A DNA stretch of 64,000 nucleotides from Rhododendron vialii. Taxonomy: Eukaryota; Streptophyta; Magnoliopsida; Ericales; Ericaceae. This document shows, one piece after another, positions 1 to 64,000 of this stretch; the stretch's first letter is position 1; each line of letters starts with the position of its first letter. The position numbers were made by a program, and so were the translations under genes. The notes under the pieces are model-generated. The model searched no databases. It had not been told where the DNA came from and saw only the letters and a list, made by a program, of their open reading frames with translations. The stretch lies in assembly GCF_030253575.1 (NCBI RefSeq), contig NC_080558.1:9682001-9746000 (forward strand), read 5' to 3'.

Positions 1-896
1 TCCAAATAATTAACCATGAAATGATAGGAACATACAAACAAATTTCATTGTAAATGCTACAAATAATTTTCCATGAAATCGAAAAGCTTGTATTACATAT
101 ATGGTTTAAAATCAAGCCTATATATATGGTTTAAAATATATACATATATACAATTAACAACACTCAAAGGGCAATATCGGTATTAAAAGTATGAAAAGGA
201 TGAAATCATAAGTTGCTAAAAAGGACAGGATGAATTCATAAGTGAAGAGGGCAATAAGGACGAATTTTTAAGTCTCCCTTGTTTTATTTGCTTGAGCGAT
301 GTGAGGATGAGTTTTTGTTGGGCGCCTAAAGTTGTTTCCAAAATCAGAATGTAGTGATGGTATCTTGCTGCCACTTTGTACCAGTTTTGTAGGAGGAAAA
401 TTTCAGGGTTTTCAGAAGAAAGGGGAAGGGGTGGAAGCAGTGTTGCAGAAGGAAAGTTGTTACTGATATGAGGTCCTACATCGGTTCTTGGAAGAACATC
501 AAAAGATCTTCCATTAATCAAAGCCTATGCTTGACTCGGAACATTTCTTGTAAATTTTGTTAGGTCATAGTTGCTGGCTCTGGCTACAGGCTTAGAAAAT
601 TGCTGTAGATTTCGATGTCTAGATTTTGTTTTGTGTAGTCTCTTTTGGTAGTAATGGAAAGCCTTCTTGTTTGTTTTGTTGTCTTCCCATGGGTATTCCC
701 CACGGTCATGTATTTTGGTTGTTTCAATGAAATTTTAACGGTGCAATGCATATGTTGCTAGTGATTGGTATCTTATTTTTTTTGGACTTATCTCATTCCT
801 TATACTCAGTAGTGACCTCAATATTTCACAAATTATAAAAAAAAAAAATTGCTCTATTACTATTACTCTGAATCTAACGGACATTGTTTTGTTTAG
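1..896. other. AT-rich stretch with no supported gene
   Basis: No frame here shows a recognisable protein family. The sequence is AT-rich with T-rich and A-rich runs. It could be intron or flank of a gene lying to the left, because a splice-acceptor-like pyrimidine tract ending in TTTAG occurs at 885-896. Confidence 0.3.
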
Positions 897-954
897 GTCC
901 AGCCATAATATCGATGATGGTGCAGTGGAATGCTCATCATCAGATCAACACTGA
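897..954 (+). other. possible last exon of a gene outside the window
   Basis: After an acceptor-like TTTGTTTAG the phase-1 reading SSHNIDDGAVECSSSDQH ends in TGA at 952-954. The acidic, serine-rich composition would suit a C-terminal tail. There is no homology I recognise, and the upstream exon would lie in untestable sequence, so this is only a candidate. Confidence 0.2.
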
Positions 955-1680
955 GCGTTCTTGAGAGCGATATGAAGCATTTGTTGTCTGCACTATCTTT
1001 CCTTACTCACCACAGTTAAACTTTCGGTTACTTGGCTAGTTGTCTTCTTGTTTTCTTGAGCGTTATGTTCCTAGGCAGTCTTTTATTTGTTTGGCTGCCT
1101 GTCTAGGAAAGACTCAAAACCCAGGCGATTTCCGGTAAAACTTGTAAATAATAAGAAGAAAAAAAGACTCAAAACCCAGGAGAAGTTGGTGTCTTATGGG
1201 GGTGATTTCGTCAATAAGCTGTGTGCTTTGTAGATTAAATGTGGAGGATCATAACTATCTTTTTTTCTTTCTAAAAGGATGTGCGAAGCTATACCTGTGA
1301 CAATTGCTGCCCAATGGCATAGGGTTGATAGCTTGTTAACCCTTGCCATCATTTTACGGTTGAGTAGAGTATATCGTGTTTGGGTGTTTTCTCCCCTAGT
1401 TGCCCCCATATTTCCTTGTTTTGTCGGCCTGGGACCCTTGTATCATGTATTTATTTCTGTGTCTTTCATACATCTCTTATTCATTGAAAGAGAAGTAGTG
1501 ATTGTAGACCTATCAAACAACTTAAAATATGAACCTCATGTAGGAAGCAAGAAAGAAGCATAGAAGCCATAACACTGACAGTCATTGTGTTCTGGCATAA
1601 TGTTCGCCAACACAACCAGCAAAAACTCTTACTTAAGCCATTGTATGGGGATTACCTCCCATGAAAGTACGAACATTACA
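955..1680. other. no supported gene
   Basis: This stretch has no recognisable coding potential. It contains a short direct repeat of a sequence beginning AAAGACTCAAAACCCAGG near 1110 and 1165. It could be 3' untranslated sequence of the candidate exon just upstream, but no polyadenylation site can be assigned. Confidence 0.3.
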
Positions 1681-2112
1681 AAATTATAACTTAACATTGC
1701 TTGACAAGTACTTCAGCATTTCAAGTTTGTTTCCACTACATGCACTGGAAAAGTAGCTCCTACAAAGGCAGAAAACTCCTCCAGCTTCATAATATAATAG
1801 GTATACTACATTCCCAGAGGAAGTACCCAACATAACAAAATAACTTAGAATTGCTTGACAAGTACTCGGAATTTAGCAATTCGAGTTTGTTTTCCATTAC
1901 ATGCACTAGAAAAGTAGCTACTATAAAGGCTGAAAACTCCTCCAGCTTCATAATATATTAGGTAGATTACATTCCCTGAGAAAGTACTACACAAAAAATA
2001 ACTTAAAATTACTTGACAACTACTTGGTGATTTGAGTTTGTTTACCATTCATGCACCCAGAAAAAGTAGCTTCTACAGCACACGAAACTCGTACACAAAA
2101 CTCCTCTTTTGG
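1681..2112. repeat. three imperfect tandem units of about 157 bp
   Basis: Units begin near 1681, 1837 and 1994. Each contains the same ordered words: a segment like TTGCTTGACAAGTACT, then GAGTTTGTTT, then a CATGCAC box followed by AAAAGTAGCT. Units 1 and 2 continue into AAAACTCCTCCAGCTTCATA and a TACATTCCC block, while unit 3 is shorter. No reading frame runs through the units, so this is a noncoding tandem duplication. Confidence 0.75.
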
Positions 2113-2881
2113 CAGTAGCCGCATAACCATACGATCAATCACGTGCTACACTTTTAGGTGGTTGTTCCCTGCAGATGACATGGTAGTCAGCGCAACAGTT
2201 CCACTATAAAGCAGGCATTATATCTCAATGCTACAATTGATTATAATGTCCTGAGACAACAAAGTGAGCAAAACATGTCAGTATACTAGATAGAATAAGC
2301 AAAACTTGTTGCAGACTATTTCCGACATGCAAGCCTCCTTTCATAGTGGTCATAAACTACGAAAAAGCCCCTTTCTATGTGCTGCTAGTAAATTACTACC
2401 ATTAGCCATATTTTTTAGTTAGACATACCAAAGTTTACTTTTCCATCCAGTCTTAATCATAGAGCTGCCAAACCCAAACAGAAAATCCATACATTGCTCA
2501 GAAAAAAATGGAGACATTGCTCGGAATTATTTTGCACGCTCAACATCTGTCAACTAATGTGGAGTAAACAGTAACATATGCTTGTTGGGAGGTGAAACAG
2601 AGGTTGAAGCGCACATTTCGAATACACTGACTGAAGAAATTTTGCAAGGCCACAGAATTACATAACAGTTTTTTTAATCTGAATTACATGATAGTTGATT
2701 ACTCGCATATTAGCATGCACATACTGTCAAGTTAAACACATTCATGTCTTAAGTCAAAGTAACTTACCCACAAACAAGTGTCAGACCATGGTTACACATG
2801 CTATAGATAAAGCAACAGTAATACTGTTTTCAGTGACATTAAAAAAAAAGGGTTGTTAATGCTAAGGAGGACTTAACTAGT
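2113..2881. other. no supported gene
   Basis: AT-rich sequence without a recognisable frame, RNA gene or element terminus. It ends in an A-run near 2841-2850 just before a LINE fragment. Confidence 0.3.
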
Positions 2882-3118
2882 GTTCAGGTTTTGTGTGCTG
2901 CTCAACCTCAGAATCTGGATTTGTATTATCAGGAACACGCTTATTTGGAGAAGTATTAGGGTTTGGTTGCAGCAGAGAAAGCTTTTTTGTGGCAGAATTC
3001 TAGAGTTAAATGTCTTGCTCTGGGGGATAATAATACTAATTATTTTCCACCAAAAAGTTGCCAGTAATGGGATGAGGAACAAAATCCTATGTATTTGTGG
3101 TGAAGATGGGAATATTCG
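2882..3118 (+). mobile_element. LINE fragment, linker region before reverse transcriptase (degenerate)
   Basis: The plus-strand frame from 2882 reads through PQNLDLYYQEHAYLEKY, a stop, then AEKAFLWQNSRVKCLALGDN and NTNYF. After a frameshift it continues NGMRNKILCICGEDGN. The order 'acidic helix, KAFLxQxSRVxxLxLGDxNTxxF, then RNKI...EDG' is the stretch that precedes the reverse transcriptase fingers in plant L1-type LINEs. The internal stop and frameshift show it is dead. No poly-A tail or target duplication was found. Confidence 0.6.
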
Positions 3119-4215
3119 ATGATCCCATGGTGCAGTAGATCTCCTATCTATTCAAGGAATGAAGCGCCCTTATTTATTCTATTACGGCCGACCCGAGTCC
3201 TCTGTCGTAAGGCAATTTGTTGCCCTGGGAAAGGCCGTGAGAATTGGTTCAAATTTGCCTTACTCGTGAAGGACTTAGTATTTAGTAATAACAAAATGGA
3301 CAAGAAACAAAAGCCACTTATATTTCGGTGAATAAAGTGACAAGGTACAAGAAAAGGAAAGAGCAATGATTTGGTAATATCAGAATTACAAGTCTTTTGT
3401 GAAAAGAAAAGTGCTGAAAAGTAAATGCTGAGAAACTGTAAAAATTGGTATTGAAATGATAAAGCGAGAGCCTTAGGCCTGCCTTGTTTTTCCTTATTTA
3501 TAGCAGTACTAAAGACCCTAAAAAACAACAGATAAGGCCTGGCTTACTCATAGTTCATGTAGCAATAACCTCTTAGTAACCGTTGTAGTTGAGGAATATT
3601 CCCTAAATATGCCTTGAAAAGTTTCCAACTGTCCCCTAAATTAGGCCCTGAGAATTCGACACATGTCCCATGTCTTCAAACCACTTCTTTTGCGCTTAAA
3701 GTGATTGAAAACTGAAATCCCCTAATGGTTGCTACGTGGCCCTTTGAATAGGTCAAAAACTAGCAAAACTCTTATTTTTTAGGGACTATTCCCTGATTTT
3801 GCTCATCTCACCGACCATATTCAACTGAAACGTGCTTTATTAAGTGCCACGTGGTATTCATGATTGATCCTCATGTATTTAACCTTTTTAATGCTTAAAA
3901 TCTAGGGGAATGAAAGAATATTCCTTGAGAATCTGCTTGTGAATACAATCAGACCTTGAAAAATCTAAACTACCCTCAAAAGTAGGAGTTTGTTGCTGAA
4001 TATTAGGACAAATCTAGTGTACCCTTGTCATTTTGGGATTAGTTCTTCAACCATTGATCCTTTCGCACTTGGACTTGATCAACTTTGACATTCTGGTTAA
4101 CCAACTAGGCAGGCCCACTTGATTTTGACTCCTCGTTAACGTTGACCATGAGTTCAGGCCCACTTACCATGTGGCACTCAACCATTGGCTCTTTTCAAAA
4201 GTATCAAAAATAGGT
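3119..4215 (-). mobile_element. possible LTR-like remnant
   Basis: On the minus strand this starts with TGTTTACACC near 4214 and has a TATA-like CTGCTATAAATAAGG near 3498-3512. It then has a pyrimidine-rich leader, which is the general layout of an LTR. It directly abuts the LINE fragment. I could not find matching target duplications or a second LTR, so the borders and identity are uncertain. Confidence 0.3.
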
Positions 4216-4634
4216 GTAAACAGTGGTCATGTGACATATGAAAGTTTTTGTTTATTTTGTTAGCAGGGCGATAAACGAGCCAGCCAAGTAATAATATGTG
4301 GTTCAAGATCAATTTGTAAATTTAGGCTCTGTTTGTTTGGGCTGAAAATATTTTCCTCAAGATTATTTTTAAAATTTTTGGTGTTTGGTTGCACATAAGT
4401 TTGGGGAAAATGTTCTACATGTGCAGTGTTTTCCACCAAATAAACGTAAATTAACTTATGGCAACAATCTCGGTAAATCATTTACAATTCTTTTCTTGGA
4501 AGCTTTATTTTATTTGTTCATAAGTCTGTCAAAAAACTATGGAAGGTACGTTGAAGGAAGGACTTTGATTAGAAACTTTGTTTTATTTGTTCAAGAGTAG
4601 AAAGAAAATTTTAAGCTGTCAAAAAACTTGGTGT

Positions 4635-4665
<31 letters not shown>

Positions 4666-5550
4666 GTGGTGGGGTTATAAAGAGCTTAAGCACATATTTG
4701 AAAGCGAGATTGACTTGCACATTTCATGAGCCAAACCAAGCTTATCACGATCACAAAACTTCAAATGATCAACTGAGCTTGAACTATTAGTATTAAAAAA
4801 ATTTCAAGCTCAAACCGAACTTGAACACATGTAAAAAGCAGTTGAGCGAAAATTGAGAAATACTTTGTTTGGCTTGATTAGCATCCCTACCCCTCTTTCT
4901 TCCCAGTGTTCAGGCTCCTCCCTCACCCTTTTGTCCCTTCTCTAACTTTCCCCATGCACCTCCTCTCTCTTTTTTAGTAGGAGTAGTAACATAGACCCAA
5001 ACCCACTTTCCCCTGCGCCTGAAAATCTGTTTAACACCTCATATTTATGTAGGGTCCACGGTTATGTGTATAGAGTTCACGGAAATATATTAGTATTGAG
5101 AGAGTTGGGGAGCCACATCGCGGTGCCCAAGGACAACTGATGAATTGCTCGTCCACCAAGGCCATTGTCGCCATTCAAAGCGATACTTCATCAGCACGAA
5201 ACTAACAAAATACCACCCCATAACAACAATCGTTCACGGATAGTTGAAAAAACAATCGTTAACAACCATAGTCCCCATGCTAGCAAAATCAGAAACCAAA
5301 ATTAAAATTTATAGACATGGATATTTGTATACACACAAACAGTACATATTTCTTGCACAAGGTAAAATCGATCTGTGCGGGGTTGGTTTTCCCCGAGCGA
5401 CAAGGGCGGAACTGTTGTGGGTGGAGTGGCTTGGGGCTTCGGTCTGGGGGGAGTGGGATCGTGAGTGTGTCGGGGTAGGAAATTTGGTTGGACGATGGTG
5501 AAATCAGAGCGGTAGGGTGCTGATTGCATTATTGTTGAGAATGTAGCAAG
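4216..5550. other. noncoding stretch with microsatellite and low-complexity tract
   Basis: Holds a (TG)n run at about 4631-4649 that passes directly into a run of about 18 G at 4649-4666. A segment at 4680-4900 rich in GAGCTTGA-like words resembles MITE sequence also seen near 26.1 kb. Open frames across the G-run are composition artefacts. No gene is supported. Confidence 0.5.
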
Positions 5551-5636
5551 GGAGCTTGCATTTCGCTTTTGCGATTGATTGATGAAAGAGAGGATGCCCC
5601 CGCTGCGGTACTAGCAATAAGGCTCTGTCAATTCTA

Positions 5637-6001
5637 TTTGCAGGTGCAATGCAAATTACATGGGAGAGAACTACATAAAGCAAGAGCGGCTAAAACATGG
5701 GGGGCTTTGTTAGCTGCCCTCCTAACCCAGTTAAAGCTAAAGCTACCCTCTTCAGCGAGATGACGGATATCCAACACCACAGCGCTAGAGTCCCACGGAG
5801 GGACCAATTCAGAGATGCTAAGAAGGATGGCTTGCTTGTTGTCCGACTCGATCTCCACTCCTTTCAACCCCAAGTTTAGGGCCATAATGCATGCATCTCT
5901 AATCGCTAGGAGTTCCCCACGGAGGCTGGAGCACATCTTGACTGTTCTAGCAAAACCATCAAGAACTAATCCCCTGCAGTTTCCTCAGAACCCCTGCTAT
6001 T
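5637..6001 (-). mobile_element. LINE RNase H-like domain, C-terminal half
   Basis: The minus-strand frame carries LRGELLAIRDACIMALNLGL followed by VEIESDNKQAILLS and FSFNWVRRAANKAPHVLAAL. This is the RVT_3/RNase H-like fold at the C-terminus of plant LINE polyproteins. With one 1-nt indel the upstream end reads GRIAGVLRNC. That joins in frame to the N-terminal half at 12563-12757 once the inserted DNA between 6007 and 12557 is removed. Frameshift and stops show it is a remnant. Confidence 0.7.
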
Positions 6002-6849
6002 CTACCTGTTAGATTTTTTGGCACTTTCCGGGGTCGTCCAAAACCTCTTTTGGTGTCTTTGTTATATCAACTTCGTTTGATTGTACAGTAATGGGTAGGT
6101 TCTTAGAGGGTAGTTTCTCGCTCGATGCTCTTTCCATTTTCTGAGCCAAGTTGACCGCTGCGAAATTGATCCAATTGCGTGAGAGGTAAAAGCACTGCAC
6201 TGCATCTCATGCATAGCATTATTGAGTTCAAAAATATTTTAGTCTCCGTTACTGATTAGGGGACTTTCCTTACTCATATTCTTATATACATAACATACAT
6301 TACCTTAATCTTAATCGTTTAAGTTGATTAGGTGATTTACTTTCCCTGGAAAAATAGAACACGTTTTCCCCAAAATCAAAAGATTGTCTATTATTCCTTT
6401 TTATATAAAAGGGGGTGGACGACCACTCTGTTTTTTATGCGTGAGAGTTTTTCTTATACTAGTAGATGTGCACGTGCTTTGCACGTGGAGTTCTTCCAAT
6501 TAAAAGAAATTCTACTTTGAAACGAAACGAACCATTTGCTCTTCCTTTGCGTTATCTTGACATCCACTTCGATGTAGTGATGTAATTGTGCAGACATTTT
6601 TTTTTTTAAATTGAAACAAAACAAACCATTTGTTTCATCGACCCATTTATTTGGGATTTTAGGCTCAGTTTGGTATTAACATATTGTATTTTTTTCCACA
6701 AAATAGGATTCAAATCTTCATATGAGTTTTTGGATGGATGTACCATATTGATCTTGACCATCTTTTAAAATTTTGAGGACAAAGTGCAAGATTGAGAACA
6801 TATTTTAAAACATGCTGCAAATAAAATACTCTATAACTTTTGTTTCTTG

Positions 6850-9545
6850 ATCATCTGTGGCTAACTTGTCTAAAACCTCGATTGGAAGGAAGAGTAATCA
6901 GTGTCACCAGCCAAGTCTCCTGCTTGATTCCCATGCATTTCAGCTAAACATTTAGCTACTCGATTTCCTTGTTGAAGAGCATGGGGAATTTTTTGGAGTT
7001 CCTTCATTTATGAGAGTCGCCGCAATCTGAGGATTTGATTCTAGATCAACACCATGCATTTCATGTGCAAATCCCCAAAAGTTTTGCTTCTAGGCTGGTA
7101 CAATCTTCAAGAAGCCCATAAAATTCCAACACCCATAGACCTCATTCGTCTCGGTTTAACCCTTTGAAACCTCCTTCGCTTGAGCTTCCTTGAGCACTGT
7201 CATCAGTGTTCATTTTCATCTTACCACAACCTAGAAAGGTCCAACTAATCAGTTTCATGCTGGGGAAATCTTAACAGCAGATTTAAAGGCTTTAGAAATT
7301 TGAGATGTATTATTCTGGATATTCCCAGCGGTCATGGAAATTGGGAGGTCAATGTTATAAAAAAAAACTTTTATACTTCTGCCAATCCAAAAGAACCATA
7401 AAACCCCAATAAACCTAACATTCCACGGACATCCAATGTTGTCCATAACTTTTATTTTACTATTCTTAGTAATCCAATCTAAACAATGGAAGTCATACTC
7501 ATCCAACACCTGAAGATTAGGAAAATGCGCCCATATCTCAAGACTATGTGAACAACTAACAAGCAAATGATCAAGATCCTCAACCTCCATATTGCGTGAA
7601 GGCAAAGCCATAATTTATAAGGGAGATGAAGCTTCCAAAGCCAGCTACATGTCGAAGGATCCTGGTCAATTTAGAGGGTGATTAGATTATAGGCTGACTT
7701 GATGCTGAATTGTCCATTCCCATTATCAACCTGGCAAGGAGTATCATTTTGTTGAGAAAATTGAGGTAAAAGAACAATAGTAACAAGGTCCAAATCCGCT
7801 GGGTGAAGATACCATTCAAAGCCACATCCCAAGCCTTCTCAGTAGTAATGTACCTACCAAGCTTATCAATATTCTCATGAAGATCTGTACAAGCCTCCTT
7901 TAAAGTTTTCTCACCACACCAGCAACCTTGCCACATGTGGATATCTTCCATAAATCCAACACCCCATTCAATACCGTTAATGATGATATCACTTCTGAGG
8001 ATAATGTTGTTCCACACATGAGATCCTTTCTTCTTCTTTTTTTTCTTTTTGATAGTACACATGAGATGCTTTCTTATTCAGAGGCCAAATCGAAAAGATT
8101 GGTTACTCCAATATTTCTTCCTAATAAGTTGGCTCCACGTGGGTTTTTTTCTCATTATCAATCCTCCAATTGAGTTTACACAAAAAAGCAAAGTTAGCTT
8201 TATTAAATCCAAGTCGACTAACAGTTTTAGGTTTGCAAACAGTCTCTCATTTAATTAGGTGGACTTTCTTCTAATCATTGGTGTCTCACCAACAAAAAAT
8301 TCCTAATAAGCTTATCAATTTTATCCCAAACATGAATACAAAGAGCTGTGGTTGATCCTGAGCTAGCCTTCAAGCCAGATAATTTTTCCTGCCTCCTTAC
8401 TAAAATAAATTGATAGTGCTTATTAGAAACTCTTTCATGCAACAGAGGGACACCAAGATAAGCTTCTAGGTCAAAGGTGAGAGGGATGCTACATGTAGGG
8501 AGGTATTCCCGAGCAGATACATTTCGTTACCGAACACGTGATGTTTGGGAATACGTGGTAAATACGACTGGACTTATCACCGGGCAGTATGAAGAACAAC
8601 GATATGGAACAATGACTTGTGAAGTCCTTGGTCCATGCAATCTGTTCGGCTGAATAAAGGCCAATAACATGACAAGTCACTGGTATAAACTATTTGTTCG
8701 GCAGATAGGAGACATTTTGATTACGTTTGGACCAAGTTACATGTGAAGTCCCTGGTTCAGGTAGTCTGTTCGGCCATGAGACAGCCGAACAAAGAAGGAG
8801 CTCCAATCGAGAGTAGGAGCAGAGGGAATACTCTGGAAGATTCCAGAGTAGTCATGTCCCATAAAGGGATAAAGATCCCAAGAATATAGAATCTGAGAAA
8901 GATACCCAACGAGTATGGGATGTTCGGCTCTTAATGGAAAAGAATCCTAAAAGGACTCTTTTCCATAAACTGATAAAGGAAACGAGACTCCTTGATATCC
9001 TAGGTTTCCTATACGAGTTAGGAATCCTATGGCAACAAGGATGCTTGGACAGCAAGCATCCATAAATCTATAAATATGAGGTAAACCTAGAGGTGAAAGG
9101 TACGCAATACATTGCATTATTATTGCTTTCCTACTGATAATTAGGGTTGAGTTTTCTAGTACGTGATACTAACAAAAGCATCGGAGGGCCTTTGCCACGA
9201 GAGGCAAAGGTGCACTCACCCCCTGTCTATTTTGCAGATTAGGGTTCAGACGACGAGCTAGGGTTCCGGTGAAGAGGCACGAATAAGCCGTTGCAATCCT
9301 GTTGATCCGAAGCATCAATTGTAATCATCCCCCTACACTACATTTTCTGCTTAAAGCCTTAGCTACTCTCCTATTAACATTGGGAGAAATAAACATTTTA
9401 GATTTAATGGTAATTAATGAGTTGATCAGAAGTTTCCAAAAAGGTTACATGGTTTCAAGTACAGAATCAAAGCTTTTATTATCAGCTGTAGCAAAAAATA
9501 ACACATTATCAGCAAAACACGTACAATTGACTTACATTCAAGTAT
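6850..9545 (-). mobile_element. degenerate L1-type LINE (RT C-terminal half, zinc-binding and RNase H regions)
   Basis: Read right to left on the minus strand. At about 9530-9343 is FADNVLFFATADNKSFDSVL then SLITIKSKMFISPNVNRRVA, the RT catalytic FADD box mutated to FADN. At about 8488-8290 is DLEAYLGVPLLHERVSNKHY. At 8060-7690 is the thumb-like GIEWGVGFMEDIHMWQGCW. At about 7600-7480 is the zf-RVT-like VEDLDHLLVSCSHSLEIW. An RNase H-like segment follows at about 7210-6850 (KMNTDDSAQG). Stops and frameshifts are frequent. A solo LTR at 8494-9337 splits the RT. The block lies wholly inside the Helitron. Confidence 0.7.
8494..9337 (+). mobile_element. solo LTR, 844 bp, gypsy-like (Tat-type signature)
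   Basis: It starts TGTAGGGAGG and ends ATCCCCCTACA, with exact 5-bp duplications CTACA at 8489-8493 and 9338-9342. A TATA region (CTATAAATATGAGG, about 9067-9080) is followed by GCATCGGAGGGCCTTTGCC near 9179, a U5 motif typical of Ty3/gypsy Tat-lineage LTRs. It carries no internal domain. It interrupts the reverse transcriptase of the surrounding LINE, whose frame resumes across the insertion. Confidence 0.8.
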
Positions 9546-11951
9546 CACTATCAATATAGTAAAGAACAATTAATTGCTACAGTCTTGGTAAATGCAAATC
9601 AACATATGCATGACTCTCTAGACAAATAGTGATTCCCATATTGAAGTTTCACAATTGTGTTTTATACCTCCCTTACCCTATTTCCTGTCACCAGTTTGAA
9701 GAGAGAAAACATCAGTCAAACCTAAACAAGACCTTTTCGTACATAGTAACTAATACACTATTAAGACAATCTCAAAGAGCATTGATGGCTATTTCGTTTC
9801 CACCCATCATAGATTCATAGCTCTCCAAAATGCCTTACAAAACTGAGGGTGTCAACCCAAATATAACCAGATGGTTGTAGATACTATCATACTAATATGA
9901 AACTCATGTTTGTCGGTAAGTGGTAACCACAAAGTCCAGACTTTTTCTAGCTTCAAATATCGAGAGAAAAAGAAAGGAAAATTCAAACACAGCCTAATGT
10001 AGAAAACTTCCGTAATAGTTTTTAGATGATAATGATCCACCCACCCAATGAAGACCACAAGGCTTAACAACACACCACATACTTGAACTAAAAATCATGC
10101 AGTAATCGACAAATACGTACAAATACAATATTAAGGTTATACTTGATCGAAACAATTTTGGTCAAAGAAGAAGAGGACTGAAGTTTTATGGTCTCTATTG
10201 AATGGGAAGGAAAATTATGAAAAAAATACATGAAGTTCCAACACAAAATATACAAGTAAAATGGAAATCTGTATCCAACCCCGAAAGAATCAATATGTCA
10301 GACACCGTACTTGCAACAATATGTCCACGAATCAAAGAGGTGCATTTGCATAAGAGTTTTGTGTGCCAATATTTCAAAAAAAATGATATATTCATATGAT
10401 GGAGTAGCTATTTTTTCCCTCTTCAGAACATTTCGGCAAACATGGTTCAAGCACCTATCAAGTATCATGTGTTGATCACAACAGTCCAAATTAAATCTCT
10501 TTGTAACCGACCAGAGTATTTATACTAAATGAATACATATTTTTCAAATGCTATTTACGTTACTTATGTTGGAAACACAGGACATAAATTTTATGAATTT
10601 TAGTTCTAACCTGATTCGTTACCATACCTCAATCATTAACAACTTTAAATTACCTCGACAATGTTCGTTGGCAGTTTGGCTGGAACTTCTATGGGTACTG
10701 TGGACTCCTCCTCCTCAGCGGCTATGCTTGTTGACGGTGTGGGAAATTTGGAATGAGAGGTCGACGGCAATTTGTTAGGCAAGTTCTGGACGCCGACGCT
10801 TGAAACTTCCGGCAAACATTGCATCATTTTTCACCGCTCCTCTACAGAAAGCTAGGACAGTGCACATAAGAATTATTTCCATCATTGTACACTTTAGATT
10901 ATAAACATAGCAATAACCAACTATATTGTTAGATTACCAATAACTGGAGTTTTGGTCGTGAAAATTAGTTAATACAAAACCTCTTAAACCAACTGTTTCG
11001 CTCCAAATTCACAAAAGGCAGTCCATACAACGTAGTCATCCATTCAAGGTATGAAAGAATAACCCAAGTCCCTTTCTTTTCCCTTCTTTGTAAGAATCGT
11101 TAGTTCCACAGGAGCATAGGCATATCTAATTTTTACTTATTCCATAATCAGCAGGAATCATTTGTGCAACATGAATAATTTACTTATCCCTTTCTTTTCC
11201 ATTCATTTTAAGTATCATTTAGTTTCACAGGAGTAAAGGAACCAAGTCTCTATCTCTTTTAGAATCATTTGTGCAATATCGAGTTGAATTAATTACAAAT
11301 TGCCATTGGAACATTGTATCGAACAGTTAGTAGGCAAATAAGAACTTCGTTTAGAACTTTGCATCAGGGGTCTGTAGTTTTCAAAGGTAAGCAGTAGGAA
11401 AATCCAAAAATTAAAGTAATGGTGACATTTTAAGAAAACCCACCGTTCACCCTTGCCGTCTCCGTTCACTCTACAGAATTTCCGTCCAGTCTACAGAATT
11501 GGACTAATAGAAGTATGGTCAATTGATAGTCGAAGTATATGTCGGTAGGTAGGAGGGGATAGCGTGCGTGAGGGAGAGAGGATGGCAGCGGAAATAGAAA
11601 TCGGCATATCGGTGCCGCTTTATTTTTTTGACTAATGGTGTCGAGGGCGGCGGCGGAGGCCTGAGGATGGGATCGCGGAAGAGGAAGGCTTGTGGGAGTA
11701 CAACTTGACGTTTCTCTGAAACTTATGCCAAGCGGTGGGAATTTCCAAGGCAAAACCAAAATAGAAAGGCTACAACTTTTACCAACAGGCCCTAGGGTGG
11801 CAACGATTCACAATGTCAGAAGAACTGAAAACGGAAAAACGTGTAGCTTCGGTTATCAAAGGTCGGTTTGTTATTTTGGGTGGTTTGAAAGGGTAATTTT
11901 GGAAGGTGAAAAGTAGAAAACACCTTTGTACATTTAAAAGAAGTAGTATAG
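9546..11951. other. Helitron cargo, mostly unassigned, with one exon-like segment
   Basis: No known family was recognised. On the minus strand 10845-10648 looks like an exon: an acceptor-like CTTTCTGTAG, an open frame starting MMQCLPEVSSVGVQNL, and a donor-like GAG|GTAATT. It may be a captured gene fragment, as Helitrons often carry. The GC-rich tract at 11500-11700 could be another captured 5' exon or untranslated region. Neither has a recognisable function. Confidence 0.3.
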
Positions 11952-12562
11952 ATAAAAACAAAAGAAAGGGTTGCACGACTTTTTGGTTTTTCGGTGGAGG
12001 CGAGTTTGATAAGTTTGTAGCAGCCCACGTTCTTTCCTTCTTGCATCTTCGAATGTTTTATTTCAGGTTGTCTAGATAACGCTTCTCATCATATTATTCA
12101 TTCATTCATTGTGCCGTTTGCTATTGTGGCCGAATCTTTTGGAGATTGAATTGGAGCCGGTTGAATCCGGAAATCGGATGTGAAGTCCGTGGTGCATCTA
12201 TTGGATCTTGAAGAAGCTCGGGGAGCATCGGAGATTGGCGAAAATAGGTAAAGGCTTGGGTAAGGTTTTTACAATTTCGCAATCTGTACTTTTTTTCGAT
12301 TAATAGAATAAAGCAGTAGTGTTAGGCCGTGATTTTGGCTTAGGGTTATTTAGGACCCTAAGTTTTTCCACGTAAATCATGCGTCTCTTGTCACATTTTT
12401 TATTCTACTGTAGTACTTGATTTTTGGTTAGGATTAATCGAGATAATAAACCCGTTCTTCTCTATTAATTTTTTAAATCAGAAAATTGGTATTTTTTTTT
12501 TCAAAACTTCTATTCACCCCCCTCTAGGAGTAGATTGAACTCTTCCGCATAATTTCACTACG

Positions 12563-12757
12563 TTCTCTCTTGTTCCACGGCAGAGCCGCATCACAATTAA
12601 TCTTGAATGAACTAGAGTCCGGACTTGGGCTTTGAATGAAGTCCTCATTAGTTTTATTTTGATCAACATCATTAGGCCTTGTTCTTGTAAACATAATCTT
12701 TTTTTTCATTTTGTGTGTTTTGTTTGTTTTGTTTTGAATTTTTGTTAGATTCAAGTG
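12563..12757 (-). mobile_element. LINE RNase H-like domain, N-terminal half
   Basis: The minus-strand frame ends SSSFKINCDAALPWNKRE, the first strand of an RVT_3/RNase H-like domain (K-I-N-C-D with the catalytic Asp). It stops exactly at the target site of the LTR at 6007-12557. Its continuation GRIAGVLRNC is at 6001-5950, so the two halves were one domain before insertion. Upstream coding sequence is cut by a MITE at about 12761. Confidence 0.65.
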
Positions 12758-12760
12758 GTA

Positions 12761-13190
12761 TTTTTGGGGTTAATCATTCGTTTTGACTAGATGAATCTAA
12801 AAAGTATACAAAATTATGGACAAAAGAAAAAAAAAGTTCACTAAAGACGAAAAAAGTACTCCCTCCATCCCTTTTTTAGTGGGTAAAAATTGGTAAATTT
12901 TTTATTTTGTCTCTAAAAGTAGATTTTATTTTGAAAGTTAGTGAGTAAAAATGTAATGATAATGTTTTCATAGAGGGTAAGAAGAGAAAGTGGAGGTAAA
13001 AAGTTGATGTAAAAGGTATAATGATGATGTCTTTTTAATAAGTTGGAATTATGAAGCAAAACACTAAAAAATGGACGGACGAAGTATCCAACAGCTGAAT
13101 TTGTCTAAAATGCCGTCTTATTTGAATTTTTTCAATATCGGTCCATATTTTTATACTTTTTCGTTGAAACGAACGATTAACCCTAAAAAT
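12761..13190. mobile_element. MITE with terminal inverted repeats, host of a nested Stowaway
   Basis: The terminal repeats are TTTTTGGGGTTAATCATTCG at 12761-12780 and, inverted, CGAACGATTAACCCTAAAAA at 13170-13189. A second MITE (12859-13084) sits inside. No coding capacity. The superfamily is not certain and no clear target duplication was read. Confidence 0.6.
12859..13084. mobile_element. Stowaway/Tc1-mariner-type MITE
   Basis: CTCCCTCCATCCCTTTTTTA at the left faces an inverted CACTAAAAAATGGACGGACG at the right, flanked by TA on both sides. The interior matches, inverted, the MITE at 52877-53147 (shared AAAAAGACATCATCATTACA block), so both belong to one family. Confidence 0.8.
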
Positions 13191-13672
13191 TACGACGAAA
13201 AGCTAAACAAAAGTTACGAAAAATAAAAAGGAAAAATCTAAAATCAGCCCACTGAGCTGACAATAAGAAGTGTGAATGTATATTAAAAAGTGTAAAAAAA
13301 ATATATAGCAACATGTGTTTTCCTTATTCTTTTGCGTGTTTATTGTCAACCCACTGGGCTGACAATTGAAAGACCGAAATAAAAATACCGAAATAAGTTT
13401 CAGACTTATAAGTTTACAAGAACGTAACCTTATTTCATTACCAAGAAATTCAAATATAAATAAACATATCACAAAGACTTTCCAAGTAATGAATTAAGCA
13501 AACACGTACCAACCACCATAGCAAACAAGGTACAAGGATTATACTACAAAGCTAAAACAGGGGAAATATGCATCTGGAGCCTCTAGCCAGGACCCAAGGG
13601 TAGAAGGAGCTAGAGGGATAGAGAGACAAGTGGGGTCATTTGAATTTTCGAAGTATCCAACGATGCGATACG
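13191..13672. other. no supported gene
   Basis: AT-rich sequence with two copies of a CCCACTG(A/G)GCTGACAAT word on the plus strand (about 13247 and 13351). No recognisable gene or RNA was seen. Confidence 0.3.
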
Positions 13673-13688
13673 TTTATTTTACAAGTCT

Positions 13689-13951
13689 TTTTTTTTTTTT
13701 TCAATAGATAGAAGAGATTATTTCATCATATATGAAATACAGAGTACAAAACACTAAATCGAGTTTACGAAATAACCAAACTCAACAATTTAATCAATTC
13801 AAGAAATAAGTCAATTATATGGTAAAAACAAAGAAAAAAAAAAAAATCCCTCTAAGGGAAGAATACCCATATGCAGGTGGAGAGACTCGAACTCCTGATA
13901 TCATAGTGAGATACAAGAATCTTGACTAACTGAGCTAAGCCTAGTTGGTTT
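13689..13951 (-). mobile_element. tRNA-derived SINE
   Basis: The minus-strand head reads GGCTTAGCTCAGTTAG (box A-like) and, about 30 nt on, AGTTCGAGTCTC (box B-like), as in plant tRNA-derived SINEs. The element ends in a run of A (plus-strand T-run near 13689). It is flanked by 16-bp target duplications, TTTATTTTACAAGTCT (13673-13688) and TTTATTTTAAAAGTCT (13952-13967), differing at one base. Box A and B suggest RNA polymerase III transcription. Not a functional tRNA: there is no closed acceptor stem. Confidence 0.8.
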
Positions 13952-14170
13952 TTTATTTTAAAAGTCTGACTCGATTAAAATTGTGATGCTATCCCAGACA
14001 ATTCAACAGTAGTAATCCAAAACCCACAAAGTAACTGCTGGGTTCAGAGTGCCCTCATGGATTTGGTTACACAATGTTACTCTCTGCGACTGCTTTAAAA
14101 ATCAACTTGCGGGTGCGATATTGAATGTCATAAAAGACTTAATTGAAACTGTTCCCATCACCAATTGATT

Positions 14171-15181
14171 TTAGGAAAGATGGTGGAAAAGTGGTTTGAC
14201 GGTAACACTTAAAACCCTTGCAACCTTATAACCTATACGGTATGATCTTCCTTTTTGTTGGGATGCTAAAGCGTGCTGAAGGCTGCGCAACACTTCAGCC
14301 ATCGAAGGCCTTGATCTTGGTCTCTTTTCCAAACAATTTACAACGAGCCCAACGAAAGACTTCAAACAACACGGAGATATTTGCTCATCGAGAGAGGGAT
14401 CAATGAGTTCGTCGAGCTTTTTCTTCTCGATGCAGTGTTGAACCCAATCGACTAAGCTGATTTGTTCTTCCTCCAGACTTGTATCCAAAGCTGGCCTCCC
14501 GCACAGCACTTCCAATAACACTACGCCAAAGGCATACACGTCAGATTTTGGGGTTAGTCTCTGGGTTATGAAATAATCTGGATCAAAATACCCGAATGTG
14601 CCTTTCACTTTTGTGCTTATATGGGTTGTTAAATGACTTTTAGTGCCCTTGGACAACCCAAAATCCGAAATCTTGGCTATCCAATTTTCGTCTAGCAAAA
14701 TATTTGTGGTTTTCACATCCCGGTGTATGAAAGTTCGATCGGTACCGCTATGAAGGTAGTTTAATCCGCGTGCGGCATCAATACATATGTCGAGCCTTTG
14801 CTCCCAAGTGAGAGGAGAAATCCTTTTACCACTCGCTGGTCTACCAATTCTATAGAGATGACTAGCTAGGGTCCCTTGAGATATATATTCGTAAACAAGG
14901 ATCATCTCCTGACGCTCATTGCAGAGGCCAATCAACCCAACGAGATTAGTATGCTGGAGTTTCGAAAGCATCTTGACCTCTGTCCAAAACTCTCCCGCAC
15001 CTTGCTTGGACTCGGCATTCAACCGCTTTATGGCAACAATCATAGCACCATCGTCAATGAACCCTTTGTATACCTTACCAAATCCTCCCTTCCCAATGAC
15101 TAACGCCTCGTCGAAGTTGTTAGTGGATATGAGTATCTCATCCAACGAAAAGCATCGACAAGATTCCTCCGGTCTGATCAC
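14171..15181 (-). CDS. K1: CrRLK1L-type serine/threonine kinase domain, leader broken
   Basis: A 336-codon open frame encodes a complete protein kinase domain closest to the cytoplasmic domain of FERONIA-family receptor kinases. The motifs are a glycine loop [15 protein letters not shown] lysine, HRDVK catalytic loop, DFG magnesium loop, GTFGYFDPDYF activation segment and [17 protein letters not shown]. It looks catalytically competent, with no ectodomain or membrane helix. The listed start is GTG. The family's MSSL start is present at about 15458 in the same frame, but TAA GGG TAA lies between, and the homologous leader continues in another frame. The locus is therefore either a pseudogene or starts at an unseen exon. 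The C-terminal tail departs from the other copies. No clathrin or pseudokinase part follows. It is the leftmost array member. Confidence 0.7.
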   Translation of the reverse strand: MIRPEESCRCFSLDEILISTNNFDEALVIGKGGFGKVYKGFIDDGAMIVAIKRLNAESKQGAGEFWTEVKMLSKLQHTNLVGLIGLCNERQEMILVYEYISQGTLASHLYRIGRPASGKRISPLTWEQRLDICIDAARGLNYLHSGTDRTFIHRDVKTTNILLDENWIAKISDFGLSKGTKSHLTTHISTKVKGTFGYFDPDYFITQRLTPKSDVYAFGVVLLEVLCGRPALDTSLEEEQISLVDWVQHCIEKKKLDELIDPSLDEQISPCCLKSFVGLVVNCLEKRPRSRPSMAEVLRSLQHALASQQKGRSYRIGYKVARVLSVTVKPLFHHLS

Positions 15182-15458
15182 ACCACTATCAACTCCGTCC
15201 TCACTCTCGAAAAAGTGCGACGGATGGGGTACAGGTGACGGAAAGATGTAAGATACCTTACCCTTATTTTCGGGGAGCTTGTTTCCGTGACTCAGACCTG
15301 TGCAAAAACCAGAAATGCCATTGACAAGCCTTTCTGGTGGGCCAAGTCGACTCTCTGCGAAATCCTCTCTCTAAAGACGACATATTCTGCAGATTTTCGT
15401 CGTACAAAACACAGGGGATATATGGTGTCAAAGTTTTGCGGGATGCACAAGTTATCAA
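15182..15458 (-). pseudogene. K1 N-terminal leader, frameshifted
   Basis: Begins MSSLERGF like the other copies (MSSLDSRNF). The expected leader then continues in a +1 frame (ERLVNGISG, LSHGNKLPENKGKVS) and returns to the kinase frame at SEDGVDSGVIRPEES. An intron excluding the stops would have to be about 55 nt (GTAAGG to CGAG), short for a plant and still leaving one TAA, so decay is the simpler reading. Confidence 0.6.
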
Positions 15459-16045
15459 TGGCTTTAGTTATGTATATATGCCTATGGGGAAAGATTGAGG
15501 AAAGGGAGATAGAGAAAGAAACGTGCAAGGTTCTGGTTCAAACCTTGTAGATGAGATTGACTAGGAAATTGTGAAGGCTTTTTATAACACCGGGGGTGAG
15601 ATGAGATCAACTGGAATTGGGTTCCTCAGTGTTGAATTTTCAACCTCTAGAGACTGACCGAGTCACCTCTCACACAGGGAAGAAATAAACATACGTATAG
15701 TCATGACGTGGCCGGGATGTAAAACTACCTGCATTGAAATATGCTCCCTCCCATTCCTAAGTGAGAGTTCACTCTCGCTATTCCGGAGCTCTTAATAAAA
15801 TATTTATATTTTTAAATTACTAATATTCTATATATGCAGTATAGATCTTTTTCACTTATAAAAAAAATATGGATTTTGTTCGATAGATGTTATAATTAGT
15901 TCTATTAGGAAAAAGTTTTAAAAGTATTTAAAACATCGTCTAGAATATTGGTCACGTCAAAAATCACATTGATCGGATATCGTTTGATGTGATTTCGGAA
16001 TGAATTAAGTTTCAAAAAAATGTGCCAAGGGAGGACTTCGGGTTA
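15459..16045. other. K1 upstream region, no other gene
   Basis: Would hold the K1 promoter and 5' untranslated region. A CTCCCTCCCATTCC start at about 15745 and AAGGGAGGA at about 16028 resemble degraded MITE ends enclosing AT-rich sequence. No coding frame is supported. Confidence 0.35.
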
Positions 16046-16248
16046 GTGCTGTGCAGTGAGGTGAGGTGCACAACACCGTGTTCCGCACCTCCGAGCCGTC
16101 GGATTGTGAATCTGACGGCTCGGATCTCATTTAGGCAATCAACGATCGAGAACCGTTCATTATCGAGATGAGATCTGAGCCGACGGATGCAAGATCCGAC
16201 GACTCGGAGGTGCGTAGCACGGTGCTGTGTACACTACTGTACAACACC
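16046..16248. repeat. compound inverted repeat (two nested hairpins)
   Basis: The outer arms (GTGCTGTGCAGTG... and ...CACTACTGTACAACACC) are inverted copies. Each arm contains its own inverted repeat: CCGAGCCGTCGGATT / AATCTGACGGCTCGG on the left (about 16092-16126) and CTGAGCCGACGGAT / ATCCGACGACTCGG on the right (about 16176-16208). The whole could fold into a cruciform with side hairpins. Probably a MITE; no clear target duplication. Confidence 0.65.
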
Positions 16249-17284
16249 ATCTCCCATTTCGCTAAGGGGTTGCAATCCAGTGTTGCATATCTTTTTTTTT
16301 TTAGAAGACTAATGCATTTTGAATTGATATTGAGCGATATTCGACTAACGCGATTTTTGTGCGGCCAATATTCTTGGCAAGCTCTAAAAAGTGCACGATT
16401 TTAATTATTGTTTTGGATCCAAAAAAAGGGCCCACACACAATTGGCCAAGATTAGGCGGGACTGGACCCAATCACGGGAGCCTGTACGCGTGGACTATTT
16501 CAATCTTTATCTTTATCAATTGACTATTATTCTCGTAAACAGAAGGAAAATATTAAGCCTAATTAAGTCAGCATAAATGGGTCTGTTTAGTTTTATAACT
16601 GATTATCTTCTTTTCCACGTTGGTTAATTAAGAGAAAACTAAAACCTTCCCATCACAGTAAAAAACTTTTGATATGCTTCTAATTCAACCCACCTACGTA
16701 ATTATGTATAGCTTTCAATACCGAACCCGAAGCCCAAAATTTTTGATATTTTGCATTTATCCATGTATTAGTTGAAGTCCTAATCACACTTAATTTTGTA
16801 CTATCATTCTTTTTCTTTTTCTTTTTCTTTGTATGTCTCTATGTACTATATATAATTGGCTGCTTTAGGCCCGTGAGATACTAAATAAATTGTAGGGACA
16901 TTTCCAAGCTAGAAAATACTTTGAAACATGAAAAGGGTTGAGATAAAATCTATGGCACGGCCTTCATTACTGCTTTTCCTGTTAAAATTACAGAGAGAGT
17001 GAAACTTAAGTAATACTTTTGAAATCTTTTAATGTTCGGTTATTTTATGAGATTTTTTTTGTGTCCATAAATAAGAAAATTTGTTTAGGGAAAGATGATT
17101 AATGTACTTTATATATTGTGCTTAAAAATTTGTAAAGAACCTCATCTTCGGCTATCGTTTTAGACTCCCAAAATTCAGGGCCGGCATTCAATGTGCGTAC
17201 ATTGGGTGAATATTCAACGACCCAAATGCGACCCCATCCACATTAAAAAGGACTTGCATTTGAATTAACCAAGAATGATGACTT
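16249..17284. other. no supported gene
   Basis: AT-rich intergenic sequence with a (TTTTTC)n-like pyrimidine tract near 16810-16832. No gene, RNA or element terminus recognised. Confidence 0.3.
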
Positions 17285-17419
17285 GTCCAAGAGTTTGAAT
17301 TAGCCTTCGCAAGAGTTCGAATTTTCAAGTGACAAAAATGCTTATCTAAGAGACTAAGACCCACGACAGAATTCTTACCTTCTGGACATAGTAACAACAA
17401 GAAACTAACCAACTAGCAA

Positions 17420-17558
17420 CTAGAAAACACGGAAAATTTTAGAACAGAGCTCCAAGGCTGTGAGACTCTTCTGTTGAAAAATTCTTCTATTTCTCTCGCA
17501 CCAGACATGATAGATGACTGCTGCCAAAGAATGCTTGAAGACCAACCTCTGAATTGAC
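17420..17558 (-). mobile_element. LINE 3' fragment
   Basis: The minus-strand frame reads LAAVIYHVWCERNRRIFQQK and then SLTALELCSKIFRVF before a stop. That is the C-terminal end of the zinc-binding region of plant LINE reverse transcriptases. Truncated on its upstream side by the MITE at 17559. Confidence 0.6.
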
Positions 17559-18179
17559 TAGGGGTGAGCAAATAATCAGTTAAACCGTGAATCCAGCCCA
17601 AACTAATCCAAACCGAATTATTTTGTTTGGTTTTTAAGTAGTGTGGTTTGGTCTTGGTTTTAAAAAATTCAAAACCGAATTATATGGTTTGGTTTGTGGA
17701 TTTACATTAACAGTTGCGGTTCCAAACTGATTCGGACCGTATATATACATTTATATATATTTTAGTTTAATATAGATACACTAATAAATATAGGCTATGC
17801 CATAGTGAATTAACTTCTTAATTTAGTACTCCACTTCACCGCTACATTCCTTTACTGCGAATTGTAATTGCCCTAAATTTCTATTAGTTGATTTTGATGA
17901 GTTTTGGTGATTTCAATAGAATTTTAAGTTCAAATATAAGTTTTGGTTTTATTTATCTATGCTATTTTGAGTACTTTAAATGGTGTATAAAATTGATATT
18001 TTAACTTCAAACAAACTATGGTTCAAAATCGAAACCGATCCGTATCTTAAAGGTCTAGATTGGTTAGGTTTTATGAAATTTATGGATTGGTTTAGTTCTT
18101 AAAATTCATAATCTGTAGGTATTGGTTTGATTCTTGGTTTACTACAAAACCAAACCAATCCGGACCATGCTCACCCCTA
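17559..18179. mobile_element. hAT-like MITE
   Basis: Perfect 12-bp inverted ends TAGGGGTGAGCA (17559-17570) and TGCTCACCCCTA (18168-18179) with an interior of repeated GGTTTGGTTT-like words, typical of hAT-derived plant MITEs. Flanking bases do not give a clean 8-bp duplication. A related half-element lies at about 46943-47390. Confidence 0.7.
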
Positions 18180-18889
18180 CAGAATTTGTTACAAGTTTGA
18201 TTCTCTTGTTGCCTTGGCAGCAAGAGAATAATGTAGTTAAAAGTGAACTTCAGGATTCTCACCGTAACAGAAATAGACAGATGAATAAAAGCATCACGAT
18301 TTCGGAAAGGAATATTTACAAAAGATAACCGACTCATTTTCTAAACAGATTACCGAAGATCAGCAAATCGTTTTATTGCCCACATTTTGTTTTTGAACAA
18401 AGGATTGTTACGAAGGGCCCCATTTGAAAAGTTCGTATCGGGCCCCAAAAAAACTCATAGCCGGCCTTGTTTCTACTTAATTCGCTGGGAAATTTTGCTT
18501 AGATGTGAAGACGTGAGAGCTTTTTGAATTTGATTAGATCACACAACAAACAAGTAGGAGTAGAACTATATGATTAGTTAGTGAATCTACGAATTTATTT
18601 TTTATGTACTCGCAGATTTGCCGTGCGATAAGAAACATTGATCATTTGAAAATGGATCCTACTACAACAGTTTGATATATAGAAAAAAAGTTAACTGTTA
18701 CATTTTAAGAGTAAGAACACAATGAAATTTTTCCTGTAATATGAAAATTGGTCCAAATGGACCCTCAGTCCATCCGTATCCGGGTGCATGATTGTTTTTG
18801 TCTGAAATCGTGTGCATTGGAGTTCCAGTACTAGCGATAGAGCTCTGCCAATTCTCTTGCATTGCCAATGCAGATCGGAGGCTCCTCAC

Positions 18890-19595
18890 TGTTGGAGTTT
18901 TTCAAAATAAATTGAATTTTAGTTTGGAGTTTTCGGAAAGGTACTAAATGAGAATTTTGTGAAAGGTTGCTACACTTTTTCGCATGAGTTGTGACTTTAT
19001 GTAAATGGTTGTAACACCCATTAAATTGGGGTGTGTTCATTTGAAAAGATGTGATTGTTAGGAAGGGATGTGAATCATGGGGTGCCTCCAAGAGACATGA
19101 CTTTTCCTAATTACTTGTTTAAAGGGTGCCTACTAATAGGCATGTTCTTTCCATTAATAGTCTTGAATAGACATGACCATTTCTTATGGTTGTTTGCTAG
19201 AGACACAACCTTTCACATAAGGGTGTTTATAAGTCTATAAATAGGCCATTTGTAAAGTCACTCAAGGGACCGAAAATTCCATATAGAATTGCTCTCTTTC
19301 TCTCTACACACTCTCCTCCCAGCAATGGAAACAGAGTATTAGTTCTTGGTTTTACATTTGCTTAGCGGATATTCTGTCTGTCATCGTTTGTGCAAACGCA
19401 AACAGAAAGAACCTAGAGTTCGGATTCGATTTATCTTGAAGGCGGATTTGCTGTAACCCGATGCACACCTTTTGGTGGGGGCAAATACTGTCTTTAGGAA
19501 AGCGTTTTCCTAACGTGACTCGAATGCTTCTACAATTCCAAATTTGAAGAGACGACGCCATCACTTTTATCATAATGAAGACCGGATTTCCAACA
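18890..19595 (+). mobile_element. solo LTR, 706 bp, copia-like, in copy B exon 4
   Basis: Starts TGTTGGAGTTTTTC and ends CGGATTTCCAACA, with exact 5-bp duplications CTCAC at 18885-18889 and 19596-19600. A TATA-like TCTATAAATAGGCC lies at about 19233. The host reading (GGAGGCTCCTCAC / TACGTGGTG) is continuous with copy A when it is removed. The 3' quarter resembles the LTR at 20159-23100. Confidence 0.85.
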
Positions 19596-19722
19596 CTCAC
19601 TACGTGGTGTATCGACAGTCTTTGGATCCCCTGTTCAACCAAACAACTCAACGTTAACTTGACGAATTCCCTCAAACACTTTGGTCCTATTTTCCCAGTA
19701 AGGTGCGGATCCATGACCTGAT

Positions 19723-20034
19723 TGTTAAAAGTAATGCCTTGTTGTAATTTTGTATTTGGGCTAAATATTTATGTATGTGGGCTATAAAATGTAGTTTGTA
19801 TATGGGCCTCTTATATGTGTTTCAGTAATTTAGTTAGGCCCAAAGTTGTGTCTATATAAGTCCTTGTAAGAATTGTCTAGAACTAATGAGAAGTGAATGA
19901 AAAATCTGAGAGAGCTTTCCTCTGGTTTCCCCTGTTCGTGCGTCTCCCCGAGAGCTATTGCGGCATTCTATTGCTTGTTTAGTTGCTAATTTCTCCACTA
20001 ATCAACAAAGGTTCACCGCTAATCTCAGCCAACA
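19723..20034 (+). mobile_element. solo LTR, 312 bp, in copy B exon 4
   Basis: TGTTAAAAGTAATGCC ... CTCAGCCAACA flanked by CTGAT at 19718-19722 and 20035-20039. A TATA-like TCTATATAAG lies near 19851. Removal restores the pseudokinase sequence found in copy A (GACCTGAT-AA.TGTTCTCGG). Confidence 0.85.
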
Positions 20035-20158
20035 CTGATAACTGTTCTCGGATTGGAGAAATTTTTTGAACGAACCCCATAGTGGCACATCACGATGTTT
20101 GGGGTTCCGGTAGATATCCAACTGCTTGTCACAAGTCAGTACTTCCAACAACATTACA

Positions 20159-23100
20159 TGTTGGAAAAACGATTGCTGCAAAAACTGAACTGTTGGCGAA
20201 ACCTCCACAAATGTCGAAATACGCTTCGAGATACGACTATGTCGCTTTCCTAAAGACAATATTTGCCCCCACCAGATGGTATGCAAAGGTTTACAGCAAA
20301 TCTGTTACGGCCTTGAATTTTAATTTATTTTATTAATTAATTTGGCCATTATTTAATTTGATGTTATGATTGGGTCCTGATTAATTATTTTTGCGTACAC
20401 AACGGATACAACTGTTGTTATTATAACTACAAGGGTATGAGCTTGATTAACCATAGTAATTCAGTTTTTTACCTCAGTTAGAATTTTAAATATTTTGTTT
20501 AACTAGAAGGCTATAATTTTGGGTGTTCGTGATTAGTGGGTAGTTTTATAAAGTTACTCGTTAGGAGATATTTTGACGGAGTAGGGTTCTTATTTGGAGA
20601 GAACGTTTGTGACAAGAGATTGAGAGAACTTTGTGAGAAAGAGGAAAAGAGAGAGAGAAACGGCAGTCAAAGGTTTGGTGGCTTTGTGATCAATCGGGTA
20701 AGAGATTCTTGAACCCTTTATTCTTGTTCCTTTTTCCATTCTTTGCCGTTCGTAGGTTGAGGTAAAGTTTGACTTTTGGAAGGTATAAAACAATGGAATT
20801 ACTGAGAGGTTAATTGGGTTCCATTCTTTTGGCACCATTGGTTTTTCTTTTAATCCTATTGAAATATGGAGTAGTGGAGATGCGTGTGATATGGATGTGA
20901 GACCAGGTGTCTAAAAGTGTGCATGGCGGACGTGGGTCTGGCGAAGTGGTGTGCGGCGGTGCATGTGTTGGTTCAGTGCAAGAGGTGCCATAGGTTGGAG
21001 TTTGTGGGAGGATTTTAATATTTATAATTATAGACTTGTAGTGGAGTTAAATGGTTTTGGGAGTTAAAAATTGTTATGGGAGAGTTGAAGAAGTGGTGGC
21101 GTGGCAGGTTAGAGTTGGGTTTTGTTGCTACTGTTGGTTTAACACCGTAGGATTAGATTCTAGGTTTGGGCCTTTTACTAATTAATAATACTTCTACTTC
21201 AATGGTCAGTGATAGATATGTATTAATTAGTCAATTTATATGCTTTATTTTTACAGGTTAGTCTTTTTGCGTGTTCGAGTTGCATTACTTTTTGGACCCA
21301 GGTGAGTGGTTAAGCATGTTATGTACTTTCGAACTTCCCTGTGTCTCTTAAATTGTTATTTTGAGAAATTTACTATTGAAATTGGAAACACATATTGTTT
21401 ATATTTGATTATATTAAATTGGCATGCAGTATCGGTGAAATCATTTGTTGTTTAAATAATCTTTTGGTGAGAACTTTGTGGATATTGATGGGAACATATT
21501 TTTGAAGTCCAGAGAAATTAATCCTCTGTGTGCGGGTGACTCTGGCCATTAGAGAAGAGACCGGATTAAGCCGGTGACCCTAATGCTCAATGGTTGTTAT
21601 TGACCGGATCGTTCTTTGGGAAAAGTTCCACGGGCTGCCTACTCGTGGTGACCCTAAGATTCGATATTGGATTCAATTTTGAGATATTTATTCACTGGCA
21701 TTTGGTACTATTGATTTTGGTTGTGGTTCCCCATTGTTGTTGGAGATTGGATTGAGAACACCATTAAGACTTATCGAATGAATCGTTAATTGGATTAATG
21801 GATTATTTTGTTGTTCACCGCATATGCCAAATTATGTTGACATGGTAAATTATTTTGATCCCTATTTCAGAACCTTATTCTAATACATGCTTCGCCATTC
21901 ACTGAGCTCGTCAGCTGACAGATTTATTCCGACTTCTTTTTCAGGCAAGTAGGGCAATTAGGAGGACTCTGGTGGCATCTCGGGGATTTAGTTTGGTTGA
22001 CCTCCTTAGGGTGTCTCATCATATTTTTATTTTATTAATCGCTTCCGCATTTGAAACATTTGTCAGTATTGAATTCTTTTTATTATTGGTGGATCACTTG
22101 GTATTATTTGGTTCGTGGGATGTTTGTGCCCCATGCTTTTTGTTGAACTTAAATGGTTGGAGTTGTTTTTAATAAAAAAAAAGTGGTTGGCTGTTTAGTA
22201 GTTCTTTGCTTTGGAATTTAATTAAATTTCTTTTTAGGCTGCGTGTTCCATGGGTTAGTCTCATGGTTCACGGCCGGTCACTTACCATTTTAGGGTGTGA
22301 CAAAATCTGCTTTCAAAATAAATCGAAGTTCTCCGTTTGAGTTTTGCACTAACGAAACGGATAGAATACCTGCTGGATGAATATAAGAATCGAGAACCAC
22401 TGAATTCTGTTTTCTGCAGCAAAACAGAATGCAGAATGAATGCTAGGAAATATGGAGAGAGATGTGGGAGAAATTCGGCATATGTGTGTATATGAATTCT
22501 GTCAATTAGTGGTCTATTTATCGGCCACTACGCACCATTGTGAATGGGTACGCACTCGATCTAGTCTAACCATTGGATCAGATCCTATGGCCTTGATTGA
22601 CCAGTCACATCCAGTCACACCGAACTGGTGTACTATTTCATTCACACATAATCAGATTTGATCCAATCCGTTGGATCGTGCCTAATCGTGGCCGATGGCT
22701 GTGATTGCAACTTTATGAACCAGCGCACACATAGGCTTGAGTTGCACCGGATAGGAACCACTCCGTGTGACTCACCTGCCACGCGGCGTTCACGTCAACG
22801 CCATCTTACTGTCAACTCGCAATAAGAAAGGTAGGCGCCTAGCGCTGACGTGCTAAGTGCGCGCGCGTGTGTACTGGTGCAAAACGCCAATTCCACCTGT
22901 ATGGTGTTCGCATCATAGGCTACACCACACTAGATCATTATTTAATCATATTAGGAATGTTCCCTAATATATACCACTCCAACATCTCTCAATTAACCAA
23001 TGCGGGACCAAGCTCACAAAGAGAAAAACAAACATTCTAAAGAAATAAGAAAATTTACAAAACCAAAACGACTACTCTTTTATTTTGAAAATCTCTAACA
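20159..23100 (-). mobile_element. solo LTR (about 0.94 kb before nesting) in copy B exon 4
   Basis: On the minus strand it starts TGTTAGAGATTTTC at 23100 and ends GTTTTTCCAACA at 20159. It is flanked by exact TTACA duplications (20154-20158, 23101-23105). Its U5-like part (TTTGCTGTAAACC, then GGTGGGGGCAAATATTGTC) matches the LTR at 18890-19595. A 2.0 kb element is nested at 20303-22302. No gag-pol sequence was recognised, so a solo LTR is the best reading. Confidence 0.8.
20303..22302 (+). mobile_element. 2.0 kb gypsy-like solo LTR or non-coding element, nested
   Basis: Starts TGTTACGGCCTTG and ends TAGGGTGTGACA, with exact AAATC duplications at 20298-20302 and 22303-22307. The end is related to the LTR at 25248-26014 (both have a CATGG.TCACGGC.GGTCA block before GTGACA). 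No protein domain was recognised, so it is either a long solo LTR or a LARD-like element. Confidence 0.75.
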
Positions 23101-23453
23101 TTACACCAAATGAATACCGGTCATCCTCCTCATATATACACAGAGTCGTAGCCCCTTGTAACCAGTCTAGGTATGCCTGCGCTAGTATCGGTCTTAGTTC
23201 TTATGTCAGGAAGCATAACTTTTGCAACCCAGTTCTCATCCAGTAGAATACCGGATGGTTCAATGCGGCGGTAGTTGTGTTCACGCTCTTCGTTCACATA
23301 GAGCTACTCTAGTCCTTGCGCAGCTCCAATGCAAATGTGAAGTCGCATTTCCCAGGAAAAGTGGAGGATGTGCACGATGCAAATGATCTTGGAAGGACCC
23401 ATTTGCCATGTAATCGTGCACGAGGATCAGCTCGTCTCGCTCGGTGCAAAATA

Positions 23454-23754
23454 CTATCGGAGAGAGTATGTTGGGTTGGAGGAGCAGTTTCTTCGGATGA
23501 ATCTCATCCCCAACAGCTTTAAGTTTCTTACACCTCTTGATCGCAACATGAGATTTACCAAAAAGCTCTTTTTGAAATATTTTGTGGCATCACGAATGTC
23601 ACCAAGTGAGAAATGGCGGTATAACTGGGTACCAGTTTTCAACCAACGGTCCATCGTCTGAAATGCCTTGGTCCTTATTCCCTCATATCTTCCTGTGTGT
23701 TGGGATAACAATGCAAGATGCTCTAAGAACTCGGTAAGCAACTGAAGCCAATTC
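23454..23754 (-). pseudogene. copy B exon 4, first part, truncated pseudokinase
   Basis: Opens in phase with exon 3 and reads [20 protein letters not shown], the clathrin-to-linker joint, then the linker and FSLGDIRDATKYF. A deletion removes the glycine-loop and VAIK region and shifts the frame, ending at a stop at 23454. Homology continues out of frame to 23106. Confidence 0.75.
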
Positions 23755-23911
23755 CTGAAAACATAAGCTGAGAGTGTCAGGATCCGAAGCAGTTTTTTTT
23801 TTCTCTTCTCAACAAAGAAAGGAACCATTGAAAGGGATTACAATAGTTAAAAGGAGAGGACGCGAAGCAGTTAAGGAGACAGAGAAAGGGAGGCAGAGAG
23901 TGGGACCTGAC

Positions 23912-24048
23912 CTTTTCTCCAACTCCTCCACCAGCGGTTCAATTATAAGTAGAGAACGAACAGATAGAATAAGGCCTTTAACAAAATCTTCAGGGCAGTC
24001 GTCATCCAGCAGTTGCCTTACAACTAACAGAGCATTTCCTGGGTTTAC
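23912..24048 (-). CDS. copy B exon 3, clathrin heavy chain segment
   Basis: 137 nt between an acceptor ..GGATAG and a donor GTCAGG. Encodes [20 protein letters not shown] then [13 protein letters not shown], matching plant clathrin heavy chain apart from a few substitutions. Phase 0 in, phase 2 out, as in copy A. Confidence 0.8.
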
Positions 24049-25247
24049 CTATCCAGAGAAATTCAAGAATATAATAGTTCAGCATTGTAGCCTTCTGATT
24101 GGTGGTACATTTACGCTCTCTAATATATGCGTGTTACATATGTTTAGTGTATTACTTGGGACTTGATACTCATTTTTCTGGTTTCAGAACTAGCGGAGCA
24201 ATTGAATGGCACACGGAGCCAAATTGAGGAGTTAAAAGTGATAATAGCAAATAATCCAGTGGTGGCTCTGGATTATGAATGAAGGAATCATGGTAATGTG
24301 CACAGAAATGTTTTATCCGATTCCGGCATTAGCTTGCAAGTTTGGACATATCATCAACAATTCATGAGGATGTACACTCGAATGTGTACATCAAGATTAT
24401 TTGTTGTTAGATGAAATTGGGTTTGCATGGATTTAGGAAGGGAGCTCTAATTGGCCACATAATTAATTATGCAATCTAATAAGGAAGGAAGAGTTAGTGT
24501 TTGACTAGGACTACATGACAACAGAATCAAGAGCACCAACTCACGCATAACAAGTTGGTTAAATCCAGTGAGACGATCCGTGCCGTGTTGATAGTCTATA
24601 CTGAGTACAAGTCTTGAGAATATTTTTGGAGATTATCGATAGGAATTGCTACCCTATTGGTGATCTAGTTACGAGTTGAATGAAACCCCAGACTTTGCCA
24701 CGATTTTTTGTTTTTGTAATGGGAGGTTGAATTGAAACCATAGTCTCTTTTTACTCATTGTTTCCAAAGTCTTTAATCTGCTTTCATAGTTTAATCAAAT
24801 CAATCACAAATCCAACTTCTATTTGCTTTTCCACTTAAATTAGAAATTAATTGAAAGTATTGTAACTTAGCTTTTTAGTCCCCGTGGACAATCTTGGACT
24901 TAACCCCTGTTCTTCAGAATAATTGTTAGTTCCTTGTTTTATAAATTTATTTTTGATACGAAAACGACAGACCAGTTTGTGTAAGAAATTGGGCGTGACT
25001 AGGAATTCAAGTGGATGGAGCCGAAAAGGGGATTAGGTTATAGTTGGCGAATGGGAAATGCTGTAGTACCTGCACCAGCCGAACTATACCGTGCAGTGCA
25101 GTCGACCCGGCCGTCCATCTCGGCACGAACGACTTGGATTTAATCTGAGTTTACCTTGGAAGTCCATTGGTTGAAGAAGTTAGTCTTGGAGTGATACTGC
25201 AATGCTTCTATGCCTTTTGAAAGAGGTTGTGTACGTGGTAGTCGAAG

Positions 25248-26014
25248 TGTAACATCCCACTTTTTCAGTAAAAGGAAAATATAATATTTTTGACCAAAGT
25301 AAATCCTTCATTTTTCCTTTTTCAAACTTCTTTCTAATAAAAAAAAAATGTCAGCTGTTATTTACTTCATGTATTTTGAAAATTTATCTAAACTCAAATA
25401 TCTTATACTCCCTCCGTCCCAAATTGGATGTCAATTTTTGATATCCGTGTCAATTTCAATTCCTTATATCTTTCAATATAGATTTCAAAAAATATGCAAT
25501 ATGGATCTTGTTTGATAGTTTTCGATTAGTTCTATTATACAAAATTTTCAAACTCATTAAAAACATTATAGATTGAAAGATATAAGCGATGAAAAATGAC
25601 ACGAGTTTCAAAAATTGTCATCCATTTTGGGACGGAGGGAGTATGTGAGTACGTATATATTATTGGGCCGCTTAGTGTACTCGGGTCGGGCTGGTTGATA
25701 GTATTTAATTAACGTAAGAGAGAGCCCTATATTCTTATACATATACAAAATTAGGGCGTTTGCATTTTTATTTCTTTTATCGTGTCAAACCGCTTCCGCG
25801 CTTTTATTTATTAGCTTCCGCACTTTTATTAATTGGCAGTTCATTGTGTCATTTGCTTAAGAAAAATATTGGTTTGGAGTCGCGCATGTTATTTTAATAA
25901 AATATCCAGTTCTTCTTTAGTAGTTCGAGTTAAAAATATTTTTAATTAGGCTTCGTGTCCCATGATTGCTTCATGGTGCACGGCTGGTCATGCTTCCGGA
26001 TTTGGGGCGTGACA
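25248..26014 (+). mobile_element. solo LTR, 767 bp, gypsy-like
   Basis: Starts TGTAACATCCCAC and ends TTTGGGGCGTGACA, a common Ty3/gypsy LTR terminus pair. The flanks are CGAAG (25243-25247) and AGAAG (26015-26019), a 5-bp duplication with one change. It lies in intron 2 of copy B and contains a MITE. Confidence 0.75.
25408..25641. mobile_element. Stowaway-type MITE nested in LTR
   Basis: CTCCCTCCGTCCCAAATTGG at the left and inverted CATTTTGGGACGGAGGGAG at the right, flanked by TA on both sides. No coding sequence. Confidence 0.85.
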
Positions 26015-26627
26015 AGAAGCATGAAGCAAGGGGGTGGGTGGTGGGTCGGGCTGCAAACGAGCCGAATAGAGTCAAGCTTTAAATTAATGTTTAGGTTCGT
26101 TTGTTAAGTTTTTAAGCGAATTCGAGCCTAGCTCAAGCTTAATAAAAATTCAACGAGCTGGGCTTGGCTAGATTTGAGTCGAACTCAAATTTGTTCATGA
26201 GCCTTAATGAGTAAAAAATACTAGATATCTATGCTCTCATACATGGCTAGAATTGCAAATAAAATTTTAATTTCGTACATAAGTACGTTGATACATATAT
26301 AAAATTATAAAAACTTATCAAAGTTTAACTTTATTATACTTTTAAAATTTTATCAATGTTATAAAACAGAGCAGTGTTTGTCTACCTATACAAACCCAGT
26401 GTTCTCTGCAGCCGTCGGATTAAATTTTTAATAGGTTATAGCTATCTGATCAAAAGAGCATTTTTACCATGGGAACGATCTTGGACTTGACACCTAGTCG
26501 AGGGAATAATTGTTGATTCCCAGTTTATAAATTCATTTTTGTTGCAATAAACAACTGACCACCTTCACAAGAGTTCTAATTTTCAAGTGACGAAAATGCT
26601 ATCTAAGACCCTTGACAGAACTCTTAC

Positions 26628-26880
26628 CTTCTCAACATAATCTTCAATGTGGCTGAGCATGTTGTTCGAATAAAGGTAGTGGGTCAGCTCTGGAACAAAC
26701 CCAAAACGATCGCATACATTGATAAGTGGTCGTGCATCGCGAAGCTTTGCTTTCATCAAGAAGTTCTTTGTCTTCTCAGGGTCATAGATGTTGGATTCTC
26801 TTGTAACTCGTTCGACCTCCTCGATTTGTCCAGCCTTGGCAGCCGCCTTAATGTACTTAAAGTGAATTTCAGGATCTTCA
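26628..26880 (-). CDS. copy B exon 2, clathrin heavy chain segment
   Basis: 253 nt from acceptor TGTCACAG to donor GTAAGA. Encodes [20 protein letters not shown] and on through [19 protein letters not shown] to YVEK, near-identical to plant clathrin heavy chain CHCR-repeat sequence. Joins exon 1 in phase 2 (AG|T = Ser). Intron 1 is only 92 nt. Confidence 0.85.
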
Positions 26881-26972
26881 CTGTGACAGAAAATCAATCA
26901 ATGAATGAAAGAATCACGATTTGGATAGGAATATTAACAAAATATAACTGAATCATTTCGTAGATATATTAC

Positions 26973-28222
26973 CTGGAGCTCAGCAAATCTTTTAATTGTC
27001 CACTTGAGGATCTATTCCCTCTGTTCATCAAAATCTGAAACGTTTTGGTCATTAATCCCTCTGTTCTTCCTCTCTGTTGGGATACTAATGCGAGTTCAAG
27101 GCTGCCCAACGCTTCGGCCATTGTGGGCCGTGATTTGGGACTTTGTTGCAAACAATTGTTGGCAAGTAGAACAAAAGACTTCAGACAACGTGGTGCTATT
27201 TGTCCTCTGAGAGAGGGGTCAATGACTCTGGCAAGCTTTCCCTCTTTGATGCATTCTTGAGCAAAACGGGCTAAACTTATTTGCTCCTCGCTAAGTTCTC
27301 TATCCACGGCCGGCCTCCCGCATAACACTTCTAACAATATCACACCAAATGCATACACATCAGATTTTGCTGTCAGTCTTTGAGTAATGAAATACTCAGG
27401 ATCAATATACCCAAATGTGCCCTTCACTTGTGTGCTTATATGGGTTATTGAGTGACTTGTAGTGCCTTTCGACAATCCAAAATCCGAAATCTTAGCTACC
27501 CAATTCTCGTCTATCAGAATGTTTGTGCTCTTCACATCTCGATGTATGAAACTCTGGCTGGTACCACTATGAAGGTGGTCTAATCCGCGGGCAGCACCAA
27601 TACAAATGTGGAGTCTTTGTTCCCACGAGAGAGGAGATATACTTGTATTGCTTTTTGTTGTATTTAGCTTGTAGAGATGACCGGCAAGGGCCCCACGAGC
27701 TATATATTCGTAAACAAGAATCATCTCATGACAGTCGTTGCAGTAGCCGATTAACGCGACAAGATTAGCATGCCGGAGTGTTGAAAGTATCTTGACCTCC
27801 ATCCAAAACTCTCCTGCACCTTGCTTGGACTCGGCATTCAACCGCTTTATGGCAACCATCGTGGCACCATCGTCGATGAACCCTTTATATACCTTACCGA
27901 ATCCCCCTTTCCCAATAACTGATGCGTCATCAAAATTGTTAGTCGCTATTAGTACCTCATCCAGTGAAAAGCAACGACAAGTGCCCTCAGACTCAATCAC
28001 ACCACCATCTATTGGATTCTGATTGTTTGTAAAGGGCAGCTGTTTGGACAAGGCTCCGGCTGAAACGACGTTCGAAGAGAGTAAGACGTTGGAAACCTTT
28101 GTCCCATTTCTTGAAAGATTGTTTCCGTCACTCGAATATGTACCACTAGAAACATTGACGACAAGGCTTACTGGTTGACTCATTTGCCCTTCTTCAAAAT
28201 TCCGGCTGTCTAAAGATGACAT
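26973..28222 (-). CDS. copy B exon 1, CrRLK1L-type kinase
   Basis: 416 codons plus 2 nt before donor [15 protein letters not shown] start, Ser/Asn-rich leader of about 85 residues without a membrane helix, then a full kinase domain: [11 protein letters not shown] (104-114), VAIK Lys126, HRD 227-229, DFG 247-249 and [17 protein letters not shown]. All catalytic residues are present. It closely parallels copy A exon 1. The tail SSSGQLKDLLSS passes into the clathrin exon. It belongs to the locus whose exon 4 is broken, so any product would lack the pseudokinase. Confidence 0.8.
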
Positions 28223-28690
28223 ATTTTGGAGATTTTTTTAGGAATACTGGCAACAAATTGTAAGAATGGGGAATTTGGGGATAATCTCACAGATGATGGA
28301 GGAGACAGAGGATAGTGGATGAGAGAGAAACGTATGGTAATGGTTGAAGCAGCCCCTGTGTAAATGATGGCTGGGAAGACGATGAGTGTCAACTTGGGTT
28401 TTAGGTCAATTCCAAGAGTCCACGCGGATTTGTGTTCCCTAGAATATGTGTGACGAATCAAGCATGTATAGTTATTCAATTGAGTTGATCTTTTGCTAGG
28501 TCACTTGAAAAAATATTTTGAAATCAATGAACGGCTCTTTTGCTAGGTCACCTGAAAAAATATTTTGAAATCAATTAAACAGCTCAAATTATTTATGTGA
28601 TACCTCGAAGTGGGCCCCACAAAGCAAGTTGTGCACAACAAACAGAAAATAATGCGAAAGTAACAAAAATTCCAATAACACAGAGACGTA
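28223..28690 (-). promoter_or_regulatory. copy B 5' flank, conserved among array copies
   Basis: Matches the 5' flanks of copies A (63585-63990), H (38250-38720) and C (44495-45540). Shared words include GAGAGAGAAACRTATGGT, GTTGATCTTTT.CTAGGTCAC, AAAAAATATTTTGAAATCAA and GGGCCC(C/T)ACAAA. In B a segment of about 47 bp around CTAGGTCAC is tandemly repeated (about 28490-28583). It probably contains promoter and 5' untranslated region. No element can be assigned with certainty. Confidence 0.5.
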
Positions 28691-28974
28691 CAAAAATCAC
28701 GTCACTTGCTGAATTTAATTACCTAATACAACAAACAGATAGAGGGGTGTACTTAGGAATTAGAAACTACCCACTCCGTCGAAATTGTTGTTTCTGTTTC
28801 GAGAATCTAATTTTTTATGAACAGTACATAATAATATCAAAATAAAAAAAGGAAAAGGACTAACTTTTCTTGATTTTTCAAATTGGCCCGACGTTTTGGG
28901 ACAGTCAAAAAAAAGAAAAAATGATCAACATTTGGAATGTAGGGAATACTACAAACGATATGTTGTCTACCGTA
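28691..28974. other. spacer between copies B and E
   Basis: AT-rich, with a degraded ACTCCGTCGAAATTG block that parallels 38755-38790 in the spacer beyond copy H. The homologous flank therefore extends here. No gene. Confidence 0.4.
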
Positions 28975-29591
28975 TCCACGGGTGGCCGGCCTCACGGATG
29001 ACACTTCTAATTATACCACACCAAAGGAATACACATCCTATTTTGTGGTTATTCTTTAAGTTATGAAATAATCATGATCTAGATACCCGAGCGTGCCTTT
29101 TACGTGTGTGCTTATATGAATTGTTGAATGACTTGTAGTGCCTTTCGACAACACACAATAAGAAATCCTAGCTACTCAATTCTAGTCCAGCAGAATATTC
29201 ATGGTCTTCACATCCCGGTGTATAAAACTTTGATTGGTACCCGCATGAAGGTGGTCTAATCAGAGAGCGGCACTAGTACGAGCCTTTGCTCCCATATGGG
29301 AGGTGGAGTCATATCAATTTTTGTTGTACGTGGCTTATAGAGATCCCAATGACATGAATCATCGAAGTTGTGGAAAGCAACGACAGGGTCCCTCCACCTG
29401 AGCCATACCACTATCTATTGCACTCTCCCACTTTGAAGAGGACAACCAAGTGGACGAGGTTTCGGCTAGAGTGGAGTCCGAAGAGCAAAAGATGTCAGGA
29501 AACCTAAGTTCCATTTTTCGAAAGATTGTTTTCATTATTCGAACCTGCACCACTAGCAACATTGATGCAAGCCTTCCCGGTTGACCATTTT

Positions 29592-32218
29592 TGTAGAGAC
29601 CCGTATTTTTTTTTTAGGCTATATTTTTTTTTTTGTTAATGTATAGCCCGTCGAGATAGACAGTGTGGATATTTGGTGTGACATGTTCGTGGAAGGATAT
29701 AAGGGCGATTATGTAAGAGGTGCACGCGTGAGTGTGTGGTGCGAGAAGCGGGGGATTGCTCCCCACTTCTATAATTCTCTCCAGGAGAATTATTTCTCCA
29801 CTTTTTTTTTCCTCTCACTCTCTCGGCACTCTCTCTCCTCCTCTCCTCCGAAAAACTCCCTCCTCTCTTCTCTCTTCGATTTCATCTACCTAGGGGGTGA
29901 TTCCAGACAAGGCCCGAGAATTAAAGTTGCTATACGAACCATGGGCTTTCCGAATATCCAAGAAAAATCACGATCGACCACGTGGGAGCTCGGTTGACTT
30001 AGTCAAAGGTTCGGGTTTTGCTCAAAACCCATGAGGTAGGGACTTCTTACTCTCGTTATGCGTTTATACGGTGTTTATGTACTTAGATCGTGCCTTGTTT
30101 CGTGGTTTGAGATTTTTTCTTCCATTTCCAAGAATCTGCAGAACATGGTCTTCGTTTTTGCTGTTTTATGCCTTCTTAAGGTCGGAATTAAATTTTGGTT
30201 CCTTCGTATGAAATAGAGTAGACTTAGAGCCCGTTCTAATGCCGCTGGAATCACTCGAAACGGTTGAGAATTGAATTTATGGTGATATTTAGAATACTGG
30301 TCTGCAATCTGTCTCGTTTTCTGGGTTTCAGCCCACTTCGAATGGCCATAACTTCCTCGTCCGATGTCCGTTTTATGCAAACTTTATATCGGTTCGAAGA
30401 TTTTGAAGTCAGCTTTCATTTGCCACTGGAATCGTCTTAAAACTCTTAGTACACAAAAAGTTATGATCAATTGAGTGGAGGTATGTCAATCTGTCAGACA
30501 GATTCGTGTAGCCTCGGTAAACCCCTGTTTAACCACCCTTGGAGTGCAGATTTGACTAGGTCTCCTTTGCGTCTTTCAAAGTTCATTCAATCACCCAACT
30601 ATTGGGACTGGAATCACTCAAAAATATTAAGAACTCGATTTATAGTGATTTTTAGAAAATTGAACTGAAATCTGAAAATTTGGGCAGCGTGCAGGGCTGC
30701 GGGTTTTTCATCGTTTGTTATAGCTAAATGACGCTATTTGTTATGGGTCCTTATGGGTTTTAAAGATTGGTAAGTTTGTGATCTTTTGGCGTTGGAATCA
30801 TTGAAAAATATTGAATGTGGAATTTTTAATGAATTGTCGAACACTGACTGCTCTCTGGGATAGTTTTGGTCCGTTGATTCTCTTTTGTCTGTTTTGACTC
30901 TCAATCACTTCTAACACTTTTTAAACATCGTTAAACCATCCCTAAGCTTGATTACTTGAGTTCCTATGAGTTAATGATCATTCAAATTCCTTCGATACCC
31001 ATTAAGCATAATCTTAGTGTTGTTCTAAATGGAATATGTGATTTAAGGTTGTTTAGGAGTACCGAAGGCTAAGTGAGACATTGTGGGAAGTATAGTTGGC
31101 AGACGTGAGCTTTTCTAGTGATCCGAGTGGTAGCATAGTGATCCGTGTCCGCATGATTCACTTATCCTTCAAACTCTATTGGTGCTCGTTCCACGAGATC
31201 AAAGTAATCAATATTAGTAAGTAGTATGTTGTAGAGTCGCTATGGAGTCGGTACGATATTGTGTTGTACTAAGAGAGAAAGGCGTGTACTGATTTGTTAG
31301 TCAATGTTCTATTATGATTGATCGTTTGGAATACTTTGAAATGTGATTGTCGATGCGTGTTTGACCTATAAATCAGTTTGATTGACGTGCCTTATTGTGT
31401 CATGAGATTAGAGAAGTGTTTGTTGGATGAGTTGTATGATTGTTGGGATTTGAATGGTTGCAATTGAGAATTTGAACGAGGAAGTGACTGCAACGCAAGG
31501 GGTGGAAATGCAGACTGCAACACAAGGGGTGGAAATGCAGACTGCAACGCAAGGTGTGGTAATGCAGAGACCCAAATAATGGGTGATGTTGACTGCAACG
31601 CAAGGGGTGGAAATGCAGACTGCAACGCAAGGGGTGGAAATGCAGACTGCAACGCAAGGGATGGAAATGCAGAGTGGTTGAGATTATGAGAAGTGTCGAA
31701 ATGGTTGCGAACCTATTGTGAGTACGTTTGATTGATGTGATTTTAATAATATTTCTACATGACATGTGAACGGCTAGGAATACTTACAAGTTGTTTGGAA
31801 CTCTTTGGCCGTAGTCTGTCTTTCGTTGTGATAAACTCGTGTTTCTCATGTTCACTTATCGAATTCTTTCACTCTTTGTGCATACTTCATCGCATTTTCA
31901 TATAGCTTGAGTATAGATTTCTCTACTGGGCTAGTGTAGCTCAACCTACCATTTTCAGGTACACTACATGGACACAGTCTTGGAGGGTGTGAAGTGCATG
32001 CTGACATCGCAGGCTAAAGTTATTTTCTGAAGAACTTGTCTTTCCCTTGTAAATCAAACTGTATTGTACTATTTTCTCTAATTTGGAATACTGTATCAAT
32101 TGACAAAATTGTGAGATTTAGAAACTGTATGTTGTAATTTGGGGTACCGTATGTACTATTGTGAGGATTTGTATTTAAAATGGTATTGTTATTTATGTTA
32201 AAAATCGAGGGCGTGACA
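29592..32218 (+). mobile_element. 2.6 kb gypsy-like LTR or non-coding element in copy E
   Basis: Starts TGTAGAGACCCG and ends TCGAGGGCGTGACA, with exact ATTTT duplications at 29587-29591 and 32219-32223. The terminus resembles the LTR at 25248-26014. Removing it joins the copy E leader as in copy F. The interior has a 27-bp tandem repeat and three dispersed copies of a GGAATCA(C/T)T block (about 30245, 30608, 30794). No protein domain was recognised. Confidence 0.75.
31487..31672. repeat. 27-bp tandem repeat, six good units and one degraded
   Basis: Unit ACTGCAACGCAAGGGGTGGA plus AATGCAG at 31487, 31514, 31541, 31592, 31619 and 31646, with a degenerate 24-bp unit at 31568-31591. The period is a multiple of three, so long repetitive frames appear on the minus strand, but they are composition artefacts. 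Confidence 0.9.
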
Positions 32219-32261
32219 ATTTTGCCCTTGTTCAAAAATCCCACCTCTCTAAAGCTGACAT

Positions 32262-32776
32262 GTTCCGGAGAGTTTCTTAGGATGAACTAATATGCAATTT
32301 ACATGAGATACAGAACACACAGTCATTCACTTGAAAATATACAAGGCAATTTCTTTAGACAACACAATCATATATCTCATTGGCTATTTGTTAAGTATAA
32401 TTTTAGGTAATTGGATCTGTGTAGTGTTATAATTTCAGCTCCAAATTGGACAACATTTGATTATAGATAACAATAACCTGACCATATTTAGCTTCGAGGT
32501 AAGGCAGTAAAGCGGTCACTTTGGCTCCCGAATTTTATCAAAAAATGGAGTCTATCAAGGTTGGAATTTGTGCAAGTCGAAGTCAACTCAATCAAATGGA
32601 CAGTTTCAATCAGCCATTGACCAGGCTCCTAGAGCATTGACCAGGCTCCCTCCTTGTCACATATTGGTGAGACTAGGTTTCCATGTAATAGTGCCTTACA
32701 ACATTGGATTATTTTTAGGGCCACCTTGGTGGGCTCTGCTGAGGTCTTATCAGCAAGATCCGAATTATACAATTTA
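32262..32776. other. copy E 5' flank and spacer
   Basis: The first 110 bp match the flank of copy F (ACATGAGATACAGAACA, then GAAAATATACAAGGC). Beyond that there is AT-rich sequence with a short repeat of CATTGACCAGGCTCC at about 32616 and 32635. No gene. Confidence 0.4.
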
Positions 32777-33959
32777 TCTATACTATACTTCTTTTATCTT
32801 TTAATAATAATAAATCTATACTATACTACCTCTTTTAAATGTACGAAGGTGTTTCCTACATTTTGTTTTCCATAAATGCCCCAAACTCTTGTAATTAATA
32901 CTTGTCTTATCCTACACCTCTTCCCAACCGACATAATACAACGGCTGCAACGAAATGATACAAAACAACGGCCTCCCCTGGCTTCCAAAGGATACACCTC
33001 TCTGGGCAAGGAAAAACAACCTTCCTAAAAACGCTGCGTCATTCGCACCAAAATCGCTCAGTTAGTCCAATCTCCTAATCCACTGAACTCTGCTTTCCGA
33101 CAAATTGATACTACAAAAGCATACTGGTCTGAGTATTCGAACAGAAGCCCAAGACAGGTAACACATGTATTCGAAACATGACAAATGTATCTAAAAGTAA
33201 TTATATATTCCGCAATTTCCATGTATAGAAGAGTCCTCCATGGATGAGTTCAACAAGGAGATGAAAACTTCTATAGACAAACATGACATAGTAAGTTGAA
33301 ATTTCTCCATTGTTCACACCTCTGTAACCATTATTTGTCGTCCTCTGTAATGGAACGGACATCCCAAAAATAATATCCCTGAAACACAGATTGGTATGGG
33401 ACTCACGTACACCAATTGTTTGATTCATTTACTTGGTATAAGTTTCAGTATAGGTGATGCCACATATGAGTGGCCCTTGCAGATTTTTCCTTACTGTGTT
33501 TGGTGTCTTTGCGTTGGATATTAACATTACAAGAAAACAAGAAAGGGAGAGAATGGTTTTCTCTTTTAAAGAAAATGAAGTTTGGCACTTTGATCTTATG
33601 AAGGAGAATACATCCATCAGGCTACGGAAAGTAAATAGGTATTCTGATTTTCTTTTAATAATAAACCATTTTGTGAATTGCTGCTCCACTTTGACTTATC
33701 ATTTCAAAATCATTCTAGCACCACAAACAATTACACTCACACATACAAACACACTCAAATTCACTATGGGTTTCCAATAAGTCTATGGTTATTGATTTCC
33801 AATGCACTGATATTGCACAGATCGGCTCGAGCCCTGCGCAAATGATTAAGATTGATTCATTAATTTTAAACTACTTTTTTTAGTGGACTCTCAAAAAACT
33901 AGCCCAATCCAATAGTGCTTGATCCAATATTTCAATTTTTGATTCAGAATATCGGATCC
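32777..33959 (+). mobile_element. Helitron 5'-end-like sequence and unassigned DNA
   Basis: Two 5' Helitron-like starts occur in tandem: A|TCTATACTATACTTCTTTT at 32777 and A|TCTATACTATACTACCTC at 32815. The second continues TTTTAAATGTACGAAGGTGT, closely matching the 5' end of the Helitron at 11952. No hairpin plus CTAG end was found before 33960, so the element is incomplete or its end lies elsewhere. The remainder up to copy D shows no gene. Confidence 0.45.
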
Positions 33960-36214
33960 TGTATTCTGATAGGTACGTATGTAAATGTAGGTACATTTGT
34001 GCTCTCTAGCTAATTTATGCTTGTTATGTCTGTTAAGTATTTTACTTGGAGTTTCATACTCATTTTTCTCATTTTAGGACTTGCAATTGAATGGCACAAT
34101 TGAATGGCACATGGAGCTAAATTTAGGAGTTATAAGGTGATAGTTATAAATAATCCAATGGAGGGTCAAGTACTGCCGTTGGAGAATCAACTCATGCGGA
34201 GTTCTGAAACAATTTTTACCAATATCGGATTGAGCTAATTTTTTTTAGGAACCCATAAGAAAACATTTTAAGAATTACTTGCGATTTGAATCATCTTTGT
34301 AGGACTCGTAATGGGCCCCAAAAAATCATTTACTAACCCATAAAATGGAAGGCCAAACGCAGAATTGTTGAAGTGAATGAAGCAAAACGACGTTGTTTTG
34401 CCTGGACGACATGGACAACAAGCTCTCCGGGTTTGTCTTTACTCCTCCGCACGATCTTGGACTTGACCACTATATATTCTAGGAAATACATATTAGTAAT
34501 TCCTATTTTATACGTTCATTTTTTGGTACGATAAACGACAGACCAACTTTGCAAGAGTTCTTCATTTCAAGTGACAAAAATGCTATCTAAGACCCTTGAC
34601 AGAAATCATACCTTTTGAACATAACATTCAATGTAGCTGAGCATATTGTTTGAATAAAGGTGGTGGGTCAGATCTGGAACAAATCCAAAACGATCGCATA
34701 CATTCATAATTGGTCGTGCATTGCAAAGCTTTGCTTTCATCAAGAAGTTCTTTGTCTTCTCAGGGTCATAGAAGTTGGATTCTCTTGTCGTGCGTTCAAC
34801 CTCCTCAATTTTTCCAGCCTTGACAGCAGCCTTAATGTACTTAAAGTAAATTTCAGTATCTTCACTGTAACAGAAAATAGATCAATTAATGATAGAATCG
34901 AGATTTGGTAAGGAATATTAACAAAATACAACCGAATAATATATTTTCTAAATATGTTACCTGGGGCTCAGCAAAACATTTGATTGTCCACTTGACGAAC
35001 TGTTGTTCTTCCTCTCCCTCAACCAAGTGTCCATCATACTCTGAAACGCCTTGGTCATTATTCCCTCTGTTTTTCCTCTCTGTTGGGATACAATGCGAGC
35101 TCAAGGCTGCCCAACGCTTCGGCCATTATGGGTCATGATTTCGGAATTTCTTGCACACAATTGTTGGCAAGTACGACAAAAGACTTCAGACAATGTAGTG
35201 CTATTTTCCCACTGAGAGAGGGGTCAATGATTCCGGCAAGCTTTCCCTTTTTGATGCACTGTTGAGCCCAAAGGACTAAACTCTTTTGCTCCTCGCCTAG
35301 TTTTTTATCCACAGGTGGCCTCCCACATAACACTTCTAATAATACCACACCAAAGGCGTACACATCAGATTTTGCAGTTAGTGTCTGAGTACGGAAGTAA
35401 TCAAGATTCAAATAACTGAATGTGCCTTTCACTTGTGTGCTTATATGGGTTATTGAATGACTTGTAGTACCTTTAGACGATCAAAAATCCGAAATCTTAG
35501 CTACCCAATTCTCGTCTATCAGAATGTTTGTGGTCTTCACATCTCGATGTATGCAACTCTAGCTGGTACCACTATGAAGGTGGTCTAATCCGCTGGCGGC
35601 ACCAATACACATGTTGAGCCTCTGCTCCCACGAGGGAGGAGAAATACTCGTATTGCCTTTTGTTGTCTTTAGCTTGTAGAGATGATCGGCAAGGGTCGCA
35701 AGGGCTATATATTCGTAAACCAGAATCATCTCTTGACACTCGTTGCAGTAGCCGATCTATGCAACGATATTAGCATGCTAGAGCTTTGAAAGCATCTTGA
35801 TCTCCGTCCAAAACTCTCCTGCACCTTGCTTTGACTCGCCGCTTCATGGCAACCCTCGTAACACCGTCGTCGATGAATCCCTTGTATACCTTACCGAATC
35901 CCCCGTTCCCGATAACTAATGCATCAATGAAATTATTGGTCACTATTAGTACCTCTTCCAGTGAAAAGCAACGACCAGTACTGCCCTCTAACTGAACCAC
36001 ACCACCATGCTGACTCTTTGAAATGGGAAACCGGTTGGACGAGGTTCCGGCTGAAACATCTGAAGAGGGCAAGGCTTCAGAAACCTTTCTCACATTTCTT
36101 GAAAGGTTGTTGCCATGACTCGAATCCGTATCACCAGCAACGTTGGCGGCAAGGCTTACTGGTTGACTGATTTGCCCTGCTTCAAAATTCGATCCGTCTG
36201 TCTAAAGATGACAT
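33960..36214 (-). pseudogene. copy D: kinase-clathrin pseudogene, 3' truncated
   Basis: ATG at 36214 (MSSLDRRIEF, then a stop caused by a 4-bp GATC insertion). The leader and kinase continue in shifting frames (36093-35770, 35432-35133). Exon 1 ends at 34961 with a donor GTAACA. Exon 2 (34864-34612) is fully open and encodes the clathrin segment with several unusual changes ([23 protein letters not shown]). Intron 2 sequence continues to about 33960, where homology stops, so exons 3 and 4 are missing. It derives from a copy that already had the clathrin insert. Confidence 0.75.
34612..34864 (-). pseudogene. copy D exon 2, clathrin segment, still open
   Basis: 253 nt with intact acceptor (TGTTACAG) and a GTATGA donor. 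There is no stop in the expected frame although exon 1 is broken. It ends ECYVQK, where A has KGYVEK. Confidence 0.7.
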
Positions 36215-37237
36215 ATTCCGGAGAATTTCTTAGGAACACTTGCAGCAACCTTTTTAGATCTCACAGGTGATGTGGGAGAGAGGGGAAATGGATTGAGAGA
36301 GAAACACAATGGTATGGTTGAGGCCGGCTTTATGGAATTGATAGGTAAAGAATTCCATGATTCCACTGAACCTAACAGTAACAAAGGAAAGAAGAAGAAG
36401 AAGTTTCAAGAAGAAGAGAGAGAGAAAGTGGTTTTCTCTTTTACGTTTATTTCTGATTTTGTTCGATGATTACAAAGCAGGGCCCCTGGCCCTTATATAT
36501 GCAGAGATTAACAAAACTAAAACAGTAGTTAACTCTAACTAATTACAACTGAAAGCTAACTACTAACTAATCCAGGTGACGTGGCAGCTGAGCTGGAGCT
36601 GCTAACCTCCTTCTCCTTTACAATAGGGAAAATGGCGAGTTTTAACTTGCACGCTGTTTTGCATCCTCTAGAACGACCCTGACCGGATCGAACTTTGGAT
36701 TTTTGATCTTCTTTTGCCGAATAGTCTCTCATATAGTACTTTAATTGCACTATTTTGTGTTAATTAGCAGTTTCTGTTTATATACTTGTGTTAGTCTCAT
36801 TAATAATCAAGAAGAGTGATGTTTAATTAATGTCTTGTTCTCCTCCCTTTTCAAAAAGCATTTTTTAAAAAATTCTCCATAAATTTTTCCTACTTTCAAT
36901 ATTTCCCTCTCTATCTTTCTCCACTTATTACCCTTACTATTTTCAAAAAAAAATTTCAAATACCAAACCAAACACAGCATAAGTATTTGGATATTCAATT
37001 TGGTTTTTATGATTTCGTTTTTAAAACTTGAAGTATTTTTTAATCTGTTTGATGGTTTTATTTACAAAGAGCTCCCATTTGAAAAAGTTTGCATCGGCCC
37101 CCTCAATTTAGAACCGGCCCTGTTTCAACTTATTTCGCTGGTAATTAAATTTTACGCAGATGTGAAAATGTGAGGTGGTTTTTTTTTTTTTTAAAATTGG
37201 TTAGGTCCCAAAACAAACAAGTAGAACTGTATGCTTA
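36215..37237. other. copy D 5' flank and unassigned sequence
   Basis: Homology to other 5' flanks ends near 36335. The rest has a minus-strand TATA-like CTGCATATATAAGG (about 36494-36507) and could be part of an LTR, but no termini were found. At 37060-37230 sequence matches the 3' flank of copies A and B (GGCCCTGTTTC, ACAAACAAGTAGAACT), so an upstream copy once ended here. Confidence 0.4.
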
Positions 37238-37842
37238 GAGCATCAATAGTGGAATAAGCAAATGTGAATAATCAAAACATGCCACATCATATTTTGATTA
37301 TCCATTTAGAGGTTGTTAAAGTTAGCAATGTCAAATTTTACATTGGTTATTTTTTGCCCATAATCAAAACCAATGGGCCCTCCAAACTTTTTTCCTTCAT
37401 TTCACGCATATATTTTGAAAAAATAGTTTTTGAAGGAAAAAAAAACAGTTATGTTAAAAATAATAGTTGTATAAAAAAAAAGTTTTCGAAAAAGAAAACA
37501 ATTTTTCTAAACAAAAAACAGTTTTTCAAAAAACATACTTTGTTCACTTAAATACATTTTGATATTTACACAAACAGTTTTGAAATTTTAAAAACTATAA
37601 ATACATTTTTTTAAAAACAAATGTTGTATAAAATGAGTTTTGAAATTTCAAAAACTGTTTACCAAGAAAACAGTTTTGTAAACAGTTTTGATATTTCAAA
37701 AACAGTTTTTTTAAAAACACACTTTATTTACTTACAGTTTTGAAATTTTTTGAAAAAAGAGTTTTTTGTAAAAAAAAAAAAAACGTTTCTGAAATTTTTT
37801 TAAAAAAAAATACAGTTTTTTAAATTATTTTTTGAAAACATT

Positions 37843-37884
<42 letters not shown>

Positions 37885-38010
37885 AAAACAAAGGAAGAGA
37901 GAAAAAATTTGATTATTGGCAAAAGATTACTAGTTTTGATTATTCATAAGCCAAAATTTGATGAGTTGCTGAGAGGTTGCTAAGTTTGGTTATTCCAATG
38001 TAAGCACTTT
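37238..38010. mobile_element. MITE-like element with low-complexity interior
   Basis: Left end GAGCATCAATAGTGGAATAA faces inverted TTTGGTTATTCCAATGTAAG at 37984-38003. The interior is a degenerate array of CAGTTTT(T)GAAATTTC-like words and a (GA)n run at about 37856-37882. It interrupts the 3' flank sequence shared with copies A and B. No coding sequence. Confidence 0.55.
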
Positions 38011-38112
38011 TTTGAGCAAACATTACAAACCTTAACAACAGTTAATCAACGAATTTGTTTTATCTACTCAAAGATTTTGCAATGCATTAAGAAATATTGA
38101 GCATTTGAAATG
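38011..38112 (-). repeat. fragment of array 3' flank
   Basis: Matches the 3' flank of copy B at about 18600-18650 (CAGATTTGC.GTGCGATAAGAAA-like), then passes abruptly at about 38113 into the copy H leader, marking a recombination joint between copies. Confidence 0.45.
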
Positions 38113-38720
38113 GGAAAGACTTCGGAAAGCTTTGTCCCATTTCTTGAAAGATTGTTTCCGTGACTCGAATCCGTACGATCACTAGCAACATTGGCGGCAA
38201 GGCTTACTGGTTGTCAAATTTGCCCTTCTAAATTCCGGCTGTCTAAAGATGACATATTCTGGAGAATTTTTTAGGAACACTGGCATCAAATTGCAAGAAT
38301 GGGGAATTTGGGGATAATCTCACAGATGATGGAGGAGAGAGAGGAAAGTGGATAAGAGAGAAACATATGGTAATGGTTGAAGCCTTCATATGGAAATTAT
38401 TGGGAAGACGATGAGCGTCAACTGGGTCAAGTCCAAGTGGCCCCCTCCTCCACGTGGATTTGCATTCTCTAGAACGTGTGTGACAAATTAAACACTTACA
38501 GTTATTTGATTGAGTTGATCTTTTACTAGGATATTCGAAAAAATATTTTGAAGTCAATTAATGGCTTAAATTATTTATTAATTAGCTCAAAGTGGGCCCC
38601 ACAAAGCAAGTTTTGCACAACAATACAGAAAATAATGCAAAAGTAAACAAAATTCCGAAAACAACAAAAAAAATAAAAAATTCACGTGAGTTGCTGAATT
38701 TAATTTGCTAACACAACAAA
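38113..38720 (-). pseudogene. copy H: leader fragment with 5' flank
   Basis: ATG at about 38254, [17 protein letters not shown] leader with a small deletion that shifts the frame, ending after about 45 codons at KLSEVFPI. Upstream, 38250-38720 is the conserved array 5' flank, including CTCCACGTGGATTTGC and GGGCCCCACAAAGCAAG. There is no kinase domain. Confidence 0.65.
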
Positions 38721-39791
38721 CATATAGAGGGATTTACTTAGGTATTAGAAATTACTCCCTCCATCCGAAATTGTAATTGCTTCTGTTTTGAGATTCTAAT
38801 TTTTGATGAAAAGTACATAAATAATATCAAAAAAAGGAAGAGGACTTATTACTTTTCTTTGTTGATTTTTCAAATTGGCCCCACGTTTTGGGACAGTCAA
38901 AAAAAAGGAAAATGATTAATAATTTCCCAAAGGGAAATAAAGGGAGTGAAACTCGAAAAGAGAAAATTTTGGGTTCCGAGCGGGTACCACGTGGCGGTAC
39001 CCAGCTCGCATCTCAGCTATCCAAAGGTGTTTTGGACGGCATAGATCCGACCACTTTGTCTTCCCTCACCCGACTACTCTCTCTTCTCTTTTTTTTCTCT
39101 CTAAAATCCGAACTATTCAAAACACTTTTAGACCTACGTTAACTATCGCCGAAGGAGTACTACGTGTGGTACTCACCTGGCACACGAAGGTTCAGTTCAG
39201 AAAGGAGTAAGGATTGAGAAAAGATAGGGATAAGATTTGGCTGCCAATGAGATGGCTATACTACTGCGACGACTTCAGATAAAAATAAAAAAATAGAACG
39301 ATGACTTGAAGCAAAATTTTACTCTAATAAGCTAAATGGTTTAATTTATTTATTTTGTTCTGATTCTCTCTCTCTCTTTACATTTGTTAGTTTTTCGTTG
39401 ATTTTTTATGAATTATTGCTTCGTCCTAACAAAATAAATCTACAAAGTAAAAAAATTAGGATCAAAACCCAATTTTTTTTGATAAAGATTGAAAAATTTT
39501 TGGCTTATTTTTGTCTTTGTTCAAAAAAATTTGGGTTGCGGTCATAATTTTTTACTTTAATTTTAGATTTTTTTTGTTTTGATGAAGTAATAATTCATAA
39601 AAAATTGTAAAAAATACTAACAAATGCAAATTTTTTTTAATAAGAACAAAGTAAATTATTTGAATTATTAGGCCAAAATTGGCGTAAGTGCGAGAAAGCG
39701 GTGGGTTAGGTATTCCAGCAAGTGGCCCCCTCCTGTCTCTCAATAGAAGAGAATATTTGTGGTCACCATTCTTTTAGTCATGATGATACTT
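38721..39791. other. no supported gene
   Basis: Contains a half MITE-like ACTCCCTCCATCCGAAATTG at about 38753 that parallels the flank of copy B. The tract at 38960-39190, richer in GC, has two inverted GGTACCACGTGG-like words. No coding frame is supported. Confidence 0.35.
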
Positions 39792-40142
39792 GCACATATA
39801 TGTTTATACAGATTTTACACATATATTTTTATGGGGCTCACCTCGAGTCCCACTAATTTATCCGAACTATTCATTATTTATAAAATAATTTTTTAAGAGT
39901 ATCTGTAAAAAATCAACTTGATAAGATATCGGTAAGGGCTTTTTCAGAAATAACAGGGCGAATTAGGCTGTTTCACCCTACTATTTTTGAAAAAACTCTT
40001 ACCGATATTCTATTGAGTTGATTTTTTACAGAAACTCTTAAAAAATTATTTTAAAAATAATGAGAGGTTCGGATCATATTGGTGGGACCCCAGATGGGCC
40101 CCATAAAAGTGTATGTGAAAGATTTGTGTAAAAATGTATGTG
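39792..40142. repeat. long inverted repeat (MITE-like hairpin)
   Basis: The left arm (39792-39963) and right arm (39970-40142) are inverted copies over about 170 bp. For example AAGAGTATCTGTAAAAAATC on the left faces GATTTTTTACAGAAACTCTT on the right, with a loop of only a few bases. A transcript would form a long hairpin, a likely source of small RNAs. No gene. Confidence 0.75.
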
Positions 40143-40194
40143 TCCTTAGGTTTACTGCCATTCTTTTTATCCCAATCAATAAGAAGATCATTTT

Positions 40195-40546
40195 TTAGGG
40201 GTGGAAATTTTCGACATGACATGAGAACTGGATAAAAAGTTAGCTGGTTAGAGTCAGTTATTTCTAATACAGAACACGAATATAATACGACAGAACAATA
40301 CGAAAAACTAAACAAGTCAGGTTAGAGTTGAGAAAATTGTGATACGAACGCGACACAACGCCGGATGAAAATTTATGAAAGGACATGATAACTCAATACG
40401 AAGTAAATTAGCGCATTAGGGTTGGTTATTTTTGATACAGAACACGAATATGACATGACACGATAATGCAAAAAGCTAAGATCAGGTTAGGGTTGAGAGA
40501 ATTTTGACACGAATACGAGATGATAAGACACGATGCCCACCCCTTA
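40195..40546. mobile_element. hAT-like MITE with internal direct repeats
   Basis: Ends TTAGGGGTGG and CCACCCCTTAA are inverted. Inside, the block TACAGAACACGAATAT(A/G)A recurs at about 40269 and 40437, and AGGTTAG.GTTGAGA recurs at about 40319 and 40483. Confidence 0.65.
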
Positions 40547-40716
40547 AAGCAACTGTGAGAATTCACGAGATAACCAAGACCAATAACTTAACCAATACAA
40601 GAAATAAGCCCATGACAAGAAGGAATGATGGCATGATTGGATAGCACTATTGGAATCTGATTCCCGAGGCGAATCGTTTGAAATGCCTTCCTTGGCGATT
40701 ACTCCCTTTGGGTTCC

Positions 40717-40984
40717 GAAAAAGTCTTCAATACACACCCCTTTAATGTGTGCACTATATACACCTATTGTGTAGTTTATATTGTGTCATCTCATAAAAAA
40801 TTACTTGTAGGACCGGCCATTCATAACATTTTATTTCGTATCGTAACTTTTATACTAAAAATTCGTAACTTTCATCAATATGATTCGTAACTTTTTAGCA
40901 ATAGATTCATAACATTTTGGTGTGTTTCAATGAGGGTGCATATGATACACATCCAAATAAGGAGTGTGTATTGTAGCACTTCCC
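40717..40984. mobile_element. MITE of a three-member family (1)
   Basis: AGTCTTCAATACACAC at the left faces GTGTGTATTGTAGCACT at the right. The interior has repeated ATTCGTAACTTT / ATTCATAACATTTT words. Very similar to 46636-46913 and related to 44631-44966. It abuts the truncated end of copy F. Confidence 0.7.
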
Positions 40985-40989
40985 GTTCT

Positions 40990-41717
40990 TCCTCTATGTT
41001 GGACTAACCTCCTCCAGGCTAGTATCCACGTACGGGCGGCCTCCCACACAACACTTCTAATAATACCACACCAAAGAAATACACATCAGATTTCGTTGTT
41101 ATTCTTTGAATTATGAAATAATCAAGATCTAGATACCCGAGTGTCTGCCTTTTATGTGTGCGCTTATATGAATTGTTGAATGACTTGTAGTACCTTTCGA
41201 CAACACAGAATCAAAAATCTTAGCTACTCAATTCCCGTATAGTAGAATATTCGTGGTCTTCATATCTCGGTATATGTAACTTTGATTGATACCAGCATGA
41301 AGGTGGTATAATCGGCGAGCGGCACGAGTGCAAATGCGAGCCTTTGCTCCCACATGAGAGTAGTAGTCGTATCAGTTTCCGTTGCACGTGGCTTGTAGAG
41401 ATCCCAATGACCTGAATCATCGAAGTTGTGGGTTGCTATTAGGATCTCATCTAGTGAAAACCAACGACAAGATCCCTCCACTTGAGCCACATCACTGTCC
41501 ATTGTACTCTCACACCTCGAAAAGGACAACCAATTACGTGGACGAGGTTTCGGCTATAGTGGAGTCCGAAGAGCGAAAGATGTCGGTAGCTTAAGTTTCA
41601 TTCCTTGAAAGATTGTTTTCGTGATTCGAGCCCGCACCACTAGCAACATTGACAACAAGCCTTACTTGTTGACCATTTTGCCCTGGTTCAAAAATACCCC
41701 CTCTCTAAATTTTAAAG
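40990..41717 (-). pseudogene. copy F: kinase pseudogene with large internal deletion
   Basis: The initiator is mutated to GTG at about 41717. Leader with frameshifts, then SCRWFSLDEILIATHNFDDS jumps directly to DLYKPRATETD and the catalytic-lobe region, so the glycine loop, VAIK and αC are missing. C-lobe remnants reach CGRPP near 41040. Same deletion joint as copy E. No clathrin or pseudokinase part remains. Confidence 0.7.
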
Positions 41718-42196
41718 CTGACACGTTTCGGAGAGTTTCATAGGATGTACTAATATACAACTTACATGAGATACAGAACAACCTACGTAGTCATTCTTTT
41801 GAAAATATACAAGGCCACTTCTTTCTTATACAAAGACTCCAGCTGTGCGTAACAGAATTGCCAGCTCATCAACAAAACTAAGCTGCTAATCACACTTAAC
41901 TGCTTAACTAAGCACACTTAACTACTTCAACTAATTACATAGACTTTACTTTAATGCCCTTTCTTTACAACATCAACCACAGATTGTGAATGGAGCATGA
42001 AATGGATTTCTTTACATAGACTTTACTTTACCTGGTTGTCTTCTTTCCCACATCGGTTGAGAAGGAAACTAAAGCCTTCCCCCAATCTTCATCATAGCAT
42101 AAAGGTCCCATTATGCTCTCAATACCGAATCTGAAAAATTGAGCATTTGAAACATGTCCAATACATCTGAGAGTAAGAATACATTTTGAATGATTT
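41718..42196. other. spacer between copies C and F
   Basis: Contains the copy F 5' flank (matching copy E) and 3' flank of copy C, with a short direct repeat of an ACATAGACTTTACTTTA word at about 41938 and 42015. No gene. Confidence 0.4.
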
Positions 42197-44494
42197 CTAT
42201 GATAGGAAAATTGGCCCAAATGGACCCTCTGTGGGCGAAAGATTTAGTGCTTCCTGATAAATATTGACAGAGATGTCTTCGGTCGAATTCGACTGTGTCC
42301 GAGCTGCAGAACTGGCATTAAGGCTCTTCCAATTCTCCTGCAAGTGCACTGCAAATTGGAGGCTCCTCACTACGAAGTCCATCGACCATCTTCGCATTAC
42401 CGGTTCAAACAAACAACGCCATGTTATCTTGACAAATTCCCCCAAACACTCTGATCCTATTTTCCCAACAAGCTGCGGATCCATGACCTGATATATGTTA
42501 TCGGATAGAATAATATCATCCAAAACATGCTTTAGTGACATGTCAGGATATTTAGGGTTCCTGTAGTCACCCAACTGCTTTCTTTCATCGAAAAATCTAC
42601 CCAACTGCTTGTTACAAATCAGTACTTCCAATAACATTACACCGAATGAGTACAAGACATCCCCCTGATATCTAGAGTTGTAGTGCATTGTAGTCGATCT
42701 AAGTAGGCATGTGCTGGTGTTGGTCATAGTTCTTACGTTGGAAAGCATAACTTTCGCGACCCAATTCTCATCCAGTAGAATGCTGCATGGTTTAATGCAG
42801 CGGTGTATGACTTCAAGCTCTCCGTTGGCATGGAGATATTCTAGTCCTTACGCAGCTCCAATGCAAATTTGAAGTCGCATTTCCCAGGAAGTGGGCTATC
42901 TTTATGATGCAAAGAATCTTGCAAGGACCCATTGGCCATGTAATCGTAAACGACGATCAGCTCGTCTCCCTCAGTGCAAAACCCTATCGGAGAAAGTATG
43001 TTTGGGTGGAGGAGCAGTCTCTTTCGATGAATCTCATCCCCAACACCTTCAAGTTTCTTAAACCTTATGATCGCAGCCACAAGGGCTTTACCATCAATAT
43101 TGACACTACCTTTATACACCTTGTCCGAATTACGTACCAAAAGGCTCTTACTGAAATCTTTTGTGGCTTCACGAATGTCAGCGAGTGAGAATTGACGGTA
43201 TAATTGGGCACCAGTTTTCGAATCTGATTTCCTAGGCGAATCATTTGATTTTCCACTTGAGGAACTGTTGTCCTGCCTCTCCCTCAACCACATGTCCATC
43301 ATACTTTTAATCGCATTTGTCATTATTCCCTTTGTTCTTTCTCTTTGTTGGGATAACTATGCGAGCTCAAGCTTACCCAACACATCAGCCATCGTAGGCC
43401 GTGATCTTGGACTTTCATTTAAACAATTGTTTGCAAGTACAACAAAAGACTTCAAACAACTTGGTGCTATTTGTCCACTGAGAGAGGGGTCGATGACTCT
43501 GGCAAGCTTTCCCTCTTTGATGCACTTTTGAGCCCAATGGGCTAAATTCATTTGGTCCTTGCTAAGTTTCCTATCCAAGGCTGGCCTCCCACATAACACT
43601 TCTAACAATACCACACCAAAAGCATACACATCGAATTTCGTAGTCAGTCTCTGAGTACGGTAGTAATCAGGATCCAAATAACCGAATGTGCCTTTCACTT
43701 GTGTGCTTATATGGGTTATTGAATGACTTGTAGGGCCTTTAGACAATTCAAAATTGGAAATCTTAGCTATCCGATTCTCGTCTATCAGAATGTCTGTGCT
43801 CTTCACATTTCGATGTATGAAACTCTGGCTGGTACCACTATGAAGGTAGTCTAATCCACGGGCGGCACCAATACACGTGTCGAGCCTTTGCTCCCATGAG
43901 GGAGAAGAAATACTCGAATTGCTTTTTGTTGTCTTTAGCTTGTAGAGATGATCGGCAAGGGTCCCAAGGGCTATATATTCATAAACCAGAATCATCTCCT
44001 GACACTCGTCGCAGTAGCCAATCAATGCAACGAGATTAGTATGCCGGAGTTTTGAAAGCATCTTGATCTCTGTCCAAAACTCTCTTGCACCTTGCTTGGA
44101 CTCGGCGTTCAACCGCTTTATGGCAACCATAGTAGCACCATCGTCGATGAATCCCTTATATACCTTACTGAATCCCCCGATCCCTGATAACTGATGCGTC
44201 ATTGAAATTGTTGGTTGCTATTAGTACCTCTTCCAGTGAAAAGCAATGACCACTGCCCTCTGACTGAACCACATCACCATCGATTCGATGCTGACTCTTT
44301 GAAATGGGCAACCGGTTGGACGAGGCTCCGGGTAGAGCAGGGTCTGAAGAGGGAAAGGCTTCGGAAAGCTTTGTCGCATTTCTCGAAAGATTGTTTCTGT
44401 GACTCGAGTCCGTACCAGTAGCAACATTGGCGACAAGCTTTAGTGGTTGACTAATTTTTCCTTCTTCAAAATTCCGACTGTCTAAAGAAGACAT
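42197..44494 (-). pseudogene. copy C: single-exon tandem kinase-pseudokinase, no clathrin, decayed
   Basis: The ATG at 44494 opens [18 protein letters not shown] frameshift near 44180 moves to the frame of 44202-43357 (kinase), which ends at a TAG where A and B have a leucine codon. The next frame (43323-42841) runs through the linker SSSSGKSNDSPRKSDSKTGA into FSLADIREATKDFSKSLL, the second kinase domain, with no intron and no clathrin sequence. A further indel and a CAA-to-TAA stop lie near 42850, and the C-terminal part is open to 42197 (TEGPFGPIF tail). In kinase 1, HRD is HRN and DFG is NFE; in kinase 2 the VAIK lysine is lost. It represents the architecture before clathrin capture. Confidence 0.8.
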
Positions 44495-44881
44495 ATTTTG
44501 GAGAACTTTTTAGGACACTGGCAACAAATTGTAAGAACGAATTTGGGGATAATCTCAGAGATGATGGAGGAGAGAGAGGAAAGGGGATGAGAGAGAAACA
44601 TATGGTAATGGTTGAAGCCGCCTCTATGGAAAGGGAAAGTCTACAATACACACTCCTTAAAAGGGGTGTACCATATGCACCTATTTTGTAGTTCATTCAT
44701 AACATTTTAGTGTATGTCGTAACTTTTGTTCTAAAATTCATAACCTTTTAGCATTACGATTCGTAACATTTTCATTATGATTCATAACATTTTAGTGTAT
44801 CTCATAACCTTTATACAATTCGTAATTTTTTAGCAATACGATTCGTAACATTTTATCTACAATTCATAACAAATTTTTTTT

Positions 44882-44912
<31 letters not shown>

Positions 44913-45540
44913 GGGGTTGCATATGATACACATCCAAATAAAAGGTGTGTATTGTAGTCTTTCCCCAACGGAAATGACTGGGAAGACGCCACGCGGATTT
45001 GTGTCCTCTAAAACGTGTGGAGATGTCGTAGAGAGTGGTATGATTCAATTCAACATTTTCTTCGTTATTGGTGATGTCATTTTTTTGAAGGCTTATGTTG
45101 TATTTTAACATCTTCAATTTGACATCAAACTCTTTTTCCAACCTTTATGTCAAAAAAAAAGAGCTTAAAGGAAGGAAAAAACCCTCAAACGGTTTTTAAA
45201 TTTCAAATTGCATGATGAAAAAAAGCTGTCAAAATTGGCATGGGAGTAGGGTCTGTCAAGGCCACATCAGGTTTGGCATGACAAAAGGCAGATTTGTTAA
45301 ATGGTCAATTGATGCCAAAACTGACCGTTGTAGATGTCACCTTAGCTTTGGCATCTCCAGTTGTTATTCGATTGAGTTGATCTTTTACTAGGTCACCCGA
45401 AAAAATATTTTAAAATTAATAAATAGCTCAAATTATTTGTGTGACACCTTGAAGTAAGCCTCGCAAAGCAAGTTGTGCACAACAATACAGAAAATAAGGC
45501 GAAAGTAACAAAAATTCTAAAACACAAAAAAATAAATACA
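44495..45540 (-). promoter_or_regulatory. copy C 5' flank, split by insertions
   Basis: Conserved array flank at 44495-44630 and 45362-45540, separated by a MITE (44631-44966) and by about 300 bp (roughly 45018-45360) that is absent from the flanks of A, B and H. That extra segment carries GGAGATGTCG near 45019 and GGCATCTCCAG at its right end, which suggests another MITE. Confidence 0.45.
44631..44966. mobile_element. MITE of the three-member family (2)
   Basis: AGGGAAAGTCTACAATACAC faces GTGTATTGTAGTCTTTCCCC. The interior has ATTCGTAACATTTT repeats and a T-run passing into about 25 G (44892-44916), possibly unstable or an assembly artefact. It interrupts the conserved 5' flank of copy C. 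Confidence 0.75.
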
Positions 45541-46635
45541 TCACGTGAATTGCTTAGTTAAATTCTGAAAGCACAAAAAAAGAAAAAAGAAAAAAAGAAG
45601 AAGTCCCTGTTCATCCACTACACAAAATTATATCGTTGTTGTCTCTTTTGCCTCAATGTTCATCCGCATGGGAGAGCATTAGAAGGTGTTCCACTTTTTA
45701 AAAAGTTAACTTTTTTTTAAACGGAGGTAATTTCAAACTCAAATATAATGAAAATGGAAAATATTTTTTCAATTTTTTTTGCACCGTTTAAAAGATCTTA
45801 ATGAGATCTATCAAACAAAATCCATATTGATAGGAAAATTATTTATGTAAACACATGATTTTTGAGCTTGAAATTACCTTCTTTTTCAAAAAAATTCTTT
45901 TTTTACAAAACCGGAACACCCTCAGAAGCATTAAAAGAAAAGAAGGATGTGAATATTTAATTAAGATGAGAAAGAGACTGAGAGTATAGAGCCGATTCTG
46001 TGTAATTACAAAAAAAGGACTAGTTAAAATAGAAAAATATTTTTTTAAGAATTAATTTAGTCCAAAACTCATAAGAATGCTTTTAGTGATAAAACTGAGA
46101 GCCTTCTAGCCATGATTGGTAGTAGTAATTAACCCCTTTTTTTTAGCCATGATTGGTAGCAGTAGTTGGGAATTAACCCCATTTTTTTTTAAAAGCGAAT
46201 TTTTTTATTAATCTCTCAACAAAGTAGAAGGATTAACCCATTTTGACTTTTTAACTTGGAAATTAATTTTAGCACTTCAAAAATTGATGAAGAGATTCCA
46301 AAACATCATTTTGTGTATAAACTCAGTGCAATTTTAAAATCCTTCTATCAATTTTTGAAGTGGCAAAATCAAAATCCTTTCAACTTTTGCTCTTCCAATT
46401 TCCTTTTGGCTTAGTCAAACATTCCAATGCCTTTAACTAATCAACTTTACATATTTAGATTCATTTACTGACATGTAAAATTCACCCCTTCATATTTATT
46501 TCATTTTTTAACGTACAGCAGCAAAACAATGGGCCCACGTGACGTGTACTACTTTGCGATGCTCTCGACCAATTTTTACTCGTGTCCAATCAATGTTACT
46601 TATCCTTTCAAAAAATCAATGTTACTCCCCTGAAC
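45541..46635. other. spacer with inverted-repeat element, no gene
   Basis: An inverted pair AAGGTGTTCCACTTTTT (about 45684) and AAAACCGGAACACCCTC (about 45907) bounds a 240-bp MITE-like unit. At 46088-46190 a TAGCCATGATTGGTAG block followed by TTAACCC is repeated. No coding frame is supported. Confidence 0.4.
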
Positions 46636-46913
46636 GGAAAGTCTTCAATACACTCTTTTAAGGTATGTATCATATGTATTTATTGTGTGGTTTATATTGT
46701 GCCACTTCATAAAAAATTATTTGTAAGACCGGTCATTCATAACATTTTATTTCGTATCGTAACTTTTATACTAAAAATTCGTAACTTTTTATCAATATGA
46801 TTCGTAACTTTTTAGCAATAGATTCATAACATTTTAAGAATCATAACATTTTAGTGTGTTTTAATGAGGGTGCATATGATACACACCCAAATAAGTGGTG
46901 TGTATTGTAGCAC
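46636..46913. mobile_element. MITE of the three-member family (3)
   Basis: AGTCTTCAATACACTC faces GGTGTGTATTGTAGCAC. The interior is nearly the same as 40717-40984, including GACCGG(C/T)CATTCATAAC and ATTCGTAACTTTTTA repeats. Confidence 0.7.
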
Positions 46914-46942
46914 CCTGCTCTGAAAATTGGACTTGTAAGCGG

Positions 46943-47390
46943 TAGGGATGAGTATGGTTCGAATTGGTTCGGTTTTATAGTAAACCAAGAATCAAATCAA
47001 TACCTACGGATTATGAATTTGAAGAACCAAACAAACTCACAAAAGACATGGAAATCAAACCAATCCAAACCATTAAATATAGTTCGGTTTCGATTTTAAA
47101 CCGCGGTTTGCTTTGAACTAAAATATCATCTTCAAAAAAATATTTAAAGCACTTATTAATATTACGAGGCTAAATTAAAAGAAAACTTATACTTTTTAAA
47201 CCAATTTCATTCAAACTACCAAAACACACTAACATTAACCAACCAATTAAGAGTAGAATACCAACAATTGCCTCAAGTTTTAAACTAAGTAAATGAAATA
47301 CTAATAAGTCACTAAAATGAACCAACTAAGAATACCAACTATTAAACATCCTAAGATAGTTTAACCAAATGAAAGGCAACTTTTTTTTTC
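46943..47390. mobile_element. partial hAT-like MITE
   Basis: GTAGGGATGAGTATGGTTCG and the following ACCAAGAATCAAATCAATAC match, inverted, the right part of the element at 17559-18179. The other end is not recognisable. Confidence 0.5.
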
Positions 47391-47457
47391 TAAAATTATT
47401 GAGTTGAAATGAGGCAGCAAAGGGGCAGTAGCAGCAGCATAGTACCCCATCTTCCCC

Positions 47458-47735
47458 TCACTCTCTTTTCCCTGATATGAACCTTGAGTCATCGAAGCCT
47501 GATGTGAATCTTGAGTCATCAAAGCCTTTTTGACTCCGCCTGAATCCTACGAGAATGTGTGGTTGTAGAGCCATGAAAGCTATTGTAGGCCTTGATTTTG
47601 GACTTTTGTGCAAAAAATTGTTGGCAAGTACAACAATAGACTTCAAACAACGTGGTCCTATTTGTCCACTGAGAGTGGGGTCATCGACTCTGGCAAGCTT
47701 TCCCTCTTTGAGTTGAGCCCAATGGAAAATTGACA
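47458..47735 (-). pseudogene. copy G: kinase C-lobe fragment
   Basis: The minus-strand frame reads KEGKLARVDDPTLSGQIGPR then CLKSIVVLANNFLHKSPKSR, the end of the array kinase domain. It is followed by a 24-bp-like direct duplication (GACTCAAG..TCA..AAGCCT twice near 47480-47530). Nothing upstream of HWAQ remains. Confidence 0.65.
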
Positions 47736-48589
47736 TGCTCGGGATAAAGAATTTCAATGTTGAGGAAATGTTCTGCAATAATCAAAAAGGATTTACAGCA
47801 AAAAAAAACTCATTTCATATTTTCTCTCTTCCCAAAAAAAAAAACTTCGTCTGTACTTGGTCAATTTTGAAAAAAGTTTGGAATACTGCACTTTCAAAGC
47901 ACATTTTTTTTTTTTGAATTCATGTTATTAAACTCGGGAATACGAATCTTGCTTTCCAGTATTCTCCAAAACATAGGAATATCTCTCCTAGGATAATTTG
48001 TTTCATGGGTTTCGGTGTTTTGCTTGCGGTGAGTTAGAAAATTAGTATTTAATTTGTTTTCATCTACATTCACATCGCAGGCATGAGGCATGAGTTCAAA
48101 ATCTATATTAAGTTTGTTTTCTTGCAGGTGAGGTAGGACTACACCAAAAGGGATATCTGATTGAGGAAACCAATTCGCATAATGAATATGGTAGACTTTC
48201 TCTCAGTTTTTTTTTTTTTTTTAAATCTTCAAGTTTTTAGGTTTATGTGAGTTCAACCTATTATATTCTTTCTCTCTGTTTTTCTAAAATTAGGGTGAGA
48301 CTTTTACGTGTGCTGAATAATGTTCAGTTTATTCAACCTATGACAGAGAAGTTTTCAAATCCCCTAAATTTTCTCTTATATTTTTGACCCTAGGATCGGT
48401 ATACATTTTTTCTACGACTAAGATTACAACGTAAGAAATCTAGTGATAAATTGGGAAATCATGCTTACTACTATACTGCCACACATTTTCGGCATTGGTT
48501 CCCTATAATTCCGGGAAAGATTGTTACCACAATTACCATTTTGATTACCACGTTGCAGATTTTAGAACTAAAGGAAACCTACGTGATAT
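47736..48589. other. no supported gene
   Basis: AT-rich sequence with T-runs. It may include the unrecognised 5' part of the Helitron or RPA-like region that follows. An A|TCTATATTAAG at about 48098 could be a Helitron start, but that is not secure. Confidence 0.3.
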
Positions 48590-50105
48590 TCTTCAGATGT
48601 GGTTGGGTTGGTTGTCACTGTCACTGAATATCGAAGTACTAGAAATGGAGAATCTACAGTGAGAGATGTGTTGTTGCTTGATAAAAGGTACTATAAATCA
48701 TTTGTGTGCGTAAAATCTATTACAACAATTTAAATTTAATCTCCATTCTCTATTGACAAATTGACAACAGTATGACGTTTATTCAACTTACGTTGTGGAA
48801 TGAATTTGCAACGAGAGATGAGATGAGTCTGCTTTAGACTTTGCACCAAAATAATGTTTTGTTTGCTACGGGGTTGAAGGTCGATGATTTTCGTGGTAAG
48901 ACTTCTCTGAAGCCGTGTGAATTTTTTTAATAATAATTTAAAAACTTGATCAATAATTTTGAAATTTTAACTTCTAGATCCGTACCTTAGCACTTGCAAG
49001 AAGAGCAACTTATACGTTAACTACTAAATTTGTACAGACGGGATTCTTGAATGGTAAGTTGGATATTGAGCGAATCAATTTGTATGTTTTTGAGTCTTTC
49101 ACTATATGGAGATTAGTATTTTTTGTTCGATTAATTGTTCTAAAAAAAATCGTGCTTATCTAGGTTTGCAAAAGACGTAAATGCACAAAAGTCGATATCA
49201 TGGAACCGCACACATGGATTTTCGCTCCCACAGGCATTAATAATTTCAAATGCCATGAGAATTCGAATAAACCAATGCGTTTCGGGCCAATGTATGATTT
49301 TCCCCTACATGATTTCATGGTTTAATATTTTGGCATCATTATATACCTACACTTGGAATACTATCGTAGGTAAACTATTATCACGTTATTGGCCGCATTG
49401 AAAAATTATATGTTGAACACCTATGGATTGATTTATGCAATACATGCTATAACCAAGTTGAAGATCAGTACGACTGTTTAATCATTGCGAACGAGAAGAT
49501 GTCCAGACTGTAATCAGGTAATCATTTTTATAGTGAAATTCGCATTTATTGTAAGTATAATATAAAGATGTCCAGACTGTAACACATCTAAAACGGTTGA
49601 AATTTGCATTTATTGTTGGTATAATATAAAGATGGTCGTGAAACACTCCACTGGCTCAATGAAACTCTTGGTAAATGATACAAAGGCAGAATTCATCTTA
49701 CAATGTGTCCCTTCATATCTGAAGAAATTAATGTTAAAGATAAATACTAAAAAGCTGTATATAAATCACAATGTATAGAATTAAAATAATATAGTAATAT
49801 CTTTATTTGAGATGTTGTGTCAGGATAATGGGGTGCAAATGCTCAAAGACTATATTTCTCAATTTTATGAATGCCCATACGTGTTTATTATTCCTGCTCC
49901 AAAATTTGGATGCCTTGACCATTGTGCCCCTGTGGTGGCTTTTGTATTAAAAGTTGATTGGTCGGAAGAATGTTGGCACATTTTCAAAGGTAATAAGTTG
50001 TCTTTTTGATTTCATTGCCAGTTCATATTTATTTGCGATGAATTTAATAATTCTTACTCTTATTTATGTAGGAAAGTCGAGGATTGACAAAGAGACAATG
50101 GGGTC
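48590..50105 (+). pseudogene. replication protein A large-subunit-like (OB-fold) pseudogene, probably Helitron cargo
   Basis: Plus-strand segments: VVGLVVTVTEYRSTRNGEST then VRDVLLLDKR (about 48602-48690); FIQLTLWNEFATRDEMSLL, a stop, and FATGLKVDDFRGK (about 48776-48900); and a cysteine-bearing CNTCYNQVEDQYDC (about 49445-49490). The order 'GxVVxVxE...G...RDVxLxD, LTLWxxFA, GxKVxDFxGK' is that of RPA70 DNA-binding OB-folds and of RPA proteins carried by plant Helitrons. Stops interrupt it. A later open segment at 49812-50009 has intron-like borders but no family I recognise. Confidence 0.5.
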
Positions 50106-50867
50106 GTCGTGATAAGAGTTTTGTTAAGACATTGAAAATATCATAATGACATTTTCTTTGTTAGGTTAAGTTTTACAAAAATATATTTGGTTGGACATAA
50201 TTTAATTTTTATTACGTGTGTTGGGAGATTAATGGATTTTGGAAATTTGAGTAAAACTTAAATATTATTTACACCTCAATTTGTCCTGCACATCTACCAC
50301 AGTTTAGTTTGATCCTCCCTTTGCTTATTGTTCGACCAATAGTTTTAGTTGTCTTCAAAATATGTTACGCCGTGTCTTCAGGCACAAGCATTCGCTAGTC
50401 TATTGATATTATATACAGTAGTATTAAACAAAAGTCATGGTTTGTGAGGAGGCCTGTGGTTGCGACATGTGGCGTTAGTAAAAATACCGTGGTTGTGACA
50501 CGTGGCACCTACATATTCAAAAATAAAAATAAAAAACATCTTCCGCTTCTTTCCATAATTTTTCTTTTCATAATATTTCCATACGCAATTTCACCAGTAA
50601 TTGCTTCAGTTTCAAATGGAAACCAAGTTTGCATGGCTCCTCTCCAATCCATGAGGAATAGGAGGATCCTCCAATTCTAATTTAACGGCTAAGAATATAA
50701 CATTGAAGACAACCTATCTAAAGGATATGAGGATGAGCACACATAATTTTTTACAACCCCCACCCCCCACCCCACATGCACACACACACTTTCTCTCTCC
50801 CCTCCCCCATTCACTGCCATTGACAATCTTTTATGCATTTGCTATTTCAACTACTGTTTCATCAGTA
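50106..50867. other. no supported gene
   Basis: Contains two near copies of GTGGTTG(C/T)GACA(C/T)GTGGC at about 50456 and 50491, and an ACCCCCACCCCCCACCCC tract at about 50755. The words GGCTCCTCTCCAATCC (about 50635) and GGATTGGAGAGGAGCC (about 51449) are inverted copies, perhaps bounding a MULE-like MITE that contains the Stowaway at 50868. Confidence 0.4.
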
Positions 50868-51081
50868 CTCCATCCATTCTAAAATGTTTATCCGGTCTGC
50901 AAAATAACAACTTAAAATTAGTACATTTTTTTCGGAAAAAAATTCAAACTTTTTAAACAAATCAAAAGATTTCATTGTACATAGTAAATTGTTGAAAAAA
51001 ACAGGTATTTTTCTTGAAAAAAGTGTATTATTTTTAAGATCCCCTTTTATAGACCGGACAAATATTTTGGGATGAGATGAG
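50868..51081. mobile_element. Stowaway-type MITE
   Basis: CTCCATCCATTCTAAAATG and the inverted CATCCCAAAATATTTGTCC-type right end, flanked by TA. Same family as 61966-62179 (shared CCGGAC / CGGACAAATATT ends). Confidence 0.75.
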
Positions 51082-52876
51082 TAGTTCACTATTTTGCCTC
51101 CGGAAAACATGGCCGCTAACTGGTTTTTGTTGACCGTGATGATTAAAGATTTGAGAGTTAGGGTTGGGCTATCGCAGGGAAGGGGTAGTGGGCATTAGCG
51201 AGGGATTTGTCAGAGGAGAGAAAGGGGACATAAGAGGCGGAAAACAGTGGTGATGGCAAGTGGAGGGTTGTACGGAAATGGAGTGAAGGGGCGGTGAAGT
51301 TGTCTGGAATAATGAAGGGGAAGTGAAATTATTCGGTGTTTCTCTGGATGACAAGGATTATGTGGCCATTAATAATGTTGGCCGTTAGATTTTATAGTTG
51401 CCATGTGTCGCCTTATTAGTAGGACTTGAGGATCCTCCAATTTCTCTAGGATTGGAGAGGAGCCAAACTCGTTCTTAGCTAAAAAAAACAAATCTCTGTT
51501 GCTGTTTTCTAATTTTCTAATTCCCGTGCTCTCTCTTTCTCTCTGGGTAATCACTTATTATAGGTATAGCTCGATCTCTTTTTTGAAAACAAATACTGGA
51601 AACAGATACTTTTGTTTGTTTGTTATTTCATTCTACGTCTCTTTTTTCCTTTTCACAGTACAAGAAAATCGTTGTCGAGGAAGACCAAACAATCTTTCTA
51701 ACTTCGGGGTAAGCCTTTTTATGTACTTATTTGTACTTTTATGTGTCAACCCTACTCTTTGGAGGAAGCTATGGTACACCGAGTGTACCGTATGTCTAAA
51801 TTATAACAATTTGTGATTTTATTTTGTCAATTTTTGGTTTTCTAATGTATATTTATGAAGCTAGTTACGACTTTTACTTTAAAATTAACCTGTTGAATAG
51901 GTCATTAGGAGTTTACCCATAATTAAAAAATATTGTTATTATGTAACCACAATTATTCGTATCATAATCCATAATACGTTTACCCCAACCAAATTTATGT
52001 GTACAAGACCACAAATCAAATAATGATACCCACAATCATGATGCGTACGGTATACCTCTTAATAACGGGTGTGTGCCATAGGACTTCTCATACTCTTTTC
52101 TTTTTCTTTTCACATGCCGTACACGAAGTACGAGTCGATTTATTCAATTTCAAGGTGTGACTCGATTTAAACACTCTAATAATTATTTATCGCTAATAAT
52201 TATTTTTTTCTTTACACACTTTGTGCATGAATGACCAATCAACTTTTTACAGGATGGATCGTGAGGATGTCAACACGAATGTAAATCGCTCCAATGAAAA
52301 AAGAAAAATACTTGAGTGTGGAGACGTTGACAATGATCGTTCAAATGACAAAAGAATCACCGAAACGGCGAAAGAAGCACGCCGTGTGAGATCATGCATC
52401 TTGCGCAAGAAGATCTTGTCACATCGAAACTTGAAACACTCTACACGTAATTGCGTTTTCACCATCCACTCAGAGTTTTGTTCAAACGTAACTAATCTTT
52501 TTCTGTTCTTAGAACTCTTAGAAAAATTGGCTGCTATGAAGGCATATAAACAGTCGAAGAAAGAAAGAGAGGAAGAATGGGGTTGTAGATAACAATAGCA
52601 CATCTATTTTAAAAATTGGGTTCTTGCATGATATTCCATTTTTTTTTAAATTTGGAACCCCTTAAGCAATGTATTTCTTATTGGAGCAACATATCACATA
52701 TTAACACAAGTTTTTGTTGGGATAACAAATTAATAATTCGCGTACCCATGCATTACATGGGCTCACTGCTAGTATAGTTTTACATTAATAAACAAATAAT
52801 CTTTTTTCCAAAAAAAAAAATTATAGATACGGATATACATTTAGATTCCTATACATTATGTGGTAAATTCATAATA
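51082..52876. other. Helitron-end region with short unknown ORFs
   Basis: A plus-strand segment at 52256-52460 is basic and acidic (MDREDVNTNVNRSNEKRKI...), perhaps a degraded Helitron N-terminal ORF, as may be RCRGRPNNLSNFG at about 51669-51710. Neither is secure. Otherwise AT-rich. Confidence 0.3.
52741..52772 (+). mobile_element. Helitron 3' terminus
   Basis: The hairpin CCCATG-CATTA-CATGGG (52745-52761) is followed after seven bases by CTAG (52769-52772) and then T, the canonical Helitron 3' end in plus orientation. The RPA-like sequence upstream has the same orientation. The 5' end was not located. Confidence 0.6.
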
Positions 52877-53147
52877 CTCCCTCCATCTCTTTTTAAGTGT
52901 CCTGCTTCGTAACTCCAACTTATTAAAAAGACATCATCATTACACCTTTTACATTAACTTTTTCCTCCACTTTTCCTACTTACCCATCATCATTACACTT
53001 TTACTCACTAACTTTTCAAAATAAAATCTACTTTTAGGGACAAAATAGACAATACACCAACTTTTACCCACCTAACTTTACAAAATGGACACTTATTAAG
53101 GGACAGCCCAAAATGAAATACTGGACACAAAAAAGGGACGGAGGGAG
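52877..53147. mobile_element. Stowaway-type MITE
   Basis: CTCCCTCCATCTCTTTTTAA and inverted AAAAAAGGGACGGAGGGAG with TA flanks. Its interior is the inverse of the element at 12859-13084. Confidence 0.85.
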
Positions 53148-53555
53148 TACCATAGAAGCACTCTCTCCCATTTAAAATTATAACTGCTGTCAATTTACGT
53201 AGTACCATAAACTTTATCAATCATAATTTTCTCCGACTAAAACCTATGAACCCTTTTAGTTTCTATCATGCTTTGTATGAGAGATCAAAGACCTCAATTA
53301 TAGATGCTATATTTGGAGACAAAAAATATACGAAAAAAATAATAAGAAGAAAGGAAGTACGACATACAAGCTCTACGTACATAAGAATTGAGCATTGCGG
53401 TTGTGTAGTCGATGTGATGTGGTGATATTCTCTGAATGCAATTCCTTTTTGCTCAAAACATATTTTTTCTGGCTCTTGAAATTGGAAATGTGGGTTGGAG
53501 TTGCTTCGGTTAAAAAATATTGAGCTTATGAATTCTTATTGCAATTAGCATCCCT
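53148..53555. other. no supported gene
   Basis: AT-rich spacer with no recognisable frame or repeat. Confidence 0.3.
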
Positions 53556-54250
53556 AAATTGAAGAGTTCTTGTAGGGAGTTTTGTATCCGCAGATGGCCA
53601 CCTCGCAATGAACACAAACTTACCATGCAATCTCTCCTCAACGAAACTCTTGCGGTTGTCGATCAAGCAGGAGTCCCACAATTTACTTCTCATTCTAATC
53701 AAGTCTTGATGACTACTGTTGACAAAAATAGTGTTGTGAAAAAAGAGATTCCGCCGCCGTAGGTTTTGCCTAAAGCTAAACAAGAGAACCCTGATGTGGG
53801 TTCTGGCAATGATGAAGTTGAGGCAACTGGAATTGGTGTTGAGGGAACAACAAAGGGTGTAGTTGAAAGGCTCAGTTGAACTTTGGGTGATCGGGGAAAG
53901 GGAAATGGAAGGAAAAGAGCCCAGGAGGAGATAGATGTCACGACAAAACTACTGGAGTCAGAATTGCAATTCCAAAGCAAGATATCTTATAAGCTAAGGA
54001 AATGCGTCTTAAAGATGCTGCAAAGCATCTCAAAGGTACGCAAAATACAGTATCTTCAATAAATGAAAATCTCAATATTGTTGGTAAAATCTTGCTTGTT
54101 GTTTCCAACTGGATAGAGTTTTCTCTAAAAACTGCTCCAAAACGTTTCACAATCTCTCTCTCTTTCCCCAACCAGGCTCTGTATGGGAGCATCAAAATGA
54201 AGACCTTTGTTTCAGTTCCCATATTTGAAGACTCAACTCAAAAATGGATA
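53556..54250 (+). pseudogene. degraded coding sequence of unknown family
   Basis: One plus-strand frame is unusually coding-like with only two stops: LLNETLAVVDQAGVPQFTSH ... stop ... LPKAKQENPDVGSGNDEVEA ... stop ... GNGRKRAQEEIDVTTKLLES, then ELQFQSK. An adjoining frame gives MRLKDAAKHLKG. The last words recall the first helix of RWP-RK domains (ELQ..., LKDAAK.LGV), but the diagnostic RWPRK is absent, so I do not assign it. It lies 3' of copy A. Confidence 0.3.
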
Positions 54251-54835
54251 AATTAGGGGAGTTGATTTTCACTCCTTTTTTTGATATGCACACTTTCTTT
54301 TTTATTTTTTAGTGTTGAAAGGATATGTGTTTTTTGCTAAAAATTAAAAAAAAGACAGTATGGATATATATAAAAAGGAGAGTGTGAAAATTAATTTCCT
54401 AAATTAGTGTACATGCATATTTAAAAATATGCTCAATTGCTAGAGGACGTATGCTGAATTTTAGTCATTTTTGTTGGCTTTTAGTGGAGCTCGTTTTAAA
54501 AAGGGTTTTGTGTTGAGCATCTGATGCAATTTGTTAGTCGTATAAATTACTTGTACGTGTGATATCTAATCTTAAAGGTAACAGTGGTTCAAAACTCAGA
54601 GCCAGCCCTGTTTCTACTTAATTCGCTGGTAGAACTATATGATTAGATCACACAACAAACAAGTAGAACTATATGATTAGTTAGTGAATCTAGGAATATC
54701 TTTTAGTTTAAGGCCAAAAAAAGAAAGAAAAGGAATATCTTTTAGCTACTCACAGATTTGCAATGCAATAAGAAGTATTGATCCTACTACATTAATAGAC
54801 CCTCAGTCCATCCGTAAGAACACAATGATATTTTC
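54251..54835. other. copy A 3' flank
   Basis: At 54600-54830 it matches the 3' flank of copy B (GCCCTGTTTCTACTTAATTC, TATATGATTAGTTAGTGAAT), with a local duplication of AGAACTATATGATTAG. The rest is AT-rich. Probably includes the 3' untranslated region of copy A. Confidence 0.5.
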
Positions 54836-55979
54836 CTATAATGCGAAAATTGGTCCAAGTGGACCCTCAGTCCATCCGTATCCGGGTGCATGATTTGGTG
54901 CTTGCCATTTTTTTTGGATCAGCTGATTTGGTGCTTGCCGACCAGAATTGGCGAAGATGTCTCTGTCCAAAATCTTCTGTATCGGAGTTCCAGTACTAGT
55001 GATCTGCCAATTCTTTTGCATTTCCAATGCAAGTTGGAGGCTCCTCACTATGTGGTGTATGGATGGTCTTTGGATCCCCTGTTCAAACAAACAACTCAAC
55101 GTTATCTTGACGAATTCCCTCAAACACTCCGGTCCTATTTCCCCAATAAGGTGCGGATCCATGACCTGATAAATGTTCTCGGATTGGAAAAAAATTCTGA
55201 ACGAATCCCGTAGTGGAACATCACGATGTTTAGGGTTCCGGTAGATATCCAACTGCTTGTTACAAGTCAGTACTTCCAACAACATTACACCGAATGAGCG
55301 CAGGTCATCCTCCTCATATACAGAGTCGTAGCCCCTTGTAACCAGTCTAGGTATGCCTGCGCCGATATCGGTCTTAGTTCTTATGTCAGGAAGCATAACT
55401 TTTGCAACCCAATTCTCATCCAATAGAATACTGGATGGTTCTATGTGGCGGTAGTTGAGTTCACGCTCTTCGTTCGCATAGAGATACTCTAGTCCTTGCG
55501 CAGCTCCAATGCAAATTTTAAGTCGCCTTTCCCACGAAAGTGGAGGATCTGCACGATGCAAATGATCTTGGAAGGACCCGTTTGCCATGTAATCATGCAC
55601 GACGATCAGCTTGCCTCTCTTGGTGCAAAATCCTATCAGAGAGAGTATGTTGGGGTGGAGCAGTTTCTTAAAATGACTCTCATCCACAACAGCTATAAGT
55701 TTCTTACACTTCTTGATCGCAACCACACGAGCTTTACCATCAATTAAGATACTACCTTTATACACCTTGTCCGAATTACGTACCAAAAAGCTCTTATTGA
55801 AATCTTTTGTGGCTTCACAAATGTCAGCAAGAGAGAAATGGCGGTATAACTGGGTACCAGTTTTCAACCACCGGTCAATCCTATGAAATGCCTTGGCCCT
55901 TATTCCCTCATTTCTTCCTCTATGTTGGGATAACAATGCAAGATGCTCCAAGAACTCGGTAAGCAATCGAAGCCGTTTC
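54836..55979 (-). CDS. copy A exon 4: end of clathrin segment, linker and pseudokinase
   Basis: Starts after acceptor TTTTCAG. First residues [12 protein letters not shown] are clathrin; from [10 protein letters not shown] onward it is kinase linker. The pseudokinase keeps [32 protein letters not shown] and the C-lobe, but the HRDxK site reads YRHIE and the DFG site LPD. An in-exon repeat (QAPNQ / QAPNH) precedes the C-terminal GPIFAL. Confidence 0.85.
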
Positions 55980-58900
55980 CTGAAAACATAAGCTGTGTGT
56001 CAAGATTCGAAACAGTTTTTTTTCTCAACAATGAAAGGTTTTTATTAACCATTGAAAGGAGGAGAGGATGCGAAGCAGTTAAGGAGATGAGAAAGGGAGG
56101 CAGAGAGTGGGAGCTGACCTTTTCTCAAACTCCTCCAGCAGTGGTTCAATTATAAGCAGAGAACGAACAGATAGAATAAGGCCTTTGATAAAATCTTCAG
56201 GGCAGTCGTCATCCAGCAGTTGCCTTACAACTAACAGAGCATTTCGTGGGTTTACCTATGCAGAGAAATTCAAGAATAGTTCAGCACTCTAGCCTTCTGA
56301 TAGGTATGTAAATGTACCCATTTACTCTCTCTAGCTAGTTTATGCGTGTTGCGTATGTTTAGTGTATTACTTGGGGCTTGATACTCGTTTTCCTTATTCC
56401 AGAACTGTTGGGGATTCGAACGTCCAAACCCACAAGCAAACGCACACAATCGAAGAACAAATCAAGAACAGAAAACAATATAAAGTAAGAAAAGAACAAG
56501 ACACAGAGATTACGTGGTTCCGACTTAAGCTGATTGCTTAATCGTACGTCCACGGGGTGCTGGGGTGTTTCACTATGATGAAAATATGTCAGAGTTACAA
56601 AAAAGAGGCAGCCCTAGCTTTGCTTTTATATGTGCAAACAAGCTAATACTAGAAAACCCTAAAAAACGCTAAAACCTGCGTTGGGCGGGACCCAAAACCT
56701 TCCGGGTCATTTTTACTGCGACTCTAAAATTGTCTTCACATCTCAACAATCTCCCACTTGAAGACATGATTAGACATCCAGCCAATCATCAACTATCATT
56801 AACACCACCAGCACCCAGCCTCCCACTCAAGCTTGGAGACCCACAGAAGCTGAACAAGACTTCAGCTTCTCCACAGTAACCACCTTCGTAAACATGTCTG
56901 CCGGATTATCCCTTGTGTGAATCTTCTCCAAAGTGAACTGCCCATCCTCCAATAAAGAGCGAATAAAGTGATACTTTATGTCAATATGCTTGGTCCTCGA
57001 ATGAAAAGCTGCGTTCTTTGCCAGATGTATTGCACTCTGACTATCGCTAAACAATTTGCAATTGTCCTGTTCCTTACCCAACTCTTTCATGAAGCTCCTT
57101 AGCCATACCATCTCCTTGCATGCCTCCGTGGCTGCAACATACTCCGCCTCTGTTGTGGAAATAGTCACTATTTTCTGTAGCCGCGAGACCCAATCAACTG
57201 CTGCACTCCCCAGTGTAAAAACATACCCAGTAGTGCTCTTCCTGCTGTCAATGTCCCCTGCTAAATCCGAATCCACATATCCTTGCAAACAAATATCAGA
57301 ACCTCCAAAACACAAAGCCAAATCAGAAGTACCTCTCAGATACCGCAAAATCCACTTGACTGCCTCCCAATGCTCCTTGCCTGGATTTGCCATAAACCTG
57401 CTGACAACTCCCACTGCTTGAGCAATGTCTGGCCTTGTGCTAACCATAGCATACATCAAGCTGCCTACCGCCGAGGCATATGGAACTTTGGCCATGTAGT
57501 TCTTTTCTTCATCAGTTACTGCCCCTTTTTCCCTTGAAAGCTTGAAGTGACTTGCCAACGGTGTGCTAACGGGCTTAGCACCTTCCATGTTGAACCTTTT
57601 GAGCACCTTTTCAACATATTCCTCCTGTGACAACTTCAACTTTCGGTTCACCCTGTCCCTACTGATTCGCATCCCAAGGATTTTCTTTGCAGAACCCAAA
57701 TCCTTCATTGCAAACTCCCTGGACAGCTGTGCCTTGAGATTAGCAATCTCATCCATGCTTGAACCTGCAACAAGCATATCATCTACATACAACAAAAGTA
57801 TGAGATACGATTTACCAAGCTTCTTAAAATAACAACAGTGATCCCCATGACATCTACTGAACCCCGTATTTGTCATAAAGGTATCAAACCTTTTATACCA
57901 CTGCCTAGGCGCCTGCTTCAACCCATACAGACTCCTTCGAAGCTTACATACCTGATCCTCTTTCCCATTGACAACAAAACCCTCTGGCTGATGCATATAA
58001 ATATCCTCCTCTAAATCCCCATGAAGGAAAGCAGTTTTAACATCTAACTGCTCTAAGTGCAAATTCTCAACAGCCACAATATTAAGGACACATCTGATAG
58101 TACAAATCTTTACCACAGGAGAAAAGATTTCGGTGTAGTCAATACCTGGTTTCTGCTCAAAACCCTTTACTACCAACCTCGCCTTGTACCGTTTGCTCCC
58201 ATCAGATTCTTCCTTAAGCCTGTATACCCATTTGTTGTGCAAAGTTCTCTTCCCCTTGGGCAACTGAACCAAGTCCCAAGTCTGGTTTGATGAGAGAGAA
58301 TCCATCTCATCATCCATTGCTCGCTCCCACTCTCCCCTGGTCTCCACCTGCAATGCTTCCTTAAAACATTCTGGTTCACCACTATCAGTTAACAACAAAT
58401 AGTGTAAAGCAGGAGAATAACGCATTGGTGGTTTAACGGTACGTGTAGACCTCTTGAGTGGAGGAGTCTGTGGATCTGCCTGTGGAGTAGGTTGTATATT
58501 AATATCCTGAGACTGTAAGACATTACTGTCAGGGATCCCCTCAAACTCTACAAAGTCTGAATTTTCTTTAGCCTCATCGGGTTGATTCTGTCTATTTCTA
58601 TACAAAACAGACTCATTAAATACCACATCCATACTCCTGCGTGTTTTCCGATTTTCAAAATCATATAGCCTATACCCATAGCTATCAGTACCATAGCCTA
58701 TGAACACGCACTTTCGAGACTTAGCATCAAGTTTACCCCTATCACTCGATTCAATATGCATATAGGCCATGCAACCAAATACTCGTAAATGAGATAAATT
58801 TACCTCTTTACCTGACCAAGTCTCCTCCGGCAATCCATTGTTCAAAGGAACTGAAGGTCCCCTGTTGATCAAATACGCCGCTGTATTTACTGCGTCAGCC

Positions 58901-61900
58901 CAGAATTGCTTAGGTAACCCAGCATGTAACCTCATGCTCCTTGCGCGCTCTAGGATCGTCCTATTCATGCGCTCAGCAACTCCATTCTGCCTTGGCTTCT
59001 TTGGGATCGTTTTCAACCTTCGAATCCCATTTGCAGCACAGTAAGCCTCAAACTCACCATCACAATACTCGCCGCCATTATCAGATTTCAGACACTTCAA
59101 TTTCTTTCCTGTTTCATTCTCAACTAATGCTTTCCAATTCTTGAAAACACCAAACACATCAGATTTATGCTTGAGAAAATAAACCCATAATTTTCTAGTA
59201 GCATCATCAATGAAAGTAACAAAATAACATGAGCCACCAAGAGAAGATACCTGAGATGGTCCCCACACGTCTGTATGAACCAACTCCAACTTCTCTAATT
59301 TTAGAGTTTTTGCCACCTTTGTAAAGCTAACTTTCCTCTGTTTCCCGAAGATGCAATCCTCACAGAAGTCCAAGTCCAGCGACTTACAACCCGGCAATTT
59401 CCCTTTTGACAACATTACTTTCATCCCCTTTTCGCTCATGTGACCCAGCCTACGATGCCACGTAGTACAATTAACCACTGATGCTGCCACTGCGATGCTA
59501 CAGTAAGTACCCGAAGATACATATAAGGTTCCTTCCTTTTTACCGCGAGCCACAACCAGTGCCCCTTTGCTCATCTTCCAAGCGTCTGATGTAAACGATG
59601 TGACCACTCCACCCTCTGACAACTGACCCACCGAAATAAGATTCCTTGTTAGACTAGGCACATGTCTAACATCCTTCAATTTCAGTACTGTCCCGTCTGT
59701 CTGAGTCATATACACATCCCCTTTCCCAATTATGTTGCAAGATTCATCATCACCCAGATAAACTTTTCCAAAGTTTCCCTGCACATAATTCTGTAGCACA
59801 TCCATGCGTGAAGTAGCATGGAATGAGGCTCCCGAGTCTACAATCCAAGACTCATCGCGAGAATCCAGCGAACAAATCAAGGCTTCATTATCCGATTCCT
59901 CAGAAACATTTACAGTGTTCTTACCCCCCTGATTATTCCCGTTCTGCTGCTTTTTCGGTGGTGCCTTACAGTCTCGCTTCCAATGCCCCAACTGACCACA
60001 GTTCCAACAACCTTCAGGTTTCACTTCTCTAGTACGAGATTTACTCCTGCCCCTGTTCTTGGAACTCCCTCTTCCCTTGCCCTTGTTGCCTCCCCTATTT
60101 GCAGACCTGCCTCTGTCCTCTATACTAAGTGCTGAACCCGAAGCAACATCCTCACCTGATGCTCTCCTCCTAGCCTCTTCTCCTAATATCAATCCAGTAA
60201 CATCCTCCAATTTAATTGTTGCAGACCAGGAGGAATTACTCACTGCCACGACAAGTCCATTCCAACTTTCTGGCAAACTCGATAGTAGAACAAGAGCTCT
60301 AATCTCATCATCAAAATTAATACCCACGGATTCTAACTGATTCGTGACCGTATTAAATTCATTCAGATGTTCAGCAACAATAGAGTTTTCAGGCATCTTT
60401 AGGTTAAACAATTTTTTCATAAGATATACCTTGTTCACCGCAGAAGGTTTCTCGTACATCTTTTCTAGGGCTTTGAACAAATCTGCTGTAGTCTTTTCTT
60501 TGGCAATATTCGACGCAACCGACGGCGCGAGGCTCAATCGCACAGTCCCCAAAGCTTTGCGATCCAAAATATCCCAATCTGCTTGCTTTATGCTTTCTGG
60601 TTTTGTGCCACTGATCGGATGATATAGATCCTTCTGATACAAAATATCCTCCATCTGCATCTTCCAGAAAGCATAGTTTGTACCATTGAACTTCTCGATC
60701 TTGTATTTTTCTTCAGCCATTGTGTAAACCCTTGACCTCCTAACCCGGAGCTCTGATACCAGTTGTTGGGGATTCGAACGTCCAAACCCACAAGCAAACG
60801 CACACAATTGAAGAACAAATCAAGAACAGAAAACAATATAAAGTAAGAAAAGAACAAGACACAGAGATTACGTGGTTCCGACTTAAGCTGATTGCTTAAT
60901 CGTACGTCCACGGGGTGCTGGGGTGTTTCACTATGATGAAAATATGTCAGAGTTACAAAAAAGAGGCAGCCCTAGCTTTGCTTTTATATGTGCAAACAAG
61001 CTAATACTAGAAAACCCTAAAAAACGCTAAAACCTGCGTTGGGCGGGACCCAAAACCTTCCGGGTCATTTTTACTGCGACTCTAAAATTGTCTTCACATC
61101 TCAACAAGAACTTGTGGAGTAATTGAAAGGCACACGGAGCTAATTGAGGAGTTAAACGTGATAATAGCAAATAATGCCAACCCTCCTGTATTTTTGTGTT
61201 GAATAATTACTATGGCTTTTAATTACGATTATATTGCAAGGGCTTGGTGGAATCGAAACCCCGGTCCCTTCTTTCTCCTGTTTTCAAAACCTTAATTCAT
61301 TCTTACAATAATTTAAGTTTTAACCAATCGGAATTCAATTCCATTTCATTTGGGAATTAAATTAGAAATCAATTGAATCTACAACATCTTAGCTTTTTAC
61401 CCCTGGGAACGATCTTGGACTTAACACCCGGTCTAGGGAATAATCGTTAATTCCCAGTTTATAAATTCATTTTTGTTGCAATAAATTAACGACTGACCAT
61501 GTTCACAAGAGTTCTCAATTTTGAGTGACGAAAATGCTATCTAAGACCCTTGACAAAATTCTTACCTTCTCAACGTAACCTTTAATGTAGCTGAGCATGT
61601 TGTTTGCATACAGGTAGTGGGTCAGCTCTGGAACAAACCCAAAACGATCGCATACATTGATAAGTGGTCGTGCATCGCGAAGCTTTGTTTTCATCAAGAA
61701 GTTCTTTGTCTTTTCAGGATCATAGAAGTTAGATACTCTTGTAACGCGTTCGACCTCCTCGATTTGTCCAGCCTTGGCAGCCGCCTTAATGTACTTAAAG
61801 TGAATTTCAGGATCTTCACTGTGACAGAAAATAGGTCAATGAATGAAATAATTAGGATTTGGATAGGCTAGCGGCCCTGTTCTGCTAAGGGGTCTTAAAA

Positions 61901-63584
61901 TATAAGTACTTATTCGCAATTTTTTTTGTCACCTGTTGTGATTTTTCTAGTAGTGAAGTTTATTACTCCCTCCGTCCCATAATATTTGTCGAGTCCGCAA
62001 AATAGGGACTATAAAATAATGTATTTCTTTCAAGAAAAAATTCAAATTTTTTTCATAAGTTAAAAGAACTCGTTAAGATCTAGTAAATTGTTGAATTTTT
62101 TTCCAACTTTTCTTACAAAATTGTATTATTTTTACGTCTTTGTTTTGCGGACCGGACAAATATTATGGGACTGAGGGAGTATTTTTTAAGCTTGAAAATT
62201 ATAAATAAGTACCTATTTTTTAAGAACTTTTAGCGGAACACAACAAAATATAACCGAATCATTTCCTAGATATATTACCTGGAGCTCAGCAAATCATTTG
62301 ATTGTTTTCCTAGATATATTACCTGGAGCTCAGCAAATCATTTGATTGTCCACTTGAGGAACTGTTGTCCTTCCTCTCCTTCAACCTGTCCAGCATACTC
62401 TGAAACGCCTTGGTCATTATTCCCTCTGTTCTTCCTCTATGTTTGGATAACAATGCGAGCAAGCTACCCAACACTTCAGCCATCGTAGGCCGTGATCTTG
62501 GACTTTCACTTAAACAATTTTTGGCAAGTACAACAAAAGACTTCAAACAAGGTTGTGCTATTTGTCCACTGAGAGAGGGGTCGATGACTCTGGCAAGCTT
62601 TCCCTCTCTGATGCACCGTTGAGTCCAATGGGCTAAATTCATCTGCTCCTCGCTGAGTTTCCTATCCAAGGCTGGCCTCCCACATAACACTTCTAACAAT
62701 ACCACACCAAAGGCATACACATCAGATTTCGCAGTCAGTCTAAGAGTACGGAAGTAATCAGGATCCAAATACCCGAATGTGCCTTTCACTTCTGTGCTTA
62801 TATGGGTTATTGAATGACTTGTAGGGCCTTTAGACAATCCAAAATCCGAAATCTTAGCTACCCAATTCTCGTCTATCAGAATGTTTGTGCTCTTCACATC
62901 TCGATGTATGAAACTCTGGCTGGTACCACTATGAAGGTGGTCTAATCCACGGGCGGCACCAATACACATGTCAAGCCTTTCCTCCCAAGAGAGAGGAGAA
63001 AACCTCATATTGCTTTCAGTTGTCTTTACCTTGTAGAGATGATCGGCAAGGGTCCCAAGAGCTATATACTCATAAACAAGAATCATCTCTTGACACTCGT
63101 TGCAGTAGCCGATTAGCGCAACGAGATTAGCATGTCGGAGCTTCGAAAGCATCTTGACCTCCATCCAAAACTCTCCCGCACCTTGCTTGGACTCGGCATT
63201 CAACCGCTTTATGGCAACTATCGTAGCACTATCATCGATGAACCCTTTATATACCTTACCGAATCCCCCGATCCCGATAACTAATGCATCATCAAAATTG
63301 TTTGTCGCTATTAGTACCTCATCCAGTGAAAAGGAACGACAGGTGCCCTCAGACTCAATCACACCAACATCGATTGGATTCTGATTGTTTGAAAAGGGCA
63401 ACTGTTTGGACGAGGCTCCGGCTGAAACGACGTCTGATGAGGGTAAGACGTCGGAAACCTTTGTCCCATTTCTTGAAAGATTGTTTCCGTGACTCGAATA
63501 TGTACCACTAGAAACATTGACAGCAAGACTTACTGGTTGATTAATTTGCCCTTCTTCAAAATTCCGGCTGTCTAAAGATGACAT
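54836..63584 (-). CDS. copy A: kinase-clathrin-pseudokinase chimera (intact, 4 exons)
   Basis: Exons 63584-62323, 61818-61566, 56255-56119 and 55979-54836 splice in frame (GT..AG throughout) to 931 residues with no stop. Residues 1-97 are a Ser/Asn-rich leader with no signal peptide or membrane helix. About 98-375 is a CrRLK1L-like kinase with glycine loop 104-109, VAIK Lys126, HRD 227-229 and DFG 247-249, so probably active. About 417-562 is clathrin heavy chain CHCR-repeat sequence. About 605-870 is a second kinase of the same descent with a ruined glycine loop, HRD replaced by YRH (727-729) and DFG by LPD (747-749), although its VAIK lysine (640) remains. The tail is [13 protein letters not shown]. 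The product should be cytosolic. Intron 2 holds a copia element. Function is inferred only: tandem kinase proteins such as wheat Yr15/WTK1 act in immunity, so a decoy or endocytosis-linked signalling role is possible. Confidence 0.85.
56119..56255 (-). CDS. copy A exon 3, clathrin heavy chain segment
   Basis: 137 nt, acceptor CTCTGCATAG and donor GTCAGC. Encodes [20 protein letters not shown] then [13 protein letters not shown] and EPLLEEFEK, a clathrin heavy chain exon with a few replacements. Intron 3 is 139 nt. Confidence 0.85.
56406..56748 (-). repeat. 3' LTR of the copia element
   Basis: 343 bp, TGTTGAGATG...CCCCAACA on the minus strand, with a TATA-like CATATAAAAGC near 56632. Identical to the 5' LTR except C versus T at 56450. 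Confidence 0.95.
56827..60720 (-). CDS. gag-pol polyprotein of the copia element
   Basis: The ATG at 60720 ([13 protein letters not shown]) is chosen over the longer frame because upstream codons lie in the primer-site and LTR region. 1297 residues, no stops. Copia order: gag with a CCHC knuckle (Cys238, Cys241, His246, Cys251); protease DSG at 295-297; integrase with HHCC (His422, His427, Cys453, Cys456) and catalytic Asp484, Asp547, Glu583; reverse transcriptase with YVDD at 978-981; then RNase H with [10 protein letters not shown] near the C-terminus. All catalytic residues I checked are present. It would supply capsid, processing, cDNA synthesis and integration. Closest in style to tobacco Tnt1. 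Confidence 0.95.
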   Translation of the reverse strand: MAEEKYKIEKFNGTNYAFWKMQMEDILYQKDLYHPISGTKPESIKQADWDILDRKALGTVRLSLAPSVASNIAKEKTTADLFKALEKMYEKPSAVNKVYLMKKLFNLKMPENSIVAEHLNEFNTVTNQLESVGINFDDEIRALVLLSSLPESWNGLVVAVSNSSWSATIKLEDVTGLILGEEARRRASGEDVASGSALSIEDRGRSANRGGNKGKGRGSSKNRGRSKSRTREVKPEGCWNCGQLGHWKRDCKAPPKKQQNGNNQGGKNTVNVSEESDNEALICSLDSRDESWIVDSGASFHATSRMDVLQNYVQGNFGKVYLGDDESCNIIGKGDVYMTQTDGTVLKLKDVRHVPSLTRNLISVGQLSEGGVVTSFTSDAWKMSKGALVVARGKKEGTLYVSSGTYCSIAVAASVVNCTTWHRRLGHMSEKGMKVMLSKGKLPGCKSLDLDFCEDCIFGKQRKVSFTKVAKTLKLEKLELVHTDVWGPSQVSSLGGSCYFVTFIDDATRKLWVYFLKHKSDVFGVFKNWKALVENETGKKLKCLKSDNGGEYCDGEFEAYCAANGIRRLKTIPKKPRQNGVAERMNRTILERARSMRLHAGLPKQFWADAVNTAAYLINRGPSVPLNNGLPEETWSGKEVNLSHLRVFGCMAYMHIESSDRGKLDAKSRKCVFIGYGTDSYGYRLYDFENRKTRRSMDVVFNESVLYRNRQNQPDEAKENSDFVEFEGIPDSNVLQSQDINIQPTPQADPQTPPLKRSTRTVKPPMRYSPALHYLLLTDSGEPECFKEALQVETRGEWERAMDDEMDSLSSNQTWDLVQLPKGKRTLHNKWVYRLKEESDGSKRYKARLVVKGFEQKPGIDYTEIFSPVVKICTIRCVLNIVAVENLHLEQLDVKTAFLHGDLEEDIYMHQPEGFVVNGKEDQVCKLRRSLYGLKQAPRQWYKRFDTFMTNTGFSRCHGDHCCYFKKLGKSYLILLLYVDDMLVAGSSMDEIANLKAQLSREFAMKDLGSAKKILGMRISRDRVNRKLKLSQEEYVEKVLKRFNMEGAKPVSTPLASHFKLSREKGAVTDEEKNYMAKVPYASAVGSLMYAMVSTRPDIAQAVGVVSRFMANPGKEHWEAVKWILRYLRGTSDLALCFGGSDICLQGYVDSDLAGDIDSRKSTTGYVFTLGSAAVDWVSRLQKIVTISTTEAEYVAATEACKEMVWLRSFMKELGKEQDNCKLFSDSQSAIHLAKNAAFHSRTKHIDIKYHFIRSLLEDGQFTLEKIHTRDNPADMFTKVVTVEKLKSCSASVGLQA
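60750..60761 (-). other. primer binding site
   Basis: Minus strand TGGTATCAGAGC, complementary to the 3' end of initiator methionine tRNA, two bases from the 5' LTR. Confidence 0.9.
60764..61106 (-). repeat. 5' LTR of the copia element
   Basis: 343 bp, carries the element promoter. One difference from the 3' LTR. Confidence 0.95.
61566..61818 (-). CDS. copy A exon 2, clathrin heavy chain segment
   Basis: 253 nt from acceptor TGTCACAG to donor GTAAGA, fully open: [60 protein letters not shown], then YVEK. It enters in phase 2 and leaves in phase 0. Differences from the canonical plant sequence include LRDARP where clathrin has LPDARP. Confidence 0.9.
61874..62241. mobile_element. MITE in intron 1 of copy A, with nested Stowaway
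   Basis: Ends CTGTTCTGCTAAGGGGTCTT and AAGAACTTTTAGCGGAACAC are inverted. It is absent from intron 1 of copies B and D, which are 92 and 96 nt. The Stowaway at 61966-62179 lies inside. Confidence 0.65.
61966..62179. mobile_element. Stowaway-type MITE
   Basis: CTCCCTCCGTCCCATAATAT and inverted ATATTATGGGACTGAGGGAG, flanked by TA. Related to 50868-51081. Confidence 0.85.
62262..62349. repeat. 44-bp perfect tandem duplication over the exon 1 donor of copy A
   Basis: 62262-62305 and 62306-62349 are identical. The unit contains the end of exon 1 and the GTAATA donor, so two identical donors exist. Using the distal one would include an in-frame TAA. Confidence 0.95.
62323..63584 (-). CDS. copy A exon 1, CrRLK1L-type kinase
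   Basis: 420 codons plus AG before donor GTAATA. The leader [20 protein letters not shown] is conserved across copies and is followed by a Ser-rich stretch. The kinase domain resembles the cytoplasmic domain of FERONIA-family receptors and keeps the ATP-binding and catalytic residues (Lys126, Asp229, Asp247). The glycine loop is GIGGFG. The activation segment is [11 protein letters not shown]. The linker [19 protein letters not shown] reappears after the clathrin insert in exon 4. The last residues LLSS already belong to clathrin. Confidence 0.88.
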
Positions 63585-64000
63585 ATTTTGGATAATTTTT
63601 TAGGAAAACTGGCAATAAATTGTAAGAAGGGGGAATTTGGGGATGATCTCACAGATGATGGAGGAGAGAGAGGAAAGTGGATGAGAGAGAAACATGTGGT
63701 TATGGTTGAAGCCGCCTCCACGGAAATGATTGGGAAGACGATGAGCGTCAACTCCAAGTGGACTCCTCCTCCACGCGGATTTGTGTTCTCTAGAACACGT
63801 GTGACAAATCAAGCACTTACAGTCATTCGATTGCTACGCCATCTGAAAAAATATTTTGAAATCAATTAACGGCTCAAATTATTTATGTGATACCTCGAAA
63901 TGGGCCCTACAAAATAAGTTGTGCACAACAATACAGCAAAATAATATGAAAGTAACAAAAATTCCTAAAACACACAAAAAAAAAAAAAAAAAAAATCACG
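63585..64000 (-). promoter_or_regulatory. copy A 5' flank, conserved array block
   Basis: Shares with copies B, C and H the 5' untranslated-type segment (GATTGGGAAGACGATGAGCG, GAGAGAGAAACATGTGGT) and a distal block (AAAAAATATTTTGAAATCAA, AAGTTGTGCACAACAATACA). An A-run lies at 63978-63994 near the window edge. No TATA element can be fixed with confidence. Confidence 0.5.

Follow-up and report, generated by a model that had tools for sequence, protein, structure and literature searches.

The question raised by this locus is whether a kinase, a piece of clathrin heavy chain and a degenerate kinase, lying in a row in a 64-kb window of Rhododendron vialii DNA (the whole stretch analysed), belong to one gene and, if so, how this gene was assembled and what its product may do. 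The first-pass annotation had described an intact gene of four exons and 931 codons, a description borne out by the model, the splice sites and the RefSeq identity: four minus-strand exons, named copy A here, join in frame into 931 codons plus a stop, all three introns have GT-AG borders, and the translation equals, letter for letter, isoform X3 of R. vialii RefSeq LOC131315714 (P0005). The evidence is at the level of a gene model, the RefSeq isoforms and the proteins of other species being computed models. The exons of copy A are the following:

62323..63584, minus strand, exon 1: start codon and N-terminal part, followed by kinase 1 (residues 83-386; 63338-62427) and a linker
61566..61818, minus strand, exon 2: clathrin heavy chain segment, residues 421-505
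56119..56255, minus strand, exon 3: clathrin heavy chain segment, residues 506-550
54836..55979, minus strand, exon 4: clathrin end, linker, kinase 2 and stop (54838-54836)

Regarding the kinases, Pfam finds two kinase stretches in the product, the best at residues 102-373, and FERONIA is the best PDB match of each, in agreement with the CrRLK1L descent proposed earlier for both. Kinase 1 retains VAIK, HRD and DFG and is an RD kinase; kinase 2 retains VAIK, with YRHIEPSS and VMLPDIR where the HRD and DFG stretches belong, and both motifs are also absent from kinase 2 in every kinase-clathrin-kinase model extending that far, so the kinase-pseudokinase order stands. A malectin-like domain was not found, Pfam at E 0.01 giving kinase and clathrin families only.

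The segment in between was rightly taken for a true piece of clathrin heavy chain, as it matches Clathrin PF00637 at residues 420-526 (E 1.4e-18) and aligns to residues 722-863 of the bovine heavy chain (E about 1e-45), a contiguous stretch of distal-leg sequence. The captured part comprises 143 residues and not a whole heavy chain with terminal domain, legs and trimer hub. The light chain binds the proximal leg of the heavy chain, and the captured piece presumably lies outside this binding part; coupling of the kinase through clathrin light chain is therefore unlikely. In the structure prediction of P0005 (mean pLDDT 66, pTM 0.40), the expected domains are present, their mutual arrangement being without confidence, and the clathrin part (residues 421-570) is predicted as helical with block pLDDT values of 58-79. 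With regard to a transmembrane segment, which tandem kinase-pseudokinase proteins lack, the highest 19-residue mean in a plain hydropathy average of the product, 1.70 at residue 527, also falls in the clathrin part.

The two joins of the chimera differ in kind. The kinase-1-to-clathrin join depends on splicing of exon 1 to exon 2, where the donor AG/GTAATA is in phase 2 and exon 2 opens in phase 2. The clathrin-to-kinase-2 join lies within exon 4, independently of splicing: the last 13 clathrin residues (552-564; 55979-55940) share one frame with a shortened kinase linker and kinase 2 (residues 577-868; 55903-55028). Further copies of these parts occur in the same window:

26973..28222, minus strand, copy B exon 1: kinase 1, 82% identical to A, matching RefSeq model P0012 (646 aa, named PIX13)
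26628..26880, minus strand, copy B clathrin exon 2
23912..24048, minus strand, copy B clathrin exon 3
18737..23774, minus strand, copy B exon 4: broken, with the clathrin end and kinase 2 as scattered pieces in several reading frames
34609..36198, minus strand, copy C: broken kinase 1, then clathrin exon 2
42206..44494, minus strand, copy D: kinase 1 and kinase 2 linked directly by the linker, without clathrin, broken
14174..15370, minus strand, a single kinase of the same family: 66% identical to kinase 1, without clathrin

Copy D carries frame breaks and a stop within the linker; pseudogene status is accepted for it, for copy C and for kinase 2 of copy B.

The search for proteins with the same domain order was fruitful, giving eight modelled kinase-clathrin-kinase genes in four Rhododendron species. 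With a junction-spanning query, for which all 76 matches were listed, the kinase-clathrin junction was present in 19, from four Rhododendron species and Vaccinium, a kinase domain being listed for 17 of these. A pattern written for the linker-clathrin junction was found in 16 of 268 protein models, belonging to R. vialii, R. simsii, R. molle, R. griersonianum and Vaccinium darrowii. The models are partly incomplete. At the exon 2/3 border, 12 clathrin residues are absent from half of the kinase-clathrin-kinase ones (P0002, P0014, P0127 and P0140); P0011 does not include the beginning of kinase 1, and the greater part of kinase 1 is absent from the two Vaccinium models. In two further protein searches, with 296 and 1776 matches, the best 120 of each were listed, so weaker relatives were possibly missed. 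Outside Ericaceae, Aristolochia P0001, P0003 and P0004, among the matches listed, are clathrin-only by their Pfam listing, and Heliosperma P0064, in which an unlike kinase precedes a large part of the heavy chain, was judged a merged gene model. The single gene of the first-pass annotation thus becomes one member of a Rhododendron and Vaccinium family, with alternative kinase heads annotated at its locus.

These heads are seen in RefSeq isoforms X1-X4, computed models in which four different first exons encoding kinase 1 precede one identical tail of 510 residues, which may make the locus a combinatorial array; the heads of X1, X2 and X4 were not found within the 64-kb window. According to the models, at least four upstream tandem kinase-1 first exons might each be spliced to the constant clathrin-pseudokinase tail, giving one bait with changing active kinases, an arrangement held to be somewhat unlikely. 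In UGT1A and the protocadherins, clustered variable first exons, each a domain, are joined to constant downstream exons. The likeness lies in this exon design, as drawn in isoforms X1-X4, whereas the variable domains are kinases here and enzymes or adhesion domains there, and the present case is one of RefSeq models. If the alternative heads are real, this would be a plant gene mixing kinases on a fixed sensor.

The same four heads on one tail are what run-on chaining of neighbours would give, and it could be argued that kinase 1 is a gene of its own and clathrin-kinase 2 a downstream fragment, chained by automatic models. Read-through of exon 1 meets an in-frame stop directly past the donor, and R. 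griersonianum P0002 and P0140 look like merged neighbours, as expected from such an artefact of annotation or splicing. It is nevertheless very unlikely, because the exon 1 donor position is common to copies A, B and C, the junction recurs in those 16 models from five species, exon 2 keeps the matching phase 2, and clathrin and kinase 2 share one exon of A.

As to its origin, the chimeric gene is very probably real, restricted to Ericaceae among the matches listed, and was probably made in two steps. In the clathrin tree, 11 heavy chain rows are split from 18 fusion rows with support of 100/97, and ten kinase-clathrin-kinase rows form a group (91/76) surrounded by kinase-clathrin rows; several inner branches have weak support. 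By this sequence comparison, one capture of clathrin heavy chain suffices for all fusions, and independent captures in each species are not required by the tree. A retroposed clathrin cDNA is unlikely as the source, because the captured piece contains introns, one of which has a start resembling that in the clathrin-only R. simsii model P0122, a model that apparently extends across this intron start (VRVLSRILYS compared with VR(I/V)LSRVLDS). At residues 432, 441, 464 and 468, none of the 18 fusion rows has the usual heavy chain letter, and most of these replacements alter the charge; by a rule-based count, ten positions, including these four, set the fusions apart from an otherwise nearly fixed heavy chain.

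The kinase-clathrin form is probably earlier than the kinase-clathrin-pseudokinase form. In the first step, a genomic piece of clathrin heavy chain, with its introns, would have landed behind a CrRLK1L-type kinase exon and become spliced to it, giving the kinase-clathrin form of Rhododendron and Vaccinium. In the second, confined to Rhododendron, the clathrin exon would have been joined, at the position of a shared leucine codon or close to it, to the tail of a kinase gene and to the pseudokinase belonging to a neighbouring kinase-pseudokinase gene, thereby shortening the clathrin. After the clathrin codons, exon 4 of A continues with 65 bases 86% identical to kinase 1's own tail (copy D: 74% over 82), followed by 118 bases 92% identical to the kinase 2 start of copy D. 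In the kinase-2 tree, two R. molle kinase-kinase genes are nested in the kinase-clathrin-kinase group; later loss or reshuffling is therefore part of the history.

Intron 2 of copy A houses a mobile element:

56406..61106, minus strand, full-length Ty1/Copia LTR retrotransposon, in the same orientation as the gene

It is 4.7 kb long, with an open frame of 1330 codons (60819-56827), LTRs at 56406-56748 and 60764-61106 that are 99.7% alike (344 aligned bases, one mismatch) and a 5-bp target duplication, AGAAC, at 56401-56405 and 61107-61111. The insertion could impair long transcripts of copy A. This recent Copia and the broken copies B, C and D fit with a by-product of gene birth and death among arrayed tandem kinases, a chance fusion with low transcription and no function of its own, whose constraint would predate its decay. 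Kinase 2 points in the same direction: compared with broken partners, its five pieces gave dN/dS values of 0.47-0.96, with which decay is also compatible, and kinase 2 looks less constrained at the sequence level than clathrin or kinase 1.

Neutral dN/dS, named in the first-pass annotation as an outcome that would count against its reading, was not found for the clathrin part, which between A and B gave 0.31 (bootstrap 0.16-0.63, Fisher p 0.005); kinase 1 gave 0.35 (0.25-0.51) in the same comparison, the A-B and A-C comparisons taking in now-broken copies. Values of about a third for both parts speak against the by-product, as do the kinase-clathrin-kinase models of four Rhododendron species and the trio P0010, P0009 and P0014, whose clathrin part is 95-97% identical, on par with kinase 1 (96-97%); this explanation is thus considered improbable. 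Kinase 1 of A against D gave 0.41 (0.24-0.68). Neutrality lies within the range for exon 2 of B against C (0.45, 0.20-1.08) and for the exon 3 and 4 part of clathrin between A and B (0.44, 0.12-1.48). On these substitution rates, there are signs of selection on the clathrin piece, and a neutral pseudogene is rejected for copy A given its open frame, its constrained clathrin and kinase 1 and an architecture modelled in four species.

CrRLK1L receptors undergo endocytosis, and the FERONIA descent of both kinases would accord with a role in this process, in which the clathrin piece adopts the fold of a heavy chain leg fragment and brings kinase 1 to coated pits, or disturbs lattice assembly, and so tunes how receptor kinases, for instance those related to FERONIA, are internalised. 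A contiguous, constrained and predicted helical stretch of heavy chain suits such endocytic coupling or interference. It is still judged unlikely, as a fragment of this size has neither terminal domain nor hub nor, presumably, the light chain site, the ten differences from the heavy chain, four of them universal among the fusions, might weaken lattice contacts, and the domain arrangement has no confident prediction.

The best explanation as a whole is a two-step Ericaceae chimera acting as a tandem-kinase immune fusion with a bait, given a probability of roughly 0.42. Its functional part, put forward tentatively, is a soluble tandem-kinase fusion in which kinase 1 would signal and the pseudokinase and clathrin would serve as bait or regulatory part. 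Pseudokinase and clathrin may sense pathogen proteins acting on clathrin or on receptor-like kinases, and alternative kinase heads on one tail would vary the signalling part with the bait held constant. An NLR might then receive the signal, in the manner reported for wheat WTK3, which functions together with the NLR WTN1 according to an excerpt of PMC12839863. Clathrin is part of the machinery for oomycete effector uptake: portions of PMC10291037 describe that uptake of RXLR effectors falls when host clathrin heavy chain is silenced, and that direct binding of Pi04314 to clathrin light chain was not found in the cytoplasm.

The gene resembles, by analogy, a new kind of fused plant immune kinase. 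A kinase-clathrin-pseudokinase fusion was not found in literature searches (for the broader query, among the matches listed), in line with the first-pass statement that no clathrin-bearing tandem kinase was known. Compared with CrRLK1L receptors such as FERONIA, to which both kinase domains are closest in the PDB, the product has no malectin-like domain, has a second kinase without HRD and DFG and has gained clathrin. Compared with tandem kinase proteins (TKPs) such as WTK1/Yr15, as portrayed in sections of PMC6170490, the gene model likewise has two kinase domains, the first with its catalytic residues and the second degenerate, without HRD and DFG, and both belong to one family, as in 52 of 92 TKPs that arose by duplication. 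The differences are that clathrin lies between the kinases here, the 92 surveyed TKPs having no additional conserved domain in those sections, and that the kinases are of CrRLK1L type with an RD kinase 1, whereas WTK1 is a WAK-RLCK fusion with a non-RD KinI. The description of TKPs as having no further domain does not hold for Lr9 either, judging from parts of PMC6170490 and PMC10260399.

Sr43, the kinase fusion of PMC10260397, is similar, as described in passages of PMC10260399, in fusing a kinase to foreign domains suggested to be decoys, but has one kinase and two domains of unknown function. The closer parallel is WTK6-vWA (Lr9/Lr58), for which the same passages report an extra domain, single-kinase fusion relatives in the form of kinase-vWA genes and an acquired second kinase, the authors hypothesising that kinase 2 and vWA are integrated decoys. 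There, vWA/Vwaint is C-terminal, the plants are grasses and resistance was shown by mutants and silencing of Lr9; here, clathrin heavy chain lies between the kinases of Ericaceae genes. Among plant immune proteins, the young and important class of tandem-kinase fusions is known best in wheat and related species. This family would bring to the class a lineage of woody eudicots, together with clathrin heavy chain as a new integrated domain. The intermediate forms in the same array suggest an assembly with domain capture first and the second kinase later, an order that the Lr9 authors also suggest for their gene.

Copy A, the gene under study, is an intact four-exon gene on the minus strand (63584-62323, 61818-61566, 56255-56119 and 55979-54836), with GT-AG borders in all three introns and 931 codons plus a stop, as the first-pass annotation had read it. 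Searching proteins with the clathrin segment brought up R. vialii LOC131315714 isoform X3 (P0005), which the translation matches letter for letter. Pfam places two kinase stretches and Clathrin (PF00637) in the product, and the heavy chain and CrRLK1L-type descent proposed earlier are both borne out: the clathrin segment aligns to bovine heavy chain 722-863 (E about 1e-45), and the best PDB relative of both kinases is FERONIA (E 6e-106 for kinase 1, 3e-48 for kinase 2). At the sequence level, the strength of these matches excludes chance. Kinase 1 is active-looking, retaining the glycine loop, VAIK, HRD and DFG; kinase 2 is a pseudokinase that retains VAIK and reads YRHIEPSS and VMLPDIR in place of HRD and DFG.

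The exon 1 donor region is present twice, 44 bases apart (62279-62336), the second copy sitting past an in-frame stop, and retention of intron 1 would yield a kinase-1-only protein. Intron 1 also holds an inverted-repeat element (61966-62181) with CTCCCTCCGTCCC-like ends, spotted by eye only, which we take to resemble a Stowaway-type MITE.

The window is a tandem array of this gene's family, every match being on the minus strand:

15370-14174, minus, single kinase
28222-18737, minus, copy B: kinase 1 followed by the two clathrin exons, with kinase 2 broken; matches RefSeq model P0012 (646 residues)
36198-34609, minus, copy C: clathrin exon 2 behind a broken kinase 1
44494-42206, minus, copy D: two kinases joined by the linker, no clathrin; the reading frame has breaks and the linker contains a stop
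29566-28984, 38255-38103, 41692-41037 and 47736-47578, minus, four further family fragments
56406-61106, Copia element inside intron 2 of gene A

Aligned over 344 bases, the two Copia LTRs show one difference, and the target duplication is 5 bases long; assuming about 0.7-1.3e-8 substitutions per site each year, the element would have inserted some 0.1-0.2 million years ago. Intron 2 of copy B (2579 bases) is homologous to both flanks of this insertion. At 5634-5984, minus strand, there is an RNase H-like open frame (RVT_3, PF13456), perhaps retroelement-derived.

The same domain order was found in eight kinase-clathrin-kinase gene models from four Rhododendron species (P0002, P0005, P0009, P0010, P0011, P0014, P0127 and P0140), of which P0011 is without the start of kinase 1, P0002, P0014, P0127 and P0140 are 12 clathrin residues short where exons 2 and 3 meet, and P0002 and P0140 resemble neighbours run into one model. 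A query spanning the kinase-clathrin join (residues 365-470 of the kinase-clathrin model P0050) gave 76 proteins out of 113 candidates, 19 of them with the linker joined to clathrin: six from R. vialii, including four isoforms of one gene, five from R. simsii, three each from R. molle and R. griersonianum, and two from Vaccinium darrowii. A kinase family is listed for 17 of the 19, the exceptions being both Vaccinium models, and for none of the remaining 56 matches; the 76 also include P0152 (R. williamsianum), a partial clathrin-to-kinase-2 piece. P0002 and P0164 of R. griersonianum are additional family members, and a pattern designed on the linker and the beginning of clathrin matches 16 of 268 protein models, in five species. 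Kinase-clathrin-pseudokinase is a real family common to several species.

Some layouts depart from this order. P0002, P0140 and P0164 of R. griersonianum read kinase-clathrin-kinase-clathrin-kinase, or carry extra kinases behind, which would come either from neighbouring genes merged into one model or from clathrin-kinase-2 exons duplicated in tandem. P0027 and P0125 of V. darrowii retain the N-terminus, linker and clathrin and lack most of kinase 1, being either broken genes or predictions across a damaged exon.

The isoforms X1, X2, X3 and X4 of LOC131315714 (P0005-P0008) are letter-for-letter identical over the last 510 residues, the clathrin-pseudokinase part, and differ across the whole first exon, giving four kinase-1 heads with 76-88% identity that all stop at the same linker point; X4 is separate from X1-X3 in the kinase tree. 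Only the X3 head lies inside the window (62323-63584). X1, X2 and X4 are absent from it, with best matches of <=87%, and so should sit upstream, beyond 64000. The RefSeq pipeline builds such isoforms from transcript alignments. Judged by its RefSeq models, the locus would have either variable first exons or run-on splicing between neighbours, which would differ in regulation and make the same proteins; literature searches on alternative first exons, receptor-like kinases and tandem arrays returned, by their listing, only transcriptome studies.

Regarding origin, a clathrin tree of 29 segments separates 11 heavy chain rows from 18 fusion rows at 100/97. The ten kinase-clathrin-kinase rows cluster together (91/76), surrounded by eight kinase-clathrin rows, including two from Vaccinium; several inner branches of the tree are weak. 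All 18 fusion rows lack the usual heavy chain residue at 432, 441, 464 and 468. Both observations fit a single clathrin capture before the Rhododendron/Vaccinium split, with the pseudokinase added afterwards. The captured piece seems to have retained its introns, as P0122 reads VRVLSRILYS at the start of intron 2, where copies A and B have VR(I/V)LSRVLDS. P0122 (R. simsii Rhsim12G0075700) is clathrin-only, apparently reads through an intron, has one exon doubled, and is possibly a relative of the source.

After LEHL, clathrin runs on into VSEGSQDVHVHNALGK or close variants in the kinase-clathrin models P0050, P0099, P0121, P0027 and P0125; gene A switches there to ALLSQHRGR, a kinase tail. Past LEHL, its exon 4 DNA shares 86% identity with the tail of its own kinase 1 (65 bases) and 74% with copy D (82 bases), and further along 92% with the start of copy D kinase 2 (118 bases). 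A kinase-clathrin gene likely recombined with a kinase-kinase neighbour at or near the common leucine codon, the break being approximate. In the kinase tree (53 domains), kinase 2 of the D-type clathrin-free genes Rgri_3922 and Rsim_65000 falls, as expected, outside the 100/99 group holding the kinase-clathrin-kinase pseudokinases. The two R. molle kinase-kinase genes fall inside it, implying later clathrin loss or renewed domain reshuffling. P0163, a kinase-pseudokinase protein without clathrin, has its kinase 2 outside the same group, also as expected.

Nei-Gojobori dN/dS between window copies, with bootstrap ranges, is not neutral for the clathrin part (A-B 0.31, 0.16-0.63; Fisher p 0.005; 12 synonymous and 14 nonsynonymous differences over 143 codons). 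Exon 2 alone gives 0.24 (A-B), 0.35 (A-C) and 0.45 (B-C, 0.20-1.08), and the exons 3+4 part 0.44 (A-B, 0.12-1.48); kinase 1 gives 0.35 (A-B, 0.25-0.51) and 0.41 (A-D, 0.24-0.68). The alignable A/B pieces of intron 2 are 73-92% identical (four matches), and clathrin dS is 0.14. Clathrin and kinase 1 thus look held by selection. Values for kinase 2 (A-B 0.96, 0.88 and 0.52 in three pieces; A-D 0.47 and 0.84) blend decay with gene A's own evolution, since B and D are broken there. The pseudokinase part appears to evolve faster in the trio P0010, P0009 and P0014 (kinase 1 96-97% identical, clathrin 95-97%, the part behind clathrin 86-92%) but not between gene A and the second unit of P0002 (94%, 96% and 95% for kinase 1, clathrin and the kinase-2 part).

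The domain architecture is established as a gene model, and so are its descent, the missing catalytic motifs of kinase 2, and constraint acting on clathrin and kinase 1 among the window's copies. Kinase 1 would be the signalling part, and pseudokinase and clathrin the sensing or regulatory part. The main alternative, that the clathrin piece couples the fusion to endocytosis, has against it that the piece is without terminal domain and hub and that the fusions differ at ten positions from an otherwise nearly constant heavy chain. We know of no direct effector binding to the captured segment. Clathrin would nevertheless be a sensible bait for pathogen proteins, as heavy chain silencing in Nicotiana benthamiana lowers RXLR effector uptake and infection (PMC10291037). 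In wheat, WTK3 works together with the NLR WTN1 (PMC12839863).

As the first-pass annotation supposed, the literature searched reports no clathrin-bearing tandem kinase, which subscription papers or recent atlases may mention; it holds no Rhododendron tandem kinase, nor Rhododendron clathrin with a receptor-like kinase, broader searches being covered in part. For kinase fusion proteins with clathrin and resistance genes, the sole match concerns, by its listing, a rust adaptor subunit. A 2018 survey reports further conserved domains in none of its 92 TKPs (PMC6170490). Among proven cases Lr9 comes closest: single-kinase relatives carrying the extra domain exist, the second kinase was acquired, and kinase 2 and the extra domain are hypothesized by its authors to be integrated decoys (PMC10260399). 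Compared with it, the kinase-clathrin-pseudokinase arrangement of Rhododendron would be a new variant within the known tandem-kinase fusions.
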